A stretch of 46,613 nucleotides of DNA, from NCBI GenBank assembly GCA_945875335.1, contig CAMCKD010000005.1, positions 1 through 46,613 on the forward strand, read 5' to 3'. The DNA is from an uncultured Clostridia bacterium (GTDB lineage Bacteria > Bacillota > Clostridia > Oscillospirales > Oscillospiraceae). Both the position numbers and the translations under genes were made by a program. Position 1 is the stretch's first letter, and each line of letters starts with the position of its first letter. Shown here one piece after another: positions 1 to 46,613 of this stretch. Under the pieces are notes generated by a model. It did not search any database. It had not been told where the DNA came from and saw only the letters and a list, made by a program, of their open reading frames with translations.

Positions 1-182
1 AGCGGGCCGTGCCGGATTTTGTGCCCACCGTCCGCTTTGAGCAGGGCATCCGGGATACCATCGAAAACGTCCTGTCCCACCCGGAGCTCCAGCGGGAGGA
101 CCCGGAATTCGATGAATGGTGCGATAAGGTCATTGCCGCCCAGGAGGCTGCCCTGCGGATGTTCCGGGAGGGCGCAGTATGA
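1..182 (+). CDS. C-terminal end of a NAD-dependent epimerase/dehydratase-like protein (partial)
   Basis: Only the last 59 or so codons are inside the window; the first complete codon begins at position 3 and the TGA is at 180-182. The visible tail is hydrophilic and helical, with a PTVRFEQGIRDTI stretch followed by HPELQ and DPEFDEW. This resembles the C-terminal tail of clostridial NAD-dependent epimerase/dehydratase family proteins, in which a ‘F..GIR.TI…HPEL’ pattern follows the substrate domain. The Rossmann fold itself lies outside the window, so the assignment rests on the tail alone. The stop overlaps the ATG of the following symporter gene (ATGA arrangement), so the two are probably translationally coupled. 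Confidence 0.5.
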   Translation, partial: RAVPDFVPTVRFEQGIRDTIENVLSHPELQREDPEFDEWCDKVIAAQEAALRMFREGAV

Positions 183-1570
183 TTGAATGGATCGCAAACA
201 TCAATGGCATTGTAAATAATTTCATCTGGGGCGTCCCCGCCATCATCTGCATTGTGGGCGTGGGACTGCTGCTGACCTTCCGCACCGGCTGCATTCAGGT
301 ACGGAAATTCAAGCAGGCCATGGCTGCCACCCTGGGCAAGGTCTTTGAACGCAAAGCCGCCAAAGAGGGCTCCATCAGCCCCTTCCAGGCGGTGTGTACC
401 GCATTGGCGGGCACCGTGGGCACGGGCAATATCGCCGGTGTGGCGGGAGCCGTGGCCATCGGCGGCCCGGGAGCAGTGTTCTGGATGTGGTGCTCCGCCT
501 TTTTGGGCATGTGCACCAAATTCTCCGAGGTGGTGCTGGCCATCCATTACCGGGAGAAGAACGCCCAGGGAGAATACATCGGCGGCCCCATGTACTACAT
601 CAAGAACGGCCTGGGCCCCAAGTGGAAATGGCTGGCCTCTCTGTATGCCCTGTTTGGCGTCCTCACCGTCTTCGGCACCGGCAACGCCACCCAGGTGAAC
701 ACCATCGTCTCCTCCATCAACACGGCACTGGAAAGCTTCCACCTCATCAACGCCGACCAGGCCTCCATCATGAAGCTGATGGTGGGCATCATCATTGCCA
801 TCTTGGTGGCGGTGGTGCTGCTGGGAGGCATCAAGCGCATCGGCCAGGTGGCGGAAAAGCTGGTGCCCTTCATGGCGGTGCTGTATATCGTGCTGGCTCT
901 GGGCATCATTGCCATCAATTTCCGCCGGGTGCCCGGGGTGTTCGCCATGATTTTTGAGGGAGCCTTTACCCCCAGAGCGGCCACCGGCGGCATCATCGGC
1001 TCCATGTTCATCAGCCTGAAAAAGGGCGTGTCCCGGGGCATCTTCTCCAACGAGGCGGGTCTCGGCACCGGCTCCATCGCCCACGCCTGCTCCGATACCG
1101 ACGACGCGGTGCAGCAGGGCTATTTCGGCATCTTCGAGGTGTTCATGGATACCATCGTCATCTGCACCATGACCGCTTTGGTGATCCTTTGCAGCGGCGT
1201 TCCTGTTGCCTACGGCGAGGCGGCGGGGGCGGAGCTGACCATCTCCGGCTTCACCTCCACCTACGGCAGCTGGGTGTCGATTTTCACGGCGGTATCCATG
1301 TGCTGCTTCGCCTTCTCCACCATCATCGGCTGGGGACTGTACGGCTCCCGCTGCGTGGAGTTCATCTTCACCTCCAAGGCCGTGAAGCCCTTCCTGGTGG
1401 CCTATTCCCTGGTCTCCATCGTGGGTGCCACCATCGATTTGGGACTGCTGTGGGACATTGCCGAGACCTTCAACGGCCTGATGGCGATTCCCAACCTGAT
1501 TGCCCTGTTCCTGCTGTCCGGCGTGGTGGTCAAGCTGGTGCGGGGAGAATCGGTGCCCAGTCGGCTGTAA
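179..1570 (+). CDS. Alanine/glycine:cation symporter (AGCS family)
   Basis: A 463-residue integral membrane protein of the AGCS family, which imports alanine or glycine together with Na+ or H+ across the cytoplasmic membrane. The family hallmark is clear near residues 79-100: GTVGTGNIAGVAGAVAIGGP, followed by a WMW stretch, a KFSEV helix and GGPMYYI. About ten hydrophobic segments are spread along the protein, and the length is that of a complete family member. A second conserved stretch, SNEAGLGTGSIAHA, lies around residue 290. The ATG overlaps the stop of the upstream epimerase-like gene. An HD-domain gene starts 13 bases after the stop, so the three probably form one transcript. The exact substrate cannot be read from sequence. 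Confidence 0.93.
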   Translation: MIEWIANINGIVNNFIWGVPAIICIVGVGLLLTFRTGCIQVRKFKQAMAATLGKVFERKAAKEGSISPFQAVCTALAGTVGTGNIAGVAGAVAIGGPGAVFWMWCSAFLGMCTKFSEVVLAIHYREKNAQGEYIGGPMYYIKNGLGPKWKWLASLYALFGVLTVFGTGNATQVNTIVSSINTALESFHLINADQASIMKLMVGIIIAILVAVVLLGGIKRIGQVAEKLVPFMAVLYIVLALGIIAINFRRVPGVFAMIFEGAFTPRAATGGIIGSMFISLKKGVSRGIFSNEAGLGTGSIAHACSDTDDAVQQGYFGIFEVFMDTIVICTMTALVILCSGVPVAYGEAAGAELTISGFTSTYGSWVSIFTAVSMCCFAFSTIIGWGLYGSRCVEFIFTSKAVKPFLVAYSLVSIVGATIDLGLLWDIAETFNGLMAIPNLIALFLLSGVVVKLVRGESVPSRL

Positions 1571-1583
1571 GAGGGAGCGGAAG

Positions 1584-2156
1584 ATGGAACCAAAGCAATA
1601 TCTTGACATGCTCCATACCGCGGTCAGGCTGAAGGACACCACCCGCCACTGCGATACCCCCGGGGGCCGCAGAGAAACCGTGGCGGAGCACAGCTGGCGG
1701 CTGGCGCTGATGGCCTTCTGGCTCAAGGACGAATTCCCGGAGCTGGACATGAACCGGGTGGTGTCCATGTGCCTGATTCATGACCTGGGGGAGTGCTTCA
1801 CCGGGGACATTCCCGTGTTCGAGAAAACCACTGCCCATGAAGCCCGGGAGGAAGCCCTGCTCACCGCCTGGGTGGACGCCCTGCCGGAGCCGGTTCGGGA
1901 AGAAATGGGCTCCCTCTACCAGGAAATGAACCAGCTGAAAACCCCGGAGGCCAAGCTCTATAAGGCCCTGGACGGTCTGGAAGCCCTGATTTCCCACAAC
2001 GAGTCGGACATCTCCTCCTGGGAGCCCAATGAATACGATTTGCAGCTGACCTATGCCCTTGACCGCATGCAGTTCAGCCCCTATCTTGTCCGCCTCCGGG
2101 AACAGGTGAGACAGGACAGCCTGGAGAAAATCCGGCAGGCCAAGGAAAGGAAATAA
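1584..2156 (+). CDS. HD-domain phosphohydrolase, YfbR/5'-deoxynucleotidase-like
   Basis: A 190-residue cytosolic protein of the HD superfamily. The metal-binding set is visible: H36 in EHSWRL, the H66-D67 doublet in CLIHDLGECFTGDIP with E70 and D75, and a later Asp in the KALDGLEAL helix. Proteins of this size and pattern (YfbR and the HDDC2 group) dephosphorylate 5'-deoxynucleoside monophosphates, so a nucleotide-salvage role is the best guess. I chose the ATG at 1584 (MEPKQYLDML) because GGGAGCGG lies just upstream and an earlier in-frame start would sit inside the symporter gene. The substrate is inferred only from the family. Confidence 0.82.
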   Translation: MEPKQYLDMLHTAVRLKDTTRHCDTPGGRRETVAEHSWRLALMAFWLKDEFPELDMNRVVSMCLIHDLGECFTGDIPVFEKTTAHEAREEALLTAWVDALPEPVREEMGSLYQEMNQLKTPEAKLYKALDGLEALISHNESDISSWEPNEYDLQLTYALDRMQFSPYLVRLREQVRQDSLEKIRQAKERK

Positions 2157-2245
2157 GTTATCCACAATCTTTTCCACAGCTGGGATTTCGTTTCCACAGC
2201 TTTTCCACAGCAATTCACAGCCATTCACACCGATTCCACAGACTT
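2157..2245 (+). other. Cluster of DnaA-box-like repeats (candidate origin or DnaA-binding region)
   Basis: The gap holds a perfect DnaA box, TTATCCACA, at 2158-2166. Close relatives in the same orientation follow: TTTTCCACA at 2170-2178, GTTTCCACA at 2190-2198, TTTTCCACA at 2201-2209, then weaker TTCACA/TTCCACA units at about 2212-2240. The 3' end of the neighbouring minus-strand replisome-organizer-like gene directly beyond is visibly AT-rich (about 2265-2350). A DnaA-box array next to an AT-rich stretch is the usual layout of a bacterial or plasmid origin. No dnaA or dnaN gene is present, so this is more likely an origin or DnaA-titration site tied to the adjacent gene than the chromosomal oriC. 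Confidence 0.5.
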
Positions 2246-2920
2246 TTACCCAGAGGCTGTGTTTGGCACAGAACCGTGAATTCCAGAGAAATATTTGGAA
2301 TTTCTCAGTAAATCAACGGAATTACCGCGATTTTTTACGAATTCGATTTCAGAATCACCCGGGTTTTGCGCGTCCTGTGAGCCCCCGCTCCTCGCGCGCG
2401 CCCGGGCGTTTTCCTGTCCTTGCCTGTTATTTCCTGAATTATCCTGAATTCTATTATCCTTTATTACCCTATCCTTACCTAACCTAACCTGGGTTAACCG
2501 GCTGTCACCCAAAAAAACAACCTCTGGTTCACCGTTGGTTTCCGCCTGGTTAACCACTGGTTGGCAGCTGGGTTCCGGCTGGGGTTCTTCCGCGGGCAGC
2601 TCCGGCACACAATGGGGGAAGCGGCTGCGATAGATGCTGGGGGTGTAGCGGTCCCGGCGCACCAGGTTGTTCACCGTCCAGTCCACAAGATGCACCACGA
2701 AATCATCCCGGTCTTCGATGGTGATGAAGCCCCGCTGCTCCAGTTCAATCAGGTGCACTTCCTCCGCCCCGGTGGCCCGGAGCCGCACCAGGGCCTCCAC
2801 GAAGCCATCGTCATCCGCTTCCATCCCCAAATCATAGTAAAGCGCCCGGGCCTGGGCACTCAGCCGCAAAAACCGCCCGCTCCCCGTGACAGACCGGGCA
2901 AACATTCTCCGATTGGCCAT
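2246..2920 (-). CDS. Replisome organizer-like protein (phage/plasmid DnaD-type N-terminal domain)
   Basis: A 224-residue protein. Its N-terminal 100 residues (MANRRMFARS…, ALYYDLGMEADDDGF, RRDRYTPSIYRSRFP) match the pattern of phage replisome-organizer N-terminal domains, a winged-helix fold that binds origin DNA. The second half is low complexity. Residues 141-176 (RLTQVRLGKDRVIKDNRIQD and onward) are encoded by an AGGATA/TTAGG-rich repetitive stretch at 2393-2500, as is common in this protein class. The start at 2920 has AAAGGAGGA seven bases upstream. A good promoter faces it (see 2951-2979). No DnaC/DnaB-loader partner or other phage gene lies nearby, so it may be a lone survivor of a mobile element or a domesticated gene. 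The C-terminal half has no recognisable DnaD_2 domain. Confidence 0.62.
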   Translation of the reverse strand: MANRRMFARSVTGSGRFLRLSAQARALYYDLGMEADDDGFVEALVRLRATGAEEVHLIELEQRGFITIEDRDDFVVHLVDWTVNNLVRRDRYTPSIYRSRFPHCVPELPAEEPQPEPSCQPVVNQAETNGEPEVVFLGDSRLTQVRLGKDRVIKDNRIQDNSGNNRQGQENARARARSGGSQDAQNPGDSEIEFVKNRGNSVDLLRNSKYFSGIHGSVPNTASG

Positions 2921-2950
2921 ACTGTTTTCCTCCTTTTGCTGTTTGATAAC

Positions 2951-2979
2951 AGTATAGCACAAATGTTCGTAAACGTCAA
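2951..2979 (-). promoter_or_regulatory. Sigma-A promoter for the replisome-organizer-like gene
   Basis: Read on the minus strand, TTGACG (2974-2979) and TATACT (2951-2956) are separated by exactly 17 bases, pointing at the ATG at 2920. The match is one base off consensus in each box. Confidence 0.7.
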
Positions 2980-3039
2980 GAGTAATAAACAACGTTTTAA
3001 TAAACAAACCAAGTTGAATGTAATAGGGTGTCACACTAA

Positions 3040-3210
3040 AAATTATTGTTTGAAGATGCCCTTGGCTCCCCCTCTGGGGGAGCTGCCGAAGGCTGAGGGG
3101 GTGTCGAAGGTTTGTTGCCGGTACGCATTCACGGGCGACACCTCTCCCGACCTCGCTAGCGCTCGGCCACCCTCCCCAGAGGGGAGGGCAAGAGTGTGAC
3201 AACAACATTT
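3040..3210. repeat. Dispersed inverted-repeat element, type A (copy 1)
   Basis: About 170 bases with one end carrying CTCCCCCTCTGGGGGAG and the other CCTCCCCAGAGGGGAGG, between outer ends resembling AAATTATTGTTTG and GACAACAACATTT. A second copy in the opposite orientation lies at 13541-13730. Both share the core GGTCGGGAGAGGTGTCG (on one strand or the other). It has no coding capacity and looks like a MITE-type non-autonomous element. Confidence 0.75.
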
Positions 3211-3223
3211 TTGAAAGAAAAAC

Positions 3224-3252
3224 TTGCTTTTTCTCCTTCTGCGGGATATAAT
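3224..3252 (+). promoter_or_regulatory. Sigma-A promoter for smc
   Basis: TTGCTT at 3224-3229 and a perfect TATAAT at 3247-3252 are separated by 17 bases, 41 bases before the smc start codon. It lies just outside the type A repeat. Confidence 0.72.
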
Positions 3253-3292
3253 AAGCTGATACTTTTCGATCAAATTTGCTTGAGGTTATGCT

Positions 3293-6200
3293 GTGTATCT
3301 AAAATCTTTGGAATTGCAGGGCTTTAAGTCCTTCCCGGATAAGACGCTGATTCGGTTCGGCGACGACATCACCGCCATCGTCGGGCCCAACGGCTCCGGC
3401 AAATCGAATATTTCCGATGCCATTCTCTGGGTCATGGGCGAGCAGAGCTCCAAAACCCTCCGGGGCGCCAAGATGGAGGACGTGATCTTCGGCGGCACCC
3501 AGAAGCGGGGCGCCGTGGGCTTCGCGGAGGCCACATTGACCCTGGACAACTCCGACCGGGCGCTTGCCTATGATGCCGACGAGGTGATGGTCACCCGCCG
3601 GTATTACCGCAGCGGCGACGGCGAATACTACATCAACCGCCAGTCCGCCCGGCTCAAGGACATCAACGAGCTGTTTATGGACACGGGGCTGGGCCGGGAG
3701 GGCTACTCCAACATCGGCCAGGGACGCATCGACGAAATTCTCTCCATCAAGAGCAATGACCGCCGGGAAATCTTTGAGGAAGCGGCGGGCATCTCCAAAT
3801 ACCGCCACCGCAAGGAGGAAACCGAGCGGAAGCTGGCGCAGACCGAGGACAACCTGATGCGCATTGGCGACAAGGTGTCCGAATTGGAGCTTCAATTGGA
3901 ACCCCTGAAAATCCAGTCCGAAAAGGCCAGAAAGTACCTGGAACTGAAGGACGAGCTCCGGGGGGTGGAGGTGGCCGTGTGGCTGGACACCCTGGACAAG
4001 CTCTCCGCCGCCGCCAAAAAGGCAGAGGAGGACTATGCCTCGGCCTCCTTCGTGCTGCAGCAGGCTCACGACGATCTGGACAGGCTCTATGCCCAGGCCG
4101 AGGAATTGGGCCAGACCCTCCGGGAAAAGGACGGGGAGCTGGAAACCGTCCGGGTCAAGGCCAATATGCTGGAATCCACCCATCAGCAGCTGGAGGGCCA
4201 GATGGCAGTCCTCCGGGGCAATGTGGAAAACAACAACGCCAATATCCACAGGATTCAGGAGGAATTAAAGGGTCAGGAGGATCGCTCCGGGGGCATCAGC
4301 AGCCAGATCCAGCAGACCCAGGCCCGGATCCAGGAGGCGGACGCACTGATCGCCCAAAAGACCGCCCAGCTGGGGGAATTGGAGCAGCGTCTGGCTGCCA
4401 TGACCGCCAGCGCCCAGGGCATGACCAAGCGGTTTTTGGAGCTGCGGGGTCAGGAATCCACCCTGGCCGCCGACATTGCGGGCAGGGAAGCGGATGTCCG
4501 GAGCTTGGAGGACAGCATCTCCCAGAGCGCCCAGCGGCTGGAGCAGCTGAACGCCGACCTGGCCTCCGGGGCCTCCCGCCGCTGCGGTGCCCAGACCGAG
4601 CTGCAAAAGGCTCAGCAGCAGCTAAAGCAGGCCCAGGAGCAGGTCACCGCCGCGAACAATACCATCTCCGGCTATACCCTGCGCCAGTCCTCCCGGGCAA
4701 AGCGCATGGAGGACGCCGCCCAGAAGCTGCGGCAGTTGACCTCTGATTTGGATTCCGTCACCGCCAAAGCCCGGGTGTTCCGGGCCATGGAGCGGGATTT
4801 TGAGAATTACCAGAAATCCGTCCGCATGGTGATGCAGGAGGCGGAACGGGGCAGACTCCGTGGCGTTCACGGCCCGGTGTCAAGGCTCATCCGCACCGAG
4901 GACGGCTACACCGTGGCCATTGAGATCGCCCTGGGCGCCGCCATGCAGCAGATCGTGGTGGGAAATGAGTCCGACGGCAAGGCGGCCATCTCCTTTCTGA
5001 AACGCACCGGCGGAGGAAGAGCCACCTTCCTGCCCCTGACGGGAATTCAGGGGCGGATTTTGCAGGAGAGCGGCCTGGAAAGCTGCCGGGGCTTCGTGGG
5101 CGTGGCCTCGGAGCTGGTTCACTGTGAAAAGACCTACCGGGCCATCGTGGACAATCTGCTGGGCCGCACCGTCATTGTCCAGGACATGGACGCTGCCATT
5201 GCCATGTCCCAGAAATACCGCAGCCGCTTCAAGATCGTCACCCTGGACGGCCAGGTGATGAACCCCGGCGGCTCCATGACCGGCGGCTCTGTGAACAAGG
5301 AGGCCGGCATCCTCTCCCGGGCCAACGAGCTGGAAAAGCTCACCGCCCAGGAAAAGCAATTGGAAAACGACAAGCTGGTGGCTCAGGCAGAGTTGACGGA
5401 AGCCCGGCGGCAGTATGACCAGGTGGAGTTTGAGCTCTCCGCCGCCAGAGATCAGCTCCGGGAGGCGGAGGATCAGGTGCTCCGGCTCCAGGGTCAGGAG
5501 AAGCAGTACCAGGTGATGGTGGATGCCATCGTGGAAGCAGAGCAGTCCGCTCGCCGGGAGCTGGAGGCCCTGCAGCAGCGCAGCCAGACCGACCGGGAGC
5601 GCTACGCCAGCCAGCAGGGCAAGGTGCAGCTGCTCACCCAGCAGCTGGTGCAGTGCCGGGTAGAAATTGCCCAATTGGAGGGCAGCCAGACGGAGACCGT
5701 GGAGGCCACCGCCGAAATCAACGACCAAATCACCAATCTGAAAACCGACACCGCCGCCCTGGATGCCCAGCGTGCTACCGCGCAAAGCCACATTCAGGAC
5801 TTACTGGAACTCCGCTCTGCCATGGAAGGCGACCGGGAGAAGAAGCTGGCGCTGATGGATTCCATCCGGCAGGAGACAGCGCGGCTGGAAGGGGAGATCG
5901 AAGCCCTCCGCCAACGTCAGCAGGAAAATGATGACCAGGCGGCGGATATGAAGCGCCAGGTGGAGGCGGCCATCACCGACCGCTCCCAGACCGAGGCCGC
6001 CAAGACCCTCTGCGAGCGGGAGGCTCAGGAAAAGAGCAAGGACATTCTGAACATGGAGCGGGCCTGTGCTCTTTTGGAGCAGAAAAAGGTCACCTCCTCC
6101 ATGGAGGAAAAGCAGATCATCGACAAGCTCTGGGACTCCTACGCCCTGACCCCCAGCACCGCCAAGGAATCCCGGGGAGAAATCGAGTCCATCGCCGCAG

Positions 6201-6865
6201 GCAACCGGCGCATTGGAGAATTGAAGCGGAAAATCGCCGCCCTGGGCACCCCCAACCTGGGAGCCATCGAGGAATACGCCCGGGTCAACGAGCGCTACAC
6301 CTATCTGGTAGGCCAGCGGGACGATGTGCTCACCTCCAAGCGGGAGCTGGAAAGCATCATCCGGGACATCACCAAGGAAATGACCACCATCTTCGTCACC
6401 GAGTTCCAGAAAATCGACCACTATTTCGGGGAGGTTTTCCAGGAGATGTTCGGCGGCGGCAAGGGTCAGCTGATTCTGGAGGACCCGGAGAACCCCCTGA
6501 CCTGCGGCATTGAGATTCGGGTGCAGCCCCCCGGCAAGCAGGTGAAGACCATCACCCTGCTCTCCGGCGGCGAGAAGGCCTTCGTGGCGGCGGCATTGTA
6601 CTTCGCCATTTTGAAGGTGCGGCCCACCCCCTTCTGTTTGCTGGACGAGATCGACGCCGCCCTGGACGAGCGGAATGTGGACCGGGTGGCAAACTACATG
6701 CACAGCCTGAGCAAAAAGACCCAGTTCATCGTCATCACCCACCGCCGTGGCACCATGGAAGCCGCCGATGTGCTCTACGGCGTCACCATGCAGGAGCAGG
6801 GCGTTTCCACGCTGCTGCGCTTGGATTTGAACCAAATGACCGAAATGCTGGGCATTGCCGAGTAA
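3293..6865 (+). CDS. smc: Chromosome segregation protein SMC
   Basis: A 1190-residue SMC ATPase, full length for the family. It dimerises and, with ScpA/ScpB, forms the condensin ring that compacts and separates sister chromosomes. Visible parts in order: Walker A GPNGSGKS at 31-38; an N-terminal coiled coil rich in Q/E/L/A to about residue 500; the hinge at about 510-680 with GVHGPVSRLI and a GGSMTGGS turn; a second coiled coil; the LSGGEKA signature near 1089; and Walker B CLLDEIDAALDE near 1115. The start is GTG at 3293, with GAGGT a few bases upstream and the typical MYLKSLELQGFKSF beginning. Downstream comes ftsY, the common Firmicutes order. A 380-base repeat-filled gap separates them, so ftsY may have its own transcript. 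Confidence 0.97.
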   Translation: MYLKSLELQGFKSFPDKTLIRFGDDITAIVGPNGSGKSNISDAILWVMGEQSSKTLRGAKMEDVIFGGTQKRGAVGFAEATLTLDNSDRALAYDADEVMVTRRYYRSGDGEYYINRQSARLKDINELFMDTGLGREGYSNIGQGRIDEILSIKSNDRREIFEEAAGISKYRHRKEETERKLAQTEDNLMRIGDKVSELELQLEPLKIQSEKARKYLELKDELRGVEVAVWLDTLDKLSAAAKKAEEDYASASFVLQQAHDDLDRLYAQAEELGQTLREKDGELETVRVKANMLESTHQQLEGQMAVLRGNVENNNANIHRIQEELKGQEDRSGGISSQIQQTQARIQEADALIAQKTAQLGELEQRLAAMTASAQGMTKRFLELRGQESTLAADIAGREADVRSLEDSISQSAQRLEQLNADLASGASRRCGAQTELQKAQQQLKQAQEQVTAANNTISGYTLRQSSRAKRMEDAAQKLRQLTSDLDSVTAKARVFRAMERDFENYQKSVRMVMQEAERGRLRGVHGPVSRLIRTEDGYTVAIEIALGAAMQQIVVGNESDGKAAISFLKRTGGGRATFLPLTGIQGRILQESGLESCRGFVGVASELVHCEKTYRAIVDNLLGRTVIVQDMDAAIAMSQKYRSRFKIVTLDGQVMNPGGSMTGGSVNKEAGILSRANELEKLTAQEKQLENDKLVAQAELTEARRQYDQVEFELSAARDQLREAEDQVLRLQGQEKQYQVMVDAIVEAEQSARRELEALQQRSQTDRERYASQQGKVQLLTQQLVQCRVEIAQLEGSQTETVEATAEINDQITNLKTDTAALDAQRATAQSHIQDLLELRSAMEGDREKKLALMDSIRQETARLEGEIEALRQRQQENDDQAADMKRQVEAAITDRSQTEAAKTLCEREAQEKSKDILNMERACALLEQKKVTSSMEEKQIIDKLWDSYALTPSTAKESRGEIESIAAGNRRIGELKRKIAALGTPNLGAIEEYARVNERYTYLVGQRDDVLTSKRELESIIRDITKEMTTIFVTEFQKIDHYFGEVFQEMFGGGKGQLILEDPENPLTCGIEIRVQPPGKQVKTITLLSGGEKAFVAAALYFAILKVRPTPFCLLDEIDAALDERNVDRVANYMHSLSKKTQFIVITHRRGTMEAADVLYGVTMQEQGVSTLLRLDLNQMTEMLGIAE

Positions 6866-6892
6866 ATCACTACTATAAAACGTTGTTTGAAG

Positions 6893-6927
6893 AGATATAA
6901 GATATAAGATACGAGATATAAGATAAT
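6893..6927 (+). repeat. Short tandem repeat, 7-base unit AGATATA, five units
   Basis: Five consecutive, in-phase heptamers (AGATATA, AGATATA, AGATACG, AGATATA, AGATAAT) lie just after smc. They follow a CGTTGTTTG head that resembles the head of the other intergenic repeats in this window. Confidence 0.8.
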
Positions 6928-6978
6928 GTGTCGATCGGTTATCTCAGCAATGTGGCACCTTAGTTACCTCACGCCATC

Positions 6979-7063
6979 GTAGGGGCGGCTACCAGCCGCC
7001 CGCCAGGCAATGCAACTGAGTGTTCGGCTGAATGGTACCGACCCCAATAATTGCCCAGCCACT
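6979..7063. repeat. Type B inverted-repeat element, truncated copy
   Basis: Begins with the type B end GTAGGGGCGGCTACCAGCCGCCCGC and continues through the ACTGAGTGTTCGG portion. It then stops where the next complete copy (7064-7208) begins. It appears to be half an element left after another copy inserted or recombined beside it. Confidence 0.7.
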
Positions 7064-7208
7064 GTAGGGGAGGCTCGTAGCCTCCCGCCAGCTTTTGGCT
7101 ACTGAGTGTTTCGGTGAATGGTTAAATGTGGGAAACTGGTGCGAATTCGCCCGACATTTCTGAAATTTTTTACCCTGTACTGCGCGGGAGGCTGAGAGCC
7201 TCCCCTAC
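7064..7208. repeat. Type B inverted-repeat element (MITE-like), complete copy
   Basis: A 145-base element bounded by GTAGGGGAGGCT and AGCCTCCCCTAC, each end itself a small hairpin. The interior contains CACCAGTTTCCCAC/GAATTCGCCCGACATTTC in inverse orientation relative to the copies at 9257-9400 and 14419-14563. It ends 37 bases before the ftsY start, so it lies in the ftsY leader. Confidence 0.82.
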
Positions 7209-7245
7209 AGTAGATGGATGGATGAATAAAGAAAGGAACAATTTC

Positions 7246-8148
7246 ATGGGATTTTTTGATAAAATCAAGCAGGGCCTTTCCAAAACCCGGGAAGCCATCA
7301 GCGAGACCTTTAATGACATTTTCTCCGTCTCCGAGCTGGACGACGACTTCTACGACGAATTGGAGGAAAGCCTGATCCTGGCCGACCTGGGCATGGAAAC
7401 CGCCGGAAAAGCCACCCAGCGGCTGAAAAAAGAGGTGTCCGCCCGGCACATCCGCACCGCGGCGGAGGCCAGGCAGGTGCTCCAGGAAATCCTGGTGGAC
7501 ATGCTGAACGTGGGCAGCCCGGAGCTGAACCTGAAAACCCTGCCCAGCGTGATCCTGGTCATCGGCGTCAACGGCGTGGGCAAGACCACCACCATCGGCA
7601 AAATCGCCAAGCAGCAGGTGCAGCAGGGCAAGAAGGTGCTTTTGGTGGCTGCCGATACCTTCCGGGCTGCCGCCGCCGACCAGCTGGAAATCTGGGCCCA
7701 GCGCAGCGGGGCCTCCATCGTCCGCCAGCATGAGGGAGCCGACCCGGCTTCCGTGGTCTACGACGGCATCCAGTCCGCCAAGGCCAAGGACGTGGACGTG
7801 ATCATCATCGACACCGCCGGACGGCTCCACAACAAGGTGAACCTGATGAACGAGCTGAATAAGATCAGCCGCATCGTGGAGCGGGAGCTGCCCCGGGCCA
7901 GCCGGGAGGTACTGCTGGTGCTGGACGGCACCACCGGCCAGAACGGTCTGATTCAGGCCAAGCAGTTCAAGGAAATCGCCGGTGTCACCGCCATCGCCCT
8001 GACCAAGCTGGACGGCACCGCCAAGGGCGGCATCGTCATTGCCGTGGCAGACGCGCTGCAAATCCCGGTGAAGTTCATCGGCGTTGGAGAGCAGGAGGAC
8101 GACCTGATGCCCTTCGTGGCGGAGGATTTTGTGAAGGCACTGTTTTAA
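7246..8148 (+). CDS. ftsY: Signal recognition particle receptor FtsY
   Basis: A 300-residue SRP GTPase that receives ribosome-nascent chain-SRP complexes at the membrane and hands them to SecYEG. The N-terminal four-helix N domain spans about 1-95. The G domain shows GVNGVGKTTT at 107-116, DTFRAAA at 137-143, DTAGR at 189-193 and TKLDGTAKGG at 253-262. There is no long acidic A domain, which is normal for Firmicutes FtsY. I placed the start at ATG 7246 (MGFFDKIKQGL) with AAAGGA eight bases upstream. The reading frame stays open upstream, but that part is translation of the type B repeat and not protein. The next gene starts ten bases after the stop. Confidence 0.96.
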   Translation: MGFFDKIKQGLSKTREAISETFNDIFSVSELDDDFYDELEESLILADLGMETAGKATQRLKKEVSARHIRTAAEARQVLQEILVDMLNVGSPELNLKTLPSVILVIGVNGVGKTTTIGKIAKQQVQQGKKVLLVAADTFRAAAADQLEIWAQRSGASIVRQHEGADPASVVYDGIQSAKAKDVDVIIIDTAGRLHNKVNLMNELNKISRIVERELPRASREVLLVLDGTTGQNGLIQAKQFKEIAGVTAIALTKLDGTAKGGIVIAVADALQIPVKFIGVGEQEDDLMPFVAEDFVKALF

Positions 8149-8157
8149 GGAGACAAG

Positions 8158-8763
8158 ATGAAAGTCGTATTGGCAAGCAAAAACAAGCATAAGCTGGAAG
8201 AAATCAGCCAGATCACCAGAAAATTTGACATGGAGCTGGTGCTGCAGTCCGAATTGGGCGTGGACATCGACGTGGAGGAAACCGGCACCACCTTTGAAGA
8301 GAACTCCTTTTTGAAGGCGGAGGCGGTGATGAAGGCCACGGGGCTGCCCGCCTTGGCGGACGACTCCGGCATCGCCGTGGACGCCCTGAACGGAGAGCCG
8401 GGCATCTACTCCGCCCGCTATGGCTTCGACCCCACCCTGGACGACTGGGGAAGACTCCTGCTCTTACTCAAAAATACAGAGCATGTCCCCGATGGAAAAC
8501 GTCAGGCGCAATTTGTTTGCGTCATCACTTTGGTGACCCCGGAGGGGCAGACCATCCAGGCCAGGGGAGAGGTTCACGGGGAGCTGCTTCGCGCTCCCGC
8601 CGGGGAGAACGGCTTCGGCTACGACCCCATTTTCTACTACCCCCCCTTCGGCAAGACCCTGGCCCAGGCCACGGCGGAGGAAAAGAATCAGGTATCCCAC
8701 CGGGCAAACGCCTTGAAGGTACTCTATCAAAAGCTCAAGGAGGCTGGCTATGCTGACAAGTAA
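8158..8763 (+). CDS. XTP/dITP diphosphatase (RdgB/HAM1 family)
   Basis: A 201-residue nucleotide-sanitising enzyme that hydrolyses XTP, ITP and dITP to monophosphates, keeping deaminated purines out of nucleic acids. The family features are all present: the N-terminal LASKNKHKLEEI motif, the DDSGIAVDAL and PGIYSARY segments around residues 65-85, GFGYDPIFY near 160, and the SHRANAL ending. The ATG at 8158 follows AAGGAGA after the ftsY stop, and the end overlaps the yhbY-like gene by 14 bases, so this is part of a tight operon. Confidence 0.95.
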   Translation: MKVVLASKNKHKLEEISQITRKFDMELVLQSELGVDIDVEETGTTFEENSFLKAEAVMKATGLPALADDSGIAVDALNGEPGIYSARYGFDPTLDDWGRLLLLLKNTEHVPDGKRQAQFVCVITLVTPEGQTIQARGEVHGELLRAPAGENGFGYDPIFYYPPFGKTLAQATAEEKNQVSHRANALKVLYQKLKEAGYADK

Positions 8764-9217
8764 AGAACGGGCGGAGCTGCGGGCTCAGTCCAATGCTTTG
8801 GAAACCACCCTGATGGTGGGCAAAAGCGGCGTCACCGAGGCGGTGATTGCCGAGGCGGAAAATCTGCTCACCGCCCGGGAGCTGGTGAAGGGCAAGGTGC
8901 TGGAAGGGGCGTTGATGTCCCCCCGGGAGGTCAGCGATGCCATCTGTGAGGCCACCGGGGCAGAGGGCGTTGCCTGCCTGGGCTCCAAATTCGTCATCTA
9001 TCGTTTCAGCGAAAAATGCCAGCAGGAGCGCAACCAGACCGGCCGGGCCAAGCGCAAGGCCATCCCCGTGAGCAAATCCGACCCGGTGCGCAAGGGCATC
9101 CACGCCCGCCGCCAGGCCGAGAAGAAAATCAAAGAGCAGCGCAACGCCTATTTCCGGGAGCAGGCCATCGAAAAAGCCATCGAACGCGACCGGGAAAAGC
9201 AGCTGAGACAAAAGTAA
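8750..9217 (+). CDS. yhbY: YhbY-family RNA-binding protein with a charged C-terminal extension
   Basis: 155 residues. The first 95 or so form a CRS1/YhbY domain (LTSKERAELRAQSNALETTLMVGKSGVTEAV, then RELVKGKVLEGA and LGSKFVIYRF), an IF3-C-like fold that binds rRNA in pre-50S ribosome particles. Typical YhbY is about 97 residues. The remaining 60 residues are a highly basic and acidic tail (KRKAIPVSKSD, RRQAEKKIKEQR, EKAIERDREKQLRQK), probably helical. The gene overlaps its upstream neighbour by 14 bases and is followed by a repeat element, then nadD/yqeK and rsfS, which fits a ribosome-assembly neighbourhood. Confidence 0.9.
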   Translation: MLTSKERAELRAQSNALETTLMVGKSGVTEAVIAEAENLLTARELVKGKVLEGALMSPREVSDAICEATGAEGVACLGSKFVIYRFSEKCQQERNQTGRAKRKAIPVSKSDPVRKGIHARRQAEKKIKEQRNAYFREQAIEKAIERDREKQLRQK

Positions 9218-9256
9218 ATCACAGACCGGCAGATTGTTGTTTTCCGGGACGCCACC

Positions 9257-9400
9257 GTAAGGGCGGCTAACAGCCGCCCGCGCGGTAAAAGGTTACAATT
9301 GCAGAAATGTCAGGCGAATTCGTACAAGGACACCACATTTATACCATTCAACCGAAAACTCAATCGCAAAACCTGGCGGGCGGCTGGTAGCCGCCCCTAC
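9257..9400. repeat. Type B inverted-repeat element (MITE-like), complete copy
   Basis: 144 bases between GTAAGGGCGGCTAACAGCCG and GGCTGGTAGCCGCCCCTAC, with the internal AATGTCAGGCGAATTCGTAC and CATTCAACCGAAAACTCA segments shared with the copy at 14419-14563. It is preceded by the ATTGTTGTTT head. It sits between yhbY and nadD. Confidence 0.82.
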
Positions 9401-9465
9401 GATGGCTTATGCAATATTTTCGGCAGGCAATTGGGCATTTTCGCGCGAAAGGGAGGAAGAGGCAT

Positions 9466-10638
9466 ATGGAAAAAATCGGAATTTTCGGTGGCAGCTTCAA
9501 CCCGCCCCATCTGGGGCATATCCGGGCGGCGGAGGCGGCGGCGGGGGAGCTGGGGCTGTCCCGGGTGCTGCTGGTGCCGGCTTTTGAGGTGCCCCATAAG
9601 CAGCTTCCCACCTGCGGCGCGACCCCGGAGCAGAGGCTTGCCATGGTGAAGCTGGCTGCCCAGGGGCATGAAAGCCTGGAGGTTTCGGACATCGAGCTGG
9701 AAATGAAAGGCCAGGGCTACACCTATGAGACCCTCCTGGCCTTGGAGCAGCGCTGTCCCCAGGCGGAATTCACCCTGCTGCTGGGTTCCGACCAGCTGCG
9801 CATCCTGGGCCAGTGGCAAAATGCGGACGAAATCCTGAAAAAGACCCCTCTTGCCGTCCTCTCCCGGGGCGGCAGGCAGGAGCAGGCGCTGATTGCCGAA
9901 ACTGCTGCGGAATTGACGAAGCGGGGGGCAAGGATTTCCGTGGTGCAAAATCCCGTCACGGAGATTTCCTCTACACAATTGCGCCGCCTGCTGGCCTTCG
10001 GCTGCGCGGATGCCTTCCTGCCTCCGGCGGTTGCATCGTACATCCGGGAGAATGGCCTCTACGACACCGCCGCCCATTGGAAAAACCTTCCCATGGTGCA
10101 GCTGGAGCCCATTGTGGTGCGGCTTCTGAATCCCAACCGGGTGCGCCATGTGCTGGGCTGCCGGGATACCTGCGTGGAGCTGGCCAGGCGCTGGGGTGCC
10201 GACGAGGAGGATGCTGCCCGGGCGGGAATCCTCCACGATATTACAAAGGCGTTGGACGGCCCCCTGCAATTGACATTGTGCGGCGCTTATGGTAAAATAT
10301 TAGACGATTTTTCCAGAAAATACCCCAAAACCCTCCACGCCCTCACGGGAAGCCTGGTGGCGGAGCGGATTTTTGGTGAAAACAGCCGGGTTGTTTCCGC
10401 CATTTGCAGCCATACTACCGGTAAGGCCAACATGAACACCCTGGAAAAAATTGTGTATGTTGCCGACTATATGGAGCCCAACCGGGACTTCCCCGGGGTG
10501 GAGCGGCTCCGGGCGCTGGCCTTCACCGACCTCACCGCCGCCTTGAAGCTGGGTCTGGAAATGACCCTGGAGCACCTGAAAAATCAGGGCTGCGAGGTGT
10601 CCCCCCAGTCCGCCGAAGCGCTGGACTATCTGAGATAA
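9466..10638 (+). CDS. nadD: Fused nicotinate-nucleotide adenylyltransferase (NadD) and YqeK-type HD hydrolase
   Basis: A 390-residue two-domain protein. Residues 1-200 are NadD, which adenylates nicotinate mononucleotide in NAD synthesis. They include the nucleotidyltransferase motif GGSFNPPHLGH (8-18), LLLGSDQL (about 104-111) and ISSTQLR (167-173). Residues 205-390 are a YqeK-like HD domain (Ap4A hydrolase giving two ADP): RVRHVLG with H228, GILHDITK with H257-D258, LHALTGSLVA, and ICSHTTGK. In many Firmicutes these are separate neighbouring genes; here they are read as one frame with no stop. ATG 9466 has GGGAGGA upstream. rsfS starts 12 bases downstream, which keeps the usual nadD-yqeK-rsfS order. 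Confidence 0.93.
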   Translation: MEKIGIFGGSFNPPHLGHIRAAEAAAGELGLSRVLLVPAFEVPHKQLPTCGATPEQRLAMVKLAAQGHESLEVSDIELEMKGQGYTYETLLALEQRCPQAEFTLLLGSDQLRILGQWQNADEILKKTPLAVLSRGGRQEQALIAETAAELTKRGARISVVQNPVTEISSTQLRRLLAFGCADAFLPPAVASYIRENGLYDTAAHWKNLPMVQLEPIVVRLLNPNRVRHVLGCRDTCVELARRWGADEEDAARAGILHDITKALDGPLQLTLCGAYGKILDDFSRKYPKTLHALTGSLVAERIFGENSRVVSAICSHTTGKANMNTLEKIVYVADYMEPNRDFPGVERLRALAFTDLTAALKLGLEMTLEHLKNQGCEVSPQSAEALDYLR

Positions 10639-10650
10639 AGGAGAACGATT

Positions 10651-11013
10651 ATGTTAACCCCAAAAGAAATCGCCTATGAAGTCACCAAATGCCTGGACGC
10701 CAAGAAGGGTCAGGACATCCGGCTTTTGAAGATCGCCAAGGTCAGCAGCCTGGCAGACTATTTTCTGATTTGCACCGGCACCTCCAACACCCATGTCAAA
10801 ACCCTCTGCGACTACGCCGAGTACACCATGGAGCAGCTGGGCGAGCCCATGCTGGGGCGGGAAGGCCACCGGGGCAACAGCTGGGAGCTGCTGGATTTCG
10901 GCTCCATCGTGGTCCATGTGTTCACCGAGGAGGCTCGGAAATTCTATGATCTGGAGCGGCTCTGGGCCGATGCCGAAGTGATCGATTTGAAGGAAATTAT
11001 CGCTGCGGAATAA
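10651..11013 (+). CDS. rsfS: Ribosomal silencing factor RsfS
   Basis: A 120-residue RsfS/Iojap protein that binds L14 on the 50S subunit and blocks subunit joining when nutrients are scarce. Typical segments are LADYFLICTGTSNTHVKTL (residues about 31-49), the GREGHRGNSWELLDFG loop, IVVHVFTEEARKFYDLERLW, and the D-AE-I ending. RBS AAAGGAGAA lies just before the ATG. It is placed between nadD/yqeK and leuS. Confidence 0.96.
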   Translation: MLTPKEIAYEVTKCLDAKKGQDIRLLKIAKVSSLADYFLICTGTSNTHVKTLCDYAEYTMEQLGEPMLGREGHRGNSWELLDFGSIVVHVFTEEARKFYDLERLWADAEVIDLKEIIAAE

Positions 11014-11038
11014 CGCGGCTTAGGAAGGACTGTTCGCC

Positions 11039-13462
11039 ATGAACTATGATTTTGCAAACATCGAGGCCAAATGGCACAAGTATTGGCAGGAGCACGACAC
11101 CTTCCACACCGATGTGTGGGATTTCTCCAAGCCCAAATACTATGTGCTGGATATGTTCCCTTACCCCTCCGGCGTGGGCCTGCATGCCGGTCACCCCGAG
11201 GGCTACACCGCCACGGACATCATGTCCCGGATGAAGCGGATGCAGGGCTACAATGTGCTGCACCCCATGGGCTATGATTCCTTCGGCCTGCCTGCGGAGC
11301 AGTACGCCGTCAACACCGGCCACAACCCCAACGGCTTCACCCAGGAGAACATCAAAACCTTCTCCGCGCAGCTGAAGGAGCTGGGCTTCGACTACGACTG
11401 GTCGAAAATGGTGGCCACCTCCGACCCGGAGTTCTACAAGTGGACCCAGTGGATTTTCAAGCAGCTCTATGAGGCGGGCTACGCCAAGCGGATCGAGATG
11501 CCCGTGAACTGGTGCGAGGAGCTGGGCACCGTGCTTTCTAACGACGAGGTCATCGACGGCAAATCCGAGCGGGGCGGCTATCCCGTGGTGAAGAAGAACA
11601 TGATGCAGTGGGTCATCGACCAGCCTGCTTTTGCGGAAAAGCTGCTGGAGGGGCTGAACGAAATCGACTGGCCCGAATCCACCAAGGAGATCCAGCGCAA
11701 CTGGATCGGCAAATCCACCGGCGTGGAGGTGGACTTCCAGCTGGTGGGCGGCGGCAGCTTCTCCATCTACACCACCTGCATCGAAACCATCTACGGCATC
11801 ACCTTCATGGTGCTGGCTCCCGACGGCAAAATCGTCCAGGAGCTGATGGACCGCATCGAGAACAAGGATGAGGTTCGCGCCTACATCGACGAAACCGTGA
11901 AGAAGAGCGACATGGACCGCACCGAGCTGAACAAGGGCAAGTCCGGCTGCCCCCTCAAGGGCGTGTATGCCATCAACCCCGTCAACGGCAAGCAGGTGCC
12001 CGTGTTCATCGGCGATTTCGTCCTGGCAAACTACGGCACCGGCGCCGTCATGGCGGTGCCCAGCCACGACCAGCGTGACTTCGAGTACGCCCAGGTGCAT
12101 AACATCCCCATGATCCAGGTCATCGAGGGCCGGGATGTGTCCGAATGCGCCTTTGAAAAGCAGGACTATCTGGGCAAGGGCTGCAAGCTCATCAACTCCG
12201 AGGAATTCACCGGCCTGACGGTGGAGGAAGCCAAGGAGGCCATCACCTGCAAGCTGGAAAAGCTGGGGGTTGCCAGAAGAAAGAACAACTATCATTTCCG
12301 GGAGTGGATTTTCGCCCGCCAGCGCTACTGGGGCGAGCCCGTTCCCTGTGTGTATACCGACGACGGCAAGACCGTGTTCCTGCCCGATGAGGAGCTGCCC
12401 CTGATCCTGCCCGAATTGGAGGACTACAAGGGCCGCAACGGCCAGGCCCCCCTGGAAAACGCCGCCGACTGGAAGCGGTATGATCAGAACGGCATCCATG
12501 GCCTCCGGGAGACCTCCACCATGCCCGGCAGCGCCGGCTCCTCCTGGTACTACATGCGCTACATCGACCCCCACAACGACAAGGCCTTCTGCGACCCGGA
12601 GCTTTTAAAGCACTGGATGCCCGTTGACCTGTATGTGGGCGGCCCGGAGCACGCGGTGGGCCACCTGATGTATTCCAGAATCTGGAACCGCTTCCTCTAT
12701 GACCAGGGCCTGTCTCCCGTGAAGGAGCCCTTCCAGAAGCTGGTGCACCAGGGCATGATCCTGGGTGAGAACGGCATCAAAATGGGCAAGCGGTTCCCGG
12801 AGTTCGTGGTGAACCCCAGCGACGTGGTGCGGGACTACGGCGCGGATACCCTGCGGCTGTATGAGATGTTCATGGGCCCCCTGGAGGTCTCCAAGCCCTG
12901 GAGCACCACCGGCGTGGCGGGTGCCAAAAAATTCATCAACCGCGTCTGGAATTTCTTCACCGAGAGCGCCAACATCACCGAAGAGAATGACGGCAAGCTG
13001 ACCAAAATCTACCACCAGACCGTGAAAAAGGTGACGAATGACTTCGAGGCCCTGGGCTTCAACACCGCCATCGCCCAGATGATGGTCTTTGTCAACGAGG
13101 TCTATAAGAATGGCACCTGCCCCAGAGAGTATGCCGAGGGCTTCATCAAAATGCTCTCCTGCATCACTCCCCATGTGGGCGAGGAGATTTGGCAGATCCT
13201 GGGCCATGACAACACCATCGCCTACGAAAGCTGGCCCACCTACTCCGAAGAAAAGTGCAAGGACGCGGAGGTCACCATGGCCGTCCAGGTCAACGGCAAG
13301 ATGCGCGGCACCGTGGTGATGGAGGCCGATCTTCCCAACGAAACCGTCATTGAGAAGGTTCTGGCCGACGAGAAGATCGCCCGTTTCCTTGAAAAGCAGG
13401 GCGGCTCCATCGTCAAGACCATCGTGGTCAAGAACAAGCTGGTGAACCTGATCGTGAAGTGA
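11039..13462 (+). CDS. leuS: Leucyl-tRNA synthetase
   Basis: An 807-residue class I synthetase that charges tRNA-Leu. The HIGH motif appears as HAGH (49-52) in PYPSGVGLHAGHPEGYTATD. The CP1 editing domain spans roughly 225-400, with TTCIETIYG (245-253) in place of the common TTRPDTLFG and AVMAVPSHDQRDFEYA keeping the catalytic Asp. The KMSKS loop reads KMGKR (581-585). The anticodon-binding and C-terminal domains follow, ending in VVKNKLVNLIVK. Length and overall order are normal, so the enzyme is expected to work; the motif variants look like a lineage feature. RBS GGAAGGA sits before the ATG. Confidence 0.96.
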   Translation: MNYDFANIEAKWHKYWQEHDTFHTDVWDFSKPKYYVLDMFPYPSGVGLHAGHPEGYTATDIMSRMKRMQGYNVLHPMGYDSFGLPAEQYAVNTGHNPNGFTQENIKTFSAQLKELGFDYDWSKMVATSDPEFYKWTQWIFKQLYEAGYAKRIEMPVNWCEELGTVLSNDEVIDGKSERGGYPVVKKNMMQWVIDQPAFAEKLLEGLNEIDWPESTKEIQRNWIGKSTGVEVDFQLVGGGSFSIYTTCIETIYGITFMVLAPDGKIVQELMDRIENKDEVRAYIDETVKKSDMDRTELNKGKSGCPLKGVYAINPVNGKQVPVFIGDFVLANYGTGAVMAVPSHDQRDFEYAQVHNIPMIQVIEGRDVSECAFEKQDYLGKGCKLINSEEFTGLTVEEAKEAITCKLEKLGVARRKNNYHFREWIFARQRYWGEPVPCVYTDDGKTVFLPDEELPLILPELEDYKGRNGQAPLENAADWKRYDQNGIHGLRETSTMPGSAGSSWYYMRYIDPHNDKAFCDPELLKHWMPVDLYVGGPEHAVGHLMYSRIWNRFLYDQGLSPVKEPFQKLVHQGMILGENGIKMGKRFPEFVVNPSDVVRDYGADTLRLYEMFMGPLEVSKPWSTTGVAGAKKFINRVWNFFTESANITEENDGKLTKIYHQTVKKVTNDFEALGFNTAIAQMMVFVNEVYKNGTCPREYAEGFIKMLSCITPHVGEEIWQILGHDNTIAYESWPTYSEEKCKDAEVTMAVQVNGKMRGTVVMEADLPNETVIEKVLADEKIARFLEKQGGSIVKTIVVKNKLVNLIVK

Positions 13463-13540
13463 TCGGAAAAAATCTGTAGCCCCATACAGCAAATCCTTCG
13501 TATCAAATTACGTCCGCATCTGTTTGACGCAGCATACAGA

Positions 13541-13730
13541 TAAATTGTTGTTTGACGCACCCTTGCCCTCCCCTCTGGGGAGGGTGGCCGAGCGCCAGCG
13601 AGGTCGGGAGAGGTGTCGTCGGGTAAAGCGTACCAGCAACCAACGTTTGACACCCCCTCAGCCCCAGTGTGCGCTACTTCGGCAGCTCCCCCAGAGGGGG
13701 AGCCAAGGGTACTCTGCAAACAACAATTTA
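13541..13730. repeat. Dispersed inverted-repeat element, type A (copy 2) with perfect 14-base ends
   Basis: 190 bases bounded by TAAATTGTTGTTTG (13541-13554) and its exact reverse complement CAAACAACAATTTA (13717-13730). Inside are CCTCCCCTCTGGGGAGG and CTCCCCCAGAGGGGGAG hairpins and the shared GAGGTCGGGAGAGGTGTCG core. It is the opposite orientation of the copy at 3040-3210. It fills most of the 337-base gap after leuS. Confidence 0.85.
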
Positions 13731-13799
13731 TCGCGCTGCGGAGTCAAGCGGATATGCACATCAAATAATATTGGACAAATCATTCAGGAGGAGAAAACC

Positions 13800-13952
13800 A
13801 TGGACCAGCGGAAAATTGCAACGGAAGAAACCGCCCAGGCGCCGGAAAAGACTCTGACTGCCCAGGAGCTGGAGCAGGTATCCGGCGGCGATGGCAGGGA
13901 TGATGCCATGACCGGCGAGGACAGAGGCCCCAGCGGCATTCAGGTGCTGTAA
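13800..13952 (+). CDS. Small peptide with a double-glycine (bacteriocin/RiPP-type) leader
   Basis: A 50-residue peptide starting at ATG 13800 behind a strong AGGAGGAG ribosome site at 13786-13793. Residues 20-31 read LTAQELEQVSGG, the classic double-glycine leader end (L-x-x-x-E-L-x-x-V-x-G-G) recognised by peptidase-containing ABC exporters. The remaining 20 residues (DGRDDAMTGEDRGPSGIQVL) are acidic, with no Cys and one Thr, so lanthionine- or sactionine-type modification is unlikely. The upstream half is charged and helix-prone, as leaders are. No modifying enzyme, exporter or immunity gene is adjacent; neighbours are leuS and rpsU. It could be a secreted signal or bacteriocin-like peptide, or a chance resemblance. 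Confidence 0.6.
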   Translation: MDQRKIATEETAQAPEKTLTAQELEQVSGGDGRDDAMTGEDRGPSGIQVL

Positions 13953-14027
13953 ACAGCCTCCGGGAATTACCTGAAAACGGCAAATTGGAGCTTGGCATAA
14001 AAATTTTGTAAATTTAATGGTTTTTCC

Positions 14028-14056
14028 TTGACATTTGGGGACGAAAGCTGTATAAT
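14028..14056 (+). promoter_or_regulatory. Consensus sigma-A promoter for rpsU
   Basis: Perfect TTGACA (14028-14033), 17-base spacer, perfect TATAAT (14051-14056). The rpsU start codon is 68 bases downstream. Confidence 0.9.
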
Positions 14057-14123
14057 AAACCAAGCCGATAAGGCCCTGAAAGCATCCTGGATTGAGCCGG
14101 ATGCATCGGAGGGAGGGAAAACC

Positions 14124-14306
14124 ATGTCTGAAATTCGCGTCAAGGAGAATGAGTCTCTGGAAAGCGCTCTGCGTCGTTTCAAGCGCAGCTGTGCCAAGGA
14201 GGGCGTCATCGCCGAAGTGAAGAAGCGCGAGCATTACGTCAGCCCCAGCCTGAAGCGTAAGCAGAAGTCCGAAGCTGCCCGTAAGAACAAGAGAAAGTTC
14301 TACTAA
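14124..14306 (+). CDS. rpsU: 30S ribosomal protein S21
   Basis: 60 residues, [21 protein letters not shown] then [21 protein letters not shown] and a basic [17 protein letters not shown] tail. This is the usual S21 layout and length in Firmicutes; S21 assists initiation on the 30S platform. GGAGGGAGGG precedes ATG 14124. It is monocistronic, with a consensus promoter upstream and a strong terminator 27 bases after the stop. Confidence 0.97.
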
Positions 14307-14332
14307 TATCCCTCTTGATTAACGCTCAAAAT

Positions 14333-14361
14333 CCCCTCTGGATTCGTCCAGAGGGGTTTTT
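14333..14361 (+). terminator. Intrinsic terminator of rpsU
   Basis: Perfect 10-base stem CCCCTCTGGA / TCCAGAGGGG with a TTCG tetraloop, followed by TTTTT. An A-rich 5' flank could also support termination from the other strand. Confidence 0.92.
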
Positions 14362-14418
14362 GCATTTTAATATTGACAGGCTGCCGCATACAAATTGTTG
14401 TTTGTAGGGATGCCATTC

Positions 14419-14563
14419 GTAGGGGCGGCTACCAGCCGCCCGCGCAGTACAAGTTGGAAATTGCAAGAAATGTCGGGCGAATTCGTACCAGTTTCCCGCA
14501 TTTGCTCCATTCAACCGAACACTCAGTTACATTACCTGGCGGGCGGCTGGTAGCCGCCCCTAC
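14419..14563. repeat. Type B inverted-repeat element (MITE-like), complete copy
   Basis: 145 bases with ends GTAGGGGCGGCTACCAGCCG and CGGCTGGTAGCCGCCCCTAC, preceded at 14391 by the head AAATTGTTGTTTG. It is the best-preserved of the type B copies and occupies most of the gap between rpsU and the RCC1-repeat gene. Confidence 0.87.
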
Positions 14564-14639
14564 AATGGCGTGTGCGTTTTTTGCCCGCCATATTCCAATT
14601 TTTAAGTGTATAGTGGTCGCGTTCAAAAAGATCAAGCTG

Positions 14640-16874
14640 TTATTTGGGCACCTTCATATTGTCCCAGCCCAGGACTTCGCATTGGTCTTTTTCGTTCCGT
14701 CCAACGGCAACGATGGAGCCGTCGGATTTCAGGCCCAGGGTGTGCCAGCCGCCGGCGGAGATGGCCACGATGTCCTTCCAGTCGGAGACATCGCACTGGC
14801 CGTCTTCATTATAGCCCACAGCCACCACGGTGCCGTCGGATTTTAAGCCCACGCTGTGGTAGTACCCTGCGGAAATGGCGACAATGTCCTTCCACAGCGC
14901 CACGTTGCACTGGCCGTCCTGGTTGTCTCCCACGGCCACCACGGTGCCGTCCTTTTGGAGCCCCAGGGAGTGGGCGCCCCCGGCGGAAAGGGCGGTGAGG
15001 TTCGCCCAGTGGGATACGTCGCACTGACCCTCCCGGTTGTCCCCGGCGGCAAGGGCGGTGCCGTCGGCTTTCAGACCCAGGGTGTGGTTTCGCCCGGCGC
15101 TGATGTTCTGGATGTCCTGCCAGCCCTCAAAATCGATTCTGCCGTCATTTTCGCAGCCAAGGCCAATGACCTGTCCGTTGGATTTCAGACCCACGGTGTG
15201 CCACTGTCCGGCCTGGACGGCTACCATATCCCGCCACTGGTCGATGTCACCCCGGCCGTCCCCGTTGTAGCCGGCGCAGACCACGGTGCCGTCGGTCCGC
15301 AGACCCACCGTGTGCTCCCAACCGGCGGAAAGGGAGCGGATGTTCAGCCAGGAGCCCACCCAGCATTTGTCGTCCCGCGCATCGCCCACGGCCACGGCGG
15401 TGTTGTCGGAGCGCAGAGCAGCGGAGTACCAGCCCCCGGCGCTGATGGTCTGGGGCGGCACGATCTGCTCCCACAGGGCCCTGCTTCTGTCACGGGCATC
15501 CTCATAGTCCCGCAGACCACCAAAGGCAGCGGCGGCGCGAAGCTTGTCCCCGGCATCAAGAAGCTGCTCTGCCTGGCTGTACCAATCTATCTGAATGTTC
15601 AGCGCCCGGTCGGCGGCATCCTTGAAGCTGCCCAGCGCCTGAAAGGCATCGATGGCGTCCTCCCGCTTTCCCGCTTCCAGGAGGGTCTGGGCGGCGTTGT
15701 ATTTTTGCTGAGGGATCACATACTGGGTCACCGTCAGATAGCCTCCCACGGAAAGCAGCGCCAGCAGGAACAGGGCGGCCACGATTTTCTTCCACATGGG
15801 GATTCCCGCCGGCTCCTGTTTCGGCTTTGCGGCCTCCTGGGCGGCGGAGCGCTGGCGGCATTCCACGGCTTGGAGATTGGCATCCCGCCAGCCGGGAATT
15901 TTGGAAAACAGCACCGCCGCCTGCTCTGTCTGCCCTTGGTTTTTGGCAGCCAGGGCGGCGCGGTAAACGGCTTCCCGCCGGATGATTTCCGCCCGGCGCA
16001 GGCACTCCTTGGCGTTGGCCTGGGCATCCCGATAGTCCTTCAGCTGGCCGAAGAGCCTGGCCGCCTGGCAGTAGTCCTCCCGGTTGGAGGCTGATTCCAT
16101 GGCGGCTTTGGCGGCCAGATAGTCCTGTTCCAGCTTCATCTTTTGATTTTTCCGCCGGATCGACTGGGCGCAGGCTTCCAGAAACCGCTTCTGGTTTTCG
16201 TCCCCGGCTTCCAGGGCGGCGCGGTAGTAAGCGCTCTCGTCGATCTCTTTTTTGCAGGCGGCCAGGGCCTTGGGATTTTGACATTCAAATTCCGCCAGCA
16301 GCAGCCCCAGGGGAATCATCCCGTTGTCCGGCTGCATCCGGGCGGCCTGACGGAAGCAGCGGTCAGCTTCGTCCCATTGCCGCTGATTCAGGTGCCAGTA
16401 CCCCTCCTTGATGAGCAGGGACGGGTCGGCGCTTTGGGCTTCCGCGGGGTTGCCCGCGATTCTGGCGGCTTCCTTTTCATATTGCAGCTGGACAGCCCCG
16501 CCGGAGTGGGCCAGGGCGGCCAGATACTCCCCGGAATCCAAAAAGCTGCCGTTTTCCGGCCTGGTGATACGGGGGATATAGGCTCCCGTTTCGTTCTCCT
16601 GGACATACTGCACCCCGAATTGGCACAGGGCGCTGCACCAGTGGCTCTCCGGGTCGGTTTCATCCTCCTGCAAAAGGGTCTGGTACACGGATAGAGCCTG
16701 GTCAAATTTCCCGGTTCGGCGGAGGTAATTGCCGCAGTTGTGGGCGGCAATGTGTTTTGGGGTGGGGTCAGAAGGCAGGGTCATGACTCCCCCGCAGCGG
16801 GCGCAGATGCCCAGGGCATTGTCCGGGAAGGCGGAAACGTTCCCGCCGCAGTATTTGCATTTTAAGGAAGCCAT
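14640..16874 (-). CDS. Zinc-ribbon, TPR-like, membrane-anchored protein with seven RCC1-type repeats
   Basis: A 744-residue protein of unknown function. In order: a four-cysteine zinc ribbon at about 1-32 (CKYCGG…CARCGG); a long helical region with TPR-like repeats (about 40-330; FDQALSVYQTLLQED, WDEADRCFRQAARMQPD); one transmembrane helix near 361-385 (IVAALFLLALLSVGGYL); more helical repeats; then seven RCC1/BNR-like repeats of about 38 residues from about 475 to the end. Each repeat follows ISAG..H..GLK.DGTVVAVG.N..GQC.V..W.DI. The RCC1 part should form a seven-bladed propeller outside the membrane, with the zinc ribbon inside. ATG 16874 was chosen (MASLKCKYCGG); a TTG 18 bases earlier is possible. 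Zn-ribbon/TPR/RCC1 proteins are common in gut Clostridia but uncharacterised. Confidence 0.85.
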   Translation of the reverse strand: MASLKCKYCGGNVSAFPDNALGICARCGGVMTLPSDPTPKHIAAHNCGNYLRRTGKFDQALSVYQTLLQEDETDPESHWCSALCQFGVQYVQENETGAYIPRITRPENGSFLDSGEYLAALAHSGGAVQLQYEKEAARIAGNPAEAQSADPSLLIKEGYWHLNQRQWDEADRCFRQAARMQPDNGMIPLGLLLAEFECQNPKALAACKKEIDESAYYRAALEAGDENQKRFLEACAQSIRRKNQKMKLEQDYLAAKAAMESASNREDYCQAARLFGQLKDYRDAQANAKECLRRAEIIRREAVYRAALAAKNQGQTEQAAVLFSKIPGWRDANLQAVECRQRSAAQEAAKPKQEPAGIPMWKKIVAALFLLALLSVGGYLTVTQYVIPQQKYNAAQTLLEAGKREDAIDAFQALGSFKDAADRALNIQIDWYSQAEQLLDAGDKLRAAAAFGGLRDYEDARDRSRALWEQIVPPQTISAGGWYSAALRSDNTAVAVGDARDDKCWVGSWLNIRSLSAGWEHTVGLRTDGTVVCAGYNGDGRGDIDQWRDMVAVQAGQWHTVGLKSNGQVIGLGCENDGRIDFEGWQDIQNISAGRNHTLGLKADGTALAAGDNREGQCDVSHWANLTALSAGGAHSLGLQKDGTVVAVGDNQDGQCNVALWKDIVAISAGYYHSVGLKSDGTVVAVGYNEDGQCDVSDWKDIVAISAGGWHTLGLKSDGSIVAVGRNEKDQCEVLGWDNMKVPK

Positions 16875-16973
16875 GCCGTCACCGCCTTGCAATCAATACC
16901 CTGTCATTATATGGGGGGAAGCGTCGAAAGTCAACATGGAAAACGGGAAGCCCGGTAAGAGCTTCCCGTTAGC

Positions 16974-19181
16974 TTATCCAATTTTCCCGGAATAATTCAG
17001 TCCGAAGCCATAGTCATATTTGTTGCCGCATTCGTCCACATAGGCCTCCAGGTCAAAGGCCACGTCCTCGCAGTGGCGCTCCACGGTGGACATATCCTTG
17101 GGCATCTGCATGGGCAGACGGCCGGTGGGCTGGTAATTGCCGAAGACGATGTCCAGCACCGCCTCACAGGAGACACCGAACTCCGCCACAATGGCATCCG
17201 CCTGGGCTTCAAATTCGCCCATGACCATGGGGTTGCTCACCGCCGCGCAGACGATCACGGGCTTGTTCCCCATGCGCCGTCTTGCTTCCAGAATGTTGTC
17301 CAAATCCTGCTCGTTGTAGGCGGTGTTGGTCTTGCCCCGGTAGCTGCGGTTGGTGAAGTTCTCCCGGAAATCTCCCCCGGCGATGGACACCGGCCGGGCA
17401 TCCACTGCGGTGTAGGGCCGGTATTGCAGGGTGATGGGCAGATACCCGTTGCCTCCTGCCTCCAAATCCTCGGTGCTGTAGCAGTTGCAGCTGGGGCTCT
17501 CCACAAACACGATGGCGGCGTCCGCCTCCTCCGGGGTCTCCACCCGGGTGCCGAATTTGGCGATCAGGGCGCTTTCCACCGGGTCAATGTCCCGGGCGGG
17601 CTGCTTCCAGCGCATGAAGCCCATGCTTTCCCGGATGTGGCGGTGGGGGATGTAGAGCTTCAGGCCCTTTTGCAGGGGCAGCACCTGCTCCCGGTTTTTC
17701 AGCAGCACCACGCTCTTGTGCTGTGCTTCAAAGCCGTGGCGGACGAATTCCTCACAGCCCACGATTCTGGCGGATTCCTCCGGGTCCAGATAGGGGTCTT
17801 CAAACAGGCCGCACTGGAAGATGTTTTTCAGCAGTCTGGCGGCGGACAGCTCCATCCGCTGCCGCATGGTATTTTCGCCGTATTCCCGGCAGCCGATTTG
17901 GTAGGCTTCCAGGATGGGGGCGATGGCGCTGTTGCCGCCGAACTGGTCAACCCCGTTCATAATGGCGATCAGATGGCGCTCCGCCTCGGTTTTGTCCTCC
18001 ATGTGATAGCAGCGGCTGCCGAAGCCCTCGATGGTGGGGTTGGGGTCGCCGGTGATGCCCCAGTCGGTGCAGACCACGCCCTGATAGTCGTATTTCCCCC
18101 GGAGCAGATCCTTGATGATGTATTCGCTGTAGGAGTTGCCCACGTTTTTCCCGTTCTTGGTGTCCAGACCCCAGGAAACGGTGTAGTAGGGCATCACGGC
18201 GGAGGCGGCCTTGGTGCTTCCGTCCAGCTGGAAGGCTGCCTCGGTGAAGGGCTTCATATGCTCAGCGGCGTTGCTGCCGGGATACACCGCGTATTGACCG
18301 AAGGCATAGTGGGCATCCCGTCCCGCTTCCCCGCTGCCCCCGCCGGGCCAGTGCTTGACCATGGTGTTGACGCTCTCCTTGCCCCAGCCGCCGGTGGCCT
18401 TGGTGGTCTGCATGCCGTCGCAGTAGGCTTTGACCATCTGCTTGCTGGCCTCCGTGTCCATGCCCAAGGTGTCGATGAACCGCATCCACCGGGGCTCGGT
18501 GCACAGGTCGATCTGGGGGCCCAGGGCGGTGCAGATGCCCAGCGCCCGGTACTCCCGGGAGGCATCCTCCGCAAACTGCCGCACCACCTCCGGGTCGAAG
18601 CAGGCGGCGAAGCCCACGCCCTCCGGCCATTTGCTCACATCCCCGCCTCCCGTGCGGAACTCCACAGAGGAGGAGCCCCTTGCCCCGTTCCGGGGGTCGG
18701 TGGAAATGTTCACGGGGATGCCATAGGGGAGGGTCTCCGCTGTTTTTTGCAGCTCGTTGCTCCACCGGGCGGCGGTGGCGGCGTCCTTCACCCCCGTCAC
18801 CAGCACATGGCGGATGTGTTCCTCCTTCAAAAACTGCCGCTGCTGGTCGGACAGCGCATAAGCCTCACAGCCGGATTCATCAAAGGGCTTTCCGCCGTAG
18901 GTTCCCACAAAGGGCATCTGGTTCCCGGGCACGGACTGGTGTGGGGAGTAGAGCATCAGCCCTGCGATTTCCTCCACGCTGAGCCGGGAGGCCAGATCCT
19001 TGGCCCGGGTCCAATCGTCCAGCCGCCAGTCCTCATAGGGGAGCAGCTTCCCGGTCTTCGCCAGGTCCTTAAAGTACAGCCCGTCCTGCTGAATCAGGCC
19101 GATCCCGCTGTCCTCGCTCCAGCTCAGCTCCTTGCCGCCTGGCTGAGTCAAACGCAGAATGCCGGGGGTTTTGTATTCCAT
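16974..19181 (-). CDS. Glycoside hydrolase family 3 protein (beta-glucosidase-like), cytosolic
   Basis: 735 residues with the two-domain GH3 core. The N-terminal barrel contains GIPVNISTDPRNGARG, the KHWPGGGSGEAGRDAHYAFG loop (family KH-PG-G pattern) and VVCTDWGITGD, whose Asp is the expected nucleophile. The C-terminal alpha/beta sandwich contains SVVLLKN and AIVFVES and ends in GFGLNYSGKIG. No signal peptide or membrane helix is seen, so it should act on imported oligosaccharides or glycosides. ATG 19181 is preferred because AAAGGCGG precedes it; an upstream extension would have no ribosome site. Substrate (gluco-, xylo- or other) cannot be told. No sugar transporter is adjacent. Confidence 0.88.
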   Translation of the reverse strand: MEYKTPGILRLTQPGGKELSWSEDSGIGLIQQDGLYFKDLAKTGKLLPYEDWRLDDWTRAKDLASRLSVEEIAGLMLYSPHQSVPGNQMPFVGTYGGKPFDESGCEAYALSDQQRQFLKEEHIRHVLVTGVKDAATAARWSNELQKTAETLPYGIPVNISTDPRNGARGSSSVEFRTGGGDVSKWPEGVGFAACFDPEVVRQFAEDASREYRALGICTALGPQIDLCTEPRWMRFIDTLGMDTEASKQMVKAYCDGMQTTKATGGWGKESVNTMVKHWPGGGSGEAGRDAHYAFGQYAVYPGSNAAEHMKPFTEAAFQLDGSTKAASAVMPYYTVSWGLDTKNGKNVGNSYSEYIIKDLLRGKYDYQGVVCTDWGITGDPNPTIEGFGSRCYHMEDKTEAERHLIAIMNGVDQFGGNSAIAPILEAYQIGCREYGENTMRQRMELSAARLLKNIFQCGLFEDPYLDPEESARIVGCEEFVRHGFEAQHKSVVLLKNREQVLPLQKGLKLYIPHRHIRESMGFMRWKQPARDIDPVESALIAKFGTRVETPEEADAAIVFVESPSCNCYSTEDLEAGGNGYLPITLQYRPYTAVDARPVSIAGGDFRENFTNRSYRGKTNTAYNEQDLDNILEARRRMGNKPVIVCAAVSNPMVMGEFEAQADAIVAEFGVSCEAVLDIVFGNYQPTGRLPMQMPKDMSTVERHCEDVAFDLEAYVDECGNKYDYGFGLNYSGKIG

Positions 19182-19384
19182 TTTGTACGCCGCCTTTCTG
19201 GTATCTGTTTTGATAGGATAACTATACCATTCTTTTTGGCGAAAGAAAAGACTTTTTTGATAGATTTGCATAAAAAACGCATTTCCTCTTTATTTCCAAG
19301 AGGTGGATGTGTATAATGAAAAGAAATATGCATATCGGCTTGGCTCACAGGAATGGTAAATTGTTGCTTGTGTGACGCACCATT

Positions 19385-19497
19385 CGTAGGGCGGGGTCAT
19401 GACCCCGCCGCCCAGGTTGCGCATTTTGCCCTGGCACGATTCAACGAAAGTGCTTTCGTCTCGTTACGTTTCGGCGGGGTCATGACCCCGCCCTACG
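19385..19497. repeat. Type C inverted-repeat element
   Basis: 113 bases with ends CGTAGGGCGGGGTCATGACC and GGTCATGACCCCGCCCTACG. The terminal inverted repeats are themselves palindromic around TCATGA. The element is preceded by AAATTGTTGCTTGTGTGACGCACC, nearly the same head that precedes types A and B. It lies in the leader of proB. Confidence 0.85.
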
Positions 19498-19563
19498 AAA
19501 CGATAAACAAAAATTGAGCCAAGCCGATATGCACAAAAATGTATCTTTCTTGGAGGGAAGATC

Positions 19564-20325
19564 ATGCGCATCGTTGTGAAAATCGGCACATCCACCCTGA
19601 CCCATGCCACGGGGCATTTGAACATCCGCCGGGTGGCATCATTGTGCCAGGTCATCAGTGATATCAAGAACGCGGGCCATGAGGTGATCCTGGTGTCCTC
19701 CGGCGCCATCGGCATGGGGGTGGGCAAGCTGGGGCTGCGGCAGCGTCCCAAGGACATCCCCACCAAGCAGGCCGCCGCCGCTGTGGGCCAGTGCGAGCTG
19801 ATGTATACCTATGACAAGCTGTTCAGCGACTACCACCACACCGTCGCCCAGCTGCTGATCACCGGGGAGGATGTGGCCAGCGAAACCCGCCATCGGAATT
19901 TCAGCAACACCCTAAACCGGCTGCTGGAGCTGGGGGCCCTGCCCATCATCAACGAGAACGACACCGTGGCCACCGAGGAAATCGTCATCGGCGACAACGA
20001 TACCCTGGCCGCCATTGTTGCCAAAAGCGTCAATGCCCAGCTGCTGGTGCTGCTGTCGGACATCGACGGGCTGTACACCGCCGACCCCAGAAAGAACCAG
20101 CAGGCCAAACTCATCCCCACCGTCACCTGCCTGGATGACAGCATCAAGGCCCTGGCGGGGGTCAGCGGCAGTGACCAGGGCACCGGGGGCATGATCACCA
20201 AGCTTCAAGCCGCCGAAATCTGCATGGGCTGCGGCTGCGACATGGTGATCGCCAACGGAAACGAACCCAACAATCTCTACACCATCATGGATGGGGGAGC
20301 GGTCGGCACCCGCTTCAAGGCTTAA
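19564..20325 (+). CDS. proB: Glutamate 5-kinase
   Basis: A 253-residue amino-acid kinase that phosphorylates glutamate, the first step of proline synthesis. Seen: VVKIGTSTLT at the start, ILVSSGAIGMG (about 41-51), the INENDTVA..EI..GDNDTLAAIVA stretch (about 132-155), LLSDIDGLYTADPR, and a GTGGMITK..AA loop. It lacks the C-terminal PUA domain found in longer (about 367-residue) versions, so it is the short form. ATG 19564 follows TGGAGGGAAG. proA begins 12 bases after the stop. Confidence 0.96.
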   Translation: MRIVVKIGTSTLTHATGHLNIRRVASLCQVISDIKNAGHEVILVSSGAIGMGVGKLGLRQRPKDIPTKQAAAAVGQCELMYTYDKLFSDYHHTVAQLLITGEDVASETRHRNFSNTLNRLLELGALPIINENDTVATEEIVIGDNDTLAAIVAKSVNAQLLVLLSDIDGLYTADPRKNQQAKLIPTVTCLDDSIKALAGVSGSDQGTGGMITKLQAAEICMGCGCDMVIANGNEPNNLYTIMDGGAVGTRFKA

Positions 20326-20337
20326 AGGAGGAACTTT

Positions 20338-21576
20338 ATGCAGCAAATGCTCACCGCTGCCAAAGCGGCAAAAAAGACGGTTTCCCGTTTGACCACCCAA
20401 CAGAAAAATGATGCACTGAATGCCATGGCCGCCGCATTGATGGCCCGCCAGGAGGAGATCCTCCAGGCCAATGCCCAGGATTTGTCCGCGGCTCAGGGGC
20501 ATATCACCGATGTGATGCTGGATAGACTCCGGCTGACCCCGGAGCGGATTTCCGGCATGGCCCAGGGCATCCGGGATGTGGTGAAGCTGCCCGACCCGGT
20601 GGGGACGGTTTTGGAAGAGCACACCCGTGATGACGGACTGCTGATTCAAAAGGTGGCCTGTCCCATGGGCGTCATTGCCATCATCTATGAAAGCCGCCCC
20701 AACGTCACCAGCGACGCGGCTGCTCTGGCGCTGAAAAGCGGCAATGTCTGCATCCTCCGGGGCGGCAAGGAGGCCTTCCGCTCTGCCAGCGCCATTGTGG
20801 CGGCCTTGAAGGAAGGTCTGCGCCAGGCGGGGGTGACGGAGGACGCGGTGAACCTGGTGGGTGATACCTCCCGGGACAGCGCCGCCGCTTTGATGACCGC
20901 CCAGGGCTATGTGGACCTGCTGATTCCCCGGGGCGGCGCGGGGCTCATCAATGCCTGCCTGCGCAATGCCACCGTGCCCTGCATTGCCACCGGCACCGGC
21001 ATCTGCCATGTGTATGTGGAAAAGACCGCCGACCAGGAAATGGCCCTGAACATCATTGAAAATGCCAAAACCAGCCGCCCCAGCGTGTGCAACGCCGAGG
21101 AGGTGCTGCTGGTGGATAACGCCATTGCCAAAGAATTCCTGCCCAAGCTCCACAAGCGTCTGGTCACTGACCGCAAGCAGCCCGTGGAGCTGCGGCTGGA
21201 TGAGCTGGCCCAGACCATCATCCCCGGAACTCGAGCCTGCCAGCAGGATTTTGACACGGAGTTTTTGGATTATATCCTGGCCGTCAAATGCGTGGAGGGG
21301 GTGGAGGAAGCCATTTCCCACATTGCCGCCCATTCCACCGGCCACAGCGAGGCCATTATTACCCGGGATGATGCCGCCGCCCAGCTGTTCACCGCCTGTG
21401 TGGACAGTGCCGCCGTGTATGTGAACGCCTCCACCCGGTTTACCGATGGCGGAGAGTTCGGCCTGGGCTGCGAAATGGGCATCTCCACCCAGAAGCTCCA
21501 TGCCAGAGGCCCCATGGGTCTGCGGGAGCTGTGCACCTACCACTACATCGTCCACGGAAACGGACACATCCGATAA
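20338..21576 (+). CDS. proA: Gamma-glutamyl phosphate reductase
   Basis: A 412-residue aldehyde-dehydrogenase-superfamily enzyme that reduces gamma-glutamyl phosphate to glutamate semialdehyde with NADPH. The family segments are present: [20 protein letters not shown] (about 115), [24 protein letters not shown], the catalytic Cys in [13 protein letters not shown] (about 247), and [20 protein letters not shown] near 370. Length is normal. RBS AAAGGAGGAAC precedes the ATG, and proC follows after 10 bases. Confidence 0.97.
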
Positions 21577-21586
21577 GGAGGCCATT

Positions 21587-22375
21587 ATGAAGTACGGTTT
21601 TCTGGGCTGCGGCAACATGGGCGGCGCCATTGCCAGGGCCTTGAGCAAGGTGACAAAGGAGATCATGGTGACGGATCGCTCCGGCAGGGCAAAGGCGCTG
21701 GCCCAGGAGCTGGGCATCCGCTACGGAACCGCCCAGGAGGTGGCATCCTCCTGTGACCGGATTTTCCTGGCCGTGAAGCCAAACATGATGGCTCAGGTTC
21801 TGGAGCCCCTGCAGCCCTATTTTCAGCTGCATAAGCCCCTGCTGATCACCATGGCCGCCGGACTGACCATGGAGCGCATCGGGCAGCTGGCAGGGGGGAG
21901 CCTTCCCATCATCCGCATCATGCCCAATACCCCCGTGGCGGTGGGCAAGGGCATGACCCAATATTGCTGTAATGACCTGGTATCGCAGGAGACCGTCGCC
22001 TCCTTCCGGGAGGATCTGCGGTTCAGCGGCCAGCTGGATGAATTGGAGGAAAGGCTGATCGATGCTGCCAGTGCCCTTTCCGGCTGCGGCCCGGCCTATG
22101 CCTATCTCTTCATCGAGGCCCTGGCCGACGGCGCGGTTTCCTGCGGCGTTCCCAGAGCCAAGGCCATGGAGTACGCCGCTGCCACGTTGATCGGGGCAGG
22201 GGAGATGGTTCTCGCTACCCGCCAGCATCCCGGCGCGTTGAAGGACGCGGTGTGCTCACCCGGGGGCAGCACCATCGCCGGTGTCCGGGCTTTGGAGCAG
22301 CACGGCTTCCGTGGGGCAGTGATGGACTGCGTCGCGGCAGCCTATGAAAAAAATAAAGAATTGGGAAAGAAATGA
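21587..22375 (+). CDS. proC: Pyrroline-5-carboxylate reductase
   Basis: 262 residues. NAD(P)H-dependent reduction of pyrroline-5-carboxylate to proline, the last step of the pathway begun by proB and proA directly upstream. The N-terminal GFLGCGNMGGAIA is the dinucleotide-binding glycine motif; IRIMPNTPVAVGKGMT and LSGCGPAYAYLFIEALADGAV are the family signatures; SPGGSTIAGV lies near the end. ATG 21587 has ATAAGGAGG just upstream; the earlier open frame is within proA. The three genes form a compact, complete glutamate-to-proline operon. Confidence 0.97.
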   Translation: MKYGFLGCGNMGGAIARALSKVTKEIMVTDRSGRAKALAQELGIRYGTAQEVASSCDRIFLAVKPNMMAQVLEPLQPYFQLHKPLLITMAAGLTMERIGQLAGGSLPIIRIMPNTPVAVGKGMTQYCCNDLVSQETVASFREDLRFSGQLDELEERLIDAASALSGCGPAYAYLFIEALADGAVSCGVPRAKAMEYAAATLIGAGEMVLATRQHPGALKDAVCSPGGSTIAGVRALEQHGFRGAVMDCVAAAYEKNKELGKK

Positions 22376-22385
22376 GGGCTTGAAC

Positions 22386-23393
22386 ATGGAATATCGTACA
22401 CTTGGCAAAACCGGCCTCCGGGTCTCCCGCCTGGGTCTGGGCGGCATCCCCATCCAGCGCATCGACGCGGAAGGGACAAAGGAATTGGTTCACCAGATGG
22501 CCGAAATGGGCGTGAACTACATCGATACCGCCCGGGCCTATACCGTCAGCGAGGAATATCTGGGCTATGCTTTGGAGGGAATCCGGGACAAATTCATCCT
22601 GGCCACCAAGGGCAGAGCCACCAAGCGGGAGGAAATGAAGGCCGACATCGAAAAGAGCCTCCATAACCTGCGCACGAACTACATTGACCTGTATCAGTTC
22701 CACAACCCCTCCATGGCCGCTCTGGACGAAATCATCGCCCCCGGTGGAGCGCTGGAAGCCATGAAGGAAGCCAAACAGGAAGGGAAGATCGGCCACATCG
22801 GCGCCACCGCCCATTCGGTGGAGGTGTTCGCCCGGCTGCTGGAGCTTCCTTGGGTGGAGACCATCATGTTCCCCTATAACATTGTGGAGAACCAGGCTCA
22901 GGAGCTGATTGCAAAGTGCACCGAGAAGAATATCGGCTTTATCTGCATGAAGCCCCTGGCCGGCGGCGCCATCGAGGATGGAAAGCTGGCTTTGCGCTAT
23001 GTTGCCTCCAATGAGAACGTCACGGAAATCATCCCCGGCATGGCAGACCTGAAGGAGCTGCAGCAAAACGCCCAGGCCATCAGCGACACCAGCCCCCTTA
23101 CGGAGGAAGAAAGAGCCGCCCTGCAGCACATTCGGGATACGCTCGGCACCCAGTTTTGCCGCCGCTGCAATTACTGCGCCCCCTGCACCGTGGGCATCAG
23201 CATCCCCAGCGCCTTCCTGTTCGAGGGCTACCTCTCCCGCTACGGCCTGGAAAGCTGGGCCCGGGACCGCTACCAGGCCATGGAGCACACCGCCAGCGAG
23301 TGCATCGCCTGCGGCCAATGCGAAACCCGCTGCCCCTACCACCTGCCCATCCGGGAGATGATGAAGCGCACCGCCCAGGAATTCGGCTACTAA
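22386..23393 (+). CDS. Aldo/keto reductase with C-terminal ferredoxin-type iron-sulfur domain
   Basis: 335 residues. Residues 1-245 are an aldo/keto reductase barrel: YRTLGKTGLRVSRLGLGG at the start, NYIDTARAY (catalytic Asp and Tyr region), ILATKGRA (Lys) and LYQFHN (His). The C-terminal 80 residues carry two cysteine clusters, CRRCNYCAPC near 258 and CIACGQCETRCPYHLPI near 304, as in the family of AKRs fused to 4Fe-4S clusters found in anaerobes. ATG 22386 is 11 bases after the proC stop, so it probably shares the proline transcript, although no link to proline metabolism is known. The substrate is unknown. Confidence 0.92.
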   Translation: MEYRTLGKTGLRVSRLGLGGIPIQRIDAEGTKELVHQMAEMGVNYIDTARAYTVSEEYLGYALEGIRDKFILATKGRATKREEMKADIEKSLHNLRTNYIDLYQFHNPSMAALDEIIAPGGALEAMKEAKQEGKIGHIGATAHSVEVFARLLELPWVETIMFPYNIVENQAQELIAKCTEKNIGFICMKPLAGGAIEDGKLALRYVASNENVTEIIPGMADLKELQQNAQAISDTSPLTEEERAALQHIRDTLGTQFCRRCNYCAPCTVGISIPSAFLFEGYLSRYGLESWARDRYQAMEHTASECIACGQCETRCPYHLPIREMMKRTAQEFGY

Positions 23394-23404
23394 GCACAAA
23401 ATCC

Positions 23405-23430
23405 TCCTCCGGGCCTCAAAACCCGGAGGA
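23405..23430 (+). terminator. Hairpin after the aldo/keto reductase gene
   Basis: Stem TCCTCCGGG / CCCGGAGGA with an 8-base loop, 12 bases after the stop codon. There is no T-run behind it, so it may be a weak terminator or an RNA-stabilising hairpin. Confidence 0.45.
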
Positions 23431-23476
23431 ACTCACTTGACGCAAGCGAAAAAATGTGCTATGATGCATTCGCAAC

Positions 23477-23550
23477 GCCGGCATGGTGAAATGGTAGACA
23501 CAAGGGACTTAAAATCCCCTGTGCCGGATATAACACCAGATCCGGAATGT
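23477..23550 (+). pseudogene. Degenerate tRNA-Leu (UAA), 5' part preserved and 3' part lost
   Basis: The sequence opens like a tRNA-Leu: acceptor 5' strand GCCGGCA, D-arm TGGTGAAATGGTAGACAC, anticodon loop CTTAAAA flanked by GGGA/TCCC. The part after the variable arm does not close. The expected TTCGA T-loop is missing, a CCGG…CCGG pair encloses 14 bases instead of 7, and no 3' acceptor strand TGCCGGC follows. It lies about 110 bases before an intact tRNA-Leu with the same anticodon but a different sequence. Confidence 0.65.
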
Positions 23551-23655
23551 GCTTGAAAACAGCCAACTTTTTGAATTTGATTATTCTTCTTTTTGGAACA
23601 TCCCTCCAACACATCCCTCCTAGTTTTTCATCCCTTCACTGGAGGGATTGAATAT

Positions 23656-23742
23656 GCCGCTATGATGGAATAGGTAGACATAGTGGACTTAAAATCCACC
23701 TGAAGCGATTCAGTACCGGTTCGAGTCCGGTTAGCGGCACCA
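23656..23742 (+). tRNA. tRNA-Leu, anticodon UAA
   Basis: Complete cloverleaf. The acceptor stem is GCCGCTA (23656-23662) with TAGCGGC (23732-23738), and the D-arm is GATGGAATAGGTAGACAT. The anticodon stem is GTGGA/TCCAC around loop CTTAAAA (anticodon TAA at 23690-23692), with a long class II variable arm. The T-arm is ACCGG TTCGAGT CCGGT, and an encoded CCA ends at 23742. Confidence 0.96.
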
Positions 23743-24280
23743 TTTTCTTGATCTCAGAGCAGTTTTTCTGCTCTGAGTTTTTTACATTTCGGGTAAGATT
23801 GCGATGATGGCATTTCCTCAAACTCCTTCAAATCAATTCTTTTTTTGGACGTAAAAACAGATTTGTCGGAGGTGGACGGGCATAAGTCGGAGCATATGCC
23901 CACATTCGACGATAATCGATGATTTTCGACAATAAAAAAAGGCCTGAAGTACATACCGGACGTAAACAGTACATACTCCAGGGCGTATTTCTCAAAATTA
24001 TTTGTCTGCTGCATTGCATGAAATGCTCAGAACGAAAAAATCATTTCTGCATCTGCGATGGTTGCCTGATGCGCGAATGAACTTGCCGTTTTATGAGTAC
24101 GGGTCCCAGACCCCAGGGCTTCGTCTTCTTACTGGATGATGTCCTGGGGATTTTGCGCTTTGAAATGCGTGTCTGTAAACTCGTTTTTTGTGTGGGTACT
24201 CATTTGGAAACGGGCTAGAATTCCAAAGGGATGGCTTAAGAGTGACTTGAACGGATTTCTGTTTTTTGTGTGATTTTTTA
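23743..24280. other. AT-rich, gene-poor stretch downstream of tRNA-Leu
   Basis: The base composition here is clearly more AT-rich than in the flanking genes. Two minus-strand open frames (about 86 codons at 23754-24014 and 68 at 24091-24297) have no convincing ribosome site and no family I recognise. They could be remnants of genes from an element integrated at the tRNA. GAGCAGTTTTTCTGCTC with a T-rich tail just after the tRNA (about 23757-23782) could be its terminator. I see no repeat, RNA gene or intact CDS in the rest. Confidence 0.4.
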
Positions 24281-24291
24281 ATTGACAGTGG

Positions 24292-24320
24292 TTTCAATGC
24301 AGCCCAGAATTTGCTATAAT
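24292..24320 (+). promoter_or_regulatory. Extended -10 promoter for the VWA/MoxR operon
   Basis: TTTCAA (24292-24297), 17-base spacer, perfect TATAAT (24315-24320) preceded by TGC (extended -10). A nearby TTGACA at 24282-24287 is too far away (27 bases) to pair with this -10. Confidence 0.6.
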
Positions 24321-24351
24321 ACAGGAAATCAGGGAAGGCGTGGGATGGATA

Positions 24352-24738
24352 ATGGTGCTGACCACAGAGGTTCAGAGAATCGAGACGGAGCTTGCCCGTT
24401 CCAAGATAACAGCGGAGGCACTGGTGCGGAAATTTCAGTCGGCAAGCAGAGCGGATGTGAAGCTGGCCTGTGCGCTGTATGGCTATTTCGGAGCAGGGAA
24501 AGAGGATGTTTACTTACAGTATCTGATGAACAGGATTCGGCCTGCGGTTACGGAGCTGATTCTTTCCGGGCGGGTATCCCAGCTTGCGGAATTGGAGGAA
24601 AAAGGCGCTTTCACCGCAGAGCTGACAGACAGCTTCCTGGAAACGGCCATTTCCGCAGGTGCACAGGAGGCCACCGTGTGGCTGCTGCAATTAAAGGAAA
24701 GACGTTTCGGATTCCCGGACAGGGATTTCTCCTTGTAA
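24352..24738 (+). CDS. Small helical protein of unknown function, first gene of VWA/MoxR operon
   Basis: 128 residues from ATG 24352 (132 if GTG 24340 is used). I do not recognise a family. It is predicted to be all helical, with repeated short amphipathic helices (VKLACALYGYFGAGKEDVYLQYLMNRI, then VSQLAELEEKGAFTAELTDSFLETAISAGAQEATVWLLQLKE), reminiscent of ankyrin-like helix pairs. No signal peptide, membrane helix or cysteine motif. A promoter lies just upstream and the VWA gene begins one base after the stop codon, so it is likely made together with, and may regulate or bridge, the VWA-AAA pair. Confidence 0.7.
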   Translation: MVLTTEVQRIETELARSKITAEALVRKFQSASRADVKLACALYGYFGAGKEDVYLQYLMNRIRPAVTELILSGRVSQLAELEEKGAFTAELTDSFLETAISAGAQEATVWLLQLKERRFGFPDRDFSL

Positions 24739-24739
24739 T

Positions 24740-25957
24740 ATGGATAAGCAGACACTGATTCATGACCTGCTGACCGTATGCCGCACAGAGCTCTGCCAGC
24801 TGTATCCCGGGTTGAACCTCGCTTTTGCATGGCTACCGTACCAACCGTCTCATGAGATTCCCTTTGGGACGGACGGCATCCGGCTGTATGCCTCGGAAGC
24901 CATTTTGTCTATCTATGCCGCTTCTCCCGCGGCCCTTCGCAGGGGCCTCCTGCACACGCTTCTGCACTGCCTGTATCTTCATATTTTCCCACCCCGGGGA
25001 GTGAACCCGACGCTGTGGGAGCTTGCCTGCGATGTGCTGGTGGAAAGGCAGATCACAGCCCTTTCCCAGCCCCGGCTGGAAACAGAGGTGCCCATTCGCA
25101 CCCAGGTTCTTGCGCAGCTGCCGGAGGGGGAACAGTCCCCTTACGAAATGATGGAGCACATCCAAAAGCTCCCTTACTCAAAAGAAGAACTGACACAGGC
25201 GTTCCGCTTTGATGACCATCGGCTCTGGTGGGAGGTCAGGTCTCCGGAACTGATTCAAAAATGGCGGTCTGCCCAGTCCGGCAGCGGTGCCTTTGGGCAG
25301 GGAACAAGAGGAACCTCCACGGACGGGGAGTGGGGAGAATTCACCCTATTGCAGCCGGAGCCCAGAGATTATCGCCCGTATCTGCGAAAATACATGGTGC
25401 CCGGGGAGGAAATGGAGCTGGATGCGGAAAGCTTTGACTATATTTACTACGACCTGGGAATGCGGCAGTACGGGAATCTTCCCCTGCTGGAACCGCTGGA
25501 GTATCGGGAAGTGTGGAGGCTGGATGAACTGGTCATTGCCATCGACACCTCATCCTCCTGCGATGAGGAAACAGTGAGCCGCTTTCTGCGGGAGGCCTAC
25601 GCCATCCTGACGGCTCAGGAAAACTTCTTCCGCAGGATGAATGTGATTTTCTTCCAGTGCGATTGCTGCTTGCAGGATATGGCCAGAATCCGCTCCCGGG
25701 AGGAATGGCTGAATTATGCCTGGAATGTGAAAATCCATGGCCGGGGCGGTACGGATTTCCGTCCGGTATTCCGGGAGATCGAGCGTCTCCGAAAAGAGGG
25801 CATTCTGAAAAAACCAAGGGCATTGCTGTATTTTACGGATGGGGATGGTGCGTATCCCTCTGAGCCGCCGGACTATGAGACGGTTTTCATTTTGGCGGGA
25901 AAGACGATTCACCCGGAGCTTCTGCCCCCCTGGGCGGTGATCAAGGAGGTTTTATGA
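24740..25957 (+). CDS. VWA-like protein with a degenerate metallopeptidase-like N-terminus (DUF2201 type)
   Basis: 405 residues. The N-terminal region contains LRRGLLHTLLHCLYLHI with H72 and H76 spaced as in an HExxH zinc motif, but the Glu is replaced by Thr, followed by LWELACDVLVERQI. This matches the helical domain of DUF2201-type proteins, here without the catalytic Glu. The C-terminal VWA domain has an intact MIDAS metal site: DTSSS at 269-273, GGTD at 336-339 and FTDGDG at 365-370. MoxR AAA+ ATPases typically act with such VWA proteins as chelatase-like chaperones for metal insertion or complex assembly. The stop overlaps the AAA gene start by four bases (ATGA). Confidence 0.85.
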   Translation: MDKQTLIHDLLTVCRTELCQLYPGLNLAFAWLPYQPSHEIPFGTDGIRLYASEAILSIYAASPAALRRGLLHTLLHCLYLHIFPPRGVNPTLWELACDVLVERQITALSQPRLETEVPIRTQVLAQLPEGEQSPYEMMEHIQKLPYSKEELTQAFRFDDHRLWWEVRSPELIQKWRSAQSGSGAFGQGTRGTSTDGEWGEFTLLQPEPRDYRPYLRKYMVPGEEMELDAESFDYIYYDLGMRQYGNLPLLEPLEYREVWRLDELVIAIDTSSSCDEETVSRFLREAYAILTAQENFFRRMNVIFFQCDCCLQDMARIRSREEWLNYAWNVKIHGRGGTDFRPVFREIERLRKEGILKKPRALLYFTDGDGAYPSEPPDYETVFILAGKTIHPELLPPWAVIKEVL

Positions 25958-27459
25958 ACATTCAGGAAGCAAAACAGGAGATAGAAAATACTCTTCGTGC
26001 CTATCTGCGTAAGGATGAAGGAGGAAATTATCTGTTTCCCACCGTCCGCCAGAGGCCGATCCTGCTAATGGGCCCTCCCGGCATCGGAAAAACGGCCATC
26101 ATGGAACAGATTGCCCAGCAGCTGCACATCGGTCTGGTTTCCTACACCATGACCCATCACACCCGCCAGAGTGCCATCGGCCTGCCCCAGATCAACCAGC
26201 AGACCTATGGGACCGAAACGGTCTCCGTGACCCGATATACCATGAGCGAGATCATTGCATCGGTTTATGACACCATGGAGCGAACCCACTGCCGGGAGGG
26301 AATTTTGTTCCTGGACGAAATCAACTGCGTCTCGGATACCCTGGCGCCCACCATGCTGCAGTTTTTGCAGAACAAAACCTTCGGCACCCACGCCCTTCCC
26401 CGAGGGTGGATCATTGTGGCGGCGGGCAACCCGGCGGAGTATAATAAATCCGTACGGGAGTTTGATATTGTGACTCTGGATCGAATCCGAACCATCGAAG
26501 TGACCCCCAATGTGGAGGTGTTCCTGCAATACGGCTGCCAGCAGGGGCTTCACGGGGCAGTTCAATCCTATCTGCGGCTGCACCCGGAACGGTTTTACCA
26601 TGTGAGCCGCCAGGAAAACCGGCTTTTTTATGTGACAGCCCGGGGGTGGGAGGATTTGTCGGCGCTTCTGGAGAGCTACGAGAAGCTGGGCATCCCGGTG
26701 GCGGAGGAAGTGATTTCCGAGTATCTATGCCTGCCGGAAACATCCCGGGAATTTTCTGCCTATTACAGTCTTTATCGAAAGTACGGAAGTGACTACTGCA
26801 TCCCGGAAATCCTGTCCGGGGAAATTTCTGGGGAGGCGTATCGGGAAAAATGCGCCCTGGCAGCTGCCGGGGATTTCGTGGAGCGCTTTGCAGTGACAGA
26901 AATGGTACTCCACCGCCTGCGGGAAGCTTGCGGGAAATTCAGCCGTATGGAGGAAGAGACGGTTCTGCTCCACGAAGCGCTGAAAACCTATTTCGCCCAA
27001 AAGGAGGACTTTACGGAGTACCTGACCAAGCGTCGGGAAGCGGTGCAGACCAAACAGAAATTCTCCCTGCTCACCGATGGGGAGCTCCGCAGAGAAGAAA
27101 CGGTGCTTTCGCAGCTGGAGGAAATGGCGCTGGAATTGAAAAAGAAACGCCTGACCGCGCCGGAGGAAATAAAAGAACACCTCCGCAGCTGCTTTGAGAA
27201 ACGGCTGACCGCTCGCAATGGGCAGGTTCAGAAAGTGAGCCGGATGCTTGAAAATGGGATCAAATGGCTGCGGGACAGCCTTGGAAACGGCCAGGAACTA
27301 ACAGCCCTCCTTTCCGGGATGACCGCCAGCCCTGCCATTATGACCTTTATCGCCCGGCATAATTGCCCGGAGTATCTGAAAGAATGCGGACGGCTGCAGA
27401 TTCGGCTGAAGGAGGAAACGCTTCGGCAAGAATGCGAAAGCACCATATTGCTGCGTTAA
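25954..27459 (+). CDS. MoxR-type AAA+ ATPase
   Basis: 501 residues. Walker A GPPGIGKT (40-47), Walker B ILFLDEIN (117-124), sensor 1 AAGNP (156-160) and an arginine-bearing VTLDRIRTIEV stretch (about 173-183) identify an AAA+ ATPase of the MoxR/midasin side. The HHTRQSAIGLPQ loop after beta-2 is typical of MoxR proteins that act on VWA partners. The last 200 residues are a long helical, charged region beyond the usual lid (KKKRLTAPEEIKEHL…), unlike the shorter classical MoxR (about 320 residues). Translationally coupled to the VWA gene. The client is not evident; the neighbouring corrinoid-protein activator gene is on the other strand. Confidence 0.88.
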   Translation: MNIQEAKQEIENTLRAYLRKDEGGNYLFPTVRQRPILLMGPPGIGKTAIMEQIAQQLHIGLVSYTMTHHTRQSAIGLPQINQQTYGTETVSVTRYTMSEIIASVYDTMERTHCREGILFLDEINCVSDTLAPTMLQFLQNKTFGTHALPRGWIIVAAGNPAEYNKSVREFDIVTLDRIRTIEVTPNVEVFLQYGCQQGLHGAVQSYLRLHPERFYHVSRQENRLFYVTARGWEDLSALLESYEKLGIPVAEEVISEYLCLPETSREFSAYYSLYRKYGSDYCIPEILSGEISGEAYREKCALAAAGDFVERFAVTEMVLHRLREACGKFSRMEEETVLLHEALKTYFAQKEDFTEYLTKRREAVQTKQKFSLLTDGELRREETVLSQLEEMALELKKKRLTAPEEIKEHLRSCFEKRLTARNGQVQKVSRMLENGIKWLRDSLGNGQELTALLSGMTASPAIMTFIARHNCPEYLKECGRLQIRLKEETLRQECESTILLR

Positions 27460-27483
27460 CCGATAAACACATAAATGAAAATG

Positions 27484-27515
27484 ATACCTGCGATAAATCC
27501 AATCGCAGGTATCTT
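27484..27515 (+). terminator. Hairpin terminator after the MoxR-type gene
   Basis: GATACCTGCGAT and ATCGCAGGTATC form a perfect 12-base stem around a short AAATCCA loop, followed by TTTTCTCTTC. It lies 23 bases past the AAA gene stop and could also serve the converging minus-strand gene. Confidence 0.75.
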
Positions 27516-27591
27516 TTCTCTTCATTGGTATACATCGCTTTTTATAGGGCGCTTGATTACACGGGGAATCAGAAGCCGCTGCTTCACAGTC

Positions 27592-29517
27592 TTATGCCTG
27601 AATGCTGTTGGGAAACAGTCTGCTGTCCGTGTGGGGAATGAAGCAGGCGGCAACAAAAGAATCCATATATCCTGGATGGGTGCTCAGCTCCAGATAGGTC
27701 ATATTGGCTGCGACCTCCGAACACTTGGCGGTGGCTTCATCGCTCATGACCATGGCGTAGGCACCGGTAAGCGAGGAATTGCCGATGTATTGGAATTTCT
27801 CCAGTTCCACATCCGGGAACATTCCGATATTCACGGCGTTTTTCATGTTGATCCCAGAGCCGATGCCGCCTGCGACATAGACCTTATCGATCATATCCAC
27901 GGTCATGTCCACGCTTTGCAGAAGGGTATCAATGGCGGAGAAGATGGCGCCCTTTGCCCGGATGAAGTTGTCGATGTCCACCTCGTTGATGGAAACCTCC
28001 CGGCCTGTTTCGGATTCTTCAGCAGCAGCGATTACATAGCGGCCCATGTTATGGGCGTCCCGCTTTACCCGACTGCCCTCCCGGATAAACAGGCCCTTGG
28101 CGTTGATAATGCGACAGCGGTACAGCTCGGAGATAATATCGATGATGCCGGAGCCACAGATACCCACCGGTTTCTGACTGGGATCACCAACAATGGATAG
28201 GATGGGTTCCATGGTCTCGTCGTTAATGGTGCAGGCCTCAATGGCACCGTCCGTAGCTCGCATACCGCAGGAAATATCTCCTCCCTCAAAAGCAGGGCCA
28301 GCGGAACAGGCACAGGACATGAGAAAATCCCGATTGCCGAACACGATCTCGCCGTTGGTTCCCAGGTCGATAAATAGGCTCATTTCCTCCTTGTCCCAGA
28401 TCAGGCTGGCCAGTGTACCGGCGGTAATATCCCCGCCCACATAGGAGCCAATGTTGGGCGCGATGAGAACCGGGGCCAGGGGATTGGCAGGCAGCTTCAG
28501 GTCTCCGGCCAGCAATCCCTCCCAGCGGAAGAAGCTGGGAATATAGGGGTCCATTCGGACTGGGTTGGCGTCCACACCTACAAACAGATGGTTCATGGTT
28601 GTATTGGCTCCTACGCTGAGCCGCAGGATGCTTCTTGCGTTGATCTCGGCTGATTTGCAAAGGTTGGCTATGATGGGAGTCAAAGTTTCCTTTACAATGG
28701 CATCCTGGAGTTTTTTCCTGCCGCCGGGCTTACTCTGCTCGATGATGCGGTTGATGACATCCGCACCATAACGGATTTGCCCGTTGCCGGAGGAACCTTT
28801 GGCAAGCAGCTTTCCGTTGGTCAAGTCAGTCAGAACCATGGTCACCGTGGTTGTACCGATGTCGATGGCGCAGCCGACAATGGCGGTGTCATCCGGCCCG
28901 CAGACCTCCATGCACCGGAACGCATTGCCGGTCAATTCTCCCTTGACACACACTGTAAAGTCGTACTCTCGGAGCGTGGAAGCCAGCTTTACCATGACAG
29001 GGAAGGGAATTTCCACTTGATCCACACCCAGTGCTTCCTCAACCGCCCAGATCAGCCGCTCTATATCGGGCATGGTATCGTCCAGAGTAGGCTCCGCCAT
29101 GGTCAGCACCACGGCGCGGAAATGATTGGTGAACGGAATTCCACTGGCTTTCAGGCCCGCCTGGGCATTTTCAAAAATGGCAATCTCCTTTGGGCTGGAC
29201 AGGTCGGCGGTTTTCATGCGGCTCTGGTAAGCGGAGGCGATGTCCGGTACCAGAACCGTGCAGTCACCGGACACCTTGGAGCAGCAGCTTAAGCGCCAGC
29301 CTTCTGCCCATTCTTCTTCAGAGATGTGACGGGATTGGATACTGTCCAGACTGCCTTCGATGAGCTTTATCCGGCATTTGCCGCAGGAACCGTTGCCGGA
29401 GCAGGGAGCGTCAATGGCCACATTGGCCCGGCGGGCAGCTTCCAGCAGGTTATCCCCGGTGTTGCAGGTGATAGAGACGGGAGTTCCGCCCTCAATTTTG
29501 AAAATCACTTTGCTCAT
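27592..29517 (-). CDS. RACo-type reductive activator of corrinoid proteins (2Fe-2S plus ASKHA domain)
   Basis: 641 residues. The N-terminal ferredoxin-like domain (about 1-95) has C39-x5-C45-x2-C48 and C78/C79, a plant-type 2Fe-2S pattern. A linker leads to a middle region and then an actin-like ATPase (ASKHA) fold with AIDIGTTTVTMVLTDL near 217, LFIDLGTNGEIV, ACSAGPAFEGG and VAGGIGSG. This is the layout of RACo/DUF4445 proteins, which use ATP to drive reduction of inactive Co(II) to Co(I) in corrinoid methyl-transfer proteins. No corrinoid protein or methyltransferase gene is in the window, so its partner is elsewhere. RBS AAAGGAGCTCC precedes ATG 29517. It fits with the cobalamin genes to the right. 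Confidence 0.9.
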   Translation of the reverse strand: MSKVIFKIEGGTPVSITCNTGDNLLEAARRANVAIDAPCSGNGSCGKCRIKLIEGSLDSIQSRHISEEEWAEGWRLSCCSKVSGDCTVLVPDIASAYQSRMKTADLSSPKEIAIFENAQAGLKASGIPFTNHFRAVVLTMAEPTLDDTMPDIERLIWAVEEALGVDQVEIPFPVMVKLASTLREYDFTVCVKGELTGNAFRCMEVCGPDDTAIVGCAIDIGTTTVTMVLTDLTNGKLLAKGSSGNGQIRYGADVINRIIEQSKPGGRKKLQDAIVKETLTPIIANLCKSAEINARSILRLSVGANTTMNHLFVGVDANPVRMDPYIPSFFRWEGLLAGDLKLPANPLAPVLIAPNIGSYVGGDITAGTLASLIWDKEEMSLFIDLGTNGEIVFGNRDFLMSCACSAGPAFEGGDISCGMRATDGAIEACTINDETMEPILSIVGDPSQKPVGICGSGIIDIISELYRCRIINAKGLFIREGSRVKRDAHNMGRYVIAAAEESETGREVSINEVDIDNFIRAKGAIFSAIDTLLQSVDMTVDMIDKVYVAGGIGSGINMKNAVNIGMFPDVELEKFQYIGNSSLTGAYAMVMSDEATAKCSEVAANMTYLELSTHPGYMDSFVAACFIPHTDSRLFPNSIQA

Positions 29518-29628
29518 ATTGGAGCTCCTTTCATTTGGATTTGAATGTTGATTCTCTTGTCAAATGCTTTTAAAAAGAAAGCGAAACCAGGCAAGTGCTA
29601 TTTGGAGATACAGGGTAGAAGAATAAAT

Positions 29629-29653
29629 CGCGGCAGCCTTTTGGACTGCCGCG
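29629..29653 (-). terminator. Hairpin in the gap between cbiK and the RACo-type gene
   Basis: CGCGGCAG / CTGCCGCG, 8-base perfect stem, 9-base loop. Read leftward it is followed by ATTTATTCTTCT, so it could end the cbiK transcript; read rightward it is followed by AACGTTTTT. Confidence 0.5.
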
Positions 29654-29701
29654 AACGTTTTTACGCAACACAAATACACAGGAGAGAGCCCCTGCGTTTT
29701 G

Positions 29702-29857
29702 ATACTATTATCTGACTGAAAGCTCACAAAGATTTCCGAGGATGATTTGCGCAAAACAAGGCGACGTGCAGCCGGGCTGACGCCCTGCAAAGACGACAAC
29801 GCGGTTTTGCACAAATCAGGCCGGAAAGATTGTGAGGTTTTAGCCAGATAATAGTAT
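29702..29857. repeat. MITE-like element with ATACTATTATCTG ends (type D)
   Basis: 156 bases bounded by ATACTATTATCTG (29702-29714) and its exact reverse complement CAGATAATAGTAT (29845-29857). Further internal inverted similarity is visible (CTCACAA/TTGTGAG, GATTTGCGCAAAAC/GTTTTGCACAAATC). Only one copy is in the window. It accounts for much of the 558-base gap between the RACo-type gene and cbiK; a 135-codon open frame across it is not a gene. Confidence 0.85.
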
Positions 29858-30075
29858 GAAATTCTTGTAGTTCTTCTGACTTGTATCTCAAACGAAATTC
29901 GTTCCTGCCTTCTCAGGTCTCCCCAATGACCGGCTTCCGCCGACGGAGCGAATTTCTCGATACTCACAGCACCGTTTTCGTGCGGGGCTTTTCACCCACA
30001 TTCCCTTTTTAATCCCCACAGCCGACCTGCGCACCATGGGGCCACAAGAACAATCTATTCACTTGGTTTCCTTTT

Positions 30076-30912
30076 TTACATAACCGCAATGGCTGCTTTT
30101 GCGTGCTTCACAAACAGGTTCTGAACGGCTTCCAGTTCCCCGAGGCCATGCACCTGGCATACCACCTCATAACCGGCGCTTTCAAAGATGTGCTTCCAGG
30201 AGCCCTCTTCCTCACCGGCCATGTCGTTGTTGGCGTGGTCCCCGGCGACGATCATCATTGGCTGCAAAAGCACACGTTTGTAATTCCCGGCCTTCACCAG
30301 GGACAAAACCTTATCCACAGTGGGGGCGGCCTCTACGGTGCCGATGAAATAATTGTTTCTGCCGCTGTCCGTCAGCTGCTGCATTCTTTCGTACACTTTG
30401 TTGGCGGCGGCTTCCGTGCCGTGGCCCATAAAGCAGATGGCGGTTTTTTCATCGTCATAGGCGGCGACGGATGCAGCCAGGGCATCGGCAACGATCTGGA
30501 AATCCTCATCAGAGGTCAACAGCGGGGTCCCAATGGAAAGGGAAAGGAAAGCATCCTGATACCGGGCGGCCTGCTTGACCAGTTTCTGATACTCAAAGCC
30601 ATCCATGATATGCGTTGGCTGAATGACCAGGTTTTTCACCCCATTGGATACGGCCCGGTCCAAAGCCTGGGTAACATTGTCGATGGAGATCCCGTCCCGA
30701 CGCTTCAGATGGTTGATGATCATTTGGCTGGTAAAGCTCCTGCGAAGATCGTACCCCGGAAAGGCCCTTTCCAGAGCATCCTCGATGGCTCCGATGGTCC
30801 GGCGGCAGCTGTCAAGATAGCTGGTGCCGAAGCTGACCGCCAGCAGCTCCTTTTCTCCGATACCATCCTGGTTTCTGGGGTTATCCGCCTGATGGATTGT
30901 CTGTGGGTTCAT
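30076..30912 (-). CDS. cbiK: Sirohydrochlorin cobaltochelatase CbiK
   Basis: 278 residues. Class II (ATP-independent) chelatase that inserts Co2+ into sirohydrochlorin or precorrin-2 in early-cobalt (anaerobic) cobalamin synthesis. Metal-site residues are visible: H164 in FMGHGTEAAANKVY and H226 in VAGDHANNDMAGEEEGSWK, matching the two histidines of known CbiK, with a further PTHIMDG (H101). The two-fold alpha/beta halves and length are right for CbiK and longer than CbiX short forms. No signal peptide is visible, unlike some periplasmic CbiKP proteins. RBS AAGGAGG precedes ATG 30912. Transcription starts at 31305-31333 and passes a cobalamin riboswitch and terminator, so the gene should be repressed by cobalamin. 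Confidence 0.95.
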   Translation of the reverse strand: MNPQTIHQADNPRNQDGIGEKELLAVSFGTSYLDSCRRTIGAIEDALERAFPGYDLRRSFTSQMIINHLKRRDGISIDNVTQALDRAVSNGVKNLVIQPTHIMDGFEYQKLVKQAARYQDAFLSLSIGTPLLTSDEDFQIVADALAASVAAYDDEKTAICFMGHGTEAAANKVYERMQQLTDSGRNNYFIGTVEAAPTVDKVLSLVKAGNYKRVLLQPMMIVAGDHANNDMAGEEEGSWKHIFESAGYEVVCQVHGLGELEAVQNLFVKHAKAAIAVM

Positions 30913-30979
30913 TGGTGTTTCCTCCTTCGTTTTGCAATGTAAAAATTACAACAACAAAATCAGGTACGGAAACACGCCG

Positions 30980-31010
30980 AAAAAAAGTGATCATCTGTAA
31001 AGATGACCAC
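30980..31010 (-). terminator. Riboswitch-controlled intrinsic terminator before cbiK
   Basis: On the minus strand, GTGGTCATCT, TTAC loop, AGATGATCAC then seven T residues. It lies between the cobalamin aptamer and the cbiK start codon, the expected position of an expression platform. Confidence 0.88.
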
Positions 31011-31105
31011 GCACAATGACCGCGGGACGCCATTCGGCCCCCCGTGAACACGGTACAATCAATTCCTCGTGATCTGGAACACCTCGACGATGCTCCCGTA
31101 CCAGC

Positions 31106-31293
31106 AATCGGCAGGTCTCCTGACTCGTAAGTCATCACGCACCTTCGTCTTCCCGGCTTTCGCCAGTGACTGTCCTTTTCTGACACAGAGGGTGCGCTCG
31201 TTACATACAGTGACGAGATCGTACAGGCCTTTCACCTGTTTCCCTATTATCCGTTCCATTCCCACAGGAACAAACGGCACCGATTCCTTATTC
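31106..31293 (-). promoter_or_regulatory. Cobalamin riboswitch upstream of cbiK
   Basis: Read on the minus strand, the conserved parts occur in order: GGTGCC near the 5' end, ATAATAGGGAA, ACAGGTGAAAGGCCTGT, GTCACTG, the GGCGAAAGCCGGGAAGACG core, GATGACTTACGAGTCAGGAG and the terminal ACCTGCC. This is the standard B12-element (Cobalamin family) consensus. The terminator at 30980-31010 follows. Confidence 0.95.
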
Positions 31294-31304
31294 AGTTTAT
31301 AAGG

Positions 31305-31333
31305 ATTATATCACACAATCCTTTTCAATGCAA
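31305..31333 (-). promoter_or_regulatory. Promoter for the cbiK leader
   Basis: On the minus strand TTGCAT (31328-31333), 17 bases, TATAAT (31305-31310). Its start site would be a few bases before the cobalamin aptamer. Confidence 0.85.
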
Positions 31334-31355
31334 TACCAATACTTTTCCGACCTAC

Positions 31356-31384
31356 TTGCATTCTTTGCAAGGCCATGCTATAAT
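31356..31384 (+). promoter_or_regulatory. Promoter for the transporter/chelatase operon
   Basis: TTGCAT (31356-31361), 17 bases, TATAAT (31379-31384) with TGC just before the -10. Same hexamers and spacing as the divergent promoter; the two -35 boxes are 22 bases apart. Confidence 0.88.
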
Positions 31385-31407
31385 AGCAAAAAACAATAAC
31401 TACTTTC

Positions 31408-31562
31408 TGAGTGCCCCTTTTTAGAAGGGGATAATAGGGAATCGGGTGGAAATCCCGAGCGATCCGGTCACTGTAAACGGAGAGTTGCGCCGTAGGATGC
31501 CATTGCCCCATGGGTGAGAAGGCACGGCCAGCGCTGACCCGCAAGCCAGGAAACCTGCTCAG
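31408..31562 (+). promoter_or_regulatory. Cobalamin riboswitch upstream of the transporter/chelatase operon
   Basis: Conserved parts in order: AGTGCC, GATAATAGGGAATC, GGGTGGAAATCCCG, CGGTCACTGTAA, a GTGAGAAGGCACGG core and GACCCGCAAGCCAGGAAACCTGC. This matches the Cobalamin riboswitch consensus and lies just behind the promoter at 31356-31384. Confidence 0.95.
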
Positions 31563-31666
31563 AAGGAATGGTGAGGTATCTTCCGCAGAAAGTAGCTCAT
31601 CTGAATCGGCAGCAGGGGAAAAGTCCGTCCGGATTTTTCCTGGTTTTGCGTTGCCTTTTTGGATGG

Positions 31667-31698
31667 CCGCTTTCCATGAATTTGGAAAGCGGTGTTTT
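31667..31698 (+). terminator. Riboswitch-controlled terminator in the operon leader
   Basis: Perfect 9-base stem CCGCTTTCC / GGAAAGCGG (31667-31675 with 31684-31692), then TGTTTTGCT. It lies between the aptamer and the first gene, as expected of an expression platform. Confidence 0.8.
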
Positions 31699-31744
31699 GC
31701 TGCTATGCGGTGATATAAATCAATCAAAAAAGGAGCAACCCAAA

Positions 31745-32725
31745 ATGAAGAAAGTAAAAAAACTGCTGTGTATGATGATGGCTGTGGCAATGGTATTCAC
31801 CCTGGCCATCCGGGTGAGCGCCGCCGGGAATCAGACGGAGTATCCGGTGACGGTTACCACCTATGACTACGAGGGCAACGAGATTGAAACGACCTATGAG
31901 AAGGCCCCCGAAAAAGTGATTTGTGTCTATCAGGGCTGCATTGAGACCATGATTGCCCTGGGTCTGGAAGACCGGGTGATTGCTTCCTACGGCCTGGATA
32001 ATCCGGTGAAGGAAGAATGGGAAGAGGGCCTGTCCAAAATGAATTACAACGAGGACGCCTTCTCTCCCGACAAGGAAACCGTCCTGATGATGGAGCCGGA
32101 TCTGATTTTTACCTGGGGCTCCCTGTTCAGCGATAAGAAGCTGGGCAACCAGACCGAATGGATTGCAAACGGCACCAATACCTACATCAGCACCAATACC
32201 CGCCGGGGCGGCTATCCCCGGACGCTGGAAAATGAATACACCGATCTTCTGAACATCGGCCGCATCTTTGGCGTGGAGGATAAAGCCCAGGCGCTGGTGG
32301 ACGAAATGAAGAATGAGATTGCCGGTGTCCTGGAGCAGACCGCCGGACAGGAAGCGCCCCGGGTGGCGGTGATTGAGTTTCTGGGTGACCAGATCAGTAA
32401 TTATAGCGCCAAGCAGCTTGGCGGAAGCATGGTGGAAGCCCTTGGCGGTACCCTTGCCAATCCCGATGCCTCTGAGATCGGCAAGGAGGATCTGGTGGAG
32501 CTGGACCCGGACGTGATCTTCGTGGTATATATGGCCCGCACGGAGAATGTGGAAGCGGAAATGATTGCAAAGGTCATGGAGGATCCCGCCTTTGCCGATT
32601 TGTCCGCTGTCAAGAATGGCCGTGTTTACAGCATCATGCTGGGCGATATGTATGCCTCCACGGTTCGCTCCATTGATGGCATCCGCACCTTCGCCGCCGG
32701 AATGTATCCTGAGCTGTACAAATAA
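31745..32725 (+). CDS. ABC transporter substrate-binding protein (BtuF/FecB-like), first set
   Basis: 326 residues. Signal peptide of Sec type (KKVKKLLCMMMAVAMVFTLAIRVSA, cut likely after VSA) with no lipobox Cys, followed by a periplasmic-binding-protein type III fold (PEKVICVYQGCIETMIALGLEDRVIAS, EPDLIFTWGSLF, LDPDVIFVVYMARTEN, VKNGRVYSI). It should catch a metal complex (corrinoid, haem or siderophore) for the permease and ATPase encoded next. Because a cobalamin riboswitch governs the transcript, a corrinoid or a cobalt complex is the best substrate guess. Lack of a lipid anchor is odd in a Gram-positive; it may be released or held by the permease. ATG 31745 has AAAGGAGC upstream. Confidence 0.9.
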   Translation: MKKVKKLLCMMMAVAMVFTLAIRVSAAGNQTEYPVTVTTYDYEGNEIETTYEKAPEKVICVYQGCIETMIALGLEDRVIASYGLDNPVKEEWEEGLSKMNYNEDAFSPDKETVLMMEPDLIFTWGSLFSDKKLGNQTEWIANGTNTYISTNTRRGGYPRTLENEYTDLLNIGRIFGVEDKAQALVDEMKNEIAGVLEQTAGQEAPRVAVIEFLGDQISNYSAKQLGGSMVEALGGTLANPDASEIGKEDLVELDPDVIFVVYMARTENVEAEMIAKVMEDPAFADLSAVKNGRVYSIMLGDMYASTVRSIDGIRTFAAGMYPELYK

Positions 32726-32728
32726 GCG

Positions 32729-33811
32729 GTGAAAGAGCAGAAAACAACAAGGGGCTTCCTCCGCGGAACCCCCGCTGCCGCACTGAGCATTTTGGTGCTG
32801 TTGGTGCTTTTGGTACTATCCCTTTTGGGCGCTGTAACCTTTGGTTCAACAGACATTCCCATTGGGGATGTGTACGGGGTGATCTCCCAAAAGCTGTATC
32901 ATCTCCTCATTGGAGACGGAAGCTGGGGAAGCGGCAGCCTGTTTCGTGCCATCTGGTACATTCGGCTGCCACGGCTGATTCTTGCCATGGCTATCGGTGC
33001 GGGGCTTGCAACCTGCGGTGTGGTCATGCAGGCAATTGTGAAGAATCCTCTGGCTGACCCTTATGTGCTTGGAATTTCCTCCGGTGCCTCTCTGGGGGCC
33101 ACAGCAGCGATCCTACTGGGTGTGGGAACGGTTTTCGGCAGCAATTTCGTGGGGGTGATGGCCTTTTTGGGGGCCTTTGTCATTTCCTTGGCGGTGGTTG
33201 GTCTGGCCAATATCGGCGGCCGCGCCAATTCCGTGAAGCTGCTGCTGGCGGGAACGGCGCTGAGCTCCGTGTGCAGTGCCTTTTCCAGCTTCATTGTTTA
33301 TATTGCCCATGACAGGGAAGGAATGCAGACGGTTACCTACTGGATGATGGGAGCCCTGGGCGGCGCGACCTGGGAAACGGATTTGGTTGTGCTGCTGGTG
33401 GTGCTTGCGGGAATTGGATTTTTCCTGACCCAATACCGGACGCTGAACCTGATGCTCTTCGGGGACGAGACTTCCATCACCCTTGGAACGGATTTGCACA
33501 AATGGCGGCAGCTGTACCTGCTTGTGAGTGCGGCAATTGTGGGGTTTGCGGTGTATGCGGCCGGCATGATTGGCTTTGTGGGACTGGTGATTCCCCATGT
33601 GGTGCGGATGTTTTTCGGCACGGATCACAAGCGGTTGCTGCCGATTTCGGCCCTGACTGGAGCGATTTTTCTGATTTGGGCGGATGTGGCCTGCCGGACC
33701 ATCATTCCCGGGCAGGAGCTGCCCATCGGAATTCTGACCTCCATGATTGGCGCACCCTGCTTTATTTATCTGATGGCGCGTAAGCGCTACGGCTTTGGAG
33801 GTGGGGACTGA
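32729..33811 (+). CDS. FecCD/BtuC-family ABC permease, first set
   Basis: 360 residues, about ten hydrophobic helices. Family signatures: RLPRLILAMAIGAGLATCGVVMQ (a recognised FecCD stretch), NPLADPYVLGISSGASLGA, and GFVGLVIPHVVRMFFGTDHKRLLP near residue 285-308, which contacts the ATPase. The likely start is GTG 32729, three bases after the substrate-binding gene, with no strong ribosome site, suggesting coupled translation. The stop overlaps the ATPase start by one base. Confidence 0.93.
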   Translation: MKEQKTTRGFLRGTPAAALSILVLLVLLVLSLLGAVTFGSTDIPIGDVYGVISQKLYHLLIGDGSWGSGSLFRAIWYIRLPRLILAMAIGAGLATCGVVMQAIVKNPLADPYVLGISSGASLGATAAILLGVGTVFGSNFVGVMAFLGAFVISLAVVGLANIGGRANSVKLLLAGTALSSVCSAFSSFIVYIAHDREGMQTVTYWMMGALGGATWETDLVVLLVVLAGIGFFLTQYRTLNLMLFGDETSITLGTDLHKWRQLYLLVSAAIVGFAVYAAGMIGFVGLVIPHVVRMFFGTDHKRLLPISALTGAIFLIWADVACRTIIPGQELPIGILTSMIGAPCFIYLMARKRYGFGGGD

Positions 33812-34596
33812 TGCGGGTGGAAGCGTGCGATGTGCAGTGCGTACTCAATGCCAATCGAATCCTCAAGGGCGTGAGCATGTATGCCTCCCAGCGGGAGATG
33901 GTAGGACTGATTGGCCCCAACGGAAGTGGGAAAAGCACCCTGCTGAAATGCATCTACCGAATCCTCCGCCCCACTGGCGGTGCGGTGAAGCTGGACGGGA
34001 GGGATTTGCTGGCGTGCACCACCAAGGAATCCGCCCGGGCTCTGGCAGTAGTGGCCCAGCATAATTACTATAATTTTGATTTCTCCGTTCAGGATGTGGT
34101 GCTCATGGGCCGCGCCCCCCATAAGCGGGCCCTGGACCGGGACAACGCGGAGGATTACCGGATTGTGGCTCAGGCGCTGGAAACGGTGGGAATGACTTCC
34201 TTTGCCCAGCGCTCCTTCTCCACCCTGTCCGGCGGCGAGCAGCAGCGGGTGATCCTGGCCCGGGCTCTGGCCCAGCAGACCCCCTGCCTGATTCTGGACG
34301 AGCCTACCAATCATCTGGATATCAAATACCAGCTCCAGCTGATGGATTTGGTGAAGGGCTTGGAGCGAACGGTGATTACAGCCGTCCATGATTTGAACAT
34401 TGCGGCGATGTACTGTGACCGGCTGTATGCTTTGAAGGATGGAAAAATTGTGGGGCAGGGGACGCCCAGAGAGCTGCTGACGCCCCAGCTGATTCGGAAG
34501 GTCTACGAGGTGGACGCCGAGGTCTACGAGGACAGCCACGGGATCCTGCGGGTGCTTTATTACCCCGACGGAGCGAGAAAGGAAACAGTCCAATGA
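33811..34596 (+). CDS. ABC transporter ATPase (BtuD/FecE-like), first set
   Basis: 261 residues. Walker A GPNGSGKS at 35-42, Q-loop AQHNYYNFDF (about 85), signature LSGGEQQR at 139-146, Walker B CLILDEPTNHLD with D163, and H-loop AVHDLN. It powers the importer made by the two preceding genes. It overlaps the next gene (CGGC type) by four bases, placing that protein in the same transcript. Confidence 0.94.
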   Translation: MRVEACDVQCVLNANRILKGVSMYASQREMVGLIGPNGSGKSTLLKCIYRILRPTGGAVKLDGRDLLACTTKESARALAVVAQHNYYNFDFSVQDVVLMGRAPHKRALDRDNAEDYRIVAQALETVGMTSFAQRSFSTLSGGEQQRVILARALAQQTPCLILDEPTNHLDIKYQLQLMDLVKGLERTVITAVHDLNIAAMYCDRLYALKDGKIVGQGTPRELLTPQLIRKVYEVDAEVYEDSHGILRVLYYPDGARKETVQ

Positions 34597-34931
34597 AGAA
34601 AATCGCCATTTTAGCCTGCTTGAAGGCCAATGATGTGTGCGCCGGGGTGGGCTGCCTGAATGCGCTGGAGCAGCGGCGGGCCTATTTCCGGGAATATGCC
34701 GGTGAGCAGGTGCAGCTGTGTGCGTTCCTGCGGTGCAGCCAATGCGGTGTGGACCCGGAAGCAGATGCTGGAATGATGGAAAAGCTGGAACGAATCGTCA
34801 GCTGCGGCGTGGAAACCGCCCACATTGGAATCTGCGCCTCCCACCGGGACGGCACCCACTGCCCCCACATGCAGAAAACAGCTGATTGGCTGGAAGAAAA
34901 GGGCATCCGCATTGTATGGGGAACCCATTGA
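34593..34931 (+). CDS. CGGC-domain-like cysteine-rich protein
   Basis: 112 residues with nine Cys (positions 9, 16, 21, 43, 48, 51, 71, 81, 90) and several His (HCPHM near 89-93). It begins KKIAILACLKANDVCAGVGCLNAL and contains LRCSQCG at the position of the CGGC family motif, and IGICASH near 78-83. Proteins of this family are small cytosolic predicted metal binders of unproven function. Coupling to the ATPase gene (four-base overlap) under a cobalamin riboswitch suggests a cobalt- or corrinoid-handling role, which is an inference. Confidence 0.78.
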   Translation: MKKIAILACLKANDVCAGVGCLNALEQRRAYFREYAGEQVQLCAFLRCSQCGVDPEADAGMMEKLERIVSCGVETAHIGICASHRDGTHCPHMQKTADWLEEKGIRIVWGTH

Positions 34932-34957
34932 ACAAATAAGGAAAAGGAGTAATCATT

Positions 34958-35464
34958 ATGAAAAAAGCAACTGCAATTGTTTTAGCGCTGACACTGCTGA
35001 TTTGCCTCACGGCCTGTGCAAAGGAAACCTCCGGGTCAGCTTCCGGGGGGCCGGCGCTGAAGGAAGAAAACGGTGTCCTGACCTGCCTGGATACGACATC
35101 CAGCCCGTTTGAAGACTGCGCCGTCCGTGTGACCGTGGACAAGACCGCCGGAACCGTGACATTTACAAAAGCCACAAAGGACGGTCAGGATACCAAGGAG
35201 TATTATCGGTTTACTCCCTCTGAGCACATGCTGGAGCAATTCTATTATGTCTCCATGATGGGAACTGGTTTCTACTATTATTATGACACCGATTTGGGCG
35301 AGATGGTGAGAATGGAGGACAAGGATCATAACGACAGCACCGCATCCGCCAAGGAGAATGGCCGCTTTGACGGCCCGGCAGCACAGATCAAGAAAGATGC
35401 TGCCACCTTGGAGGAATACTTCTCCAATACCTACGGAATGAGCATCGCGGAAGCGGTAAAGTAA
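34958..35464 (+). CDS. Lipoprotein of unknown function
   Basis: 168 residues. Lipoprotein signal peptide with lipobox LTAC (lipidated Cys at 20), so it should be anchored on the outer face of the membrane. The mature part shows no family I recognise; it is mostly beta-strand-like with an aromatic YYYYYDTD cluster (EQFYYVSMMGTGFYYYY) and an acidic, His-containing MEDKDHND turn. RBS AAGGAG precedes ATG 34958. Its place between two importer sets under a cobalamin riboswitch suggests it may take part in ligand capture. Confidence 0.75.
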   Translation: MKKATAIVLALTLLICLTACAKETSGSASGGPALKEENGVLTCLDTTSSPFEDCAVRVTVDKTAGTVTFTKATKDGQDTKEYYRFTPSEHMLEQFYYVSMMGTGFYYYYDTDLGEMVRMEDKDHNDSTASAKENGRFDGPAAQIKKDAATLEEYFSNTYGMSIAEAVK

Positions 35465-35478
35465 AAGGACAGACTGCT

Positions 35479-35513
35479 GCCGGCGGGAGCGGAAACGTTC
35501 CTGCCGGCTTTCG
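35479..35513 (+). terminator. Strong hairpin between the lipoprotein gene and the second importer
   Basis: A 13-base stem (GCCGGCGGGAGCG / CGTTCCTGCCGGC, two G-U pairs) with a GAAA loop, followed by TTTC. It may partly terminate, or set the expression ratio between the first and second halves of the operon. Confidence 0.55.
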
Positions 35514-35528
35514 ATTAGGAGGAAAAGA

Positions 35529-36569
35529 ATGAAACGAACCATGGTGGTTTCGCTGCTCGTGTGCATCCTGCTGGGCCTGTGTGCCTGCGGTGGAAGCGGA
35601 ATGGGCGGCATGAAAGCGGTTGATGTCACTTCCGGGGAAAAAAAGGAAGCCAATATTACGGTAAGTGAAGGCGGGTATCCCCTGACGGTTCAGGATTATT
35701 TTGAATATGAAACCGTTCTGGAAAGCCCGCCGGAACGTGTCGCCGTAATCTCCGGCACCCCACTGAACATCTGGTATGACCTGGGAGGAAAATCCATCTG
35801 CACCAGTGATATTTCCGATAACCTGAAGCTTGATCCCCAATATGCCCAGGAACTGTTGGCTCTCCCGGTTGTGGGGGCGGTATATTCTCTGGATATGGAG
35901 GCTGTTGTTGCGCAAAATGCGGATTTGGTGATTACCCAGGCCGGCGTGCAGAGCACGGCCAGCCAGACGCTGAGAAACATGGATATCCCGGTGATTGCCA
36001 CACTTCCGCGCACTTTTGACGACCTGGTTGCCACCTATCGTGCCTTTGGCCGCATTTTGCAGGTGGAGGGGCTGGCGGAAGAGAAAATCGAAGCAATGAC
36101 CCGGGAGAGGCAGAGCTATATTGACCAAGCTCCAAAGGAAGGAAAACGCATTGTTATTTTGTACCTGACCTCCAGTTCTCTGTCGGTTAAGCTGAATAGC
36201 TCCATTGCGGGAGACATTGCGACCAGCCTTGGCGCGGACAATATCGCCTCCTCTCTGCCGCCGGATACGATTGGCTCCGAGAATACGCCGCTGGACATTG
36301 AATACCTGGTGGAACAGGATCCGGATTTGGTGCTTGTGACCAGTATGATTGGGAGCAACGAACTCGCCATGGAGACCATGCAGAAGCAATTTGCGGATAA
36401 TATGGCATGGCAGAGTGTGAAAGCAGTCACGCAGGGAAAGGTCTATTATCTTCCCCAGGAGTATTTCCTGTACAATGCCGGTCCGTATTACAACGAAGCG
36501 GTGCGCTATATGGCCTGCACGCTCTATCCCGAAGTATTCGGGGAGGTGTCCGATTGGTATGGAAAATAA
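35529..36569 (+). CDS. ABC transporter substrate-binding lipoprotein (BtuF/FecB-like), second set
   Basis: 346 residues with lipobox LCAC (Cys 20). The fold is again binding-protein type III: PERVAVISGTPLNIWYDLGGKSICTSD, NADLVITQAGVQSTA, a long connecting helix (FGRILQVEGLAEEKIEAM), LVEQDPDLVLVTSMIG and VTQGKVYYLPQEYFLYNAG. Its sequence is clearly different from the first binding protein, so this is not a recent duplication. RBS TTAGGAGGAAAAG lies just upstream of the ATG, and the stop overlaps the next permease. Confidence 0.92.
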   Translation: MKRTMVVSLLVCILLGLCACGGSGMGGMKAVDVTSGEKKEANITVSEGGYPLTVQDYFEYETVLESPPERVAVISGTPLNIWYDLGGKSICTSDISDNLKLDPQYAQELLALPVVGAVYSLDMEAVVAQNADLVITQAGVQSTASQTLRNMDIPVIATLPRTFDDLVATYRAFGRILQVEGLAEEKIEAMTRERQSYIDQAPKEGKRIVILYLTSSSLSVKLNSSIAGDIATSLGADNIASSLPPDTIGSENTPLDIEYLVEQDPDLVLVTSMIGSNELAMETMQKQFADNMAWQSVKAVTQGKVYYLPQEYFLYNAGPYYNEAVRYMACTLYPEVFGEVSDWYGK

Positions 36570-37554
36570 TCGTAGTATCCGGGATTGCACTACCTACCGG
36601 CTGGGCGTGCTGCTGGTGCTGCTTGCTGGGTGTGTATTTGCGTTTCTGCTTGGCAATGTTGTTGGAACCCTTCAAATTCCCTTCCGTAGAGTTCTGGAAT
36701 TGCTGTTCCACGCCGACGGGTCACCGGAGTGGAAGGCGATATGGAACATCCGCCTGCCGCGGATGATTTTGGCAGGACTTGTGGGAATCAATCTGGCATT
36801 GTCCGGCTCCATATTACAGGGAGTTATGTCCAATCCGCTGGCGGATCCAAGCATCATTGGCATCAGCTCCGGTGCGGGACTGTTTGGTATCTTCATTCTT
36901 GTCGTTCTGCCACAGTACCAGACGCTTGTACCATTTTTCGCATTCCTGGGGGCCATGCTGGCGGCAATTATCATCTATTCCCTTGCATGGAAGGGAGGGA
37001 TTCATCCTACCCGGATCATCCTGGCGGGCGTGGCGGTATCCGCTCTTTTTAACGCCGGTATTTCCGGAACGCTGGTATTTTTCAGCGACCGCGTGCACGG
37101 CGCGCTGACCTTTATGAACGGAAGCCTTTCGGCCCGCAGCTGGGGTGAGGTGGAAATGATCCTTCCATATACCGTTGTGGGCCTCGTCCTGACCATGCTC
37201 TTCTCCCGGCAGATGAATATTCTGATTCTGGGAGACGATGTGGCCCGTGGCCTTGGACTGAACGTGGAACTGACACGAATGGGATTTACGGCACTGGCTG
37301 CCTTGCTGGCTGCAAGCGCCGTCAGCGCGGTGGGCCTTCTGGGCTTTGTCGGCCTCATCGTCCCCCATTCCATCCGATTGCTGATGGGAAACGATTACAA
37401 GGTCCTTTTCCCTGGCTCGGCACTTCTGGGGGCGGCCCTGGTGATGCTCAGTGATACCTTTGCCAGAACCATTTTCAGCCCGGTTGAGATACCCGTCGGC
37501 ATCGTGATGGCGGTTCTGGGTGTTCCGTTTTTCCTGTATCTGCTGCGGAGGTGA
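36559..37554 (+). CDS. FecCD/BtuC-family ABC permease, second set
   Basis: 331 residues with roughly ten membrane helices. NIRLPRMILAGLVGINLALSG, NPLADPSIIGISSGAGLFG and GFVGLIVPHSIRLLMGNDYK are the FecCD signatures. ATG 36559 was chosen because GGGAGGTG precedes it and MENNRSIRD gives a normal N-terminus; the frame upstream of it is inside the binding-protein gene. It overlaps the previous gene by 11 bases. Confidence 0.93.
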   Translation: MENNRSIRDCTTYRLGVLLVLLAGCVFAFLLGNVVGTLQIPFRRVLELLFHADGSPEWKAIWNIRLPRMILAGLVGINLALSGSILQGVMSNPLADPSIIGISSGAGLFGIFILVVLPQYQTLVPFFAFLGAMLAAIIIYSLAWKGGIHPTRIILAGVAVSALFNAGISGTLVFFSDRVHGALTFMNGSLSARSWGEVEMILPYTVVGLVLTMLFSRQMNILILGDDVARGLGLNVELTRMGFTALAALLAASAVSAVGLLGFVGLIVPHSIRLLMGNDYKVLFPGSALLGAALVMLSDTFARTIFSPVEIPVGIVMAVLGVPFFLYLLRR

Positions 37555-37558
37555 GAAC

Positions 37559-38350
37559 ATGTCGAATGTGATTATGCAAGTGAATCATCTGAGCGCAGGC
37601 TATCAGGGCCATAAGGTCATTGAGGATATTTCTTTCCAGGTGGAGCAAGGGAAGATCTACTCCATCATCGGGCCCAATGGATGCGGCAAGACAACACTGA
37701 TGCGGGCTGTCAGCCGGAATATTCGGCCCAGTGCCGGTCAGGTGCTGCTTGACGGAGAGAACATTTTCAAAATGAATACACGGAAGGTGGCGCGAAAGGT
37801 TGCAGTCCTCTCCCAAAGCAACAACACGATGAGCGATGTTTCCGTTCGCACACTTGTACAGTACGGCCGGTTTGCCCATATGGCCTGGTGGCAGGGCAGA
37901 AGCGCACAGGATGAACGGATCGTAGACTGGGCTTTGGAGAAAACCGGAATGGCTGATTTCGCCAACCGAAAGATCAACGCGCTTTCCGGCGGTGAGCGGC
38001 AAAGGGCGTGGATTGCCATGAGCATCGCCCAAAAGCCGGAAATACTGCTGCTGGACGAACCGACTACCTATCTGGATATTTCCCACCAGCTGGAAATCAT
38101 GGAGCTGGTGGCACGGCTCAACCGGGAGGAGAACATCACCATTCTGATGGTGCTGCACGACATTAACCATGCAGTTCGTTATTCCGATGAATTGATTGTG
38201 CTGCAGGATCACAGAATCTACCGGCAGGGAGACCCCTGGAGCATTTTAAGCAGCGACGTGCTGGAAAAGGTGTTCCGCGTTCAGGCACAGATTACTACCG
38301 ATTCAGAAAACGGCACACCCATTTTTTACGCGAAGGCGGTGATTCGGTAA
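37559..38350 (+). CDS. ABC transporter ATPase (BtuD/FecE-like), second set
   Basis: 263 residues. Walker A GPNGCGKT at 38-45, LSGGERQRAW signature, Walker B LLLDEPTTYLD, and H-loop VLHDINHAV. GGAGGTGAGAAC lies before ATG 37559, and the stop is directly followed by the cobN ATG with no gap. With the two preceding genes it forms a second complete importer of the iron-complex/B12 class. Confidence 0.94.
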   Translation: MSNVIMQVNHLSAGYQGHKVIEDISFQVEQGKIYSIIGPNGCGKTTLMRAVSRNIRPSAGQVLLDGENIFKMNTRKVARKVAVLSQSNNTMSDVSVRTLVQYGRFAHMAWWQGRSAQDERIVDWALEKTGMADFANRKINALSGGERQRAWIAMSIAQKPEILLLDEPTTYLDISHQLEIMELVARLNREENITILMVLHDINHAVRYSDELIVLQDHRIYRQGDPWSILSSDVLEKVFRVQAQITTDSENGTPIFYAKAVIR

Positions 38351-41300
38351 ATGAAATTCACTTTTATAACAGTTTGTGCACCGGCTGTTCAGCACCTGGC
38401 AGGGCTGCATGAATTGTATCAACGGAAAAATCCCGGTCTGGCAGAAATCAAGCTGTATTACGCAGTGGAGGAGTATGCACCGGAGAAGATGGAGCAAATG
38501 GCGGCGGACATTGCTTCGGCGGACTGTGTGCTGGTGGATTTGATGGGTTCTCCCCCCGGCATCATCCAGGCGGTGGAACGCGCGCTCGCCGACTGCAAGG
38601 GACAGATTCTTCCCTATGGCGCATCAGCCCGGTCCTATCTGCGGCTTGGAAAGTTTACTGCCGAGAGTATGAAGAGCAAGCATCCCGGCTCCGCTCCTGC
38701 TATGGAGACCATGAAAAAGATGCAGGACATGGCCCAGGCCTTGGGAAAGGTCATGCCCGGCAAAATGCGGGACATGCGTAATTATTCGCTGCTGATGCAG
38801 TATTTCCAGTATTCCAGCCAGGAAAATCTGGAATCCTTTCTGCGGCTGATGCTCAGGGAATATGGTGGGGTCAAATCCATCAGGGAACCGCTGCCGCCAC
38901 GGATTCCCAAACCGGTGGCGCTTTATGATATGACCACGCTGACACCGGAGGAGGAACCGGCGCACTATGCTGCACAGCAGGGATTCCGCAGCACTCTCCC
39001 CACAGTGGCACTGCTGTTTTCCTCCTATGCTTACCCCACGGATACGTCTGCGTGTATCCGTGCCATCCGAAATGTGCTGACTCCATTTTGCAATGTGCTG
39101 GCTTTGGGCTGTTCAGGAAGTCTATCGGAATATGAGCCTCAGCTGCGGAGATACCTGAAAGATCCGGCCTGGAAGCCGGTTTCTCTGGTGCTCAACTGCA
39201 TGCCCTTCCGCTTGGGAGCCGGGCCGATGGGCGGAAAAACGGATTTGGGAACGGTGCTTTTGGAATGGGTTGATGCACCGTACCTGCACCCATTTTTCCT
39301 GACCCGCAGAACCCAGCAGGATTGGGAGGAATCGGTATCCGGCTGTACGCCCTCCGAGACGCTGATTTCGGTGATGCTCCCTGAGATGGACGGCGCAATC
39401 GATCTGCTGCCGGTTGGCGCGATGGTTCAAAATCAGTATGATGCCGAACATGATGTGCAGCCATATGATCTGATCCCCATTGAGGAACGCTTGGAACGCC
39501 TGGCACTGCGTGTGCGCCGTTATCTTGCTCTGAGGCAAAAGCCGAATGGCGAAAAGAAAGTAGCGATTCTCTGCTACAACTATCCTCCGGGAGAGGCAAA
39601 CCTGTTTGGAGGGGCGTTTCTGGATACTTTTGTATCCGTCAGCCGGATTTTGGAACGTCTGGTGCAGGAGGGCTATACCACCAGCGCACTGACTCCCGGG
39701 CAGCTTAAAGAGGTTTTCACAGCCGGACATGCGGTAAATTCCGGAAAGTATGACTGCAACTGGAATGGCATGATTCGTTATTCCGTCCGGCACTATCGTG
39801 CGCCGTCGGAGGTAACGGAGCACTGGGGGAAGGCACCGGGAGAGATCATGGCGGAAGGAACGGATTTCCTGATCCCGGGAGTAGAGGTTGGCAATGTGTT
39901 TATCGGACTTCAGCCTGCCCGCGGCCGGGAGGCTGAACAGGAGCATTCCTACCATGACAAGACTCTGCCGCCTCACCATCAGTATGTGGCGTTTTACCAA
40001 TGGATTCGGGAGGAATTCCATGCGGATGCTCTGATTCATGTGGGTACCCATGGAACGCTGGAGTTTCTCAAGGGAAAAGAGAGCGGTATGTCCGCAGAAT
40101 GCTACCCGGACCGGCTGGTATATGACCTGCCCCATTTTTACCTGTATTATTGCGGTAATCCTTCCGAAGCGGTTGTCGCCAAGCGCCGTACCTGCGCCCA
40201 GCTCATCAGCTACCAGCCGCCTGTATTTGAAGAAAGCGATTTGTACGGCGCGTATCTGGAATTATCCACTGAAATTGATAACTTCCATCACGCCCAGGCA
40301 CTTTCGCCCGCAATGGCAGAGCAGATCCGCCAGCGAATCACTGCTCTGGCAGAGGAACTGAAGCTCCCGGATGATTTGGAGCTGCTGGAAAAGGAGCTTT
40401 ACCGTATGCAGCACAGCCTGATTCCCAGGGGGCTGCACGTATTTGGACAGGCATACAGCGAGGAAGAGGCCAAACGCTATGCGCTGGGTATGCTGCAAAC
40501 CCAGCGGGATGGTTTCCGCCCCCTAACGCAAATTCTGAACGAGGTCAACTTGGAGCCGGGACATACACCGCAGATGCTGATGGATGCATTCTGGGAAACC
40601 GAGACACTTCCCAAGTGGCTGAATGCGCCGGCACCGGTCAGGGAGGAGCTGACCCGGGCGCTGGGTTGGGCCTGCGCCGCAGTACAGCCATCGATGCAGA
40701 GCCGGGAATTGGATGCGCTGGTACATGCCCTCAGTGGCGGCTATACCCCGGCGCGGCTGGCAGGGGATATCTACCGCAGCCCCGAGGTGCTGCCCTCTGG
40801 CTGCAATCTCTACCAATTTGATTCCAGATTGGTTCCATCGGCTGTGGCGATGGCACGGGGGCAGCGCATCTGTGAAAACACATTGGAAGCCTACCGAAAA
40901 GAGGAAGGCCGTTGGCCGGAGTCTACGGCGGTGATCCTGTGGGGACTGGAAACCTCCCGCACCCAGGGAGAAACGCTGGGCCAGATTCTGGCATATTTGG
41001 GTGTCCGGCGAGTGGCATCCGGCAGTGTGTGGAATCTGAAGCTGGAGATTATCCCCCTTCAGGAGCTGGGCCGTCCCCGGATTGATGTTACGGTCAACAT
41101 CTGCGGCTTTTTCCGGGATATGTTCCCCTCACTGATCGAAGCCCTGGACGACGTGCTCTGGGAGCTGTATGACCGGGAAGAATCGGATGAAATGAATTAT
41201 TTCCGCGCCCACGCAAAAGCGCGCTATGCCCGCCTGATTGATGCCGGATATGCGCCGGAGGAGGCCAAGCAGCTGGCAATAGCCCGCATTTTCGGACCCA

Positions 41301-42001
41301 GGGAAGGGGAATACGGCACGCAGCTTACCGGCATCATCGAGACGAAAAACTGGCAGGATGAGGCTGAACTCGGCGCGTCGTTTACCGAAAGCCTGTGCCA
41401 TGTCTATACCCGCCGGAAGCGTGGACAGCGGGTGGATGGGCTGTACGAGGACAATCTGAAATGTGTGGAGATCGTTTCACAGCTGCGCAGTAATCACGAG
41501 TATGAAATAACTGATCTGGATCATTACTATGAGTTTTTCGGCGGCCTGGCCAAATCCGTGGAACAGGCCAAGGGCGGCATCCGGGCCAAGCAGTACATTA
41601 CGGATACCACCGGGGATAGCCCCTGCACGGAAACGGCGGATAAGGCCATTGCCCGGGGCATTCGGACCCGGGTATTGAATCCCAAATGGATTGACGCAAT
41701 GCTGGCCCACGATTACCATGGCGACGAGCAGATTGCCGCACGGTTTGAGAATGTCATGGGACTGGCAGCAACCACCGGTGATGTGGACAGCTGGATTTAT
41801 GAGGAGCTGAATGCCAAATATGTGGAGGACCGGCAGATGCGCCGCCGGATGGCTGAGAACAATCCCCACGCATACATGAATATTCTGGAGCAGCTGATGG
41901 AGTATCACAGCCGTGGGTACTGGAATGCCACCGACCAGCAGCTGGAGCAAATCCGGCAGGTCTATTTGGAGCTGGAAAACAACATGGAGGAAACCATATG
42001 A
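38351..42001 (+). CDS. cobN: CobN-type metal chelatase large subunit
   Basis: 1216 residues. Member of the CobN/BchH/ChlH family, the tetrapyrrole-binding subunit of class I ATP-dependent chelatases. The typical stretches are present: an N-terminal RossmanN-like part, [54 protein letters not shown] near 565-581, [32 protein letters not shown], and the C-terminal [13 protein letters not shown]. In cobalamin synthesis CobN works with CobS/CobT; here the partners next door are ChlI and ChlD types, the pattern seen in many anaerobes. The ATG directly follows the preceding stop. Cobalt is assumed because of the riboswitch; the tetrapyrrole substrate is unproven. Confidence 0.94.
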
Positions 42002-43023
42002 GCGAACAGATACTGTATCCCTTCTGCGCCATTGTGGGACAGGAGCGGATGAAGCGGGCGCTGATTCTGAACATCATCAATCCGGCGTTGGGAGGCGTGT
42101 TGATTCGGGGGGAAAAGGGAACCGCAAAATCCACGGCGGTACGCGCTTTGGCAGAGGTATTGGGACAGCGCCGAGAGGTGAAAGGCTGCCGGTTCGGCTG
42201 TGATCCGGACAATCCCTCCTTCTGGTGTGAGGAATGCCGTCAGCGGGCGGAAAAGGAAGCAATCATCGGACATATGCGGGTTGTCAATCTGCCGGTCAGC
42301 GCCACCGAGGACCGGGTCGTGGGGACACTGGACATGGAGCACGCCCTGAAATATGGGGAAAAGAAATTCGAGCCGGGCATTCTGGCAGCGGCAAACCGGA
42401 ACATTCTCTACGTGGATGAAGTGAACCTTTTGGATGACCACATTGTGGATGTACTGCTGGATGCCGCAGCTATGGGAGTCAATTCCATCGAACGGGAGGG
42501 AATTTCTTATGCACATCCGGCGCGTTTCGTGCTTGTTGGAACCATGAATCCCGAAGAGGGAGACCTTCGCCCTCAGCTGATCGACCGGTTCGGTCTGGTT
42601 GTGGATGTGGCGGGAGAGCAGGAGGTTTCCCAGCGGGCGGAGGTGGTGAAGCGACGGCTGCTGTTTGAGGCAGACCCGGAAGGGTTTGCGGCTTCCTACC
42701 GGGAGGAACAGTCCCGGCTCCAGGAAACCATCCTGAAGGCCCAGAAGTGCCTGAAAGAAGTAACCTTTTCCGATGCCTGCCTGGGCTTAATTGCAGATCT
42801 TGCCATTGCGCTTGAGGTGGATGGACACCGGGCAGACATTACCATGCTCAAAACCGCCATCACCAACGCCGCCTATGAAGGGCGCACCCGCGTGACAAAA
42901 GGGGATCTCCTGCTGGCAGCTCAGTTGGCGCTTCCCCACCGGCTCCGGCGCAGACCTTTTGAGGAAGGCAATATGGATTTGGACCGTGTTGCGGAGAGAA
43001 TTGAAGCGTATGGGCAGATTTGA
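41998..43023 (+). CDS. ChlI/BchI-type AAA+ chelatase subunit with Cys4 insertion
   Basis: 341 residues. Walker A GEKGTAKS at 38-45, Walker [21 protein letters not shown], sensor [22 protein letters not shown]. Between the Walker A helix and beta-2 there is a C64-x3-C68-x8-C77-x2-C80 cluster that probably binds zinc or iron-sulfur; it is not found in classical plant ChlI. It should form the ATPase ring with the D subunit encoded next and drive CobN. It overlaps cobN by four bases (ATGA) and the next gene by 14. Confidence 0.93.
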
Positions 43024-44851
43024 CCATTGCTTTCCCTTCGCGGCTGTTGCGGGGCAGGATTCCGTCAAGCAGGCGCTGCTGCTGTGTGCGGTGAATCCGG
43101 CGATAGGCGGTGTGTTGCTGGCAGGGGAAAAAGGAACCGCAAAATCCACGCTTGTGCGCGGCCTGGCAGCTCTGTTGGAGGACGCTCCGTTTGTTGAACT
43201 GCCCTTAAACGTGACAGAGGATCGATTGGTGGGCTCCGTGGATTTGGAGGCTGCCCTGCAGCGGGGCCAGCTGCAGAGCGAAGGAGGACTTCTTCAGCGC
43301 TCAGACGGTGGCTTCCTGTATGTGGATGAGGTAAATCTGCTGTCCGAGCATATCGTGAATATTCTTCTGGAGGTCTCATCCACAGGGGAGAATATTGTGG
43401 AACGGGAGGGGATTTCCTTCCGGCACCAGTCCCGATTTTTACTGGTTGGTTCCATGAATCCGGAGGAGGGGCGCCTGCGGCCCCATTTTGCGGATCGGTT
43501 TGGCCTCTATGTGCCAACCCACGGAGAACGTGATTCGGCGGTGCGCTGCGAAATCATTCGCCGTCGATTGGAATATGAGAAGGATCCCGTGGCATTTGAA
43601 TCTAAATGGGAAAGCCAGACCTTGGCACTTCAACGGAAACTGAACCAAGCCCGGCTGCTGCTGCCCCGGGTTATGCTGCCGGAACGCCAGCGCCGATTTG
43701 CGGCCCAGTTGGCAAGCCAGGGGGGATGTGCAGGACATCGGGGAGAGCTGGCGATGTGCGAAGCTGCCCGTGCCAGAGCAGCGTTGGCGGGAAGGTTGAC
43801 AGTGACAGGAGAGGACATCCAGGCGGTTGCGCCATTTGCACTTGCCCATCGTTTGCGTGAAGCGGTATCTGCCCCTGAGACACCGGAAAAGCTGGCTCAG
43901 GAAAATGATTCCCAGGAATGGGAAAAGCCAAAAGCACCGGAAGCCCCGGAATTCCAACAAGAGGATTCCCCAATACAACACGCTCAGGATTCAAATCAGA
44001 CAGCGGAGGCGGTGGACCGATGGGAAGACATCCAGCCTATCCAGCAGGAAATCAGACTGTCCGAGCCTGTAACCAGGCAAAAGCGCCCGGCAGGAACCGG
44101 AAAGCGGTTGAAGGTTCGCAGTCACTCCAGCCGAGGCCGCTATGTCCGTGCAGCCTTGCCCAATCAATCTGAGGATGATTTGGCGCTGGATGCGACCCTC
44201 CGTGCTGCTGCATCACATCCAAAAGGGAATAGCCCGCTGATGGTTGACATTCGCAGTGACGATCTTCGAGTAAAGGTTCGGGAACAGCGCACAGGCACCA
44301 CAATTCTGTTTCTGGTGGATGCCAGCGGCTCCATGGGTGCCATGCGCCGGATGGGGGTGGTAAAGGGTGCGGTTCTGTCCCTGCTCAGTGATGCTTATGA
44401 AAAGCGGGATACTGTCGGTATCATCGCTTTTCGTAAGGAGCGGGCCGATACACTTCTGCCTCTGACCCGCAGTGTGGACCTGGCGCAAAAGCAGCTGCGC
44501 CAGCTGCACACCGGCGGCAAAACACCCCTGGCACATGGGTTGCTGGCAGCCGCTCAGCTTTTGAAAATTGATAGGCTGAAGAACCCTGGCTCACGGCAGT
44601 ATCTGGTGGTCGTTTCCGATGGAAGAACGAATGTTCCGTTATGGAGTGATTCTCCAACTGAGGATGCGTGGAAAGCAGCGAAGCACCTCAGTGTGGAACC
44701 AATACAGTCACTTGTGCTCGACCCGGAGGAGGGCTTTATGCAGTTTGGTATGGCCAAAAAGCTTGCAGAATCATTGAACGGGGAGTATGTTCACCTGAAG
44801 GTAAATTCCAGCCGGGTGCTGGGCAGCACGGTCAGAGAGTTCCTGAAATAA
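43010..44851 (+). CDS. ChlD/BchD-type chelatase subunit (AAA+ and VWA domains)
   Basis: 613 residues from ATG 43010. The N-terminal AAA+ domain (about 1-285) has an intact Walker A GEKGTAKS (39-46), [16 protein letters not shown] and [21 protein letters not shown] Pro/Glu/Gln-rich linker follows (about 285-380). The C-terminal VWA domain has MIDAS D437-x-S439-x-S441 in FLVDASGSM, then [11 protein letters not shown] and [11 protein letters not shown]. This order (AAA, acidic linker, VWA) is that of ChlD, which bridges the ATPase ring to the large subunit. Upstream in-frame ATGs exist, but [16 protein letters not shown] matches the natural beginning. It is the last gene of the operon. Confidence 0.93.
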
Positions 44852-44867
44852 TCTATCTTCTATACAG

Positions 44868-44907
44868 AAAACACGCCGCACCTCATCAAGAGTGTGCGGC
44901 GTGTTTC
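44868..44907. terminator. Bidirectional terminator after the chelatase operon
   Basis: Perfect 13-base inverted repeat AAACACGCCGCAC / GTGCGGCGTGTTT with a 12-base loop, 16 bases past the chlD-type stop. In the leftward direction a TTTTCTGT tail follows, so it may serve both convergent transcripts. Confidence 0.75.
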
Positions 44908-44968
44908 CGGCTAGGGAAATCATACCAGAATGATTGGGCAGCATTCCGAAATGACAAAAGGAAAAGGC

Positions 44969-45041
44969 TACCGATGCTTCCGGCAGCTGCTCCAACACAG
45001 ATACAAGAAGAAAAATCTGTCATCTGTCAGAAGCATCGGTA
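44969..45041. other. Long nested inverted repeat, possible structured RNA
   Basis: TACCGATGCTTC (44969-44980) and GAAGCATCGGTA (45030-45041) are exact reverse complements. Within them ACAGAT and ATCTGT form an inner pair, and GGCAG/CTGTC may extend the outer stem. It lies in the 357-base gap between the chelatase operon and gldA. On the minus strand a pyrimidine-rich CCTTTTCCTTTTG tail follows, so a gldA terminator is an alternative reading. Confidence 0.5.
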
Positions 45042-45057
45042 AAGGGGGGTATTTCCT

Positions 45058-45159
45058 ATGTGGCTTTATTATACAATGTCACTCGAGAAAAGGGAAATAG
45101 AAAACATTTATGGCACGCTTTCCTGTTTAGCATGGGTAGGAGAGAATAATTTGAAATAG
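45058..45159 (+). CDS. Possible small open reading frame, 33 codons
   Basis: MWLYYTMSLEKREIENIYGT and on to VGENNLK. It begins with ATG after AAAGGGGGG at a workable distance and directly after the nested inverted repeat. I recognise no family. There is no promoter I can point to, and the terminator at 44868 would separate it from the operon, so it could be spurious. Confidence 0.25.
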   Translation: MWLYYTMSLEKREIENIYGTLSCLAWVGENNLK

Positions 45160-45208
45160 TTTTGCAATCTGAATACGGCATGGAGCATAGCATGGGTTTT
45201 CCCTGGGT

Positions 45209-46309
45209 TCACATTGCCAGCGCCGCCCGGCCGTAGGAATCCGCAACCAGGATCGCATTGTAGACGCGCTCGGCGTCCACCTGGAAGGGGAGGTTGTGCA
45301 TGGTATCGTTCACAGCGCAGGCTGCCTCGGCAACGGGCATCAGATGTTCACGGCTGTCATCGGTGATGCCCAGCTCCTTCAGCGTGACAGGGAGGCCAAC
45401 AGCAGTCATCCAGTTCAGCATGACGCACAGCTCCTCCTCGGGAATCTGCTCCAGAACCAGCTGGGTGAGGGTACCGAAGTTGACCTTTTCGCCGTGCTGC
45501 ATGTGGTGGCACTCCTCTAGGACAGTCAGGCCGTTGTGGATTGCGTGTGCCCCTGCCAATCCGCCGGACTCAAAACCAATGCCGGACAGCAGGGTATTGG
45601 CCTCAATGACCCGCTCTACGGCAGGGGTGCAGGTGTGGGTTTCCAATGCGGATTTTGCCAGCAGGCCGTCATTCATCAGCGTGTCGAAGCAGAGCTTGGC
45701 AATACCCAAGGCCGCAACGCTGACCTTGCCGCCTGCACAGGTGCTGGCGCCGGAAAGGCAGCAGGCTCTTGCCTCAAAGTAGGTGGCCATGGCATCGCCC
45801 ATGCCGGAAACCGTCAGCCGGACAGGGCTGTCGGCAATGATCTGGGTGTCCATTATGACCAGATTGGGATTGGAGGGCAGGAACAGATACTCCTGGAATA
45901 CGCCTTCATCGGTATAAATGACGGAAAGTGCAGAGCAGGGAGCATCGGTGGAGGCGATGGTGGGACAGATGATGACCGGAGCGCCAACATGGTAAGCCAC
46001 AGCCTTTGCGGTGTCGAAAATCTTGCCGCCGCCCACGCCAATCACCACATCACAGCCCTTTTCCTTCACGATGGAAACGAGCCGGTTGATTTCATTGATG
46101 GAGCATTCTCCGTGAAAGAAGTCAAAGGCAACCTCCACGCCTGCCTTTGCAAAGCTGGCCTCAATCTGGGTTCCTTGACGGGTATACCCACCCTTGGAGA
46201 TCACGCACAGCGCCTTTTTGCCCAGCCCAGCGGTATATTCACCGATGTTGTTTATTTCGCCCGGGCCCTGAATGTATTTGGAGGGGGAGATGAAGATGGT
46301 TGACATCAT
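45209..46309 (-). CDS. gldA: Glycerol dehydrogenase (iron/zinc-dependent alcohol dehydrogenase family)
   Basis: 366 residues. NAD-dependent enzyme interconverting glycerol and dihydroxyacetone. Typical parts: FISPSKYIQGPGEINNIGEY at the start, VIGVGGGKIFDTAKAVA (dinucleotide loop, about 93-109), PTIASTDAPCSALSVIYT, metal ligands in the VSGMGDAMATYFEA stretch (Asp about 171), GGLAGAHAIHNGL (His about 253) and HHMQHGEKVNFG (His about 270). Two adjacent ATGs exist (46309 and 46306); AAAGGA lies six bases before 46309. A promoter at 46525-46553 gives a long structured leader. It stands apart from the cobalamin operon in orientation and function; related family members use other polyols, so substrate is likely but not certain. 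Confidence 0.9.
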   Translation of the reverse strand: MMSTIFISPSKYIQGPGEINNIGEYTAGLGKKALCVISKGGYTRQGTQIEASFAKAGVEVAFDFFHGECSINEINRLVSIVKEKGCDVVIGVGGGKIFDTAKAVAYHVGAPVIICPTIASTDAPCSALSVIYTDEGVFQEYLFLPSNPNLVIMDTQIIADSPVRLTVSGMGDAMATYFEARACCLSGASTCAGGKVSVAALGIAKLCFDTLMNDGLLAKSALETHTCTPAVERVIEANTLLSGIGFESGGLAGAHAIHNGLTVLEECHHMQHGEKVNFGTLTQLVLEQIPEEELCVMLNWMTAVGLPVTLKELGITDDSREHLMPVAEAACAVNDTMHNLPFQVDAERVYNAILVADSYGRAALAM

Positions 46310-46342
46310 GCACAATCCTTTCTGACATGGTTTATGCTTATG

Positions 46343-46385
46343 AAAACACGCCGCACATCTGACTGCAAGATACGCGGCGCATTTC
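46343..46385 (-). terminator. Terminator-like hairpin in the gldA leader
   Basis: On the minus strand, GCGCCGCGTA and a TGTGCGGCGT partner form a GC-rich stem ending in GTGTTTTC, about 40 bases before the gldA start codon. It shares the 15-base string GAAAACACGCCGCAC (plus strand) with the terminator at 44868. Placed after a promoter and before the gene, it could be an attenuator. Confidence 0.5.
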
Positions 46386-46443
46386 CATAAGAAGGTGATT
46401 TCAAAGAACGAGGAAGGTTCGTTCTGAGAAAACTTGTTTTGTC

Positions 46444-46498
46444 AACACACCGACACGCATGGATGGACCAGTCAATATCCATGTAGTTTCGGTGTGTT
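46444..46498 (-). promoter_or_regulatory. Nested inverted repeats in the gldA leader, candidate regulatory RNA
   Basis: Outer stem AACACACCGA (46444-46453) with TCGGTGTGTT (46489-46498), inner stem CATGGAT (46458-46464) with ATCCATG (46477-46483), both perfect. It lies between the promoter and the terminator-like hairpin. It matches no riboswitch class that I can recall. Confidence 0.5.
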
Positions 46499-46524
46499 AT
46501 CAATTGAAGTTTATTGACGCTCCC

Positions 46525-46553
46525 ATCATATCATTCCTGTGCGCTCCCGTCAA
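46525..46553 (-). promoter_or_regulatory. Promoter for gldA
   Basis: On the minus strand TTGACG (46548-46553), 17-base spacer, TATGAT (46525-46530). The predicted leader would be about 210 bases long. Confidence 0.65.
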
Positions 46554-46559
46554 TTCAAC

Positions 46560-46613
46560 TTCCGAATGGCACAGATTCCATTCTTCCGAATGGCACAGAT
46601 TCCATTCTTCCGA
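46560..46613. repeat. Tandem 24-base repeat running off the window edge
   Basis: Two exact copies of a 24-base unit (TTCCGAATGGCACAGATTCC plus ATTC) at 46560-46583 and 46584-46607, then the first six bases of a third copy. No spacer lies between units. The number of copies beyond the edge is unknown. Confidence 0.85.

Follow-up and report, generated by a model that had tools for sequence, protein, structure and literature searches.

Known class I chelatases that work with I and D partner subunits insert their metal using ATP. HmuS is a member of the CobN superfamily that removes iron from haem, according to the available part of its report (PMC12583661). As described there, the reaction needs NADH and not ATP, no PPIX was seen with ATP alone, and the protein is predicted to be membrane-anchored. 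Because de-chelation by HmuS works without ATP, it offers no model for removal powered by ATP. The available sections of a second source (PMC10100974) place a cobalamin riboswitch on some hmu-like operons. In B. fragilis, btuS1 is BF638R_2504 and a cbiK gene is BF638R-2502, as given in the accessible portion of PMC6460266. The pairing of a class I with a class II chelatase, treated as peculiar in a first-pass annotation of the present DNA, is thus found elsewhere; cbiK also lies 1.6 kb from cobN in genome G038, 4.3 kb away at locus L031 and ~9.8 kb away at L025.

The window analysed here is the whole stretch of 46,613 nucleotides from an uncultured Clostridia bacterium. Profile searches bear out the gene order first described for its hub: cbiK on the minus strand and, on the plus strand, genes for importer 1, a CGGC protein, a lipoprotein, importer 2, cobN, chlI and chlD. 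The features are as follows.

27592..29517, minus: AcsV/RACo-type corrinoid activation protein (NF040756, 922.8 bits, cut-off 800)
29697-29676 and 29654-29628, minus: terminator-like hairpins after riboswitch 3
29849..30059, minus: cobalamin riboswitch 3, weaker (RF00174, 40.7 bits), 5' of the acsV-type gene
30076..30912, minus: CbiK, class II chelatase (PF06180, 266 bits, cut-off 26.2)
31010-30987, minus: terminator-like hairpin after riboswitch 2
31093..31299, minus: cobalamin riboswitch 2 (RF00174, 112.3 bits), 5' of cbiK
31392..31576, plus: cobalamin riboswitch 1 (RF00174, 121 bits), 5' of importer 1
31616-31641 and 31666-31693, plus: terminator-like hairpins after riboswitch 1, before SBP1
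31745..32725, plus: importer 1 substrate-binding protein, SBP1 (PF01497)
32729..33811, plus: importer 1 permease, FecCD (PF01032, 297 bits)
33811..34596, plus: importer 1 ATPase (PF00005)
34593..34931, plus: CGGC-domain protein (PF08821)
34934..44863, no strand: block (cassette) missing in relative G061 (blastn of window against L119; junctions read)
34958..35464, plus: LipoX, small probable lipoprotein (Cys20, hydrophobic N-terminus)
35529..36569, plus: importer 2 substrate-binding protein, SBP2, probable lipoprotein (PF01497)
36475..37554, plus: importer 2 permease, FecCD (PF01032, 309 bits), true start probably inside this ORF
37520..38350, plus: importer 2 ATPase (PF00005)
38351..42001, plus: CobN/ChlH-like H subunit, class I chelatase (PF02514, CobN-Mg_chel, 1009 bits)
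41998..43023, plus: ChlI-type AAA+ subunit (TIGR02442, 507 bits, N half; TIGR02030, 412 bits; both below cut-off)
43010..44851, plus: ChlD-type AAA+/VWA subunit, start probably ATG 43010 (TIGR02442, 661 bits; TIGR02031, 440 bits; both below cut-off)

The two opposed cobalamin riboswitches reported earlier are both present, but their number is not two: Rfam gives three, all above the curated covariance-model cut-off of 31.5 bits. Riboswitch 3 and its acsV-type gene lie outside the part of the window in which the hub was first described. Six terminator-like hairpin sites were found against 3.1 (sd 1.9) in shuffles, and each riboswitch is followed by at least one. Through the same-strand gene run, riboswitch 1 is also 5' of the CobN cassette and would control the whole plus-strand run. 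Riboswitch 2 is 100% identical to the G061 copy over 205 aligned bases. A fourth cobalamin riboswitch is found 5' of a lysR gene on contig C48 of the same genome, which, by comparison with G061, follows the right end of the present contig. A consensus scan of 29450-31800 found no sigma-70-type promoter.

CbiK possesses the GHGT motif and has no signal peptide by hydropathy. Its score to the equivalog SiroCoChCbiK (NF047852) is 245 bits, under the cut-off of 400, which leaves its specificity for cobalt uncertain. For SBP1, ATG 31745 is a more probable start than one within the riboswitch. The closest solved chain to SBP1 is 4ljs, and BtuF is absent among the 24 solved matches checked for SBP1 as a cobalamin binder.

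The cassette is a block of ~9.9 kb, a proposed addition to a B12-controlled hub. In the near relative G061, where the CGGC-domain protein is 95% identical, both flanks stand ~22 bases apart. G061 carries a diverged importer 1 and no CobN cassette, and the earlier view of the two importers as one system is not supported. LipoX accompanies the cassette in part of its family (orthologues in L023, L024, L025 and L116 at 40-42%). It has zero Pfam matches up to E 1, and its NCBIfam matches are weak and to the leader. LipoX was considered as a NEAT domain and rejected (hhalign probability 19.7%, no Pfam match). The family profile of SBP2 is nearest to 8bf6, Lmo2184 and IsdE, and the binding protein of relative L160 matches Lmo2184 (4.4e-21) and IsdE (3.5e-20). 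The column of the IsdE His is Met in 7/7 riboswitch-controlled SBP2 proteins and His in 3/3 others. By motif search, ChlI and ChlD both contain the Walker A sequence GEKGTAKS, and ChlD has DASGS at the VWA metal site.

The window CobN is not the enzyme of the aerobic pathway, as judged by tree, score and motif. It groups with nine relatives in a single clade (n=10, support 100/100), and this clade and aerobic-pathway CobN lie on opposite sides of a 99/98 branch. The clade is distributed among Bacillota and one Chloroflexota genome. CobN scores 562 bits to TIGR02257 (cut-off 822) and narrowly misses TIGR02025, the BchH Mg chelatase H equivalog (807.7 against 829). It scores 515 bits to ChlH and 309 to HmuS, and its best solved match is ChlH. 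The motif reads GTHGTLEF here, GAHGTLEF in L159 and L160, and GKHGNLEW in aerobic CobN. Glutamates in two motifs where solved ChlH variants differ are kept in 9/9 aligned clade members, so the sequence allows insertion equally well. The protein has neither a signal peptide nor a transmembrane segment by hydropathy (highest 19-residue value 1.31, residue 54).

The CobN survey covered 55 loci, of which 29 were used for protein extraction and 28 yielded a CobN longer than 700 aa. The tree omits eight rows, most of them partial (L117, L080, L101, L106, L107, L102, L103 and L059), and its program flags unlike composition in 25 rows, with four of the 12 named rows in the cassette clade. L046, considered as an HmuS reference and rejected, scores 418 to CobN, 406 to HmuS and 384 to ChlH, leaving the tree without a sure HmuS row. 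The ChlH row, L029, carries no annotation and is so labelled from its cyanobacterial origin. A plasmid search with the Evansella CobN returned 159 records, all below 60% identity.

The linkage of importer 2 to CobN-ChlI-ChlD, proposed from this window, recurs in relatives. A FecCD-type permease lies on the same strand within 6 kb of CobN in 8/8 other clade loci checked, with ChlI/ChlD adjoining. The same check found one in 2/26 non-clade loci (L028 and L031, both archaeal) and, with these two excluded, in 0/15 non-clade loci with long flanks; L096, L117, L014, L099, L100, L101, L102, L103, L106 and L107 were outside it. The importer 2 permease is 72-74% identical in L023, L024, L025, L116 and L131, and 45-65% identical in L117, L118, L026, L159 and L160. 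These comparisons support treating importer 2 and CobN-ChlI-ChlD as one unit.

The cassette's control elements vary between lineages. A cobalamin riboswitch is present in 7/10 clade loci with upstream DNA (the window, L023, L024, L025, L116, L118 and L131), and the remaining three, of the Evansella family, carry Fur- or Zur-type boxes. Scored against Fur and Zur consensus letters, with shuffles that preserved single-base content only, L026 has two Zur-type boxes with one mismatch each (0/300 shuffles), L160 has one perfect and one 1-mismatch Fur box (0/300), and L159 has a Fur box with two mismatches (4/300). Since the Fur/Zur and riboswitch loci are on different branches, few control changes are counted. 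The elements suggest which metal may matter in each lineage, and iron or zinc control at some relatives points to scavenging rather than ordinary vitamin B12 manufacture. NEAT proteins adjoin the L116 and L160 cassettes, with a sortase at L116. L159 has a ferrochelatase gene 2.3 kb from its cassette and a ChlD divided between two ORFs, and L026 has a 154-aa ferrochelatase-like ORF after CobN. A C55 protein (L009:2105-2884) matches NEAT at 90% probability, but the alignment takes in the leader peptide.

Corrin-ring genes are absent from the window, as first noted, and, within the limits of a draft 92% complete, from the genome. CbiD, HemC, the hem-run methylase and a Cbi-type methylase were not found in this draft; of its only two TP_methylase matches, one is assigned to Met8-SUMT and the other, from its size, to RsmI. 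The cell is therefore unlikely to insert cobalt late into a corrin of its own making, in support of the earlier argument against de novo synthesis. DNA of the G061 genes cbiA, cbiB, cobD and cbiP was unmatched in the genome, with 40/189 first-look candidates scored, and the only cbi DNA was 54 bases of a methylase. A gene that flanks the G061 cbi cluster was found at 78% inside contig C22, beside other genes. A clean-loss scar was rejected, with one flanking gene only and other neighbours. True absence of the cluster is likely by our estimate, though not proven. The first-pass annotation had called for a record of corrin genes in relatives, and there the absence holds for this genome and probably Evansella. 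Of eight other cassette-bearing genomes counted (G511 and G514 were outside the count), seven have at least five tetrapyrrole-methylase matches, consistent with a corrin pathway, and Evansella has four. Since most bearers have the methylase set, the lack is a trait of the present genome, and probably of Evansella, and not of the cassette.

Our best reading, held tentatively and somewhat short of an even chance, is that a metallated tetrapyrrole is imported and undergoes ATP-driven metal removal, possibly with exchange by CbiK. Scarce cobalamin would let riboswitch 1 permit reading of the plus strand. SBP2, perhaps aided by LipoX, would hand the metallated ring to the FecCD permease with its ATPase. 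The CobN/ChlH-like subunit would then grip the ring in the cytosol while the ChlI/ChlD AAA+ motor powers removal of the metal, making the freed metal (cobalt) or the emptied ring available. CbiK, turned on by riboswitch 2, could then insert cobalt, resulting in metal exchange. Action on an imported tetrapyrrole, already suggested from the window, is the best fit; the earlier observation is confirmed and its interpretation partly supported. Against this reading, a cell that makes no corrin has no obvious need of cobalt by itself, and cbi genes merely missing from the draft would change the case. A wider form, which we regard as doubtful, joins one importer to an ATP-driven class I chelatase working in the removal direction, rewired to a fitting sensor: Fur for iron, Zur for zinc and the cobalamin riboswitch for cobalt. 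From scavenged metallotetrapyrroles, the riboswitch form would gain cobalt or supply CbiK with an empty ring, and the His-to-Met change in the binding protein would mark the change of cargo.

The reverse direction is rather unlikely: a tetrapyrrole or corrinoid that lacks a metal, or carries the wrong one, would be imported and CobN-ChlI-ChlD would insert cobalt, finishing a scavenged ring. The ATP-driven insertion by known three-part enzymes, the kept glutamates, the cobalamin riboswitch and, as far as the available HmuS text (PMC12583661) goes, removal without ATP all fit it. The separation from corrin-binding aerobic CobN in clade and motif does not, and the Fur-/Zur-type boxes at sister cassettes suit a system that gains metal better than one that spends it. 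With the G061 genes unmatched among the 40/189 candidates scored, it is also doubtful that an early corrinoid could be completed. If the cassette instead took iron from haem like HmuS, the riboswitch would be a convenient or indirect switch. The NEAT and sortase neighbours, Fur boxes and IsdE-like binding protein of relatives favour such uptake; the riboswitch at 7/10 clade loci with upstream DNA and the Met column stand against it, as does 31300-31760 of the window, which has no Fur-type box at up to four mismatches, and we consider it improbable.

Ordinary cobalamin synthesis, its pathway missing only through draft incompleteness, is less probable again. CbiD occurs in 24/28 CbiK-bearing genomes of the genus sample and in 10 relatives with a match like a secreted CbiK (gene order checked in L127 and L135), a CbiJ gene lies immediately 5' of the L116 cassette, and the draft's completeness and the methylase sets of other bearers agree with it. 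However, the cbi pathway takes cobalt early, through CbiK, leaving no step for late insertion, and the 54 methylase bases, the displaced flanking gene and the missing HemC and hem-run methylase also count against it. We give very little weight to metallation of an undescribed cofactor other than cobalamin. It draws on a different CobN operon in G038, in which a radical-SAM gene separates ChlD from CobN, but that CobN falls outside the cassette clade and profile searches found no modifying enzyme in the window's cassette.

Every clade locus checked pairs CobN with an importer, and the control elements hint at the metal, so the role of these "CobN" proteins can be put to the test. In gut genomes, cobN or cbiK alone is poor evidence of B12 synthesis, a caution also voiced in the available part of PMC6461909.

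Among known systems, HmuS/BtuS of the Bacteroides and Porphyromonas hmu operon is alike in that a CobN superfamily protein is encoded with importer genes. Unlike the window CobN, it is predicted to have membrane anchors, at both ends, and the window CobN is accompanied by ChlI and ChlD. The aerobic cobaltochelatase CobNST is also a three-part class I chelatase, but differs in branch and motif, and no corrin pathway was found in the 92% complete draft. Isd-type haem uptake (NEAT, IsdE, permease, sortase) resembles the L116 and L160 surroundings and shares a binding protein related to IsdE and Lmo2184, whereas the window cassette has no NEAT gene and does have a class I chelatase, and seven loci have a cobalamin riboswitch. 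Magnesium chelatase ChlHID provides the best solved H-subunit match and has I and D subunits of the same type, but the cassette H subunit is below the BchH cut-off and is tied to an importer and a riboswitch.

Cobalamin riboswitches above the cut-off of cmscan occur at three places in the window:

31392-31576 (+), riboswitch 1, facing importer 1
31299-31093 (-), riboswitch 2, facing cbiK
30059-29849 (-), riboswitch 3, facing an acsV-type gene

The first-pass annotation had claimed two riboswitches; both were borne out, and the third had been missed. Its protein names for the window genes were confirmed by protein family searches. The gene behind riboswitch 3 encodes an AcsV/RACo-type corrinoid activator that scores above the curated cut-off. 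Terminator-like hairpins are present between each riboswitch and its first gene. The hairpin count by itself is weak evidence, because 29450-31800 holds 6 terminator-like sites (5 of the 6 aptly placed) versus 3.1 (sd 1.9) in shuffles. A consensus scan of the same stretch found no sigma-70-type promoter. In the near relative G061, a DUF1638 gene lies between cbiK and acsV (L119:9717-10392), where the window has riboswitch 3 (29610-30080). Further left, 24740-27459 holds a DUF2201 VWA-type gene and, after it, a gene for an AAA ATPase; the two look similar to MoxR-VWA systems.

The cassette, which in the window comprises LipoX, importer 2 (the binding protein SBP2, a FecCD permease, and an ATPase), cobN, chlI, and chlD, is found at 10 loci apart from the window. 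These are L023 and L024 (Clostridiales MAGs), L025 (Anaerolineales), L026 (Evansella vedderi), L116, L117, L118, L131 with L096, L159, and L160; contig ends cut L117 and L131/L096. Across these loci, CobN is 43-56% identical to the window protein; for the permease, identity reaches 72-74% in L023, L024, L025, L116, and L131. Of the 391 genomes in the class sample, 10 have a CobN match, 5 of these at 43% or more with our own genome counted; 3 of 35 Evansella-family genomes carry the cassette, and 4 of 101 genomes of the genus sample have PF02514. The 10 cassette CobN proteins form a single clade (100/100) in a midpoint-rooted tree of 37 rows, 25 of which have an unlike letter make-up. The clade shares its side of the tree with archaeal homologues and one cyanobacterial row taken as ChlH, and the aerobic-type CobN rows lie across a 99/98 branch. 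The CobN proteins of two genomes of the genus sample, G038 and G039, are placed outside the clade; in G023, the portion examined has the gene order of G038. A same-strand FecCD permease is found within 6 kb at 8/8 clade loci checked and at 2/26 non-clade CobN loci (L028 and L031, both archaeal). At non-clade loci with long flanks the count is 0/15, and L028 and L031 fall outside it. The G038 operon (L079:787-11030) is of another kind, with ChlI, ChlD, a radical SAM protein, the non-clade CobN, an ABC-2 transporter, and CbiK, and it adjoins a cbi cluster.

The cassette behaves as a separate block. G061 carries the same locus and matches the window at 93-97% over 44864-46585 and, piecewise, over 24250-31297. 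The stretch holding importer 1 with its riboswitch matches in pieces only, at 68-75%, and 34934-44863 has no match at all in the G061 locus, where both edges of the missing block are ~22 bases apart. The left edge immediately follows the CGGC stop codon, and the right edge immediately precedes a hairpin-like stretch, common to G061, ahead of gldA. No mobile-element gene is present among the annotated ORFs of the block. With two genomes compared, the difference is either an insertion in the window or a loss in G061. The hub around the divergent riboswitches seems to have been exchanged recently, since it has a mean identity to G061 of 93.0% and our contig C48 one of 97.1%, higher than at three other common loci (77.9, 82.6, and 83.3%). 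The G061 match starts ~500 bases past a tRNA-Leu gene (23656-23742), and GC over 24250-46585 is mostly 0.52-0.57 versus 0.55-0.64 leftward. Together with the unusually high G061 identity, this suggests that 24250-46585 is perhaps an exchanged island. On C48 (L010:1655-360), a cobalamin riboswitch precedes a LysR-type regulator gene; the riboswitch is identical to the G061 copy over 187 bases.

Control of the cassette differs among loci. A cobalamin riboswitch precedes the importer in 7/10 clade loci with upstream DNA (the window, L023, L024, L025, L116, L118, and L131); L117 was excluded because its sequence starts within cobN. The window has importer 1, the gene for the CGGC protein, and LipoX in between, and L116 has a NEAT gene there. 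No cobalamin riboswitch was found upstream in the Evansella-family loci L026, L159, and L160 (3/10). L026 has two 1-mismatch Zur-type boxes directly ahead of SBP2 and further ones downstream, one of them where a COG0523 ORF begins. L160 has a perfect and a 1-mismatch Fur box, and L159 a 2-mismatch Fur box. Single-base shuffles of the same stretches reached these scores in 0/300 (L026), 0/300 (L160), and 4/300 (L159) cases. Haem-type neighbours include two NEAT genes opposite the cassette in L160, two NEAT genes and a sortase within the cassette gene run of L116, and a ferrochelatase gene 2.3 kb off in L159, with another ORF between. The L160 binding protein is closest to Lmo2184 and IsdE and aligns a His with that of the IsdE motif LPHGM, the residue that binds haem in IsdE. 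This column is His in 3/3 Fur/Zur-type loci and Met in 7/7 riboswitch loci.

In our genome, two TP_methylase matches were found, one read as a Met8-SUMT fusion adjoining a FecCD importer and one RsmI-sized; CbiD and HemC have no match in the draft. With the G061 cbi cluster as DNA query (40/189 first-look candidates scored), our genome returned one flanking gene at 78%, a riboswitch, 54 bases of methylase, and short pieces of another flank. A draft gap is suggested by CbiK, of which our genome has two genes, one with a signal peptide. CbiK usually accompanies de novo synthesis in the genus sample (of 101 genomes, 29 have CbiD, 28 have CbiK, and 24 have the two together; Fisher p 1.8e-14, not corrected for relatedness). 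The missing HemC and the differing neighbours of the flanking gene speak for true absence, which we consider the somewhat likelier state of this genome.

Several related arrangements were seen. HemC has no match in 13/29 CbiD-bearing genomes of the genus sample, G061 included, and the gene read as Met8-SUMT follows the FecCD importer in both our genome and G061 (L008:3335-7371, L136:6761-10779). These observations suggest that an early tetrapyrrole is salvaged. On our contig C55 (L009:142-6178), a cobalamin riboswitch is followed by genes for a secreted CbiK, a protein that may be NEAT-like, and another FecCD importer, the third, an order kept in two relatives (L127, L135). At L121:8559-10097, a fusion of CbiK and a tetrapyrrole methylase (CbiL position) lies inside a hem gene run, with joined frames in several relatives.

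In the window, the H subunit (CobN/ChlH-like) has no membrane segment by hydropathy, and the ChlI and ChlD motor motifs are intact. With the importer linkage and the metal- or cobalamin-sensing elements, this fits import followed by metal handling inside the cell: the ring would be imported and its metal handled in the cytosol by the H subunit with the I and D motor. The Fur- and Zur-type boxes of the sister loci point to metal gain, and hence metal removal would be the simplest common function of the cassettes. What the cell gains from the form under riboswitch control may be cobalt, or the emptied ring for CbiK. Sequence is compatible with either direction of the metal reaction, because the glutamates in the motifs of inserting enzymes are conserved here too.

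Among the open-literature matches listed, no paper covered the cassette CobN clade, control of one cassette by Fur, Zur, and riboswitch, or a NEAT-linked class I chelatase. Related systems appear in several papers. Genomes without most corrin genes have CobN and CbiK/CbiX annotations (PMC6461909), and Bacteroides has hmu-like operons bearing a cobalamin riboswitch (PMC10100974). A role in metalloporphyrin salvage was proposed for BtuS (Rodionov 2003, via PMC6460266), and in Methanosarcina barkeri two BtuS proteins vary with iron source (PMC10846266). HmuS, the CobN-superfamily protein of hmu operons, is a precedent for metal removal within the superfamily, but it acts without ATP (PMC12583661).
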